Below, piece after piece: positions 1 through 31,824 of a stretch of DNA of 31,824 nt. The stretch comes from a virus. Under the pieces are notes generated by a model. The model was not told the DNA's origin. It saw only the letters and a list, made by a program, of their open reading frames with translations, and ran no database searches. Position 1 is the stretch's first letter. Each line of letters begins with the position of its first letter. The DNA is taken from IMG/VR virus record IMGVR_UViG_3300007539_000106, positions 1 through 31,824 of that record. One strand, 5' to 3'. Made by a program: the position numbers and the translations under genes.

Positions 1-1
1 C

Positions 2-1669
2 CTGCTGGAGCGCGGAATATTGATTACCTATGTAGGGTGGCAAGCTGAAGATCGCAGAATTATTCAAAGACTTAGCCTGGACCAGATACAGCTCAATGCC
101 CCCGAAATAACAGAGATGCTAGAGCAAGGAGATGATGAAAGCGTCATCGGCATGCTGCAATCCGCCTACGAGGGCGTAACGCAGAAGCGCGCAAAGAAAG
201 CTCTAAAAGAACTAAAAAGAACTGGATTCGCAGAATTGCCAGCCGTACGGAGAACCGTAGACGCTCCCGAAGTGCGCACTCTTGCCGCCGATGGAGATTT
301 TTTATTTCCTAGCTATGTTACTGATCCGCAGCGCAGCCCTTATTGCTTCTGGAGAACTTACTACACCGCGCAGCAATTAGAGAATAAGGTAATTACTGAA
401 GACTGGAACGAGGAGTTCGTGCAGACTGTTATAGATCAGTACAAGGGCGTAAATGTAGATAGCATTGAGGTCGAGCAGGAAGGTCGAAGGTTCAATTTTA
501 CAAATAAGAATAGCACCTATGAGGCGGACGAACTCATAGAGATTGTGCATGCATATCAAAGGTTAATTGACCCAGAGGATGGTTCCGAGGGCATATACTG
601 CACTATATTTCACCGAGAGTTCCAATCCAGCACCGAGGTGGATTATGCCAAGTTCGAACTAATGAACGGATACGATGATTACCCAGTCATTGTCACTAGA
701 CTTTCTAACAATAGCAAGCGACTCTATGATGCTACCTCCATCCCAGCGCAACTGAAGGGATTGCAGCAGCAAGTAAAAGTGGAACGCGATACCAGAATAG
801 ATCGCAACAGTATAACTACACTTCCCCCTATACTGCACCCCTTCAACCAGCCTCCATCCAATTTTGGCCCTGGTTCCTTGATTCCGCGCAGGCGTGAAAA
901 CGATTACCAATACATGGAGACGCCTCCAGCCTCCTCAGCTGAAACAAGCGTAGAGATGGAGAATCGAATGGAGAACCAGGCGAATCAACTCACTGGACTA
1001 GCCGACGACGACATAAGTGTTGCTCGCAGGCAGTTCCTGGTGGACAAGTTCTTGAAGCATTGCTCGGACGTAATAAACATGTGCTTTACTTGTTTTCAGC
1101 GCTTCGGGCCTGACTACGTGTACTTCAGGGTTACTGGAGCGCCCGACCCCGTTCAATTCCAGAAGGGATCCCCCGACGAGAACTACGATATTACAATATC
1201 CTTTGATAGTCTAAGCACTGATCCAGAAACGCAATCCAGCAAGATAGAACAAATGATCAACTTGTTGAAACTGGACAGAGGTGGACGTGTAAATGTTGAT
1301 AGTCTATTGACTGCAGCAATGTCCAACATTGACCCCGTCCTCGCGGATGCAATCATGCAGGAAACTGAAACTGCTTCACAAGAAATTCAGAATCAAATAC
1401 TTGACGATCTATCCAAGATATTCGCAGGTATAGAAATGCCAGCTAGACCGAATGGAGGCCAGGTGGCTAGTCAACTAATACAACAATATGCGCAACAACC
1501 CGACATTGCAGCTAGATTACAGCAGGATCAAATGTTCGCGGAAAGATTAAATAAATACGCAAGCCAGTACACCTTCCAGGAGCAGCAAATGATAAATGCT
1601 ACTGAGTTCGGACAACTTGGCACCGAGGCTGCTAGAGTCGGAGACATACAGACTCAGGGCGCGGAGTAG
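2..1669 (+). CDS. Portal protein (5' end cut by window edge)
   Basis: Portal proteins form the dodecameric ring at one capsid vertex through which DNA is packaged and ejected. The frame is open to the first base of the window (LLERGILITYVGWQ...), so the TTG at position 20 is only the first start-like codon and the true start lies upstream. What is visible is about 555 residues. An aromatic-rich central part (about residues 85-190), a later RRREN/basic segment and a Gln-rich alpha-helical C-terminus (about 470-549) fit podovirus-type portals. Its place directly before a scaffold-like gene and the capsid gene is the classic portal position. The portal call is by family look and context, not by search; it could not easily be anything else here. 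Confidence 0.8.
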   Translation: MLERGILITYVGWQAEDRRIIQRLSLDQIQLNAPEITEMLEQGDDESVIGMLQSAYEGVTQKRAKKALKELKRTGFAELPAVRRTVDAPEVRTLAADGDFLFPSYVTDPQRSPYCFWRTYYTAQQLENKVITEDWNEEFVQTVIDQYKGVNVDSIEVEQEGRRFNFTNKNSTYEADELIEIVHAYQRLIDPEDGSEGIYCTIFHREFQSSTEVDYAKFELMNGYDDYPVIVTRLSNNSKRLYDATSIPAQLKGLQQQVKVERDTRIDRNSITTLPPILHPFNQPPSNFGPGSLIPRRRENDYQYMETPPASSAETSVEMENRMENQANQLTGLADDDISVARRQFLVDKFLKHCSDVINMCFTCFQRFGPDYVYFRVTGAPDPVQFQKGSPDENYDITISFDSLSTDPETQSSKIEQMINLLKLDRGGRVNVDSLLTAAMSNIDPVLADAIMQETETASQEIQNQILDDLSKIFAGIEMPARPNGGQVASQLIQQYAQQPDIAARLQQDQMFAERLNKYASQYTFQEQQMINATEFGQLGTEAARVGDIQTQGAE

Positions 1670-1671
1670 TT

Positions 1672-1884
1672 ATGCTGCAAGACGATATTGAAACTCTGCG
1701 GCATCACGAAGCCTTCGCCTCTTTTGTGCAGCAGGTCGTGCAGATGCGAGAGGATTGCATACAAGATTTGCATAAAGCTGATATAGAAGTAATTCAGCAG
1801 ACCTCAGGCAGAATATTAGCGCTTGATGAAATCATAGAGCTTTGCGATTGGGAAGGCCTAGCGGTCAGATTTCCTAATGCTTAA
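1672..1884 (+). CDS. Small protein between portal and scaffold, unknown function
   Basis: A 70-residue, mostly alpha-helical acidic protein (MLQDDIETLRHHEAFASFV at the start). It begins 2 bases after the portal stop, with a GGAG-like sequence inside the portal 3' end. Small helical proteins of this kind recur between portal and scaffold genes in tailed phages and are usually unassigned. A role in head assembly is inferred from position only. No transmembrane segment or metal-binding motif is visible. Confidence 0.7.
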   Translation: MLQDDIETLRHHEAFASFVQQVVQMREDCIQDLHKADIEVIQQTSGRILALDEIIELCDWEGLAVRFPNA

Positions 1885-1901
1885 ATTGACCAAAAAGTAG
1901 T

Positions 1902-1909
1902 GCTATAAT
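1902..1909 (+). promoter_or_regulatory. Candidate extended -10 promoter before scaffold/capsid genes
   Basis: TGCTATAAT is a perfect extended -10 (TGn + TATAAT) in the only gap of this part of the late region, 35 bases before the ATG at 1945. No good -35 lies at 17 bases; the nearby TTGACC (1886-1891) is only 12 bases away. It would drive scaffold, capsid and decoration genes. Prediction by eye. Confidence 0.4.
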
Positions 1910-1944
1910 GCGTCATCGCCATCGCTGGCGCAAAAAGCGTTATT

Positions 1945-3063
1945 ATGAATGAAAGTCAAGAAGCAGCAATCGCCGAAGCTGCACCCAAGCAGGCGACAAA
2001 CATGTCATTATCAGAGTTCACCAGGCGCAGAGGTGGTCAATTGACCGCTCAAGCATCTGAGACTACAGAAACCGCAGAGGAGGGTCAGGTTCTTGGTTCG
2101 GAAACGAATCAAGTTGAGCAGGAAACTGTTGAAGCACCTGAAGCCGTTGCAGAAGATAATAGCATTAACGATAATTCCGAAGAAGAAACTCCAGAGGAGG
2201 GGTCCGAGCAATCGGAATCAACCGAAGAGGAAACTTCTGACGATGTTCTTTCTCAGATTGAATTGGATGATTTATCCGAAGATGACCTGCGCGAACTATC
2301 CGAAAAACTGGGTAGCCGTGCAGTAGCCAGATTCGGTGAATTAACAGCAAAGCGCAAAGCAGCAGAAGCTGAATTAGAAAAGCTCAAGGCGCAAGCCAAA
2401 AGCCAAGTCACGCCTGAAGTTAAGGATTCGGACAACCCGTACAGCCACTTAGAAAATATCAATGAATTGCAAACAGTTGCAAAAGAAGTGGAAGAAGTAA
2501 TTGAATGGGCAGAGGATCTTATATTCAACAGTGACGGTTATTCAGCCGATGAAGTCATTGCGGAGGTCGAGGGCAAAGAAATGACCAAGTCCGACGTAAG
2601 AAAGCATCTTCAAAATGCTAGGAAAGCCGAAAAGAAATTCATCCCTGCACAAGCTCAAAAGATTCAACGCGTCCAGGATGCGAAAGAATCAGGAGAGAAC
2701 CTACTTGCCAAGGCAAAGAAGGAGTTCAAGTGGATGCAAGATGATAATGAGGTAAATTCCAAGTACAATGAAATGCTTAGTGACGAGCGCTTAAAAGGAC
2801 TAGATAAGTTCGATCCAGAGGTTTCAGCTCAACTACCTTATCTTCTTGCGCATGCAGCAAACAGCATGTTCGGAAGAAAGCTAGTGCAAGATGAACCCAG
2901 AACGGGTAGGCTTATTCCGCCTTCAAGCACTCCTGCATCGGCTAAGTCCGATAAGAAAATGCCCAGCTCTGTTAAGAATCTAAATAACGCATCCAGTCAA
3001 TTTTTGCAAAGTGGTAAGAAAAACGACTACATTCGACTCAGAACACTTCAACTATCTCAATAA
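1945..3063 (+). CDS. Probable capsid scaffolding protein
   Basis: 372 residues. Residues about 35-110 are extremely acidic (long Glu/Ser/Thr/Asp runs), followed by helical, coiled-coil-like segments (ELEKLKAQAKSQ and around residues 130-260) and a basic, Lys/Ser-rich C-terminus. This composition and the position between portal and major capsid fit an internal scaffold that guides procapsid assembly. In such proteins a basic tail usually contacts the coat protein. The start ATG has no Shine-Dalgarno sequence (GCGTTATTATG). I see no serine-protease motif, so a protease-scaffold fusion is less likely. Confidence 0.65.
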   Translation: MNESQEAAIAEAAPKQATNMSLSEFTRRRGGQLTAQASETTETAEEGQVLGSETNQVEQETVEAPEAVAEDNSINDNSEEETPEEGSEQSESTEEETSDDVLSQIELDDLSEDDLRELSEKLGSRAVARFGELTAKRKAAEAELEKLKAQAKSQVTPEVKDSDNPYSHLENINELQTVAKEVEEVIEWAEDLIFNSDGYSADEVIAEVEGKEMTKSDVRKHLQNARKAEKKFIPAQAQKIQRVQDAKESGENLLAKAKKEFKWMQDDNEVNSKYNEMLSDERLKGLDKFDPEVSAQLPYLLAHAANSMFGRKLVQDEPRTGRLIPPSSTPASAKSDKKMPSSVKNLNNASSQFLQSGKKNDYIRLRTLQLSQ

Positions 3064-3072
3064 TATAATATA

Positions 3073-4089
3073 ATGTCACTATCTAATACATTCTCCCCTG
3101 CACCCACTGGTGTAACTAGCCAGGGTTCGTCTGTATCCAATCGCGAGGACCTCACTGATGTCTTGACCGTTTTGGCTCCAGAAGAAACACCTGTTCTATC
3201 ATCCGCTTCCAAGCAAAAAGCAAACAGCACTTTCGTTGAATGGACTGTTGATACTCTTGCTGACGTAAGCACTGACGGCATCTCGGAAGGTTCCGATATC
3301 ACTTCATTCACGGACAAGTTCTCAAAGCGCGCTCGTCTTGGCAACTACATCCAGAAGTTCCGCAAGGATTACCTTGTATCTGATCTTCAGGAAGCTGTTG
3401 ACTCGGTTGGCCCCGCTAAGGTTGCTCAAGCTGAAGCTAAGGCAATCCGCGAACTAAAGCGTAACGTAGAAGCTACTCTCATCTCTGACAACGAAATGTC
3501 ATCAGAGGACGGAGCTGGTACTCCTTACAAACTTCGTGGTCTTGGCAAATGGCTCCAGAACGGTGCACAAGCTGTTAACCCTGTCCCTTCTGACTTCCGC
3601 ACTGGCACTGATTCTCTGCACCTTACTGGTGCTTTTTCCGAGTCAACACTTAACAACCTTATCACTGGTATCTACCGCGAGACTGGATCCACAGAGAGCT
3701 TGACTCTTGTTGCTGATACTGCTCTTCGTCGTAAGATCAGTGATTTCGCTCGTTTCGGTGCTGATGTTGCTGATGGAACAAACGCTGGTGTTCGTCGTGT
3801 TAGCTACAATGGCAACGAAGCCCAAATCACTCTTTCGGTTGAAGTGTACCAAAGTGATCACGGCATGGTTTCCATCGTGAACATGAATCCTGACACTGCC
3901 CCTGACACAAGCAACAAGGACACAGGATATCTCATCAACCCTGAGTACTTCGGTGTTTCTGAGCTAATTCCAATGGGAAGCACTCGCCTTCCAAATCTTG
4001 GAGCTGGTGAACGAGGCTACGTTGATTGTGCACTTACATCTCTAGTGTATCATCCACAAGCTCACGGTAAGATCACTGCAATTGCTTAA
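3073..4089 (+). CDS. Major capsid protein, SU10 / DUF5309-type HK97 fold
   Basis: 338 residues forming the icosahedral shell. The N-terminal part matches what I recall of SU10-type capsid proteins: NREDLTDVLTVLAPEETPVLS (about 23-43), then a hydrophobic/aromatic FVEWTVDTL (about 54-62), a helical spine with AEAKAIRELKRNVE and a GxGKWL segment. The start ATG follows an AT-only leader with no ribosome-binding site. Arginine codons are CGT/CGC with one CGA and no AGA/AGG, unlike the neighbours, as expected for the most abundant virion protein. The start is 9 bases after the scaffold stop. Confidence 0.85.
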   Translation: MSLSNTFSPAPTGVTSQGSSVSNREDLTDVLTVLAPEETPVLSSASKQKANSTFVEWTVDTLADVSTDGISEGSDITSFTDKFSKRARLGNYIQKFRKDYLVSDLQEAVDSVGPAKVAQAEAKAIRELKRNVEATLISDNEMSSEDGAGTPYKLRGLGKWLQNGAQAVNPVPSDFRTGTDSLHLTGAFSESTLNNLITGIYRETGSTESLTLVADTALRRKISDFARFGADVADGTNAGVRRVSYNGNEAQITLSVEVYQSDHGMVSIVNMNPDTAPDTSNKDTGYLINPEYFGVSELIPMGSTRLPNLGAGERGYVDCALTSLVYHPQAHGKITAIA

Positions 4090-4113
4090 CCCTTAACCGA
4101 GGAACATAACAAT

Positions 4114-4578
4114 ATGTCAAAACTAACTATAAACGAAAACCCTCAGGGTTTTACCGATGAATTAGTCATTACTTTCGATGACTTCTCCGTCGCTAACGCT
4201 GGCACTCTTGCTGACCGCGCAACTAAAACATTCACATATGTTATTCCAGCTGGATCCCTTGTAACAAAGGCATCAGCTAAACTAGTAACCGCTTTCAACG
4301 ACAGTGGTTCTGGTGATGACCTAACGGTTGCAGTTGGTGATGGAGATGACGCAGACGGCTACTTAGCTTCTGCTGATATCCACGTTGATGCAACTGAAAT
4401 CACATATGTAGCTAATTCTGGTGCATTACTGGACAATGAAAACGGCAAGGTCTATACTTCTGCTGACACCATTGACATCCTATTCAGTCCTGATACTGAT
4501 AACGATGCTCCTTATTCGCTTAATGAACTCACTGCTGGTGAGATCAAGTTCAAGTTCGAAATCTGCGATCTTAACTAA
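4114..4578 (+). CDS. Probable head decoration / minor capsid protein
   Basis: 154 residues, acidic, beta-rich, no membrane segment. Its place immediately after the capsid gene and before a strong terminator suggests a virion protein made in quantity, such as a decoration or cement protein on the capsid surface. AGGAA lies 9-10 bases before the ATG, one of the few late genes with a weak ribosome-binding site. The sequence has Asp-rich turns (GDGDDADG, SPDTDNDAP) typical of beta-sandwich structural proteins. Function is inferred from position and composition. Confidence 0.6.
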   Translation: MSKLTINENPQGFTDELVITFDDFSVANAGTLADRATKTFTYVIPAGSLVTKASAKLVTAFNDSGSGDDLTVAVGDGDDADGYLASADIHVDATEITYVANSGALLDNENGKVYTSADTIDILFSPDTDNDAPYSLNELTAGEIKFKFEICDLN

Positions 4579-4590
4579 TTAATTCTGGTC

Positions 4591-4624
4591 GGGGGGGCTT
4601 CGGCCCCCCCTTCCTTAATTTTAA
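4591..4624 (+). terminator. Rho-independent terminator with UUCG tetraloop
   Basis: Eight G/C pairs (GGGGGGGC with GCCCCCCC) closed by a TTCG tetraloop, then TTCCTTAATTTT. It sits just after the capsid and decoration genes, so it probably ends or attenuates the high-level head transcript. Confidence 0.85.
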
Positions 4625-4636
4625 CCCAATCTCAAT

Positions 4637-5011
4637 ATGGCATTTGATATAAACCCCGATGATTTCTTCGGAACCGCTGAATACACTAACATAGACAATG
4701 GAGCTTCGGTAAGTGTCGCTGGTCCAGCTATTGTTTTTAGGAGTTCTGGAGCATCCGCTGGAAGTAATCTTCTTAGCACTCTAACGGACACTGACGCTGA
4801 CCAAACAACAGGAGACGTACGAGAAGTTGTATTTGCATTAAGCGAAGCAATTTTTTCAAAGATGGATGCTCTCGCTACTGCGGATAAATCCAATAAATTA
4901 ACTGTCAGCAGGAATACATTCGAAGATACGGTGAATAATGAGTTCGTAAGAACTTACACCTTCCAGATTCGTTTGGATCCCCCCTCCTTCAGCGTAAAAG
5001 CCGAAAGTTAA
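4637..5011 (+). CDS. Structural protein, head-tail region, unknown
   Basis: 124 residues (starts MAFDINPDDFFGTAEY), beta-rich with a short central helix. It is the first gene after the terminator and precedes connector-type genes, so it may be a head-completion or neck component. The ATG follows AATCTCAAT with no ribosome-binding site. It contains a predicted strand-rich C-terminus (NNEFVRTYTFQIRLDPPSF). I do not recognise a named family. Confidence 0.6.
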   Translation: MAFDINPDDFFGTAEYTNIDNGASVSVAGPAIVFRSSGASAGSNLLSTLTDTDADQTTGDVREVVFALSEAIFSKMDALATADKSNKLTVSRNTFEDTVNNEFVRTYTFQIRLDPPSFSVKAES

Positions 5012-5032
5012 TAATTTCTATTTGCAATTTGC

Positions 5033-5341
5033 ATGGATATTATTATTCCCAATCTCCCCAGGTATTCAGACGGAGAAGTAGATCGTGCATTCATGCGCGA
5101 GATACAGACTGGATATCAGCGGGAGGTTGCTTTGGAAAAGCAAAGAACTGATATTGCCGCTAAAGAGGCAAATCAGCAAAGAGGTAAAACGCACCCAACT
5201 CTTGGTAAATGCGTAGCTACAATCCCAGCTAGGGATTTTTTTAGATTAACGAATAAGTACGGGCACGACACCGTGCATTCGAAAGAATTCATCAAGTACT
5301 ACAACAAGAAGTTCCCAGAACTTAGCGCCAATAAAGCATAA
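5033..5341 (+). CDS. Small helical protein, unknown (head-tail region)
   Basis: 102 residues, highly charged. It has a helical middle (REVALEKQRTDIAAKEANQQ) and a C-terminal segment with several aromatic and basic residues (FFRLTNKYGHDTVHSKEF). Its TAA overlaps the next ATG (TAATG at 5339-5343), so the two are probably translationally coupled. Such small proteins sit next to connector genes in marine podovirus genomes; the role is unknown. Confidence 0.6.
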   Translation: MDIIIPNLPRYSDGEVDRAFMREIQTGYQREVALEKQRTDIAAKEANQQRGKTHPTLGKCVATIPARDFFRLTNKYGHDTVHSKEFIKYYNKKFPELSANKA

Positions 5342-6345
5342 TGCAAACCAGGCAATACAAGGATTTATTCGCCCTCAGTACGCATCTAATTGGTGCAGTT
5401 GCTCTTACGGCAGATGAGCAGACTCAATTGGCTACTTTTATTGATCGTAGGTTCTTTGAGGCTTTTAGGAAAAGTCCCTCGTGGCCCAGGTACATGTCGT
5501 ACGGAGAGCCCAGGAGAATAGCCTCTATTGCCATCGAAGATACTAGCGTAAGCGGAGGGCATGACGTAAATGGAGTGTATTATTTCTTGGGTTCCGTTAC
5601 GGGAAGTGGAGTGCAACCGAATACAACTGCATTCTATAAATCAACTGCTTCCGAATCTGCTAGTTCTATTTCGGGTAGTATTATTTATAAAAACACAACT
5701 CCAGCCTGGGTTGTAGCAACTGGTGCTAGTGTTACAAAAAATGCAGACGGAACTTTTGTTATTTCAAGCACTGGAACTGCAAGATTGACTGAGTCGGATC
5801 TAGAAAAAAAAGAATCCCCTGCAGACGTTGAAGTATGGGGTTTAGGAGCTGATATAAATGCTGCTCCTGCTCCAATTTTTAAGGGACAATTCATACCCTA
5901 TAAAGAAGATCTTACTCTTTCAGGCGATGTAGGCAGAGATCAAATAGGAGACTTCATTAGAATACATAAGACTCAACCGTTCCTTGATAGGTCCGCTTTC
6001 GAGTACGATTTTTACGTGGACGAAGACGGAGCTCATATAAAAAATTTAGGAAACTCAGAGCAGCAAAAAGCGTTCGTAACTTACAAGAAACCATTTTCCA
6101 AGTTCGGAGTAACTTCTAATTATACAACTAGTACGGTTGAAGTCCCCGAAGAATTCTTTAATTATATAGCGCACGCAGCTTATGCTGATTTTCTTACAAT
6201 GCAGGGAAGAGGAGAGCTTGCGCAAACCGAGAGCCAAGTAGCTGAAAAGTACCTGGACCTTGAGTTAGAAAAATTAAGTAATATAAATAGTACAAATACT
6301 CTAAGCAGGATAAGCACGCATTTATCCAGGCAAAGGAGAAAATAG
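5341..6345 (+). CDS. Head-tail adaptor / tail tubular-like protein
   Basis: 334 residues. The ends look like one helical adaptor fold: the N-terminus (ALTADEQTQLATFIDRRFFEAF) and the C-terminus (EFFNYIAHAAYADFLTMQGRGELAQTESQVAEKYLDLELEKL) are helical. A beta-rich Gly/Ser/Thr segment is inserted at about 65-165. T7 gp11-like adaptors have the same general plan of a helical bundle with an embedded beta domain. It follows the head genes and precedes fibre genes, the right place for a connector. Coupled by TAATG to the upstream gene. Assignment rests on fold impression and order. Confidence 0.55.
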   Translation: MQTRQYKDLFALSTHLIGAVALTADEQTQLATFIDRRFFEAFRKSPSWPRYMSYGEPRRIASIAIEDTSVSGGHDVNGVYYFLGSVTGSGVQPNTTAFYKSTASESASSISGSIIYKNTTPAWVVATGASVTKNADGTFVISSTGTARLTESDLEKKESPADVEVWGLGADINAAPAPIFKGQFIPYKEDLTLSGDVGRDQIGDFIRIHKTQPFLDRSAFEYDFYVDEDGAHIKNLGNSEQQKAFVTYKKPFSKFGVTSNYTTSTVEVPEEFFNYIAHAAYADFLTMQGRGELAQTESQVAEKYLDLELEKLSNINSTNTLSRISTHLSRQRRK

Positions 6346-6357
6346 AGCAAAATAACC

Positions 6358-6366
6358 TGATATAAT
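6358..6366 (+). promoter_or_regulatory. Candidate extended -10 promoter giving a leaderless transcript
   Basis: TGATATAAT matches an extended -10 in the short gap before the ATG at 6373. The expected transcription start, about 7 bases downstream, would fall on the start codon itself. No -35 is visible. Confidence 0.35.
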
Positions 6367-6372
6367 AACGAA

Positions 6373-6627
6373 ATGTCAAGATCAAGAAACAACGCATTAG
6401 AGTTCAGCTCCGCTGGTTCTGTCATTGTAGGCAATGGTTCAGCTCCCGCTGGCACCTACGGAGCTATACAGATCCTTAAGGATACAACGCTTTCTGGCAT
6501 GGCGGCTAACAACGTGGACCCCGTAGCGAGCCTCAATACAACATTTGGAGCTGGAACAATTTTGTACGGAGAATTTACCGCAGGAACAGTAAATTCAACT
6601 GGACTAGCAGCATTTCACAGAGTTTAG
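6373..6627 (+). CDS. Small phage tail-region structural protein
   Basis: 84 residues, Gly/Ala/Ser/Thr-rich and beta-like, with the pattern ending in a GAGTILYGEFTAGTV strand and loop. Similar small proteins precede fibre genes in many tailed phages and often share this 'temperature-like' beta motif (fibre-associated). No membrane segment. The start ATG has no ribosome-binding site and lies 6 bases after a TATAAT. The next gene starts 1 base after its stop. Confidence 0.6.
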   Translation: MSRSRNNALEFSSAGSVIVGNGSAPAGTYGAIQILKDTTLSGMAANNVDPVASLNTTFGAGTILYGEFTAGTVNSTGLAAFHRV

Positions 6628-6628
6628 T

Positions 6629-7921
6629 ATGCACAATAGCCTTGATTCAGCCCTGGGTCGCCAGCGTCGGCTGAACTCAGTGGGCGAGAGCGTCCTTCAG
6701 ATTGCTCCTAGCGCTGCGGCGGCATATAGCCTCCGTAGTCTTACTGGTGGTGATCCCAAGGTTGTGCGTGTGCGTCGTTCTAGCGGAGGAGAGCAGGACT
6801 TTACGGCTTCCGAGGTAGCTTCTGGTGCAATGCTTTCGTATGTAACCGAAGCTCGGACGGGGTGGAACATACAGGCTACGTTCAATGACTCCACTGCTAC
6901 TATTACATCTGCATCTTCTACGGCTACAACATCTACTGTTTCGTTTACAGGTTCAGGCGTAACTAGAGTCCTGCCTAAAAGCAGCTATATTGCAGCCGAA
7001 GCGGGAGATCAAGTTGTTCTTAATATGTCTGTATCTGGTTTAGATAGCGCAATGACGTTTAGGATACGAAAAGCAAATAGTAATACTACCGTTGGAACTG
7101 CAACCGTTAACAATGGAGACAATCAAGATGTCACAATGAACTTAACTGCTTCTAGTGGTTATACTGGCGGGTATCCTCATTTTACGGCTGATGCTGGAAG
7201 CGGTGAAGCAACTGTTACAATTAACTCAGTTACAGTAAATGGTAAGTCTGGCTTTGTAGAGACTTGGTATGACCAGTCAGGTAACGGCAGGGATTCAACT
7301 AATACTACCGCAACCCAACAACCTATCATTGTTGAAGCAGGAGTATTTCAAGATGGGCTGAAGTTTACTCATACTGATACTACCAACGGGAAAAGGTTAT
7401 TCGTTCCCCGCACTGCCGCAGAATTAGGACAGGCGTTTGCTCTTGTTTGGGTAGGTAAAGTAACCGAATCAGATACTTCTTTTAATAATCTTCTTGGAGG
7501 ACTTAGGGGTGTTCAAAGTTATGCTGCTGGAGCTACTGGAATAGCTATTAAATCCAGCGATGGAACTGTTGCTTTTATAAATGAAGACACAGCTACCTCT
7601 AGGGTAAAATCTGACAGTTCAACTTCTGCAACATTGAACGAGGACTTCGTTGCATTTGCTACTTATGAAGATGCGGGGGCAGGACCTGAGCTGAGTTTTC
7701 AAGTGGATGCAGGACACCAGTTCTTTAGTTTTGGTAGTACGTATGTTACAACAAGCACAAAAGATATTGGTATTATGAATGCTACCGCAACCTCGGGTGC
7801 TTATAGAACCGAAGAAAGCCCAACAGGAATATGCCGAGAAGTATTAGTCTACGATACTCACCAAGGCGACAACCGTGTAGCCCTTGTAACTAACATTAAC
7901 AATCAATACAACCTGTTCTAA
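6629..7921 (+). CDS. Tail fibre with jelly-roll (concanavalin/AbfB-like) domain
   Basis: 430 residues. The N-terminal AAYSLRSLTGGDPKVVRVRR (about 33-52) and later TWYDQSGNGRD (about 212-222) with QQPIIVEAGVF are the signature, as I recall it, of phage tail proteins whose lectin-like domain resembles the alpha-L-arabinofuranosidase B catalytic sandwich. A Ser/Thr-rich beta domain (about 85-205) is inserted between the two signature blocks. Such proteins bind host surface sugars. Enzyme activity cannot be claimed from this. The gene is tightly spaced with both neighbours. Confidence 0.65.
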   Translation: MHNSLDSALGRQRRLNSVGESVLQIAPSAAAAYSLRSLTGGDPKVVRVRRSSGGEQDFTASEVASGAMLSYVTEARTGWNIQATFNDSTATITSASSTATTSTVSFTGSGVTRVLPKSSYIAAEAGDQVVLNMSVSGLDSAMTFRIRKANSNTTVGTATVNNGDNQDVTMNLTASSGYTGGYPHFTADAGSGEATVTINSVTVNGKSGFVETWYDQSGNGRDSTNTTATQQPIIVEAGVFQDGLKFTHTDTTNGKRLFVPRTAAELGQAFALVWVGKVTESDTSFNNLLGGLRGVQSYAAGATGIAIKSSDGTVAFINEDTATSRVKSDSSTSATLNEDFVAFATYEDAGAGPELSFQVDAGHQFFSFGSTYVTTSTKDIGIMNATATSGAYRTEESPTGICREVLVYDTHQGDNRVALVTNINNQYNLF

Positions 7922-8157
7922 TGCTTTACTTAATATACGCAAGCAAGGATGCCGCCATTGAACGAGCCGACGAAGAAGGCAAGGAACTTGGCTTTGATTA
8001 CTGGATTGAAAACAATGGTATAGGCACACGTTGGCTTACCTATCCTGTTGAGACTGCTGACCATATGTGGGCATTGGACGTAACTAACTACGACCTGGAC
8101 GAGTCCGAAGAAGCCTCAACCGTTGATCACTATACACCCCTACCCGACGAAGACTAA
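7921..8157 (+). CDS. Small acidic protein after fibre gene
   Basis: 78 residues, acidic, starting MLYLIYASKDAAIERADEEG. It begins on the TAATG overlap with the fibre stop, so it is probably co-translated. Fibre genes in many phages are followed by a small acidic protein that may act as a fibre chaperone, but no sequence motif proves that here. Globular, no membrane helix; ends with a Pro/Asp tail. Confidence 0.6.
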   Translation: MLYLIYASKDAAIERADEEGKELGFDYWIENNGIGTRWLTYPVETADHMWALDVTNYDLDESEEASTVDHYTPLPDED

Positions 8158-8162
8158 ATGCT

Positions 8163-8327
8163 ATGGAAGATATTATCTACAAATCAACAATCGGAACAGG
8201 AGGCTTTATAGCTACCATTGAACTAACTCCCGTGAACGAAGCTCTTGGTTTCTGCGTAGGTCTAGCGACCTTCATATATATGACTGCATCCGCAATCAAG
8301 GTTATCAGAGAACTCAGAAAGAAATGA
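8163..8327 (+). CDS. Small membrane protein, holin-cluster candidate
   Basis: 54 residues. One strong hydrophobic helix at about 26-46 (ALGFCVGLATFIYMTASAI) is followed by a basic tail (KVIRELRKK), a typical N-out/C-in single-pass protein. It overlaps the next gene by ATGA. It is the first of three consecutive small membrane proteins and could be a holin, antiholin or spanin-like component. Function is inferred from topology and clustering. Confidence 0.6.
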   Translation: MEDIIYKSTIGTGGFIATIELTPVNEALGFCVGLATFIYMTASAIKVIRELRKK

Positions 8328-8719
8328 CCCCTGAACTACTAGCTATGATCGGAGGCGGAGCCTCTGGTTTTATCTTTAAACTGATTGGACAGCTTGTCGC
8401 TAATCAGCAAGGCACTGTAGACGCTATGATCAAGAAGCAGTCAGCCGCTGACGAAAGCCATCAGAAAGCCGCTACAAGGGGCGGTGAGTGGGTCAGGAGG
8501 GTCATAGTATGCACTGTCCTGTTTGCGGTCGTTGTAGCCCCCTTTTTGTTGGCTCACAGCCCAGAGGGAGTTACCGTAGGGCAGGAGACATCTTCCTTTT
8601 TTGGTCTATTCAAGGGAATCAAGTATCAAACCCTCAATGGATACCTCATTTTACCAGAGGTTCGCCAAACAGTTTTAGCTATTGTTGGATTCTATTTCGG
8701 ATCCTCAACCATTAAATGA
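8324..8719 (+). CDS. Membrane protein, probable holin
   Basis: 131 residues. It has an amphipathic Gly-rich N-terminus (MTPELLAMIGGGASGF), a charged helical region with DESHQKAATRGGEWVRR, a transmembrane helix at about 62-79 (VIVCTVLFAVVVAPFLLA) and a second hydrophobic segment near the C-terminus (VLAIVGFYFGSS). Proteins of this look occur in many marine phages next to lysis or tail genes and are often annotated as holins. ATGA overlaps join it to both neighbours. The pore-forming role is inferred. Confidence 0.6.
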   Translation: MTPELLAMIGGGASGFIFKLIGQLVANQQGTVDAMIKKQSAADESHQKAATRGGEWVRRVIVCTVLFAVVVAPFLLAHSPEGVTVGQETSSFFGLFKGIKYQTLNGYLILPEVRQTVLAIVGFYFGSSTIK

Positions 8720-8871
8720 ATGAAATACTGCAGATCATCGCATCCCTGTGGCCAGTGTCAATCGGCATCATTACGCTCATTGTTGTGCTGGCTCGTATGC
8801 ACTACAATATCGAAACTCTCACGGAAAAAGTCAAAGTCCTGTTTGATTTCCACAATAAAAGAAAGGATTAA
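8716..8871 (+). CDS. Small single-pass membrane protein
   Basis: 51 residues with a hydrophobic helix at about 5-26 (LQIIASLWPVSIGIITLIVV), then a polar helical tail ending in Lys/Arg (HNKRKD). Its ATG overlaps the TGA of the probable holin gene. It is the third member of the membrane trio and may modulate lysis timing. No lipobox, so not a classical outer-membrane spanin. Confidence 0.6.
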   Translation: MNEILQIIASLWPVSIGIITLIVVLARMHYNIETLTEKVKVLFDFHNKRKD

Positions 8872-8877
8872 ATAATT

Positions 8878-8970
8878 ATGCCACAAGGAAAAGGAACATA
8901 CGGAAGTAAAAGAGGTCGCCCTCCAGTTAAAAAATCTATCCCCATAAAAAAGAAGCCAAAGAAGAAATAA
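8878..8970 (+). CDS. AT-hook-like 30-residue basic peptide
   Basis: 30 residues with, by my count, 10 Lys, 2 Arg and no Asp or Glu. It contains KRGRPPVKK, which matches the AT-hook core (a Gly-Arg-Pro flanked by basic residues) that binds the minor groove of AT-rich DNA. The ORF is short but its ATG is 6 bases after the upstream stop and its TAA overlaps the next ATG (TAATG), as for the other genes of this cassette. This supports it as real. DNA binding is inferred from the motif. Confidence 0.55.
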   Translation: MPQGKGTYGSKRGRPPVKKSIPIKKKPKKK

Positions 8971-9149
8971 TGCCAAAGAAAGCAAAAAGCGGAGGTAAGA
9001 TATGCCCAGCGGGCAAAGCCTGGGCTAGACGCACGTTTGATACTTATCCGAGCGCTTATGCCAACATGGCTGCATCTAAGTACTGCAAGGATCCCAACTA
9101 CGCGAAGGGAGCAAAGAAGGGCAAGTCAACCAGGAAGAGGGTTCGGTAA
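8970..9149 (+). CDS. Small basic Cys-containing protein, cassette member 2
   Basis: 59 residues, about 17 Lys/Arg against 2 acidic residues. The core KICPAGKAWARRTFDTYPSAYANMAASKYCK has two Cys (12 and 39) around an aromatic helix-like segment. The pattern is one I recall from small hypothetical proteins of marine phages. The C-terminus is a pure basic tail. TAATG overlaps join it to the genes on both sides. Possible roles are DNA condensation in the capsid or nucleic-acid binding; there is no direct proof. Confidence 0.65.
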   Translation: MPKKAKSGGKICPAGKAWARRTFDTYPSAYANMAASKYCKDPNYAKGAKKGKSTRKRVR

Positions 9150-9391
9150 TGGGCCAACTAGCACAATGGAGAAAACAGAATTGGGTTCGTATAGGCACTG
9201 ATGGATCCATCAAAGGACCTTGCGGAACGTCGAAGGATAAGAAAAACCCTGACCGTTGCCTGCCTAAAAGAAAGGCTCTTAGTCTTACGAAATCGGAGAG
9301 AGCAAGCACAGCTAGAAAAAAGAAAGCATCAGGAGCAAGAGGAAAAACAGTCGTAGAAAATACACCTAAAGCGAGAGTAAAAAGTAAATGA
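9149..9391 (+). CDS. Basic protein, DUF5872-like
   Basis: 80 residues. The first half (WRKQNWVRIGTDGSIKGPCG, then a Cys-containing KNPDRCLPKRKAL) resembles the DUF5872 family as I recall it: a WVRI.G..G.CG start and a DRCLP motif. The second half is a Lys/Arg/Ser/Ala tail. Members occur in large marine phages and viruses with no assigned role. It overlaps the next gene by ATGA. Assignment by recall, moderate. Confidence 0.6.
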   Translation: MGQLAQWRKQNWVRIGTDGSIKGPCGTSKDKKNPDRCLPKRKALSLTKSERASTARKKKASGARGKTVVENTPKARVKSK

Positions 9392-9639
9392 GTAAAAAAT
9401 ATAAACCTACAATAAGAGACATAGTTTTAGAAAAACAAATTTCTAAAGATGTAATTAATAGAAGCAAAACTCTCGATAAATTTACCAGAGAAATTATAGA
9501 AGAACGCAAAAAACGTAAAATTAAAGATTTTAAGCCAGCTAGAACAGCAAAAGAAAAGGCACTAATTAAAGAGGCATTGCGCATAGGTAAGTCTCCGTCA
9601 CAGTCAGGTGTAAAAACTAATTATGCTTTTCAAAAATAA
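9388..9639 (+). CDS. Basic helical protein, AT-rich gene
   Basis: 83 residues, mostly helical and strongly basic, with alternating Lys/Glu stretches (REIIEERKKRKIKDFKPART). Unlike its neighbours the gene is visibly AT-rich and uses AAA, ATA and TTA heavily, so it may be a later insertion into the cassette. Start by ATGA overlap with the previous gene. No recognised family. Confidence 0.6.
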   Translation: MSKKYKPTIRDIVLEKQISKDVINRSKTLDKFTREIIEERKKRKIKDFKPARTAKEKALIKEALRIGKSPSQSGVKTNYAFQK

Positions 9640-9660
9640 GAAAGCGCAAGTAAGAACTAA

Positions 9661-9897
9661 ATGAGGAAGGAACACAAAAGCAAAAAGGGCGGACTTACTG
9701 CCGCTGGCCGTGCCTACTTCAAGCGCAAGACGGGTGCTAACCTCAAGGCTCCCGTTACTGAAAAAAAGCCCAAGGGCAAAAGAGCAGCTCGTAGACGGAG
9801 TTTTTGTGCTAGAATGTCAGGTGTAAAGGGTCCAATGAAGGATTCAAAGGGTAGACCAACCAGGAAAGCTCTTGCCCTTCGCAGATGGAAATGTTAA
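9661..9897 (+). CDS. Small basic protein, DUF6321-like
   Basis: 78 residues. The order GGLTAAGRAYFKRKTGANLK, then a basic linker, RRRSFCARMSGVKGPMKD and a C-terminal RPTRKALALRRWKC is very close to the DUF6321 pattern I recall from cyanophages and other marine viruses. Two Cys (49 and 78) are part of that pattern. Function is unknown; the charge and conserved shape suggest a nucleic-acid-associated role. Confidence 0.7.
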   Translation: MRKEHKSKKGGLTAAGRAYFKRKTGANLKAPVTEKKPKGKRAARRRSFCARMSGVKGPMKDSKGRPTRKALALRRWKC

Positions 9898-9906
9898 ATT
9901 TAAATA

Positions 9907-10677
9907 ATGAGAAAACTAATCGCAACTAAACTTTTAGGTGCTGCAAAAAAAGTAGCTAAAAAAATAGATAAAAAGGTCGTTGCTTCTTTAACTGCACGCG
10001 CTAACAAGAAAGCAGGAGTAGCTGGAACTACTGCCAAGAGAAGCACTGCTGCACGCAAGGCAAATAAAGCAGCGCAGGCTCAAGTTAAGAAAGCATCTAA
10101 ACTCTTTCCCAAGAATCCGCAATCCAGAGCGAACGCCGTAAAAAAAGCTAAAGCAAGGGCTGGCGCTTCTGCGGCAAGACTAAAAAGGAGAGAAGCCGCA
10201 AGAAAAGCAGGTCTAGCCAATCAAAGAAGCGCTAAGAAAACCGCTAAAAAAATCTACAAGGGCACTGCAGCTGGAACTGGAGCGACTGCAGTCGGCGGAG
10301 GCGTTGCTGCTAGTCGAGGTGGCTCCAAGCCAAAACCCAAATCCCCAGCAAAACCCAAATCCCCAGCAAAGCCCAAGGGAAAAGCATTCGATGTTGCGGG
10401 TTTAAGGTCGGCCTATAATAAGGCGATAACTCCAAAGCCCAAGAAACCCCTCGGCCCTGAGAACAAAACGAACGCCAAGAAAAAACCAGTTAAGAAGGCA
10501 GTAAAAATGGCTAATGTTAAAACAAAGAGAGGCAGGTTCGGAGGTTCTGGTAAAACTCAAGTCCCTGTTGGTTCCTCTATCATTCGCAATAGAGACGGAA
10601 GCATTAAAAAGATAAACAAGCCCACTGGCGCAACCGCCAAGAAAAAGCAAAGCAAGTTCAAGAAAGGAAAAAAGTAA
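9907..10677 (+). CDS. Histone H1-like Lys/Ala/Pro-rich protein
   Basis: 256 residues; by hand count 60 Lys and 17 Arg against 5 acidic residues. Residues 1-120 are Ala/Lys/Arg-rich and helix-forming. A small-residue stretch with no charge (about 119-136) is followed by a Pro/Lys region with KPKSPAKPKSPAKPKGK (about 143-159) and ITPKPKKP, which are SPxK/TPxK-type motifs of eukaryotic H1 tails and bacterial H1-like proteins. The C-terminus is again Lys-rich. The likely role is DNA binding or condensation, in the virion or on host DNA. The uncharged stretch might instead insert into a membrane. Inferred from composition. Confidence 0.7.
   Translation: MRKLIATKLLGAAKKVAKKIDKKVVASLTARANKKAGVAGTTAKRSTAARKANKAAQAQVKKASKLFPKNPQSRANAVKKAKARAGASAARLKRREAARKAGLANQRSAKKTAKKIYKGTAAGTGATAVGGGVAASRGGSKPKPKSPAKPKSPAKPKGKAFDVAGLRSAYNKAITPKPKKPLGPENKTNAKKKPVKKAVKMANVKTKRGRFGGSGKTQVPVGSSIIRNRDGSIKKINKPTGATAKKKQSKFKKGKK
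10333..10368 (+). repeat. 18-bp tandem repeat, two copies, inside the H1-like gene
   Basis: AAACCCAAATCCCCAGCA occurs twice in direct succession and a third partial copy follows. It encodes the KPKSPA repeat and is in frame, so copy number can vary without breaking the gene. Confidence 0.85.
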
Positions 10678-10678
10678 A

Positions 10679-10879
10679 ATGAACCCAAGGAAAAAAATAA
10701 TTCAAAACGTAGTGGAGTACGGCGTTAAAGGTGTCAAGAAGATGATGAAACCTCGTCCGACTCCTGGACAGATTCGCAGGGAAGAAGTAGGCAGAATCAC
10801 TGGTATGAAACCTCAGAGCCCACTAGAAAGAATGAATGACTCCGCAAGGAAGGCATTCGCTCGACAAAACTTAAAGTAA
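10679..10879 (+). CDS. Small basic protein, cassette member
   Basis: 66 residues, Arg/Lys-rich, with KMMKPRPTPGQIRREEVGR in the middle and a charged helical C-terminus. It starts one base after the H1-like stop codon and ends on a TAATG overlap with the next gene. No recognised family. Its place among other basic ORFs suggests the same structural or nucleic-acid-binding role. Confidence 0.6.
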   Translation: MNPRKKIIQNVVEYGVKGVKKMMKPRPTPGQIRREEVGRITGMKPQSPLERMNDSARKAFARQNLK

Positions 10880-11028
10880 TGAAAAAGAAAATTGTAAAAA
10901 ATATCGTTACTGAAGTTTTCGGAAAAAAGTTGAAGGATCCTAAATTCAAAGGACAACTGCCCGATCAAGAAACTTTAAGAAAAATCACTAAGGATTATTT
11001 TAAAAGAAAAATTTTAGGTAAGGACTAA
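10879..11028 (+). CDS. 49-residue basic protein, cassette member
   Basis: 49 residues starting MKKKIVKNIVTEVFGKKLKD, about a third Lys/Arg. The ATG overlaps the upstream stop (TAATG) and its own TAA overlaps the next ATG, which supports it as a real gene despite the length. The N-terminus resembles that of the previous member (RKKIIQNVVEYGVKGVKK against KKKIVKNIVTEVFGKK), so the two may be diverged paralogues. Confidence 0.55.
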   Translation: MKKKIVKNIVTEVFGKKLKDPKFKGQLPDQETLRKITKDYFKRKILGKD

Positions 11029-11339
11029 TGAAAAGTAAGGCTCTTGCTAGCGCCCTGAGTAAGCTAACTAAGGTTGCCGATAAAACTAAACCAAAATTAT
11101 CGGGAGCTTCTTCGGGTGCGCGCAGAGGCAAGAGCAAGCAGTTAGAGTTCGACTACAAAGAAGAAGAAAAACTCCTTCTGGGCTCGCAGGGTAAAAAGGC
11201 AAGCGACAAGAGCACGGATCAATTGCTGAAAGAAATTTCAGATTTCGCACAAGGTAAAAAGCTCGGCGGTAAAACCGTGTCCCCTGAAACTGAAAAAGCT
11301 TATAGGAGTTTCTTTGACAGAACCATGCGAGAGCCCTAA
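11028..11339 (+). CDS. Last basic protein of the cassette
   Basis: 103 residues. It has a Lys/Ser/Ala-rich N-terminal half and a mixed-charge C-terminal half with ELDSLKEISDFAQ-like helical character (TDQLLKEISDFAQGKK). TAATG overlap with the upstream gene. The following fibre gene starts 13 bases after the stop. No family recognised. Confidence 0.6.
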   Translation: MKSKALASALSKLTKVADKTKPKLSGASSGARRGKSKQLEFDYKEEEKLLLGSQGKKASDKSTDQLLKEISDFAQGKKLGGKTVSPETEKAYRSFFDRTMREP

Positions 11340-11352
11340 AATGCAATAAAAC

Positions 11353-14091
11353 ATGTCAATTTCGCACAGAACAAATCGCTTAAAATTAGTATCAGCGCCC
11401 ACCGTAGAGCAGCTGCAGAACGGTCGTTTTCGTTTAACTTTTAACGCACGCCCTCTCAACCCGAGGGAAAGCTGGTACAACGCGAACAAGAACAGGATAT
11501 TTGCGGCCTTCGGCACCTTGCAGGACGCAGAGATGTCCATAGATGGAATCGGAGCAAGAACAGGTGCTACTTACTCGGATATGCGCCTTGTCGATGCAAG
11601 GACCATTCCAGATGGGGAAAGTTATTTAGTTCAGTTCACCTACGAGACCATTGGCTCTAGTTTCGTTCAGGTAAAAGATGATACGATATCATTCACTGAA
11701 AGTGGTCTAAGGAGAGTACAAAGAGAAAGTATAGCCGCTGCTGGCACTGCGTTTTCGCAGACTGTAGGCACAACAACTATTGATCATCAGATAAATGCAG
11801 AGACTGCAGTTGCTTGCCGTCTAGCAGCTTATGAAATAAATGACACCGATAGCTCAAGAACTGTAATTGCTACCTATGTAGAGGAAGGTACGCTCTCTCG
11901 GACGGAGGATTTTGTTGGATCGCAGAAAGCAATAGTAATTGAAGCAATAGGACCAGATCCTAGTACTCCATCTGATTACTCCCCTGCGAGCAAAGAGGAG
12001 TCCAACTTTGAGGGACTGCAGACGAATCGTTTTACTTTTTTAAAAGATAATGTAGTTCTTTCTGAGTCAGAGGACAAGGTAGGTGCGCAAAAAGCTATCG
12101 TTAAAGAAGTATTTAACGGAACTCCAGCTACTCCTGATGGTTATAGTATAGCAAGCGAAGAGAGTTCCAATGTAGCTGCTATAGCTACTAAGCGCTTCAC
12201 GTTCCTTAAGAATGGTGCAGTTCTTTCCAGCACTACAGAAGAAAGACAATCTGGATCTAATTCTACTGGAAAGGTAAGAATACAAACCGTAGAGGTGTTC
12301 AACGGGACACCAGCAAGTACAATTGGTGGAGTCAAGATATCCGAGCAGAAGTCCAATGTAGGCGCTATAGTAACTACAAGGGCTGTATTTGCCACTGGTT
12401 CTGGTGAAGTTTCAAGAAGTACAGAGACTCGCAACAATGGTAAACTTACCGTTACTACTGTCGAGGCACTTGGTACTGCGGGTACTGGTACAGGCACAGA
12501 AATTGAGGCCACTACAAGAGAAGAAAACGGATTTACTGTATTTCGCAATGTATTTGCAGAGGGAGTTGGTGAAGTATCGCGCACTACAGAAACAAAAAAT
12601 AATGGCAAACTTACCGTTACTACTGTAGAATCCTTGGGTAGTGCAGGTAGTGCGGCTGGGGTTGAAATTGAATCCACTACAAGAGAAGAGAACGGCTTTA
12701 CTTTATTCCGAAATACTTTCGCAGACGGAACTGGTGAAATATCTAGAACTACTGAGACTCGAAACAATGGTAAACTTACCGTAACTACCGTTGAAGCACT
12801 GGGTAGTGCTGGTAGTGCGACTGGGGCTGAGATTGAATCTACTACTCGCGAGCAAGATGGTTACACATTGTTCCGCAACGTGTTCGCTGAGGGAAGTGGT
12901 GAGGTATCCAGAACTACTGAGACTCGCAATAATGGCAAGTTAACTATAACTACCGTTGAGTCCTTGGGAACCAAGGTCGATGCGCCAGGAGATGTTGAAT
13001 TAGAAAGCACTGAGAGGCAGGAGAACGGATTCGTTTTATTTCGTAGCGTAAAAGCCTCAGGAGCAGGCGAAATATCTAGAACGGTAGAGACGAGAAATAA
13101 GGGTGCTTTGACTATTACTACCGTCGAGTCACTTGGTTCTGCTGGTTCTGCTGGTTCTGCCAGTGGAGTTGAGATTGAAGCCACTACAAGAGAAGAGAAT
13201 GGGTTCACTTTATTTAGAAATGTCTTCGCCGATGGTAGTGGTGAAATATCCAAAACTACTACTGGTGCCGATGCTTTCCTTCCACTAGGATGCAAAGAGG
13301 TAACCGAAGTTCACGTTGCAGAACCGATTCCAGAGCAACCGCCCAACAATGGAAGGTTAATTAGGGAATCGGTGCAGCAGCAAGATGGGTTCGATTTGCA
13401 CACAAGAACTTATCTAGAGGGAAACCTAACGGGAACAACCACAGAATACGAAGATTACGTAGAAGTAGAAATTCCAGGAGAGGTTACTCTGGAGACAGAA
13501 ACTGTTTCGTCTGGCGGTGATAGTGGAGAGATTGCTATTGTAAAGGTGCAGCCTAAAAGAATCGAAAGAAAAAAAGCAAACATCAAGATAGAAATAATAA
13601 AGGTAGAGCAAGGCGGGCAAATCCCGTCGATTGGAGATATAGCTTATGATCTAGGTAAAATTTCCTGCTCGGTTACTGCAACTAACATTCAGCGTTCAAT
13701 AGGGCCAGGATCAACCGTTACAATTGGGGCAGGAACTAATAACATTAATAGCGATACTGGATTTGTTGCTGATTTTAAAGTGCAGACAAGTGTAACTAAC
13801 TACCCTGGTCATTTTATTACGGGTGAAAAAACTAAAGAGGGTAAAATAAATTACATATCTAGTTCTCAGCCAGTAGCTTCTGGAAATGTTATTACTAGGC
13901 AGGAGGAAACAGTAGATAGAATAACTAAGTTAGTTGGCACTGGGTCCGACGAGTCAGACAAGTCAAGCTCCTGGAAAGAATCTGGAGTGATTAGCAGAAG
14001 GATTCGTCCTGTGCTGGCTGACCTTAAAGAAGGAGCTCCTGCTAAATACTACGAAGTTATAACAACAACAATAGGTACTTCAGGTTCATAA
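11353..14091 (+). CDS. Repeat-built tail fibre / adhesin-like protein
   Basis: 912 residues. An N-terminal domain of about 180 residues (possible virion attachment) is followed by eight tandem modules of 55-62 residues (about 182-632), a degenerate ninth, and a beta-rich C-terminal domain (about 690-912). Each module reads like SRTTETRNNGKLTVTTVE, then a Gly/Ala/Ser linker, an EI(E/S)TTREENGF(T)LFRN strand pair and a GSGEV end, suggesting short beta-hairpin units in an elongated shaft. The protein lies between the basic cassette and another fibre gene. A host-binding fibre is the likely role; the modules do not match a family I know. Confidence 0.6.
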   Translation: MSISHRTNRLKLVSAPTVEQLQNGRFRLTFNARPLNPRESWYNANKNRIFAAFGTLQDAEMSIDGIGARTGATYSDMRLVDARTIPDGESYLVQFTYETIGSSFVQVKDDTISFTESGLRRVQRESIAAAGTAFSQTVGTTTIDHQINAETAVACRLAAYEINDTDSSRTVIATYVEEGTLSRTEDFVGSQKAIVIEAIGPDPSTPSDYSPASKEESNFEGLQTNRFTFLKDNVVLSESEDKVGAQKAIVKEVFNGTPATPDGYSIASEESSNVAAIATKRFTFLKNGAVLSSTTEERQSGSNSTGKVRIQTVEVFNGTPASTIGGVKISEQKSNVGAIVTTRAVFATGSGEVSRSTETRNNGKLTVTTVEALGTAGTGTGTEIEATTREENGFTVFRNVFAEGVGEVSRTTETKNNGKLTVTTVESLGSAGSAAGVEIESTTREENGFTLFRNTFADGTGEISRTTETRNNGKLTVTTVEALGSAGSATGAEIESTTREQDGYTLFRNVFAEGSGEVSRTTETRNNGKLTITTVESLGTKVDAPGDVELESTERQENGFVLFRSVKASGAGEISRTVETRNKGALTITTVESLGSAGSAGSASGVEIEATTREENGFTLFRNVFADGSGEISKTTTGADAFLPLGCKEVTEVHVAEPIPEQPPNNGRLIRESVQQQDGFDLHTRTYLEGNLTGTTTEYEDYVEVEIPGEVTLETETVSSGGDSGEIAIVKVQPKRIERKKANIKIEIIKVEQGGQIPSIGDIAYDLGKISCSVTATNIQRSIGPGSTVTIGAGTNNINSDTGFVADFKVQTSVTNYPGHFITGEKTKEGKINYISSSQPVASGNVITRQEETVDRITKLVGTGSDESDKSSSWKESGVISRRIRPVLADLKEGAPAKYYEVITTTIGTSGS
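11896..13248 (+). repeat. Eight tandem modules of 165-186 bp within the fibre gene
   Basis: Module starts by my reading: 11896, 12061, 12226 (62 codons), 12412, 12577, 12742, 12907 (56 codons), 13075 (58 codons); the others have 55 codons. The three from 12412 to 12906 are almost alike at DNA level (e.g. CAATGGTAAACTTACCGT repeated at 165-base spacing). The outer ones are diverged. All length changes are multiples of three, so the reading frame is kept. Confidence 0.85.
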
Positions 14092-14093
14092 TT

Positions 14094-14303
14094 ATGCAAG
14101 ACGCACAAAGAATTGTTAGGATTCCGCAAGCGGATTCTTTTTATGAAAACCAACGCTCATTTCCCAGGGAGCCCATATCTTCAAGTGATGTATACATAGA
14201 GTCTTCCACTGGCTTAGGAGGTCAGCAAGAAGCATTCACTGCGGAGCTGTGCATAAATGGAGTTACTGTTGATGCATCCGTTCAAGGCCGTTTAATCGTT
14301 TAA
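14094..14303 (+). CDS. Small tail-region protein, unknown
   Basis: 69 residues, starting 2 bases after the fibre stop. The N-terminus is polar, the C-terminal half beta-like (FTAELCINGVTVDASVQGRLIV). Small proteins between two fibre genes often cap or link fibres, but nothing in the sequence proves this. No family recognised. Confidence 0.55.
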   Translation: MQDAQRIVRIPQADSFYENQRSFPREPISSSDVYIESSTGLGGQQEAFTAELCINGVTVDASVQGRLIV

Positions 14304-14312
14304 ATTTAATTT

Positions 14313-15446
14313 ATGTCTTCTATACCTGAGAATAAACTTATTCTTAGTCTATGCGACGCAGTTGCAGAAGTAATATATATAAATGTAGAGCTTCAAAGGT
14401 TGGGTCATACTCCATTTCAAACACAATGCGATGGGGACCCGCACGGGAACACTGCAGCAAAGAAAAAGAAGTACTTAACTAAAAAAATACAAACCAGTGA
14501 AACTGGCGGCCTGCAGGCAACACAAGAAAATTGTGGTGCTAATAGCACCTTGTGGACCCTGGATAAACCAGATGGAACGCTTGATATTAAAATTGATCCC
14601 TTCACTGGACTTACGCAACAAAGTGGAGATACTGGTTTTGTTTCGTCGAGCACTTCAATTGAAGATGGTTCTTCATGCACTTCGGACAGCATAACAAACA
14701 GAAGGACGGAAGTAGGGGGAACTTACACTAAATGCAACGGATCAACTGCGAATAGATTCAAGGAGATTACTTTTCAAAATGAGAATACTGACGAAAAACT
14801 AAGCACTAATGCTAGTTCTCTCCTCAATCATTTTACTATACTTAATACAACCGAAATACCAGAATACAATACCTTCGTTGATGTAATTCCAGGGACTGAC
14901 GGAGTTCAAAATAGGAGTGGAGCTAGCGTAAGCACCATGCCAAAAACAAAACCCTGGAGAGCGAAGCATTTCGTAGACGAGAGCGGAATAAATAAAAGTC
15001 AACTGTATGTTAGGTTCCTTGAGGATACAGTATATACTGAGGCAACTGGATCCTATGAGGATGACGGGACAGTGTCAGGGGACTACGTCCCTGTCGAACA
15101 GGGCACTGTAAAGACTGCAACAGCGGGAGAAATCATAACAATTGAACCTCCTTCTCAAAAAAATACCTTCATAGAGATTCATGTTTGCCAGCATCTAACC
15201 GTATGCAAACTCCCAAGTTGCGATATATCAATTCAGGGAACAAAGGCGAACGAAGTTAAAAGGCTCTACAAGCGGCTGATTGCAGCAACTGCACTGGGAG
15301 TTTTGCGAATGGTTGCGGTGATTCTCAAATTCCAACCTGCCCCTGTGCATGCGTATATACGGATGCAGGTAGATTTCAAGGTACGAACGGAAAAAGATAC
15401 GCCAAAAAAACTACAACAAGCTCCAGCAGCGTTGAAGCTAATGTAA
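14313..15446 (+). CDS. Tail protein, N-terminal part (reading frame changes downstream)
   Basis: 377 codons in this frame. Residues 1 to about 316 look like a real beta-rich tail protein with scattered Cys (CDGD, CGAN, CQHLTVCKLPSCD). After about 15257 this frame turns hydrophobic/basic with atypical codons. The -1 frame, open from 15260 to 16579 with no start codon before 15782, carries a credible continuation (CVYTDAGRFQGTNGKRY). The full product is therefore probably about 750 residues made by joining the two frames. The cause may be a sequencing or assembly error, a natural one-base deletion, or programmed -1 frameshifting. Confidence 0.6.
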   Translation: MSSIPENKLILSLCDAVAEVIYINVELQRLGHTPFQTQCDGDPHGNTAAKKKKYLTKKIQTSETGGLQATQENCGANSTLWTLDKPDGTLDIKIDPFTGLTQQSGDTGFVSSSTSIEDGSSCTSDSITNRRTEVGGTYTKCNGSTANRFKEITFQNENTDEKLSTNASSLLNHFTILNTTEIPEYNTFVDVIPGTDGVQNRSGASVSTMPKTKPWRAKHFVDESGINKSQLYVRFLEDTVYTEATGSYEDDGTVSGDYVPVEQGTVKTATAGEIITIEPPSQKNTFIEIHVCQHLTVCKLPSCDISIQGTKANEVKRLYKRLIAATALGVLRMVAVILKFQPAPVHAYIRMQVDFKVRTEKDTPKKLQQAPAALKLM

Positions 15447-16579
15447 CTGTTAGTGTTGACGTAGATCTTACAATTCATTACGCTGGAGGCTGTACAGAAG
15501 CAGATGGAGACGGTAATCCTATTGAAAATAAGGATACTGATGATAAAGATTTTACATCTTGGATAGGCTCGGGTACAATAGGTGGAACGGAATCCTCCTC
15601 CAGCTCAAGTGTAATCAACACGTGCACGGACAATCCAGATCCCACTTCGGAGAATTCGGATCCTTTTGACAAAAGTGGAAGTTTAAGCATAACAAATACT
15701 TTTACAACTAGGGAGGAACCCTGTCCCACTGATAATGCTACAACAAATACGGGTAGCTTTGATCTGGAAGGTTCCCTTTCTTTGAGCGGCACGAGTCTTT
15801 CTCCTGCAGGCATTGGTGGGACCTCTACAAATTGCGCGCAGGACGGGGAGACATCGATAACCGTTGGCTTGAGTTATCCTATTAATGCAACTTCAGATCC
15901 GAACGAGGGAACGATTACTAGAAGCATAACCGCAACGAGTTCATCAATTACTTCAACTGCTACATCGGATACCACAATAAGCGAAGATATTGAAGTTGGG
16001 GTTGTTGGGGATCTAGACTATGATCATTCTAATCGTAACATTACCGCTTCTGGAAGCGTTACAGGAACCGCAACCACAAGTATTGTGCTTTCTGAGCCTG
16101 TAGAAGCAGACTCTAATTATAGCGTACCAGTTATTCCGAATACAAGCGTATCGAAGGATGACCCCGCCTATGATGATGGAGTCAGAGATGGAACGCTAAC
16201 CGAGAGTATTAACTACTCAGGTACCACGAGATCGCACGTCAACCTCACTGAGATTACATTTGATGTTACTACAATTCCATCCCCTGCACTATATGATAAA
16301 AAATCATTAACGCACAGGAGCTATTTGAATTACTTGATTTCAAAATTAGATAAGTCTGATGAAGCCAAGGCAATATTGAGTCATACAACTATAACTGATT
16401 TAGTAGATACAAGATGCAACAATCCGCACGACGAAAATGATCAGTGGACAGTTGAAAAGAAACGTGCAATTAACATAAGCCTGGGCGACGAAGATGGCAA
16501 TACAGCAAGTGTTACAAGGGCTACTTGCTTTTCTGTAGTGGATTTGGACTCCGAGAGCAGTTGTCCGCAACCGAACTAA
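15260..16579 (+). CDS. Tail protein, C-terminal part in -1 frame
   Basis: About 439 codons open in the frame -1 to the upstream gene, immediately after that frame's TAA at 15257-15259. No ATG, GTG or TTG occurs until the TTG at 15782, so it is unlikely to start as an independent gene. The sequence is Cys-rich at first (DCSNCTGSFANGCGDSQIPT), then Ser/Thr/Asp-rich and beta-like (VEANVTVSVDVDLTIHYAGG), ending with a more globular domain (VEKKRAINISLGDEDGNTAS) and a CPQPN tail. It reads as the distal half of a fibre-like protein. Confidence 0.65.
   Translation, partial: KALQAADCSNCTGSFANGCGDSQIPTCPCACVYTDAGRFQGTNGKRYAKKTTTSSSSVEANVTVSVDVDLTIHYAGGCTEADGDGNPIENKDTDDKDFTSWIGSGTIGGTESSSSSSVINTCTDNPDPTSENSDPFDKSGSLSITNTFTTREEPCPTDNATTNTGSFDLEGSLSLSGTSLSPAGIGGTSTNCAQDGETSITVGLSYPINATSDPNEGTITRSITATSSSITSTATSDTTISEDIEVGVVGDLDYDHSNRNITASGSVTGTATTSIVLSEPVEADSNYSVPVIPNTSVSKDDPAYDDGVRDGTLTESINYSGTTRSHVNLTEITFDVTTIPSPALYDKKSLTHRSYLNYLISKLDKSDEAKAILSHTTITDLVDTRCNNPHDENDQWTVEKKRAINISLGDEDGNTASVTRATCFSVVDLDSESSCPQPN
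15404..15410 (+). other. Slippery heptamer A AAA AAA in the frame of the upstream half
   Basis: Seven A's are placed so that the two AAA codons are in the 14313 frame and a -1 slip would enter the 15260-16579 frame (next codons ACT ACA ACA). This is a canonical -1 slippery heptamer. Against it, the 145 bases before it look better coded in the -1 frame, which points to a frame change nearer 15257-15262. Confidence 0.4.
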
Positions 16580-16580
16580 T

Positions 16581-16919
16581 ATGAAAGAGGGAGAAAAAGA
16601 AGAAATAGAAAATTTTTTATTAGCGCATGCGCACAGGTCGCCTAATCTTATTGATCAGGCTAAGAACCTCAATAAAGCGGCTCTCAGGGTTGCTAAGGCT
16701 GCGCTCACTGGGCAGCGCGTAAAGGTGCAGAAGGAGGAGCTGGATTACAGGTTGTCCGTGTGCAGGGGCTGCCATCTCTGGGATGAAGGCGGGAATGTAG
16801 GTCTAGGTAAGTGCAATCACCCAGGATGCGGTTGCACTAAGCTAAAGCATGGATTAGCTACCGAAAAGTGCCCTTTGTTTAAATGGAATTACAAGAGCGA
16901 AACAAGCAACAATTCATGA
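16581..16919 (+). CDS. Zinc-ribbon protein of tail region, DUF6171-like
   Basis: 112 residues. The N-terminal 55 are helical and charged. Then come Cys 61, 64, 78, 83, 85 and 97 in the pattern CRGC...GKCNHPGCGC...EKCP, a compact zinc-binding ribbon. Proteins of this shape sit beside fibre genes in many marine phages; I recall the name DUF6171 for such Cys patterns but hold it loosely. Zinc binding is inferred from Cys spacing. The start is 1 base after the upstream stop. Confidence 0.6.
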   Translation: MKEGEKEEIENFLLAHAHRSPNLIDQAKNLNKAALRVAKAALTGQRVKVQKEELDYRLSVCRGCHLWDEGGNVGLGKCNHPGCGCTKLKHGLATEKCPLFKWNYKSETSNNS

Positions 16920-16925
16920 TACAAT
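16917..16925 (+). promoter_or_regulatory. Candidate extended -10 before internal virion genes
   Basis: TGATACAAT resembles an extended -10 and overlaps the TGA stop of the zinc-ribbon gene, 12 bases before the ATG at 16938. A transcript from it would have only about 6 untranslated bases. AGAGGA also lies between them, so ordinary ribosome binding on a longer transcript is equally possible. Confidence 0.3.
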
Positions 16926-16937
16926 GAGAGGACGATT

Positions 16938-18557
16938 ATGGCAAATGAAATCTTAGGAACTAATCAAGGGCGCGCAAATAAAAGACCAGAAGAGATTCGG
17001 GAAGAAAACTTTAGACTGACCGATCTGGCTAAAGGAATGACCGCTGAGGGCGTAGCTGAGGGCGTAGCTGATGCTACCCCAGGAATGGCTTTTGCCAAAT
17101 TTGTTCAAGAAAGTCCACTTGTAAAAGGAGCACCTGGCAGAACTGCGGCAGTCCTTCGTAAGGCACTTCCATTTGCAAGTATGTCAGGCGCGGGAGGTAA
17201 AGGAATGCTGCCAGTTCTTGCATTCGGCGCTGGATACGGCACGGGAAGAGCAATAGACAAGGGCAGTAAATTTTTACCAGGAATGGGCGGAGAGGAAATC
17301 AGCACTAAACTTGCTAGAGGCATGGCTCCTGAAGTTTTTGAAAATGCAAATCTTAACAGTCAACCTGCGTTCAATGCCCCTACACTGCAGGCTTTAGCAG
17401 ACCAGAGGGCACAGGGAGCAATGACAGAGGACGACAAGGTAGATAGCCTGCAGAGCGCCCTTCAAGGCGTACCTGATGCACCTCAAGTCGTCCCTGGTAC
17501 GTTGCCCACCGCGCAGGAGTCAGGGCAGAGATTGATGGATGCAGCGAAGGAATTCTACCCAGGAGCCTTTGCGCCTGAAGCACCTGCAGCATCTGGACTA
17601 TCTCCTGATGCCCTTAAAGCAATACAATCTCCTACAATACCAGAATCCGTTACCTCTGCAGAAGTGCCAGCAGGACTCGGGCCCCTACGTCCCGTTGACC
17701 CTCGGACAGGAGAGTTCCTTTCTCCTGAGGTCATAGCTGCAGGCGAACAGGCTGGGCTTACATTCCCAAGTCAAGTAGCTCTACCTGAGTCTCAAGCGCA
17801 AGCGCCGATTGCTCCTATGGGTGAAGCGGAGACTACGCAAAGATTACAATCTAGATTCGGAGCACCCACTATACGTCAACTACAACAGCAAGCTCCCAGT
17901 GCATACGACGATGCAAGCGCAGAGAGAGATCAGAGATTAAGAGCTAGCGATCGCCAACCTGGAGAGAGCCAGGCGGAGAGGGACACTCGCAATGCCCAAA
18001 GTAAAACGCAACAATCCGTAAGTGCAGCAGGTAGAAAGTATACCGACTCGCAACTTCGTAGACTTTTCCCGAACGACGCTGATTACCAGGCGGCTAGAGT
18101 GAAGGACACGCAGGGAATGGATCCTCTCACTAATCAAGATTACGCAGATCAAGATCTTGATAGGAGCGAAAAGCAATCGCGAATTGATGCAAGGGACAGG
18201 GGCGCAGAAGAACCTACCAACGCAATTAATGCAGCCAGAGCTGATGCAGAACAAATTGCACAGGAGCTTTATGGCTTGGAGCCAGGCAGCGAAGAATACG
18301 ATAGCTACGTTAGGGACTCCATACTAGAAGCAACAGGTGCCCTGGCTTATATTCCGCCTACGCCTACTTACACTGCAGCTGAAGCCGACGCAGCGCATGC
18401 AGCTGGTAAATTAAAAATAGATGACGAGTATTTGCTGCCTGATGGTACACCGCAAAAATACGCAGGTCCGACGGCAGCAGAGGAAAAAAAGCCGCGTCCA
18501 GCACGCGGAAGAGGGGGTCGAGCCCGTCAAAATAAAAGAAATCAAGAAGACCAATAA
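16938..18557 (+). CDS. Internal virion protein candidate, Gln/Ala-rich
   Basis: 539 residues. A Gly-rich hydrophobic stretch lies at about 75-118 (GAGGKGMLPVLAFGAGYGTG), the rest is Pro/Gln/Ala-rich and low complexity with many SP/TP turns (about 150-300), then a charged helical part and a basic Gly/Arg-rich C-terminus. Proteins of this design lie before the very large ejection protein in podoviruses and are injected with the DNA. The hydrophobic stretch could insert into the host membrane. Role inferred from order and composition. Confidence 0.5.
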   Translation: MANEILGTNQGRANKRPEEIREENFRLTDLAKGMTAEGVAEGVADATPGMAFAKFVQESPLVKGAPGRTAAVLRKALPFASMSGAGGKGMLPVLAFGAGYGTGRAIDKGSKFLPGMGGEEISTKLARGMAPEVFENANLNSQPAFNAPTLQALADQRAQGAMTEDDKVDSLQSALQGVPDAPQVVPGTLPTAQESGQRLMDAAKEFYPGAFAPEAPAASGLSPDALKAIQSPTIPESVTSAEVPAGLGPLRPVDPRTGEFLSPEVIAAGEQAGLTFPSQVALPESQAQAPIAPMGEAETTQRLQSRFGAPTIRQLQQQAPSAYDDASAERDQRLRASDRQPGESQAERDTRNAQSKTQQSVSAAGRKYTDSQLRRLFPNDADYQAARVKDTQGMDPLTNQDYADQDLDRSEKQSRIDARDRGAEEPTNAINAARADAEQIAQELYGLEPGSEEYDSYVRDSILEATGALAYIPPTPTYTAAEADAAHAAGKLKIDDEYLLPDGTPQKYAGPTAAEEKKPRPARGRGGRARQNKRNQEDQ

Positions 18558-18560
18558 AAT

Positions 18561-21500
18561 ATGGCAGGTAGAGATTTAACTCCAGAGGAGCTCGCGGAGT
18601 ATCGTCAACGCCGCGGATTGCCACCTGTTCAGGACGATATAACCGTAGCTGAACCAGACACTACAGGTGCACAGATCGCAGGATCTGCTGTAACTGAAAT
18701 CGGCGGCAACATCCTAGGTGAAATACTTACGCAGACCATAGGAAGAAGGATTCCTGACGCGGCAAAGAAGCAAGGAATACAGTTCCTTGGTAGGTTCCTA
18801 TCTGGAGCCGCAAGCAGTGCACTCGCGCAAAAGGTAGAGGGCAAAGAAGACCTGAGCTTGGGTCGTATGATTGCAGGGGGAACTGTCAACAATATGCTCA
18901 CGAAAGTAAAGGCTCCGTTGACAAGCCCAGTAGTAAGAGATGCAGCTAAATCTGCTGTTCTTGCGGGGTCGGAGAGAGTGATAGCAGATGCCATAGACGA
19001 GCAAGAGTTCAATCCCCTGGATGTAGCCATAGCCGCTGGCACTGGTGGATTGTTGGGCACTGCCGTAGGCCAGGCTCAGTACAAGTTCTCGGATGCGGAT
19101 AAGGTTGCTACTTTGATCGGAAAGAATGCAAATGAGATCGATGAAATCATCGCGAAGGGAGAAGTCGGCAAGGAGGATCTGAATGCATTGCTGCAGGATG
19201 CCGTAGGTGCACCCATAACGCAGAGACAACTGGATAGAACATCAGAAAGAATGATTAGGGAGCGCACAGCACAGGCACTGCAAAGTAGCCAGAACCCAGT
19301 CCCTAGGATGCTGTCCGATATAAAAAGTTTCATAGCTCCTACTAAGGCTTTGAAGGGAGTACGCAACTTTCGTGAGGACTATCTTAATTTTGCGGATAAG
19401 ATACAATCAGCAGAAGCTCTATCGACCAGGCTGCAGAATGCAATCGATAAGACCGTCATGTCCAAGCCTCATCTGGCTGAAGATATAAATGATTACCTGG
19501 ACGGCATGCCCCTTTCGGAGGCGCTGCTGGACGAAGGCATTGCTGGCGACCTGCAATCATTCAGGGCTATAGAAACGGAAGCACTTAGCGAATTAGAATC
19601 CATCCTGAAGGATTCCGCCGAGCTCGATTTCTTGGACGCAGATTCCAAGGCAGCAGTGCTCAATAGACTAGCAATAGTTTCAAAGAGTCATAGATCCTTT
19701 GATACGCAGCAGTACAAAGCCTTCACGAATAAAGAGTTCGTGCAGAATAAAATCTCCGAAGAAGAAGTCCTAGAAGAAGTTACGGGTTCTCTTGTTATGC
19801 AAGGGATTGACCCAGAAAAAGCGGCAAAGGATGCATCCAAGCACGTAAAGCACATCAAGTCCCTGTTCGCAAAAGCGACGGATAAAGGAACTGGACGAAG
19901 CAAGCAGGCGGACCTTCTTGTTTCTTTGCCTGGTCGCTTTGAGAAGGTGATAGGTGGGCATGCACCTGGGCCAAAAGAAAGGGCCTTCTTGGGAGAGGTA
20001 GATCAACCATTTTTAGCTAGTGGATTGAAGGCTCGTTTCAGAATTAGAGAAAGCATAAGGCACCTGGCGAACATGGAGTCCGACGTAAAACTGAAGCAGG
20101 GACTAGAAGAGGCTGGCTTGATAAGCACGGTTAAAACTGAGGATAGCATTGAGTTCAGTCCGAAATACACGCAGGGAACTGACGCGCAGGGCAATCAACT
20201 CTATGTGCCTTACGAAGCTGGAAAGGCCATACATAGATTGTATGAGACTGGTTTCAACAGGCAGGCCGCAGATGAAGCAAGCAATGTACTTGCTCAAATC
20301 TATGGAATTGGAGTGACTGGCTCTAAGGCAGCCAAGGTTATATTTAATCCTCCTTCCTATGCGGTCAATCTCATAGGCGGGCAAGCGTCCATGCTCAGTA
20401 ATGGAATCATACCTAACATAGGAAAAAATTATCGCGAAGGGGCAAGTCTAGCCTTCAGAGAGGTGCATTCGCTTTATAACTCAGGAGCAAAACTCAGCAA
20501 GGGCCAAAAGAAAATAAGCGACCCAGCCGTCAGAGAAAAAATATCCAACGATATGGCGGAGATGTACAAGTACGGAATCGGTAATGCTACTATAGCTGCC
20601 AATGAAGTCGCCGATGCCATTAACAACGGAAAAATGGGAGACATCGCAAGAGGTCTAACCGCAGGTGCTGGTAAACTTTATAGTATTACGGATACTGCTA
20701 CTAGATTCACAATCTGGAAGCACAACCAAAAAAGATTAACTGACATATTAAATGCAGGTGATGCCCTGTCGGCGAACAGGGATCAGATAAAAAGAATAGC
20801 AGCTGAAATAACAAACGACACCTACCAGAACTACGCCAGAACCTGGTCCCTTGGCAGGAAGTTATCCAGAGCTGGTATACTACCTCCATTCGTTACCTTC
20901 ACGCTGGAGCTAGCTCGCAATACTGGAAATCAAATTAGCTATGCATTAAGGATGATAAATGGCGATGCCTTCGCGCAGAAGTTCGGCATTGAATTGAATG
21001 AAACTTCCAGGGATCTATTAAGGGCAGAAGGATACAAGCGACTAATGTATCTTGCGGGAACTATGTCTTTGGCATATGGAGCTTCTTCTTTGGTTGGAGA
21101 TGCTATCGGAAAAATGTCTGGGAACGCGGGGGACAGAGTTGACCCCAGGGACATGGAGAGCTTCAGGTTCTTTTCACCTAGTTACATGCGCAACCAAGAT
21201 ATCGTTGCCACCTACAACCCAAAAACTAAAACAGGAACTTCCGCAGCGACAAGTTATCTATTCCCGCATACCATGTTCACTGGGCTTGTGAAGTCCGCAG
21301 TAGCTCAAGCGCAGAATCCTTTCATCGAAGCGGACGCAGAAAAGAACGTGCAGAGTGCGCTGGGCGCAGTTATAGATAATCTGGTGGGTGAAGGTACTTT
21401 CATCGGGCAGAATCTGTACAGAGCCCTGGATAACAGGGACGTGTACGGAAAGGTCATAACGGATAAAGAGGGGGCTGCTAAATTTGGAGCACTACTCAAG

Positions 21501-22274
21501 GAGTTCGCCTTCGAAACATTTAAGCCTGGTTTTGTTAATGAAGGATCCAGACTTTACAAAGCGTCCAAGGGGCTCGGGGATTATTCCGTAGAAGAAGTTC
21601 TCATGCGACAGATGGGTGCTAGATTGACCAAGGTTGACTTCAACCAAATGGCAAAGTTCAGGGTGCAGGAGTTCGTGCAGGGTTACTCAAACGCCAGAGG
21701 ATCCTACACCACTGACGCGAAGTACAAGGCGGACCAGTTAACCGAGGAGCAATTAGAGCAATCCTACCGACGGGCCGTGCAGCAGGCCGAGGTGTCCTAC
21801 GACAGGATAGCGGAGTCGTTCGAACGCTTGAAGGCATTCGGCTACACCGAAGAAGATCGCATCAATCTACTGCGCGAAGCTGGAGTGCGCAGCACGGATA
21901 TTTTTCGTATCGTTCGGGGTATGCAGTTCGAACCATTCCAGCGCGGAGTACAGAAGACCCTAGGAGAGCAATACACAGAAATCGCCGAGGGTAAGAACAG
22001 AAGAGAAACCCTCGCTGAGATACGTGCATTGCGCTCAGGAGACGCTCAAAGCAAGTTCCTGGCGGAATCCCTACAAAGGGAGCACAATCGCCGTATAAAC
22101 GACGAGAAGCGCGGTAGAACGCCTCAGGACAAGCTCCTGATGAACATGAGCATACTGGAGCGCGTACGTGTCCTGAAGAGCATGGGAGTGCACAGGAACA
22201 GGGCTCTGTTCAGCGAGATGAAGCGCAAGGGCGTTATTAACAAAGAAGTCGGTAAGCTCCTACGCAGTGCATAA
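18561..22274 (+). CDS. Large internal virion / DNA-ejection protein
   Basis: 1237 residues, the longest gene. It starts MAGRDLTPEELAEYRQRRGL. It is mostly alpha-helical with short Gly-rich hydrophobic segments (about 28-110) and a middle region (about 590-830) including KVIFNPPSYAVNLIGGQAS and SLGRKLSRAGILPPFVTFTL. That middle region resembles large polyvalent-protein domains (LPD38-type) of phage ejection proteins as I recall them. The C-terminus is charged and helical. As the last late gene it matches the T7 gp16 position. No lytic transglycosylase motif was seen. Its stop codon lies inside the opposing terminator. Confidence 0.6.
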   Translation: MAGRDLTPEELAEYRQRRGLPPVQDDITVAEPDTTGAQIAGSAVTEIGGNILGEILTQTIGRRIPDAAKKQGIQFLGRFLSGAASSALAQKVEGKEDLSLGRMIAGGTVNNMLTKVKAPLTSPVVRDAAKSAVLAGSERVIADAIDEQEFNPLDVAIAAGTGGLLGTAVGQAQYKFSDADKVATLIGKNANEIDEIIAKGEVGKEDLNALLQDAVGAPITQRQLDRTSERMIRERTAQALQSSQNPVPRMLSDIKSFIAPTKALKGVRNFREDYLNFADKIQSAEALSTRLQNAIDKTVMSKPHLAEDINDYLDGMPLSEALLDEGIAGDLQSFRAIETEALSELESILKDSAELDFLDADSKAAVLNRLAIVSKSHRSFDTQQYKAFTNKEFVQNKISEEEVLEEVTGSLVMQGIDPEKAAKDASKHVKHIKSLFAKATDKGTGRSKQADLLVSLPGRFEKVIGGHAPGPKERAFLGEVDQPFLASGLKARFRIRESIRHLANMESDVKLKQGLEEAGLISTVKTEDSIEFSPKYTQGTDAQGNQLYVPYEAGKAIHRLYETGFNRQAADEASNVLAQIYGIGVTGSKAAKVIFNPPSYAVNLIGGQASMLSNGIIPNIGKNYREGASLAFREVHSLYNSGAKLSKGQKKISDPAVREKISNDMAEMYKYGIGNATIAANEVADAINNGKMGDIARGLTAGAGKLYSITDTATRFTIWKHNQKRLTDILNAGDALSANRDQIKRIAAEITNDTYQNYARTWSLGRKLSRAGILPPFVTFTLELARNTGNQISYALRMINGDAFAQKFGIELNETSRDLLRAEGYKRLMYLAGTMSLAYGASSLVGDAIGKMSGNAGDRVDPRDMESFRFFSPSYMRNQDIVATYNPKTKTGTSAATSYLFPHTMFTGLVKSAVAQAQNPFIEADAEKNVQSALGAVIDNLVGEGTFIGQNLYRALDNRDVYGKVITDKEGAAKFGALLKEFAFETFKPGFVNEGSRLYKASKGLGDYSVEEVLMRQMGARLTKVDFNQMAKFRVQEFVQGYSNARGSYTTDAKYKADQLTEEQLEQSYRRAVQQAEVSYDRIAESFERLKAFGYTEEDRINLLREAGVRSTDIFRIVRGMQFEPFQRGVQKTLGEQYTEIAEGKNRRETLAEIRALRSGDAQSKFLAESLQREHNRRINDEKRGRTPQDKLLMNMSILERVRVLKSMGVHRNRALFSEMKRKGVINKEVGKLLRSA

Positions 22275-22315
22275 AAAAGCCCCCACCGACAAAATAGGAA
22301 AAGTCGATGGAGGCT
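22273..22315 (-). terminator. Leftward terminator of the early region
   Basis: On the minus strand a 13-pair stem (AGCCTCCATCGAC with GTCGGTGGGGGCT, three G-U pairs) and a 12-base loop is followed by six T. On the plus strand two of those pairs become mismatches and no T-run follows, so it works leftward. It overlaps the stop of the rightward 1237-aa gene. Confidence 0.85.
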
Positions 22316-22328
22316 CCGTGAGGCTTAA

Positions 22329-22349
22329 ACAAGGTGAATAAGACCTTGT
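22329..22349. repeat. 7-bp inverted repeat in the convergent intergenic region
   Basis: ACAAGGT, 7-base loop, ACCTTGT. It follows the late genes by 55 bases and has no T-run, so it could be a weak rightward stop or an RNA-stabilising stem. I see nothing else in 22275-22424. Confidence 0.4.
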
Positions 22350-22424
22350 CCTTGGTTACCCTTGGACTTACCTCACTCCCTGATAGGGCTATGTTACACT
22401 ATGACAGAAACAATAAGACGAATA

Positions 22425-22637
22425 CTAGATATTATTGTTACGACCTTTATTTAAAAGATGCTTTGCGTAGTCTGTCAACCCTAAGGGTTTTCTTTTTGAG
22501 TTTTTATCTACGATATCTTTAGCGTAGTCGGTTAATTTTATTTCGTCGTGCTCTACGCATGCGTGCGCTTGCTTGATTTCGTTCATTGTTACTTTTTCGA
22601 AGTATTTTAGGCAACTTCGTATTGTTTGTGGATTCAT
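22425..22637 (-). CDS. 70-residue protein with duplicated LTDYAK motif
   Basis: A small basic protein. LTDYAKDIVDKNSKRKP (about 35-51) and LTDYAKHLLNKGRNN (about 54-68) are two tandem copies of one helical unit. The N-terminal half is helical with Cys and His (SCLKYFEKVTMNEIKQAHAC). It is the most distal leftward gene, after the SSB-like gene's terminator, so it may have its own promoter. No family recognised; a small regulatory or DNA-binding role is only a guess. Confidence 0.5.
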   Translation of the reverse strand: MNPQTIRSCLKYFEKVTMNEIKQAHACVEHDEIKLTDYAKDIVDKNSKRKPLGLTDYAKHLLNKGRNNNI

Positions 22638-22676
22638 TTTAATTAGCTTTGATGGATTAATATTTTTAGGTATTGC

Positions 22677-22709
22677 AAAAAAAGGCGAGGAGGAAAAATC
22701 CTCCCCGCC
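22677..22709 (-). terminator. Terminator after the SSB-like gene (leftward)
   Basis: On the minus strand GGCGGGGAGGA pairs with TCCTCCTCGCC (one G-U pair) around a 4-base loop and is followed by seven T. It lies 13 bases past the SSB-like stop codon and ends the DNA metabolism unit. Confidence 0.9.
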
Positions 22710-22721
22710 CGAATCGATGCT

Positions 22722-22940
22722 TTAGAATGGAGCGGACTCGCTCTTCGGCGAACTTTCCTCTTCCTTCTTTGTGACCTTCCACTTGATGTATTTACCTGCT
22801 TTGTCACTCTCGTTGAACCAACCTGACATGCGGTACTCAACGCCTTCTACGTCAAGTTTGCCTGTCATATCTGGTTGTGATTCCTTCTGTTTATAGGTGT
22901 TTTTGAAGGATGCACCTGTGTTTGTGTTATCGTATTGCAT
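22722..22940 (-). CDS. Small SSB-like / OB-type phage protein
   Basis: 72 residues with a beta-like core (GKLDVEGVEYRMSGWFNES, GKYIKWKV) and a polar C-terminal tail ending in Phe. I recall this short class, close to DUF736, beside recombination genes; several are labelled single-strand DNA-binding. The Phe-tipped tail is reminiscent of T7 gp2.5, but it is not strongly acidic. It is the last gene of the L3 unit, 6 bases after the ERF gene, which fits a replication/recombination role. Assignment is tentative. Confidence 0.5.
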   Translation of the reverse strand: MQYDNTNTGASFKNTYKQKESQPDMTGKLDVEGVEYRMSGWFNESDKAGKYIKWKVTKKEEESSPKSESAPF

Positions 22941-22946
22941 ATTTAT

Positions 22947-23405
22947 TTATTGGTTGAAAAGATCTTCCACTTTCTTCTGCTCTGTTTTTTTTGGAGATGT
23001 AGCTCCGTGAGTATTTGTAGCATCCGCATCCTTGGTATCGTCGATTGCAAATAACCCATTGAGGGCGTACTTGCGAGCGTATGATGATGCCGAGCCAGTG
23101 ATCTGGGCCTGGTCCATGCCCTTCTTTGTGTCGGCGTGCTCTGCTGGTCCCTTTGAGACTAGAGTGTCCGAACTATCGTTATCGTAAAGAGTTGCTGTTG
23201 CTTCAACGAACAACTTGGAACCCTTCTCAACTATCTCGTCAGAGATAATTAAACAACAACTCCACTCTGCAAGTAATGGTTTTAATGCAGTTAGGATGTC
23301 TTCACAGGAGCGATACTTGTACCCTCCGAACTTATTGGTTTGCCCCTTCGGGGCTATCAAGGAACTTTGTATCCCTTGTAGTTTTTGTCTTATGTTATGA
23401 CTCAT
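22947..23405 (-). CDS. erf: ERF-family single-strand annealing protein
   Basis: 152 residues. The family signature KGMDQAQITGSASSYARKYA continuing to LNGLFAIDDTKDAD (about 95-128) is clear, and the N-terminal YKYRSCEDILTALKPLLAE (30-48) also fits. ERF proteins anneal complementary single strands in phage recombination and genome circularisation, normally with an exonuclease; two nuclease genes lie upstream in the same unit. The length is short for the family but the core is complete. The Lys/Glu tail (KKTEQKKVEDLFN) resembles the SSB-interacting ends of related proteins. Start context AATAAATATG without Shine-Dalgarno. Confidence 0.85.
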   Translation of the reverse strand: MSHNIRQKLQGIQSSLIAPKGQTNKFGGYKYRSCEDILTALKPLLAEWSCCLIISDEIVEKGSKLFVEATATLYDNDSSDTLVSKGPAEHADTKKGMDQAQITGSASSYARKYALNGLFAIDDTKDADATNTHGATSPKKTEQKKVEDLFNQ

Positions 23406-23844
23406 ATTTATTTTCGGTTATCTTTTTTCTGAAGAGCTTGGTTCTTTCCTTGCTGTTCAGATCTGTAATATCTGACTTGTGGAAACCAAGGTCAAGCAAA
23501 ATTTTCTCTTGTTGTTGCATTTTTTTTACTGCGAACTTTTTACTGAGTTGAGTAGCTCCGTACGGATGCAATAGATCAAGATCCTCTCTCTCCAGGTAAT
23601 CCGCCATCCTGCGCAGGGCTTCGGGTAATTCTATTGCGCTACTCTTCTGCACGTATCTTTTCCATGCGTTCTCTATCTTACCTAGCAGGACATTGCTTTG
23701 CCTATGCAGGACCCCTCTTACCCTACCCGTGTCGTGCGAGTGATCCACTACGCAATCTTGCATATCTGCGGCAGTGATAGGGCACTTGTTGGTGCAATTA
23801 GTACTCCTCCAATCCTTTAGGTCGCTCTGCTTTATGTATTTCAT
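23395..23844 (-). CDS. Endonuclease VII-like recombination endonuclease (atypical zinc site)
   Basis: 149 residues. The catalytic motif DHSHDTGRVRGVLHRQSN (about 34-51) with LLGK matches the T4 gp49 / endonuclease VII His-Me-finger pattern. One N-terminal Cys pair is visible (C17 and C21). The second Cys pair that in T4 endonuclease VII follows the catalytic motif is absent: HRQS stands where CxxC is expected. Holliday junction or branched-DNA cleavage, needed before packaging, is the likely job. Overlaps the ERF start by 11 bases and the upstream gene by 4. Related 'LHR' variants may be a subfamily. Confidence 0.75.
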   Translation of the reverse strand: MKYIKQSDLKDWRSTNCTNKCPITAADMQDCVVDHSHDTGRVRGVLHRQSNVLLGKIENAWKRYVQKSSAIELPEALRRMADYLEREDLDLLHPYGATQLSKKFAVKKMQQQEKILLDLGFHKSDITDLNSKERTKLFRKKITENKYES

Positions 23845-24191
23845 TGTAGTCCTATGTCGTTGAGAGATTCTGGTAGGACCTCTTCGTCGATTTTATCTTT
23901 TGTTTCGTACAGGCACATAGCGTTCCAAAGAACGGCAGATAGATGATCTTCTTCCTGATCCCCGTCCATGAAGTCCCACAAGTGCCTATAAATACTATCA
24001 ATGTATCTAGATAGGGGAATGCCTTTCTCCCAGTTACCGCGCCCGTACTTATGTGCGCCCTCTTCGAACCTGCGAGAAACTGCCCTGAGTGCCGACATGG
24101 GCATTTGACTGGGCAGTCCCTTGTTATGCATTGCATCGCGCACAGCACCAGTAGTGAAGTGCGACATTTCACCAGAGCTAGGAAGAGACAT
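23841..24191 (-). CDS. dATP/dGTP diphosphohydrolase (MazG-like, DUF5664)
   Basis: 116 residues from the chosen start at 24191, where GGAGGA lies 8 bases before the ATG. A start 7 codons earlier at 24212 is also possible. RRFEEGAHKYGRGNWEKG and SIYRHLWDFMDGDQEEDHLS match the phage dATP/dGTP diphosphohydrolase N-terminal family that includes MazZ-like enzymes. Acidic residues in EEGAHKYG and DGDQEEDH are the likely metal ligands. The enzyme would hydrolyse purine dNTPs to dNMP, changing the pool for viral DNA synthesis. No PurZ is in the window. Confidence 0.75.
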   Translation of the reverse strand: MSLPSSGEMSHFTTGAVRDAMHNKGLPSQMPMSALRAVSRRFEEGAHKYGRGNWEKGIPLSRYIDSIYRHLWDFMDGDQEEDHLSAVLWNAMCLYETKDKIDEEVLPESLNDIGLQ

Positions 24192-24354
24192 CTTCTGCGT
24201 CCTCCGTAGCAACTAGTTCCTTGAGCTTGCGCTTTTCGTTGGATAGATCCTTGCGCTGTTCAAGCATGCGCTCTATTTTATAAGTAAGGACTCGGCTCTC
24301 GGCACGTATCATGTCGATCCTTGTCTGTATTCTTTCTTTATCGTTTTCTCTCAT
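24178..24354 (-). CDS. 58-residue coiled-coil protein
   Basis: A short ORF, MRENDKERIQTRIDMIRAES onward, wholly helical with heptad-like Leu/Ile spacing, then KLKELVATEDAEDVSS. Its TAATG overlap with the upstream gene and 14-base overlap with the downstream gene fit the coupled operon. Function unknown. It resembles the next upstream protein in being a coiled coil. Confidence 0.6.
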   Translation of the reverse strand: MRENDKERIQTRIDMIRAESRVLTYKIERMLEQRKDLSNEKRKLKELVATEDAEDVSS

Positions 24355-24551
24355 TACTCCCTTTCTTCTGCGTTAGACAAGATTCTGTGCTGAAGCATGT
24401 CAATTTTTTTCTTAAGATTGTCTATATCTTTGTTCAGCACTTCGTTCTGTTTTGTAAGAGCCTCGCATGATTGCGTCATTGCTTGCAGTCCCCTGCTGAG
24501 GACTTCCTCTGAGTTAACCTTGTATAAGGATCGTTTTGTATCTTCTGGCAT
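24354..24551 (-). CDS. 65-residue coiled-coil protein
   Basis: MPEDTKRSLYKVNSEEVLSR then a long heptad region (QNEVLNKDIDNLKKKIDMLQ). It overlaps the downstream coiled-coil gene by TAATG and lies 3 bases after the endolysin stop. Two adjacent small coiled coils could form a hetero-oligomer; no family known. Confidence 0.6.
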   Translation of the reverse strand: MPEDTKRSLYKVNSEEVLSRGLQAMTQSCEALTKQNEVLNKDIDNLKKKIDMLQHRILSNAEERE

Positions 24552-24554
24552 TTG

Positions 24555-24908
24555 TTATATTATATTTGATTGTACTTTTTTCCAGTACTTCTTTGTTGTT
24601 TCTTTCTTGTATCCGTTGGGTCCACCATTGTGCACCCTGGATAAATCTTCTGCAGTTGGCTGTCTACCCAGGCGCTCCTCGGTGCAGTAGTGCAACATAT
24701 AAATTGTGAACATGTCAATTGAATGCTTCCGATTGAAGGCATCCTTGTGCGAGTATCGATCCTCCTGCAGTATTCTATTTACGTCCTGCACGTAGGCGGG
24801 ATGAATCTGCATGCACCCGTAGGCTTGCCCGTTGTCCCCGATTGCGGAATCGTTGCCTCCGCTTTCCACTATGATAATTGCTAGCGCTAATTGTATTATT
24901 GTAATCAT
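24555..24908 (-). CDS. Lytic transglycosylase-like endolysin
   Basis: 117 residues. IIIVESGGNDSAIGDNGQAY followed by GCMQIHPAYVQDVNRI is the typical SLT/goose-lysozyme-like opening: catalytic Glu at residue 15, then the GxxQ(I)HP segment. HNGGPNGYKKETTKKYWKKV is the closing motif. It would cleave peptidoglycan, for lysis or entry. The hydrophobic N-terminus is the first helix of the fold, though it might also act as a signal-anchor. It lies inside the replication unit, coupled to DnaB by TAATG, far from the membrane-protein cluster of the late region. Confidence 0.75.
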   Translation of the reverse strand: MITIIQLALAIIIVESGGNDSAIGDNGQAYGCMQIHPAYVQDVNRILQEDRYSHKDAFNRKHSIDMFTIYMLHYCTEERLGRQPTAEDLSRVHNGGPNGYKKETTKKYWKKVQSNII

Positions 24909-26218
24909 TACTTGAATCTCCCTACATGATTTTTGAATATGAACTTCCCGTATTGGTCGCGTTCACCTTCGCGTTGTTTTGCTACGTTGTATTTTATTGA
25001 TATATAAGAGCCGTGCTGTTTGTCGTGCATCTTTGCGGCATTTGTATCTTCGCCATTGGGCCATAGCAATAGAATAATATCTGCGTCATTCTCAATGTCC
25101 CCGCTATCCTTGAGGTCGTGCAAGGTAAGTCCAGTCTCTCTTTTTGCACCTTCGCGATTCACTTGCGCTAAAAGAATCACTGGAAGATCAAGCTCCATTG
25201 CCATAAGTTTTATCTGATGGCTGATCTCTGCGATTGCATCGTGCTTCTTCATGCGACTATCCCACGGGACTAATTGCAAGTAATCAATAACAATCCACTC
25301 TATGAAATGCTTGCGCTTGTGCATGCGAGCCTTTGACCTGAGTTCCTCGACGTTGCGCACGTAGTGCTCGGTGTATATACTTGATGCCTGCACCTTTTCC
25401 GTTGCCTCCCATACGCGCTTCTGCTTCTCGGGCGGGAGTAAACCATCTCTGAAACGGTCAAGGTTAACGGCAGAACAAGTCTGTATCATCCTCTTTGCCA
25501 GGGACTTCGACTGCATCTCAAAAGAAAAATACAACCCTGGTTTACCTTGTGTCACTCCATTCTGCAGAGCTATGTTCAGCGCTATGCAAGTCTTTCCGCA
25601 GGATGTTGGGGCCGCGACTACCATTACCTCTCCATTTGAAATTCCACCTGCACTTAACTTTTCATCTAGTTGCTGTATGTAAGTCGGCATGGAATTAGTA
25701 ACGTATGTTCCATCCTGCATCTTCTTGAAGTCATCTACTAGAAGTTGAGTTGCGCTTGATATACTGCAGTCCTGATCGGCTCCATTGTGCATGAGATCAG
25801 TCAATTGCTTTTCCATCTCTGCGATGATCTCGTCCGCGTCCTGATCCTCTTCGGCGGACTCCATGCATTGCTTGGAAGCTCGTATAATTTTTCTTAGCCT
25901 GGACTTCTCTCGGACTATATTTGCGTAGTTCTGAACCTGCATTGGCGTATCAACCTTCTTTTGGATACGCAGTATGTTTTCAATGCCCCCTGCATTTTCT
26001 GCAATGCCCTGCTGCTGCAGAAGTTCGAACAATTCTATTTCAGAGAAACCTGCACCCTTGTTGGCTAGGTCGGCTATCGCTTCAAAGATAATAGCATTAC
26101 CATAAGCGTAGAAGTCCTTGGCATTTACGGTTGCGCTGATGCTATCGTAGACGGAGTTATCCATCAAACAACAGCATAGTAAAGCCTCTTCTGCGTCTGT
26201 ATTCTTTGGTGCTTGCAT
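24908..26218 (-). CDS. dnaB: Replicative DNA helicase, DnaB family
   Basis: 436 residues, normal for a phage DnaB. The N-terminal helical domain (about 1-105, starting QAPKNTDAEEALLCCCLMD) binds primase in other members. Walker A APTSCGKT is at 203-210, Walker B WIVIDYLQLV at 308-317, then AQVNREG and DLKDSGDIENDADI. It unwinds DNA 5' to 3' at the fork. No primase, loader or DNA polymerase is seen in this window. Its ATG overlaps the upstream stop (TAATG) and its own stop overlaps the endolysin start, so expression is coupled. Confidence 0.9.
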   Translation of the reverse strand: MQAPKNTDAEEALLCCCLMDNSVYDSISATVNAKDFYAYGNAIIFEAIADLANKGAGFSEIELFELLQQQGIAENAGGIENILRIQKKVDTPMQVQNYANIVREKSRLRKIIRASKQCMESAEEDQDADEIIAEMEKQLTDLMHNGADQDCSISSATQLLVDDFKKMQDGTYVTNSMPTYIQQLDEKLSAGGISNGEVMVVAAPTSCGKTCIALNIALQNGVTQGKPGLYFSFEMQSKSLAKRMIQTCSAVNLDRFRDGLLPPEKQKRVWEATEKVQASSIYTEHYVRNVEELRSKARMHKRKHFIEWIVIDYLQLVPWDSRMKKHDAIAEISHQIKLMAMELDLPVILLAQVNREGAKRETGLTLHDLKDSGDIENDADIILLLWPNGEDTNAAKMHDKQHGSYISIKYNVAKQREGERDQYGKFIFKNHVGRFK

Positions 26219-26409
26219 TATTCTTTTAATTCTTTGACTGAAATTATTTTACCCGATCCGCCTCTTTTAAAATTGCAGGAGCCATCCTTGGCGGGTATTT
26301 TTTTTAGAATGTAGGAAAGAGCCTTCTTTTCATCGTGCGCCCATTTGGTTGTTCGCATGACTTGGCCCTCAACATCACTCCTACTATAGGTGATGAGGTA
26401 TTCCTGCAT
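26218..26409 (-). CDS. Small protein upstream of DnaB, unknown
   Basis: 63 residues from the start at 26409 (MQEYLITYSRSDVEGQVMRT). This start is chosen because it forms an ATGA overlap with the upstream stop; an earlier in-frame ATG at 26472 lies inside the neighbour. Basic C-terminus (CNFKRGGSGKIISVKELKE). A mixed alpha/beta shape like small regulatory proteins. Its position next to DnaB suggests a loader or accessory role, but there is no motif evidence. Confidence 0.6.
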   Translation of the reverse strand: MQEYLITYSRSDVEGQVMRTTKWAHDEKKALSYILKKIPAKDGSCNFKRGGSGKIISVKELKE

Positions 26410-26663
26410 CAGGTGAAGAGAATCTGAAATCCACGTCCCGCCATAGTACCTATGACGTTGTAGTCTATCCACTCTTCGGCTTCTTCGGCGCTCATTCCGT
26501 GATCCTGCACGAACACTTCGTGCATCTTATCGTATGAATACACTAGCTCTCCGTGCTGATTGGTGCCAATTACTGCATCATCAAGGTCATGGAATATTAT
26601 CGCATCATCTGCGGCTTCGTTTATGTAATCTATTGCGTCCTTATTTTTTCTTATGTATATCAT
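26409..26663 (-). CDS. Small acidic phage protein
   Basis: 84 residues, strongly acidic (AIDYINEAADDAIIFHDLDDA), with VIGTNQHGELVYSYDKMHEV and GMSAEEAEEWIDYNVIGT. I recall close look-alikes among hypothetical proteins of many unrelated phages, so it is a spread family of unknown function. Overlaps the nuclease gene upstream by 23 bases and the downstream gene by 4. The acidity could point to DNA mimicry or protein binding; not tested. Confidence 0.65.
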   Translation of the reverse strand: MIYIRKNKDAIDYINEAADDAIIFHDLDDAVIGTNQHGELVYSYDKMHEVFVQDHGMSAEEAEEWIDYNVIGTMAGRGFQILFT

Positions 26664-27435
26664 TTTTGTTCAGCATTCTAGTTTTCCAATAAATTTTACT
26701 GCATAGCTTGGCAACTTCTATTCCGTGCAGGATCTCCTCTGGACTCCACACCTTATGGAAGTGCTGGCAAGTATCGCTGTCAATGCATACTGAGATGCAA
26801 CCTGGGATGTAGTCAAGCGCGGGATTCGTCGCTTCCTTCAGCATCCATGCTTCAATGGCAAGCTGATACAGATCCTTGTCGTACACTTTCGCTTTACCCT
26901 TGCAGTTCGACCTGCACTTGTAATCCGCCAGGAACACTTCCCCGCCCCTGTCCCTACCAATGAAATCTACACTACCTACAATCTTGATTCGGGGATTACC
27001 AATCATGTACTCGGCGGCAATCGGCTCTACCCCTTCCTTCCTGTACCACTGCACGAAAGGCATGGCCCAGTCGTCCCATGTATTCAACTCTGGGTCTGTC
27101 CTCTTCGAATTAACGTCAGCCAGAACGTGATCCTCTATGCGCTTGTGCACTGCTGTGCCGAACTCAGAGGATGGTATCATTTTTGCGCTCGTCGGATGCT
27201 TGCGCAGGCCGTACGTGAGATCTTTTATGCTCCCCCAGCCGAGGTTCGGATGCTCCCTTGCCAATCTAGTTATTTCTTTTGGCTGATATATGTCGTTGAG
27301 GAAAGGATCCTTTATCACAGATAGAACAGTTGTTACACTGGGCATTACCCCTTTGTTCTTTTTTGCCTGTGCAGGCGTTCTGATCTCTTCTAAAAATTTA
27401 GGGTTTCCTGCGTTGTACTTGTAGAAATGTGACAT
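26641..27435 (-). CDS. PD-(D/E)XK exonuclease (RecB/Cas4-like)
   Basis: 264 residues. Motifs in order: FGTAVHKRIEDH (92-103), E142 (AAEY), GSVDFIGR (154-161, D157), ADYKCR (170-175, D171 and K173), YQLAIEAW (190-197). These are the G-x-x-D, D-x-K and Q motifs of RecB-like exonucleases, which need two metal ions. In phages they pair with annealing proteins (Red-type recombination); here the ERF gene is in the same unit. Cys at 174 and 178 and later might bind an Fe-S cluster as in Cas4, but the four-Cys pattern is not clear. Confidence 0.8.
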   Translation of the reverse strand: MSHFYKYNAGNPKFLEEIRTPAQAKKNKGVMPSVTTVLSVIKDPFLNDIYQPKEITRLAREHPNLGWGSIKDLTYGLRKHPTSAKMIPSSEFGTAVHKRIEDHVLADVNSKRTDPELNTWDDWAMPFVQWYRKEGVEPIAAEYMIGNPRIKIVGSVDFIGRDRGGEVFLADYKCRSNCKGKAKVYDKDLYQLAIEAWMLKEATNPALDYIPGCISVCIDSDTCQHFHKVWSPEEILHGIEVAKLCSKIYWKTRMLNKNDIHKKK

Positions 27436-27941
27436 ATTTTATTTAGTTTTTTGTGAACAATTGTGAGTAGGTCCGATCTCTTTATTATTGAGATTAGATC
27501 GTCTCGGTTTCTCCTGCTGTAGCCTTTGTAGAGCGCCTCCCTAGGGGAGTCAACCAATTCTGTGGTATTGCATAGTTTTTCTGCAAGTCGGCGAAGGAGC
27601 CCTGTTCGCACTATTATGTAATCCTGCAACCCTTCGAACGCAACGAAGTCCTGCTCTCCATACAACCACCCAGGCTTCCCTACGTTATTCTTGAACTCCA
27701 CCCAGATGGTATCCTCGTCCTTGGCTGTCCCTCTTCTCTTGGACTTCAGTGCCTTCACATCTATGCTCCCTGCTAGACATACCCAGTCAATGTGCTTGTA
27801 TTGCTCCTGAAGGGTAGCTCGGCGAGCTAATGGATACTTTACCTTCAAAGCATCTCCGAAGGTATCCTCGGCCTCCTGTCCGTCCTTCCATGACTCGGAA
27901 CCTATCCAGTCGTCATAGGTCTGTCCTTTTTCACCGCGCAT
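27390..27941 (-). CDS. PD-(D/E)XK-like nuclease, second copy
   Basis: 183 residues. AEDTFGDALKVKYPLARRAT then HIDWVCLAGSIDVKALKSK (50-68) and IWVEFKNNVGKPGW (79-92) give the acidic/Lys pairs (D52, D61-x-K63, E82-x-K84) of a restriction-type nuclease fold. It overlaps the exonuclease start by 46 bases. It opens the L3 unit directly behind a terminator. Possible jobs are host DNA degradation, resolvase or nicking enzyme. Which acidic residues are catalytic is uncertain. Confidence 0.55.
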   Translation of the reverse strand: MRGEKGQTYDDWIGSESWKDGQEAEDTFGDALKVKYPLARRATLQEQYKHIDWVCLAGSIDVKALKSKRRGTAKDEDTIWVEFKNNVGKPGWLYGEQDFVAFEGLQDYIIVRTGLLRRLAEKLCNTTELVDSPREALYKGYSRRNRDDLISIIKRSDLLTIVHKKLNKICHISTSTTQETLNF

Positions 27942-27953
27942 GTATTACCCCCC

Positions 27954-27961
27954 TATTCTCT
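27954..27961 (-). promoter_or_regulatory. AGAGAATA element before unit L3
   Basis: AGAGAATA on the minus strand, 13 bases before the ATG at 27941 and just downstream of the 27984-28023 terminator. The same element (AGAGAAWA) precedes the L1 and L2 starts. A -10 function is plausible but no -35 is seen here. Confidence 0.35.
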
Positions 27962-27983
27962 TTTATGTCGTGCATGCCCGCAT

Positions 27984-28023
27984 AAAAAAAGATTCGCAAC
28001 CTTTTGTCAAGGCTGAGAATCTT
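27984..28023 (-). terminator. Leftward terminator between units L2 and L3
   Basis: On the minus strand AAGATTCTCAGCCTT pairs with AAGGTTGCGAATCTT (three internal mismatches) around an open loop and is followed by seven T. It would stop transcripts of the accessory unit before the DNA metabolism genes. Confidence 0.8.
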
Positions 28024-28066
28024 CGCTGGTCGGATTGACTTCTGAATTCAATCGGACTATTAATAT

Positions 28067-28171
28067 CTAAGATGAACAAGCGTAGATGATTAGATAAGCT
28101 ACGATGAATATCTCCACGAGCACGATGATGTAATCAACGGGCGGTGGTTTGTCTTCATCCTGCCAGTGCAC
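28067..28171 (-). CDS. Micro-ORF, single-pass membrane peptide
   Basis: 34 residues from a GTG at 28171 (MHWQDEDKPPPVDYIIVLVE start), preceded by GGAGGAGCAGG. The sequence from about residue 13 to 32 is one hydrophobic helix, ending CSS. It overlaps the upstream 125-aa gene by 17 bases and ends before the terminator. Its reality depends on the GTG start and the ribosome-binding-like GGAGGA. Confidence 0.35.
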   Translation of the reverse strand: MHWQDEDKPPPVDYIIVLVEIFIVAYLIIYACSS

Positions 28172-28532
28172 CCTGCTCCTCCATGTCCAAGATGTAGTCC
28201 AAGGCTTCCGTGAGGGTTTCGAAGGCATGCGAAACACCAGTTAGACTCTGACCCTCAGGTGAACTGACCCCACAATACCTGTGCTTACTACCCGTTGAAC
28301 CCTCGGCGGCGAACCAGTAGTAGGTGTAACCCTTCTCCAGGAGCGCGAACCTGTCCTCGTATGTCCTGGGCTTGAACTCCTGCAATGCGGCTCGGATCTC
28401 GGTGACCCGAAGATACGGGTTCGGATACCCGAGCTCGCCATACTGCATTCTTGACAATCCCTCGTTCGCGTCCAGCGCAAGCACCTCCGTGTAGGGGTCG
28501 ATTTTTTCTGTGTGTATTTTTATTGTATTCAT
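28155..28532 (-). CDS. Accessory protein, unknown (125 aa)
   Basis: Starts MNTIKIHTEKIDPYTEVLAL. A mixed globular protein with two aromatic-rich strands (YTYYWFAAEGSTGSKHRYCG) and an acidic C-terminal helix (ALDYILDMEEQGA). ATGA overlap with the upstream gene. Its first codons (ATGAATACAATA) repeat those of the next gene. No family recognised. Confidence 0.6.
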   Translation of the reverse strand: MNTIKIHTEKIDPYTEVLALDANEGLSRMQYGELGYPNPYLRVTEIRAALQEFKPRTYEDRFALLEKGYTYYWFAAEGSTGSKHRYCGVSSPEGQSLTGVSHAFETLTEALDYILDMEEQGALAG

Positions 28533-28810
28533 GATTCTAACTCCTTTGTTCCAGCGTCGAAACCGAAAGTGTAGTCAGCACTGCGCTCGTCCTTGGTTGA
28601 GTATGGAGAGTTGTAGTTATCCCCAGACATGCCATCTGAGAACCCCTTGTTGTAAGCCGTCCGAGATAAGACCATGGTGTCTTTGCTCGTAGTCCTTAGT
28701 TTCTTTACCAGAGCATCCATCCTTTCGAGCCTTTCGTAGTAATCGTGCGGCTCGGTTTCGTTGAGTGCATTCTGCACCTCTGTATGCAGTTCGTTTATTA
28801 TTGTATTCAT
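28529..28810 (-). CDS. Accessory protein, unknown (93 aa)
   Basis: MNTIINELHTEVQNALNETE, a helical N-terminus, then GFSDGMSGDNYNSPYS and a short Tyr/Phe/Gly segment near the end, ending TKELES. AAGGA is present before the ATG. ATGA overlap with the downstream gene and 4-base overlap with the upstream one. No family recognised. Confidence 0.6.
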   Translation of the reverse strand: MNTIINELHTEVQNALNETEPHDYYERLERMDALVKKLRTTSKDTMVLSRTAYNKGFSDGMSGDNYNSPYSTKDERSADYTFGFDAGTKELES

Positions 28811-29097
28811 TTTTTTCCTTTTGTTATGTAGAATTGAACCATGCTGTTAATACTATCTCTTAGCTTGTCGAGTATATCTTGCGGGTCTATCCCCTCTGCT
28901 ACTTCAAGATTGTCCAGAATCTCGCAATCGGACTTTCGTGCACCGAGCGTTCGACCGAAGCCGTAGCACCCGTCAGTGAAGCAAAAGTAAGGGACTTCAT
29001 CATCCCTTCTTTCGCGGTAGTTTATCGCAGTCAGCACCATGGGCTTATCGTCCACGATGTATGCCTGCCCGATTTGTAGGTTTGCTTTTGTATTCAT
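28807..29097 (-). CDS. Accessory protein, unknown (96 aa)
   Basis: The start at 29097 (MNTKANLQIGQAYIVDDKPM) is chosen over the earlier 29154 start because it overlaps the upstream stop as ATGA. It has a beta-like first half (AYIVDDKPMVLTAINYRE) and a Cys/Gly-rich centre (YFCFTDGCYGFGRTLGAR), then a helix. No known family. Confidence 0.6.
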   Translation of the reverse strand: MNTKANLQIGQAYIVDDKPMVLTAINYRERRDDEVPYFCFTDGCYGFGRTLGARKSDCEILDNLEVAEGIDPQDILDKLRDSINSMVQFYITKGKK

Positions 29098-29222
29098 AAG
29101 TATTCTGCGATGATTGTAACCCCGAGCAGTATGCCTGCGATAATGATACTCCAAAGCACGATATAGGCGCTCTCCTCTTGCTTGTCAGTTTTGACTAGCT
29201 TATTTGGTTTTTTGATTTTCAT
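29094..29222 (-). CDS. 42-residue membrane protein
   Basis: A short ORF with a basic N-terminus (MKIKKPNKLVKTDKQEESAY) and one hydrophobic helix at about 21-39 (IVLWSIIIAGILLGVTIIA). It is joined by ATGA to the downstream gene and overlaps the upstream gene's stop by 4 bases. Coupled on both sides, it is likely real. An early-expressed small membrane protein may affect the host envelope or exclusion of other phages; not shown. Confidence 0.6.
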   Translation of the reverse strand: MKIKKPNKLVKTDKQEESAYIVLWSIIIAGILLGVTIIAEYL

Positions 29223-29575
29223 AATTCTGCGTCGAAGTTGCATTGTCCTGTTTCTTTTAAGCAGTCCCTGATCTTCCTGCCGAGAAGCAGGTCTGCGTAG
29301 TCACTGAGTTGAGCTTCGGTTATGCCATTCTGCTCAAGAGTTTCATGGTTGTATGATCCCTTCCCGCCGTATAGGTAGGATTCAATTTTCTTCTCGTCGA
29401 TTGAATCTTTGATGCTCTTGATCTCTGCCTCGACAGTGGGCAGATCCTCTTCTTCGAAGTAGTATTCCACGTAGTTCGGCTGATTACCCTCAACGCCGAA
29501 CCTGTCGGCGGCAATCGATGATTGCAGTCCGAACCAGAATTTACCTTCTATATCTCCGTTGTAGTATCTACCCAT
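29219..29575 (-). CDS. Widespread phage accessory protein (118 aa)
   Basis: MGRYYNGDIEGKFWFGLQSS onward, with YVEYYFEEEDLPTVEAEIKS and a Gly/Tyr turn. I recall very similar hypothetical proteins in many phages, so it is a conserved but unassigned family. AAGGAGG lies 5 bases before the ATG, the best ribosome-binding site in the window. Acidic overall. Confidence 0.7.
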   Translation of the reverse strand: MGRYYNGDIEGKFWFGLQSSIAADRFGVEGNQPNYVEYYFEEEDLPTVEAEIKSIKDSIDEKKIESYLYGGKGSYNHETLEQNGITEAQLSDYADLLLGRKIRDCLKETGQCNFDAEL

Positions 29576-29759
29576 TGTTGCCTCCTTCTATTGTGTAGTT
29601 CTGTAGTGTAGTGAAGTAGTCATGCTCTGGGTCAGCTTCTTCAGCGTCCCAATCGATGTCCCCTATGTCCATCTCCATTCCTGCTAGCGCTTCCGCTTCG
29701 AATTCATCCTCAGCTTCAACTAGCACTCCAACGTATGCTTTGCATATGTATGTTTTCAT
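29568..29759 (-). CDS. Small acidic protein (63 aa)
   Basis: MKTYICKAYVGVLVEAEDEF then EMDIGDIDWDAEEADPEHDY, strongly acidic. AAAGGAATAA precedes the ATG; 8-base overlap with the downstream gene and ATGA overlap with the upstream one. It could be a small inhibitor or DNA mimic given its charge, but this is speculation. Confidence 0.6.
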   Translation of the reverse strand: MKTYICKAYVGVLVEAEDEFEAEALAGMEMDIGDIDWDAEEADPEHDYFTTLQNYTIEGGNNG

Positions 29760-29974
29760 TTATTCCTTTCTGTTTTGTTTTTGTATGATGGTAGATTCGT
29801 TCTGATTTCATCATGAATGCTCCCATAAATTTTATCATCTAGATTGTAGGACTCATGGTGCTCCCCCCAATTCGGAAAGTGCACTTCGTGCTTGCGAAGC
29901 ACTACTCTGATTTCATCCATGATTTCGTTTGTGAGATCGTCGATCTCTGCTAATAACTTATCCTCAAAGCTCAT
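29756..29974 (-). CDS. Small protein (72 aa), unknown
   Basis: MSFEDKLLAEIDDLTNEIMD, an acidic helix, then RVVLRKHEVHFPNWGEHHES and a Lys-rich end. AAAGGA lies 9 bases before the ATG. Overlaps its downstream neighbour by ATGA and its upstream neighbour by 11 bases. No family recognised. Confidence 0.6.
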   Translation of the reverse strand: MSFEDKLLAEIDDLTNEIMDEIRVVLRKHEVHFPNWGEHHESYNLDDKIYGSIHDEIRTNLPSYKNKTERNK

Positions 29975-30182
29975 TGCTTCTGATCCTTTCTAGGACATCG
30001 GCGCATGATGCCTTCCATGCTTCCCAACTTACGAAGCCATTGCCCCAGTTGCTAGGTGATTTCTCTTTCTTGGCGACTTGCTCGCAGTATTTTTCAATAG
30101 CTGAAAGCACTACAATTTGATTAAGCGGTGAACCATAATTCATCGCGTCGGTTACTTTTTCTGTATTATTCTTGTATTGCAT
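29964..30182 (-). CDS. First gene of unit L2 (72 aa), unknown
   Basis: MQYKNNTEKVTDAMNYGSPL then SWEAWKASCADVLERIRSNE. Helical, with a Trp-rich centre (NWGNGFVSWEAW). The codons after the ATG carry the AATACAA motif found at other early starts. A promoter-like element lies just upstream and the L1 terminator 65 bases upstream. Confidence 0.6.
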   Translation of the reverse strand: MQYKNNTEKVTDAMNYGSPLNQIVVLSAIEKYCEQVAKKEKSPSNWGNGFVSWEAWKASCADVLERIRSNEL

Positions 30183-30190
30183 AAGTTTGT

Positions 30191-30219
30191 ATTCTCTGGA
30201 GTTAGCCCCCCTTTTTCAA
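30191..30219 (-). promoter_or_regulatory. Candidate promoter of unit L2
   Basis: On the minus strand TTGAAA, 17-base spacer, GAGAAT (within AGAGAATA). It lies between the L1 terminator and the ATG at 30182. The predicted start would leave only one or two untranslated bases. Confidence 0.4.
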
Positions 30220-30246
30220 GTAAATAAAAATTTTTTTTAGCAAAGA

Positions 30247-30268
30247 GGGTGAACAAAAATGCCCACCC
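30247..30268 (-). terminator. Leftward terminator of unit L1
   Basis: On the minus strand GGGTGGGC pairs with GTTCACCC (two G-U) around ATTTTT and is followed by TCTTTGCTA. It lies 8 bases past the DUF7227-like gene stop. The T-run is weak, so termination may be partial. Confidence 0.55.
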
Positions 30269-30276
30269 CCTTGATT

Positions 30277-30963
30277 CTAGCCAACCACGAACCCCGTCGA
30301 GTCCACCTTTGCCAGTCCCTTTTCGACCAGTCCTACAACCGAATTCCTACGATCCAAAAAGCGCAAATCGGTTTCGTCTCCGTCAACCACGGGCAAACCT
30401 TGCCAGGTCTCGGGCAGTCCGTTGCGAAAAACTACTGCAACATTTAGACCCGCTTTTATTGCAAGTTTGCATTGCGCGCCGTTGCTTTCCGATCTCGAAA
30501 AAGTCAAGTCGTAGTTTGGCAGCTTGTTTTTCATGGCGCGTTGCACTCCCTTCGTGTAGTCATAGAACTGGAACTCAGGAAAATGCTCAAAAACAGTCTT
30601 GCCGTCGATTGCATTCGCTTTTGCTTCCCATGGAATGTCGCTCGTTAGGTTCAAACGGAAGCAAGCACGCATTCCTAAGCGATCCGCTCGGCGCGTTGCC
30701 TTTTCGATCTCGTCAAGTAATTGAGACATGAAGCCAGCTTTATCCCTGAAAAAGAATTGCGTTTTGTTGATGCGCGCCTTTTGCACATTTGACATCACGC
30801 CGCGTCCCGCCGTGTTCAAACAAGCCGCCGTGCAACCTTTCGAAGCCCACGGGCAAGCATTGAACCCGCTTTCATGAGCGGGAGCCAAGTGCATGCCGTA
30901 AGTAATCCAACCTAGTTTTTCACCTTTGCGGGTTTTTGTATTTCCTGTATTAAGCAATTTCAT
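30277..30963 (-). CDS. DUF7227-like phage protein with C-x6-C-x3-C motif
   Basis: 228 residues. LLNTGNTKTRKGEKLGWITY (3-22), LAPA (26-29), CPWASKGCTAAC (37-48), FRLNLTSDIPWE (102-113) and YDYTK (134-138) form a pattern I recall in a widespread phage family now called DUF7227, with no proven function. Three Cys in C-x6-C-x3-C invite a metal or Fe-S cluster, but this is not the radical SAM spacing (CxxxCxxC). Codons favour CGC/CGT Arg, ACG and GCG, unlike the AGA/AGG-rich late genes. L1 gene with its own terminator. Confidence 0.7.
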   Translation of the reverse strand: MKLLNTGNTKTRKGEKLGWITYGMHLAPAHESGFNACPWASKGCTAACLNTAGRGVMSNVQKARINKTQFFFRDKAGFMSQLLDEIEKATRRADRLGMRACFRLNLTSDIPWEAKANAIDGKTVFEHFPEFQFYDYTKGVQRAMKNKLPNYDLTFSRSESNGAQCKLAIKAGLNVAVVFRNGLPETWQGLPVVDGDETDLRFLDRRNSVVGLVEKGLAKVDSTGFVVG

Positions 30964-31144
30964 TTTCTTTTATTATCCTTTTTAGGTTTTTCATGTATGT
31001 TCCGTAGGTCACGTTTTTTTCGTAGACCAACTCCAGTTGATGCGGGAAGAACTCTTCATAAAAATCTACATTTAAAATTTTAATGTAGATGCGAGCCAGT
31101 CCGCGCGCTTTGCTATAATGTCCGATTACGTTACTTGATATCAT
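30950..31144 (-). CDS. Small protein (64 aa) upstream of DUF7227-like gene
   Basis: MISSNVIGHYSKARGLARIY then a beta/helix mix rich in Tyr and Lys (YEKNVTYGTYMKNLKRIIKE). It overlaps both neighbours by 14 bases, as in a coupled operon. No family recognised. Basic C-terminus. Confidence 0.55.
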   Translation of the reverse strand: MISSNVIGHYSKARGLARIYIKILNVDFYEEFFPHQLELVYEKNVTYGTYMKNLKRIIKENEIA

Positions 31145-31421
31145 CGCAATCGAACCCTTTCTCTTCTAGCAATTCGATAATTTCGGCGGCGAGTTCAAAA
31201 ACCCCGTCGTAGTCCGTCAGCGTTTTGCCGTCGAACCATAAACCACCCTCGGCATACCAATCCTGCCCGCCGTCGATTTCAAACCAGCCATTGCCGTCCG
31301 CTTTAATGCAAACAGTGAATTTTGTTTTCACTGCGTTTTGTTCTCTGGTGATCCCGAAGCTGTTCTCTTCGTAGAGATCAACTTCGCGGGTCACGCTGTA
31401 TTCTTTTGTATTATTTAACAT
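31131..31421 (-). CDS. First leftward gene (96 aa), acidic, unknown
   Basis: MLNNTKEYSVTREVDLYEEN onward. Beta-rich with several aromatic/acidic strands (GWFEIDGGQDWYAEGGLWFD), ending in an acidic helix. As the first gene behind the early control region it may be expressed first after entry, a usual place for host-takeover proteins, but no motif supports a particular activity. The promoter-like element is 10 bases from the ATG. Confidence 0.55.
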   Translation of the reverse strand: MLNNTKEYSVTREVDLYEENSFGITREQNAVKTKFTVCIKADGNGWFEIDGGQDWYAEGGLWFDGKTLTDYDGVFELAAEIIELLEEKGFDCDDIK

Positions 31422-31430
31422 AACGCCGCA

Positions 31431-31459
31431 ATTTTCTCTGTTTTTTCTGCATCTGTAAA
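31431..31459 (-). promoter_or_regulatory. Candidate early promoter of unit L1
   Basis: On the minus strand TTTACA, 17-base spacer, GAAAAT (within AGAGAAAA). The -10-like end is 10 bases from the ATG at 31421, so the transcript would be almost leaderless. Confidence 0.4.
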
Positions 31460-31474
31460 GGGTATTTGTTACCC
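31460..31474. promoter_or_regulatory. Possible operator: GGGTA-tttgt-TACCC inverted repeat
   Basis: Perfect 5-bp arms directly upstream of the -35-like element of the early promoter, a typical place for an activator or repressor site. Short, so chance is possible. Confidence 0.35.
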
Positions 31475-31529
31475 ATTTGAACCTATTAATACTGAAAAAA
31501 ACTTATTTTCTCTTAAAAAACCGCGCTAT

Positions 31530-31598
31530 GCGTAAAAACTGGCGCATCTTTGCCCCCTTTGTATCGCGTAAAACCTTTTTGCGCAACTGTTTGCGCAA
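31530..31598. repeat. GCGTAAAA and TTGCGCAA short repeats (iteron-like)
   Basis: GCGTAAAA occurs at 31530-31537 and 31566-31573, each followed by GCGCA (31542-31546, 31581-31585). The 8-bp palindrome TTGCGCAA occurs at 31579-31586 and 31591-31598, 12 bases apart. This is a typical layout for protein-binding sites at an origin or operator. Confidence 0.65.
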
Positions 31599-31618
31599 GC
31601 CTGCCTTCTGCCCTCCGA

Positions 31619-31677
31619 GACAGCCAAGATGAAGGAGCCAAAGGGTAGTCGAAGACCGACGCAGCATCTTGGCTATC
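31619..31677. repeat. 13-bp inverted repeat with 33-base spacer
   Basis: GACAGCCAAGATG (31619-31631) and CATCTTGGCTATC (31665-31677) are inverted copies with one mismatch. The spacer holds a smaller GTCG/CGAC pair. Could form a cruciform or RNA stem-loop. Confidence 0.7.
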
Positions 31678-31686
31678 ACCCTGTTA

Positions 31687-31747
31687 CCCCCCTTACCCCC
31701 CTTTCCCGCACTGCCCCCCCGCCCCCCCGCGCCAACAACCCCCCCCC
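31687..31747. repeat. Runs of 6-9 C (G-tracts on minus strand)
   Basis: C-runs at 31687-31692, 31696-31701, 31714-31720, 31722-31728 and 31739-31747. The complementary strand has at least five G-runs in about 60 bases, so G-quadruplex formation is possible. Confidence 0.75.
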
Positions 31748-31765
31748 TGTCGGGTGAGGCTCATA

Positions 31766-31797
31766 GGGGCGGAGTTACCCTCGGGATAACTCGCCCC
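31766..31797. repeat. GC-rich imperfect hairpin
   Basis: GGGGC-G-GAGTTA pairs with TAACTC-GCCCC with one bulged G and a short CC/GG inner stem. No T-run, so not a classic terminator. It might be part of an origin, a packaging signal or a structured leader RNA for genes beyond the window. Confidence 0.6.
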
Positions 31798-31824
31798 GCC
31801 GACGGTCCTCTTCGTACGCCTCCG

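Follow-up and report, generated by a model that had tools for sequence, protein, structure and literature searches.

What does a very basic, lysine-rich protein with the look of a histone H1 tail do among the virion genes of a phage? The question is raised by the gene at 9907-10677 of a 31,824-base virus record, the whole of which is called the window here. The capsid gene of this record is of the SU10 type (PF17236, E 1.9e-48), which would fit a short-tailed phage. The nearest named phage is Phage C75C1, with 64% identity over the capsid protein, and no relatives of the capsid protein were found in bacterial genomes. A search of the window for Rfam families and tRNAs found none. The initial annotation, made from the sequence, had taken the gene for an unusual histone H1-like protein that might compact viral DNA, neutralise charge in the capsid or alter the host nucleoid.

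The gene and its product

The frame translates without interruption into 256 residues with a pI of 12.0. The 60 lysines counted initially are confirmed, and they are accompanied by 48 Ala, 24 Gly, 17 Arg and 15 Pro, with five acidic residues (3 Asp, 2 Glu) and no Cys. What stands of the SPxK/TPxK-type repeats described earlier is two SPAK motifs, at residues 146 and 152, the only matches to S/T-P-x-K/R in the protein. TPxK does not occur, two or more matches are reached in 461 of 5000 composition shuffles, so that the count is not above what composition gives, and both SPAK are confined to an 18-bp tandem repeat (Table 1) that the relatives lack.

An uncharged stretch reported at about 119-136 occupies exactly those residues (GTAAGTGATAVGGGVAAS) and is the longest such run in the protein. 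It had been called odd, but its length is only mildly unusual, since runs of 18 or more uncharged residues arise in 291 of 5000 composition shuffles; the real signal is its conservation, described below. A transmembrane segment at 119-136 was considered and found to be unsupported, the best 19-residue hydropathy value being 0.64.

The N-terminal helix is amphipathic (moment 0.48, residues 3-20) and the protein is low in hydrophobicity. A structure model built from five sequences, of low confidence (pLDDT 59, pTM 0.24), shows helices at the N-terminus, extended disorder and two further elements, a short helix (163-174) and a hairpin (225-235); a viral fold search with it gave no usable match. 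The protein is best taken as a putative non-enzymatic polycation, mostly disordered and helical.

Table 1. Features of the basic island and of its largest protein (positions in the window)
Feature	Position	Strand	Remarks
30-aa basic ORF	8878..8970	+	net +12; first island gene
59-aa basic protein	8970..9149	+	phrog_27331 (KICPAGKAWARRTFDTYPSAYANMAASKYC)
80-aa basic protein	9149..9391	+	phrog_23735; related to N-terminal module of fused cyanophage proteins AIX33111 and S-SCSM1_29
83-aa basic protein	9388..9639	+	no family match
78-aa DUF6321 protein	9661..9897	+	PF19846, E 8.4e-28; two invariant Cys; compact three-helix model
Lys/Ala-rich protein gene	9907..10677	+	256 aa, net about +72; from translated ORF and composition
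256-aa protein, N-terminal part			leader 1-20; H1-like variable stretch about 41-108; conserved uncharged segment 119-136
256-aa protein, C-terminal part			SPAK linker; conserved motif FDVAGLRSAYNKA at 161-173; predicted beta hairpin 225-235; basic tail
18-bp tandem repeat, 2.6 copies	10331..10376	+	encodes KSPAKP repeats; both SPAK inside
66-aa basic protein	10679..10879	+	N-terminal leader (MNPRKKIIQNVV...)
49-aa basic protein	10879..11028	+	N-terminal leader (MKKKIVKNIV...)
103-aa basic protein	11028..11339	+	N-terminal leader (MKSKALASAL...)

Relatives and conservation

When all fetched loci were searched with a profile, three IMG/VR contigs were found to encode orthologues: L001, L087 (a contig also listed as L011) and L086 (also listed as L176). 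A more distant, fourth relative (L177:654-1352) fills the equivalent slot, immediately ahead of the gene that corresponds to 11353. It too carries the C-terminal motif VGSSIIRN-x-x-G-x-IKK, and BLASTP aligns it with the L087 protein at E 4e-11 and with the window protein at E 8e-10. A tblastn search of the 256-aa protein against 50,697 phage records gave no match, nor did a search of an annotated phage collection for the L177 relative.

That the frame is coding is supported by purifying selection in comparison with the L001 orthologue (dN 0.36, dS 0.98; dN/dS below 1). Conservation is very uneven along the chain. Most of residues 41-108, the histone-tail-like part, is missing in two of the four orthologues (L087 and L086). 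KTAK-x-IYKGTAAGTG is retained in all four close relatives, as are a version of the FDVAGLRSAYNKA motif and a KGKK end. Residues 109-136 are the most constrained part relative to L001 (dN 0.03, dS 0.55), and across the four close relatives no part is better conserved than the uncharged segment 119-136. As a side observation, dS to L001 is lower in the H1-like stretch (0.36) than in the N-terminal flank (0.82), the underlying numbers being small; separate exchange of the stretch could be the cause, of which these values give a hint.

Resemblance to histones

The likeness to linker histone H1 and to Hc1/HC2 resides in a Lys/Ala/Pro-rich, tail-like composition, and composition alone proves no kinship. 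When the H1, Hc1 and HC2 profiles were searched, zero family matches were obtained at E values up to 10. This holds for the globular winged-helix domain of linker histones (PF00538) and for the Hc1 and HC2 Pfam profiles, where HMMER filters may hide weak low-complexity matches. Sequence searches of Pfam, NCBIfam, PHROG and PDB gave no significant family match for the protein. The structure model shows long disorder, helices and a hairpin but no globular domain, and the SPxK motifs are few and unconserved. Homology to H1, Hc1 or HC2 was therefore rejected for want of a match to any such profile, and the kinship with H1/HctB-like proteins proposed in the initial annotation is unsupported, the more so as the H1-like stretch is absent from two orthologues. 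The histone likeness is a matter of composition, not of family membership, and a better description is that of a fast-evolving protein from an island whose basic proteins, common in marine phages, are probably virion-associated.

These results also bear on a host-directed role, in which the protein would act on the nucleoid or on transcription in the infected cell by H1-like silencing, as proposed for Hc1-like proteins. Lys/Ala-rich tails bind DNA in general, Hc1 lowers the synthesis of both DNA and protein in E. coli, and large aquatic phages are reported to carry an H1-like protein (PF07432) (PMC12619734). Such a role is nonetheless unlikely here: no Hc1, HC2 or linker-histone match supports it, the stretch that resembles H1 is unconserved, and the gene sits inside a structural block, whereas genes for takeover, unless their products are packaged, tend to be early.

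A nine-gene basic island

The protein is not the isolated oddity that it first seemed: its gene belongs to an island of a type common in marine phages, in which nine basic genes follow one another (8878-11339; Table 1), and it is the largest of their products. Most of these genes overlap or nearly so, and their summed net charge is about +189. Virion genes surround the island: the SU10-type major capsid gene precedes it, and the gene at 11353 follows closely. Net charge per residue ranges from +0.10 to +0.40 in the nine genes and is at most +0.05 in the other tabulated plus-strand genes.

For one island member at least 591 matches were confirmed in IMG/VR. Of the sequence entries fetched, 90 include a relative of the 80-aa protein; they partly overlap and hence count entries rather than independent phages. 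Their basic genes stand in runs with a median length of 4, and some of the longest runs are those of the window and its close relatives.

Some further features of such islands were noted. In a set of 41 sequences the two Cys of DUF6321 are invariant, and a pair of Cys is present in the 80-aa protein as well; the two related proteins of Methylophilales phage MEP402 have each lost the pair (loci compared: window 9661-9897 and 9149-9391; L089 4977-5282 and 5463-5699). The joint loss would fit a disulphide or a shared metal site. A search of the DUF6321 model against the PDB found no fold match. No homology is claimed between the 59-aa protein and the WPSAYA region of AIX33111, since they share only 5 identical residues (E 0.53). 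In like islands of many relatives (L113, L121, L130, L169, L171 and L172) a Lys/Gly-rich repeat protein occurs (e.g. MKAKGMKAGGK), and several of these proteins share a conserved C-terminus, VRGAGIARKGVRP.

Related modules in other phages

DUF6321 is found between the scaffold and capsid genes in pelagiphages and in a T7-like Synechococcus phage, and between the terminase genes in cyanomyoviruses. In the cyanomyovirus ACG-2014f, an 880-aa protein encoded between the terminase genes starts with a relative of the 80-aa protein (E 9e-08) and ends with DUF6321 (E 3.3e-24), with Lys/Ala-rich stretches between these end modules. The fusion of both modules in one chain suggests that they act in a common process.

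Evidence from purified particles comes from T4-like phages, outside the present lineage. ORF137 of S-CREM2 carries DUF6321 (E 3.5e-10) and its neighbour ORF136 is basic and Lys/Ala-rich; in CsCl-purified S-CREM2 virions mass spectrometry detected 8 unique peptides of ORF136 and 4 of ORF137 (PMC10665884 Table 3), the authors cautioning that carry-over is possible for some of the detected proteins. S-SCSM1_29 combines an 80-aa-type module (E 1e-05) with DUF6321 (E 3e-22), and is labelled virion protein in its record; the S-SCSM1 authors identified 45 virion proteins by mass spectrometry (PMC9602691), and to judge from the record the label presumably rests on those spectra. S-SZBM1 gp192 has DUF6321, yet it is unnamed in the text and table of the 30-protein virion study of that phage.

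The 256-aa protein shares the island and the basic character of these DUF6321 and phrog_23735 proteins, whose modules are both present in AIX33111, but it lacks Cys and has no sequence match to either; the DUF6321 profile (PF19846) does not match it, unlike its neighbour at 9661-9897.

The same surroundings would accommodate an assembly factor, that is, a transient, non-packaged helper of the head or neck (a scaffold or portal partner) with its charge serving protein-protein contacts. The gene adjoins head and tail genes, DUF6321 adjoins scaffold genes in T7-like marine phages, and a common leader, described in the next section, could bind one assembly partner. We consider this improbable: detections of DUF6321 proteins come from finished virions, and nucleic acid is the partner suggested by a net charge of +72 in a chain that lacks a conserved folded surface.

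A shared N-terminal leader

The 256-aa protein and the products of the next three genes start with MRKLIATKLLGAAKK, MNPRKKIIQNVVEYG, MKKKIVKNIVTEVFG and MKSKALASALSKLTK, and are unrelated beyond this leader of about 18 residues. The likeness was scored over the 18 residues that follow Met, as the mean of the pairwise BLOSUM62 scores, and compared with internal windows of the proteins in 1500 draws. The leaders of the four window genes score 10.7, against -0.8 for internal windows, and none of the 1500 draws reached this value. The score is 12.1 in L001 and 12.7 in L087 (0/1500 in each) and 9.7 in L086 (1/1500). In L177, three consecutive genes carry their own, different leader (15.0; 0/1500). 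Composition explains part of the similarity, because composition-preserving shuffles of the leaders also reach the observed score: 16 of 1500 in the window, 46 in L086, 42 in L177 and 0 in both L001 and L087. A matrix trained on the relatives ranks the four genes top among the window genes scored, a ranking that is not independent, as the training includes their orthologues.

By analogy with T4, the leader may be a signal that takes the last four island proteins into the assembling head. This is a reasonable hypothesis because the basic internal proteins of T4 are targeted by short N-terminal propeptides, through which they reach the head core (PMC9026906). An amphipathic membrane-binding helix would be consistent with the leader as well, and the likeness could alternatively stem from tandem duplication followed by divergence of the remaining sequence. 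No prohead protease was recognised in the window.

A broader and more speculative proposal, which we hold only tentatively, is that a marine lineage with the SU10 capsid uses a capsid-targeting leader of its own, Lys/Ile-rich and distinct from that of T4. It would be carried by several consecutive, otherwise unrelated basic proteins, co-vary within each phage, and bring DNA-binding proteins, in a set that can change, into the head. What is new and can be tested is that several proteins share a leader in a lineage whose capsid is of the SU10 type.

By eye, several cyanomyovirus genes beside DUF6321 start with peptides like those that target T4 proteins to the capsid (L095 2302-3015, L091 4362-4682, L092 4277-4594 and L093 3492-4294).

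A proposed set of internal virion proteins

Among the roles suggested initially, DNA compaction or charge neutralisation in the capsid is still the most plausible in general terms. In the form that we favour, and to which we give an even chance, the 256-aa protein and its small basic neighbours are a rapidly evolving set of DNA-binding internal virion proteins, similar to the internal proteins of T4 and possibly targeted to the head by the leader. Residence in the virion and binding to DNA are both inferred for the 256-aa protein, and its position among virion genes suggests late expression.

The process might run as follows: i) the protein would be made late, alongside the head and tail proteins; ii) its leader would help it to enter the assembling head; and iii) its Lys/Ala helices and tails would bind the packaged DNA electrostatically and neutralise part of the charge. 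The changeable H1-like middle part would supply charge without a fixed sequence, and the protein may be ejected with the DNA. By our own arithmetic, with an assumed copy number, 50 copies of +72 would neutralise a few percent of the phosphates in a 35-40 kb genome.

The internal proteins of T4 are small and basic, are present at about 300 copies per head and bind DNA at low salt (PMC9026906). Like IPI, IPII and IPIII, which are several per phage, poorly conserved and equipped with a common short N-terminal leader (PMC9026906), the present island has several small basic proteins (nine genes) and a common leader on otherwise unrelated ones (four genes in the window). The systems are likened by description, with packaging here presumed, and they differ in that the leader of the window genes is Lys/Ile-rich, no prohead protease was recognised and the major capsid protein is of the SU10 type. 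Another parallel by description is the set of 'DNA condensation' proteins of phAPEC6, several of which were found in one virion by mass spectrometry, although these are 30-42 kDa proteins of a jumbo phage (PMC7247149).

If the island genes encode internal head proteins, a common class of ocean viral genes would gain a role, and the leader would become a handle for studying how proteins are loaded into phage heads.

Least probable is a lysis factor whose cationic amphipathic N-terminal helix and Lys-rich body would disrupt the outer membrane in the manner of the PhiKT disruptin: some phages do breach this membrane with disruptins, short cationic amphipathic peptides (PMC12819732), the helix is of that kind, and three small membrane-protein-like ORFs lie directly upstream of the island (8163-8871), but the protein is several-fold longer than such a lysis peptide, is low in hydrophobicity and belongs to a structural island of nine such genes, modules related to island members were detected in virions, and the likely endolysin is encoded far away on the other strand.

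Other genes of the window

The last-named gene (24555-24908, minus strand, opposite to the structural genes) encodes a small lysozyme-like protein with an SLT domain (E 4.7e-08) and a hydrophobic N-terminus, possibly a signal-arrest endolysin. The gene that follows the island (11353-14091) encodes a 912-aa protein and contains a 165-bp tandem repeat (12401-12959, 3.4 copies, 75% match); its counterpart in L086 is 1895 aa, so that the length differs between relatives. A 1237-aa protein encoded at 18561-22274 could be a large ejected virion protein. Its match to an ADP-ribosyltransferase family (PF01129) is weak, at E 0.015, and falls short of the curated cut-off; Pseudoalteromonas phage vB_Pun_Y3 has a distantly related protein that is annotated as an ADP-ribosyltransferase.

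Follow-up and report, generated by a model that had tools for sequence, protein, structure and literature searches.

The window analysed here comprises positions 1 to 31,824 of IMG/VR record IMGVR_UViG_3300007539_000106, and the word AATACAA recurs on its minus strand at the starts of early genes. All six starts named in an earlier note (31421, 30963, 30182, 29097, 28810, and 28532) carry it within -11 to +21 of the ATG, and the three paired forms quoted there are present in the sequence. The gene at 31131..31421, an early gene of 96 aa with known relatives, has two copies in AATACAAAAGAATACAG (31396..31412), at +9 in frame 0 and at +19 in frame 1. In the GP88-family gene at 30277..30963 (PF17338, E = 1.2e-47; 228 aa), copies at +12 and +21 lie within AATACAGGAAATACAA (30936..30951). 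The early gene at 29964..30182 (72 aa) is indeed flanked by the word on both sides of its start, with AATACAA at -11 (30187..30193) upstream and AATACAAGAATAATACAG (30161..30178) downstream, the latter holding a frame 1 copy at +4 and a frame 0 copy at +15. Its word is kept in 8/8 relatives, the sister clade has AAAACAAGAACAAACATAG at the place of AATACAAGAATAATACAG, and the leader with the upstream copy is also kept in relatives, including L008 and L016, where the gene that follows is a different one. AATACAA stands immediately 3' of the ATG in the early genes at 28807..29097 (96 aa; word at 29088..29094, found in 3/4 family members) and 28529..28810 (93 aa; word at 28801..28807, 2/4 family members), and the early gene at 28155..28532 (125 aa) contains AATACAATAAAAATACA (28513..28529), in which the word stands at +3 in frame 0 and again at +14 in frame 2; it is present in 9/9 family members.

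Further along the same strand, the six-base AATACA is found at +15 of a DnaB-like helicase gene (26198..26203; 8/12 family members), at +11 of a lysozyme-like gene starting at 24908 (24892..24897; 8/8), at +23 of the gene at 24354 (24326..24331; 11/11), and at +4 of an endonuclease VII-like gene at 23844 (23835..23840; 8/10). A copy overlapping the ATG at 27941 (27941..27946) is not kept, occurring in 1/10 family members.

The genome-wide count against shuffled sequence, as proposed in the earlier note, revealed 23 copies of AATACAA in the window compared to 4.85 expected, a number reached in none of 100 shuffles; 11 of the copies lie on the minus strand, seven of these within 28,523-31,412. 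For AATACA, 11 early genes showed 11 matches in 759 bases of start window, spread over six genes, and no match in the 2,484 bases of their bodies, while shuffling these start windows with dinucleotides kept gave 1.31 matches (none of 2,000 shuffles reached 11). The hand list of 51 genes behind this count has two entries (29225 and 26463) that are not start codons. Seven of the 11 matches are in frame 0 (Asn-Thr), two in frame 1, one in frame 2, and one is upstream, meaning that the different reading frames reported earlier are partly visible in the window; over all gene families they are clear, with AATACA occupying all three registers after the ATG.

For the comparison with relatives, genes were taken from an automatic caller. 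Genes less than 30 bases from a contig end were skipped, and L014, L015, L117, and L119-L123, being extended or offset versions of contigs already included, were left out of the family counts. One representative per family, the window's own where present, entered the k-mer and codon tests, and all 4,096 hexamers were ranked with the ATG fixed and dinucleotides kept. In the window together with its close relatives, 18 of the 40 early-strand families had AATACA, compared to 4.5 expected, and the word ranked among the top two hexamers, GAATAC being first; the enrichment was repeated with other family representatives. Counting members (first 75 bases from -30, matches starting at -25 or later), at least one carried the word in 22 of the 40 early families, i.e., it is attached to genes of different families. 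Late families displayed nothing comparable (6/45 vs 2.3 expected), and the view that enrichment is confined to early starts is largely right. In single loci, AATACA ranked third in the window, with a z below the 99% null maximum, and 6th, 7th, and 50th in L010, L003, and L017, respectively. The top word of L010 and L017 is CGAAGA, which in L010 lies at scattered positions and without a common leader.

An equal frequency away from start codons, which by the earlier note would have refuted the idea, was not observed: the density was 18.8/kb at 0 to +14 and 7.2/kb at +15 to +29, falling to mostly 0-2/kb deeper in the genes, with two bins of 2.8-3.5/kb near +135 to +164. Matches lie mostly at +3 to +23, with a minority upstream of the start, and the motif amounts to a six-base core with loose flanks. 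On the antisense strand, none of the 40 early families had it, and the word is strictly a sense-strand feature. These positions bear on a possible DNA-level element, either a -10 promoter box, as TACAAT is contained in AATACAAT, or a recombination boundary at gene starts, as early-region genes are shuffled among relatives. We regard this as highly improbable, since the sites lie at or after the start codon and not at promoter distance, the strand bias is complete, and promoter-like sites in 22000-31824 were at shuffle level in our promoter and terminator scan (12 vs 12.9 in shuffles). No match to Rfam was obtained for the window, a scan of L007, L016, and L017 at E up to 1 gave one sub-threshold, chance-level match, and a tRNA scan found none. 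Our literature search, with most subscription journals outside its reach, retrieved no report of such a word in these phages. Within one phage clade, AATACA is a start-associated RNA sequence of early and middle genes, and its frequency at early starts greatly exceeds what base composition or common descent would account for.

The word could nevertheless be a by-product, with early genes preferring codons rich in A (Asn, Thr, Lys, Ile) behind the ATG so that the start stays open, AATACA being frequent by chance, and its number being inflated by leader copying during gene shuffling. Indeed, these four residues are about doubled in residues 2-8, start windows contain 45% A, and gain and loss of genes are common, a deletion in L003 leaving the start remnant ATGAATAATACAATA. 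The site at 30963 fits this explanation as well: AATACAGGAAATACAA is driven by the peptide (LNTGNTKT), a family feature of the GP88 N-terminus, and in L003 and L004 silent changes have removed the word from the DNA. However, these biases are preserved in dinucleotide shuffles, codon permutation, column shuffles, and synonymous resampling, none of which reaches the observed numbers. Codon permutation within genes gave 3.7 compared to 14/40 observed, AATACA ranking first, and synonymous resampling gave 9.8 compared to 18 observed matches (p = 0.0004). Copying leaves the three registers in unrelated genes unexplained, and 22 locus-strand sets from distant GP88 relatives and C75C1 showed no AATACA enrichment. 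We therefore consider the by-product explanation, already disfavoured, to be unlikely. Motif codons were conserved in 797 of 873 pair comparisons, with 687 expected from the same codons in gene bodies; compared to neighbouring start codons (91% vs 87%), the excess is small and the pairs are not independent. Because of the three registers and the excess over codon permutation, placement of AATACA by nucleotide and not by peptide is supported, and the earlier claim that it is not simply a shared protein motif holds with the exception of 30963.

A role in the absence of Shine-Dalgarno (SD) sequences, as had been suggested, was only partly borne out: an SD-like stretch of at least 4 nt is lacking at 31421, 30182, and 29097, but precedes 30963, 28810, and 28532. 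Over the families no rule emerged, SD being present in 5/17 with and 9/23 without the motif (Fisher p = 0.74), and this lack of association speaks against AATACA as an SD substitute. Early starts are predicted to be more open (unpaired fraction 0.70) than shuffled starts (0.598), late starts (0.60), and gene bodies (0.44), with a predicted 0.756 for motif-bearing starts. The triplet ACA is mildly enriched in early starts beyond base composition (105 vs 87.9 expected, z 2.1; late starts 44 vs 63.4), while TAC forms the specific part of the word (67 vs 35.7, z 5.3).

AATACA enrichment is limited to the window's clade, and sister clades have other A/C-rich words at their early starts. The strongest of these, AAACCATAAAC, occurs in 34 of 102 early families of a sister clade, compared to 8.6 expected, and in 1/40 late families; AGAAAGT is the candidate early-start word of a third clade, and clade D (four loci) displayed no clear start word. 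Sister-clade orthologues retain the protein with a changed start word, and even between close relatives AATACA has been gained and lost at several genes. As controls, the scan picked up the start sequence already known from phage TM4; in T7 and T4 it returned SD words (in T4 mainly these), and lambda and C75C1 showed no comparable word.

Being enriched at early genes and replaced by different words in sister clades, AATACA looks like a lineage-specific translation-start signal. Our preferred reading, which we hold to be evenly balanced between right and wrong, is that of an early-class, unstructured, A-rich translation-initiation element with a clade-specific core, which judging from sequence would act as an enhancer. 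The mRNA from about -15 to +25 would stay open and A-rich; AATACA would anchor the 30S subunit, perhaps via ribosomal protein S1, or ease the first decoding steps; early genes, mostly devoid of a strong Shine-Dalgarno, could thereby start efficiently; and the core word would be lineage-specific, sister clades using other A/C-rich words at early starts. As a precedent, initiation is promoted by ACA triplets that need no fixed position, and also by CA repeats downstream of the AUG (PMC3879156). The enhancers of yifK and dppA resemble our sites in being position-tolerant, ACA-containing A/C-rich stretches near the start, but they lie near the SD in enteric genes, and in the window's clade ACA is mildly enriched and AATAC is the specific part (PMC3879156). 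Against the enhancer reading, TAC as the specific part is not predicted by this precedent, AATACA is scarce in capsid-type late genes despite their high demand for translation, and the word turns over between close relatives and is not always the top word in single loci. Early-codon ramp motifs (AADUAU and AAVAUU) increase the amount of protein made in E. coli when they stand at codons 3-5 (PMC6920384); these A/U-rich hexamers likewise lie early in the coding sequence, but the words differ and the ramp effect is partly peptide-dependent (Lys/Asn-Tyr/Ile). With the Kozak-like starts of Bacteroidetes (PMC6847099), our starts share an A-rich upstream region and little SD, but the window's clade has no marked A at -3 (0.51, a value similar to that of neighbours). 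As for a possible Bacteroidetes host, a Flavobacterium single-cell scaffold (L109) encodes a 51% identical helicase, but TAnnTTTG promoters were at shuffled level in the window, L106, and L092, with L007 and L016 only mildly higher, and A at -3 is not prominent.

Alternatively, an RNA-binding protein or mRNA nuclease encoded by the clade might bind AAUACA over the AUG and turn early genes down later, as T4 RegA and RegB do, the differing words of sister clades then reflecting a co-evolving regulator. The early-class bias, a word specificity going beyond ACA, and different words per clade with a six-base core and loose flanks would agree with this. T4 RegA sites, found over the start regions of early genes, overlap the AUG or lie immediately 5' of it and are A+U rich and unstructured (PMC3014915); our sites, overlapping or following the AUG of early genes, are likewise A-rich and predicted to be unstructured. 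In comparison with these RegA and RegB sites, however, the word is a different one and lies mostly 3' of the AUG, and neither RegA (PF01818) nor RegB (PF10715) was found at E up to 1 in any of the six clade records, which are fragments. No Pfam or PHROG family of RNA-binding regulators appeared among the early and middle proteins scanned, and the sites turn over quickly, which makes a regulator of this kind rather unlikely.

The start-associated sequence (SAS) of Cluster K mycobacteriophages offers a further comparison. It is lineage-specific and of unknown function, with a proposed role in translation; it is a 13-base word, GGGATAGGAGCCC, immediately upstream of starts and containing the SD-like AGGAG, and about half of the copies are preceded by a 17-base inverted repeat, ESAS (PMC3203893). 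Like the SAS, AATACA is a short asymmetric word in one orientation at the starts of many unrelated genes; unlike it, AATACA has six bases, is A-rich, lies at or after the ATG, and is early-biased. SAS hexamers were top in the TM4 scan and absent from the top words reported for the window's clade.

A broader and quite doubtful proposition is a start-word code, by which each clade would tag its early mRNAs with its own word (AATACA, AAACCATAAAC, or AGAAAGT), and a phage factor evolving along with the word would read it and pick these mRNAs for translation or shut-off; early timing would then be set at the ribosome and not at promoters alone. If AATACA acts in translation, it would be a small start signal that tolerates shifts in position, stands apart from the Shine-Dalgarno scheme, and is specific for the early class. 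Such a signal would change rapidly from one sister phage to the next against a background of unchanged proteins, and would provide a natural experiment on what the ribosome or a phage regulator reads around the AUG. It would also give a handle on the unknown early genes of uncultured phages, with start words aiding the calling of small genes and the assignment of fragments to clades.

The 31,824-base record is classed as linear in IMG/VR, and among named phages C75C1 has the closest helicase (46%). Structural genes occupy the plus strand as far as position 22,274, and replication and early genes span positions 22,425-31,421 of the minus strand; an SU10-type capsid protein, a DnaB-like helicase, an ERF annealing protein, endonuclease VII and a GP88 protein were recognised, and the classes early, middle and late are inferred from gene order and content. 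We sampled close IMG/VR relatives (L002-L017, forming clade A with the window) and more distant clades (L040-L108, among the matches listed, L118 and L124-L128).

AATACAA occurs 23 times in the window, against 4.85 expected. Part of this excess is plain strand composition, and start regions were therefore tested separately with the six-base core AATACA. From -30 to +38 around 11 early starts, 11 matches fell in six genes, dinucleotide shuffling of these windows yielding 1.31, and the early gene bodies (2,484 bases) held none, which bears out the recurrence of the motif at early starts that the earlier note described; 13 middle genes had five matches (1.37 expected) and 27 late genes four (1.16 expected). 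Family-weighted density was 4.7 per kb at -15 to -1, 18.8 at 0 to +14 and 7.2 at +15 to +29, and deeper mostly 0-2 per kb, with two bins of 3.5 and 2.8 near +135 to +164; the word is thus not equally frequent away from starts. An origin of AATACA in composition drift appears improbable to us.

A gene caller was written for the purpose, the genes called in the window and 14 relatives were grouped into 76 families (40 early-strand), and all 4,096 hexamers were ranked with one representative per family, the ATG fixed and each side dinucleotide-shuffled. In the early families AATACA (18, 4.5 expected) and GAATAC (10, 1.6 expected) shared the top rank at z 6.1, above a null maximum whose 99% point is 4.8, and AATACA occurred in 4/36 late families, outside their top 14 hexamers. 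Other representatives gave 16 of 40 early families (4.2 expected); when more late genes were also added, the word was present in 15/36 early (3.3 expected) and still in 6/45 late families (2.3 expected), so that an enrichment confined to early starts, which the earlier note proposed to check, is largely borne out. In phage TM4 the same scan recovered the start-associated sequence already published (z 13), and in T7 and T4 it picked up Shine-Dalgarno words; TM4, T7, T4, lambda and C75C1 had no AATACA excess. In single loci AATACA ranked first (L007, L016), third (window), sixth (L010), seventh (L003) and fiftieth (L017), the low ranks counting against it as the top word.

The word lies in frame 0 only, frame 1 only and frame 2 only in four families each, upstream only in five and mixed in five, and unrelated genes begin ATG AAT ACA (MNT), ATG CAA TAC AAG (MQYK) or ATG CAA ATA CAC (MQIH). 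Permuting codons 2-13 within genes left it in 3.7 of 40 genes, compared with 14 observed, AATACA being the top hexamer of this test; resampling synonymous codons from the start-region pool gave 9.8 matches against 18 observed (p 0.0004). In the codon tests 2/36 late genes carried it. The three registers and the permutation result uphold the claim that this is not simply a shared protein motif, except at 30963, where the N-terminus is characteristic of the GP88 family, in distant relatives too; the AAT and ACA codons there show silent changes in L003 and L004.

Counting family members with the window included, the word was kept in all members of the families of the genes starting at 28532 (9/9), 30182 (8/8), 24908 (8/8) and 24354 (11/11), and in 3/4 at 29097, 2/4 at 28810, 4/6 at 30963 and 1/10 at 27941. 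Of 873 pairwise comparisons of motif codons, 797 showed identity, where the same codons within bodies would predict 687, and non-motif codons of the same kinds among the first 15 were identical in 2,881 of 3,317 (summed rows); the surplus over neighbouring codons is small, and pairs are not independent. Set against L006 (1599-1880), L003 has lost most of a 28810-family gene by deletion at about 3111-3143, which spared the gene's first bases ATGAATAATACAATA and its last bases before the next start.

Among GP88 relatives and C75C1, none of 22 locus-strand sets showed an AATACA excess at p 0.05. Clade B, the closest sister clade judging from the early genes in common, has the word in 8/54 families (5.4 expected), its top start words being TGAAAA and ATGAAA, with AAAACA also denser at starts than in bodies. 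In clade C (43 loci, among the matches listed) GAAAGT occurs in 10/51 families (1.1 expected), all 14 matches falling in the -20 to -11 bin (297 distinct start windows). In clade E (helicase 57-59%) AACCAT is present in 34/102 early (8.6 expected) and 1/40 late families (0.7 expected), derived from leaders of AAACCATAAAC repeats within the 40 bases ahead of the ATG. Such tandem leaders directly precede the ATG at L106 2923 and 3558 and in other early leaders of L087-L108, and are almost absent from clade E late genes; at about 8321 in L092, a called ORF holds a stretch that looks like a tRNA gene's 3' half. The 30182 orthologue starts with ATGCAATACAAGAATAATACAG in the window and ATGAAAACAAGAACAAACATAG in clade B, and that of 28532 with ATGAATACAATAAAAATACA in the window and ATGAAAATAGAAGTTCACACC in one clade C relative, with AACCATAAACC in its leader. 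The protein was kept and the start word changed, though not in every orthologue, AATACA being present in some of clades B and C, e.g., of 29759, 24908, 23844 and the helicase.

These clade-specific words, the early-class bias and the word specificity, with TAC the enriched trinucleotide and ACA barely so, would suit an operator of a translational regulator; however, RegA and RegB models had no match in six records the scan of early and middle proteins revealed no recognisable RNA-binding regulator family, and we regard an operator as unlikely.

A stand-in role where Shine-Dalgarno sequences are absent, as the earlier note put forward, is not supported as a rule: Shine-Dalgarno matches of at least 4 nt occur in 5/17 motif and 9/23 non-motif families, the two being independent, and with 14/40 early and 7/36 late families they are general in neither class. 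In L007 (219-236), TGATATAAT, of the extended -10 type, lies six bases ahead of the ATG of the first early gene, which is HNH-like, and it likewise precedes the first early gene in L016 and L017; with this spacing transcription would begin at the ATG or close to it, and a leaderless mRNA is possible.

Upstream of early genes lies a long-hairpin family with fixed ends ATAGCCAA...TTGGCTGT and a variable self-complementary inside, its stems differing between copies yet staying paired (12 different copies in clades A and B together, with a maximum of five per genome). Copies are at 31620-31676 on the minus strand of the window, at 624, 1228, 2033 and 2531 (plus) and 1893 (reverse) in L007, at 6760 and 7298 in L016, at 6388 and 7514 (plus) and 7029 (reverse) in L017 and at 361 in L125. 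Rfam gave no match in the window and none above threshold in L007, L016 and L017; possible identities for the hairpin are a structured RNA, a site of transcript processing and an element acting as single-strand DNA. Very G-rich minus-strand runs lie at 31670-31750, at the right end of the record beside the early-region start, and similar GGGGGG runs precede the hairpins of L007.

Early starts are predicted to be open, with a mean unpaired probability of 0.70; shuffles of these starts gave 0.598 (sd 0.014), late starts 0.60 and early bodies 0.44. Our literature searches listed no paper that describes a word of this kind for these phages; published work treats start-associated sequences in Cluster K mycobacteriophages (PMC3203893), T4 RegA sites (PMC3014915) and Bacteroidetes starts (PMC6847099), and offers ACA modules (PMC3879156) and A/U-rich early codons (PMC6920384) as precedents for enhancement. 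With start openness, position tolerance and these precedents in its favour, an enhancer reading is about evenly poised. Judged from sequence, the data agree with an RNA signal in the start regions of early-class genes, and AATACA may, with roughly equal likelihood either way, enhance translation initiation at early-gene starts.
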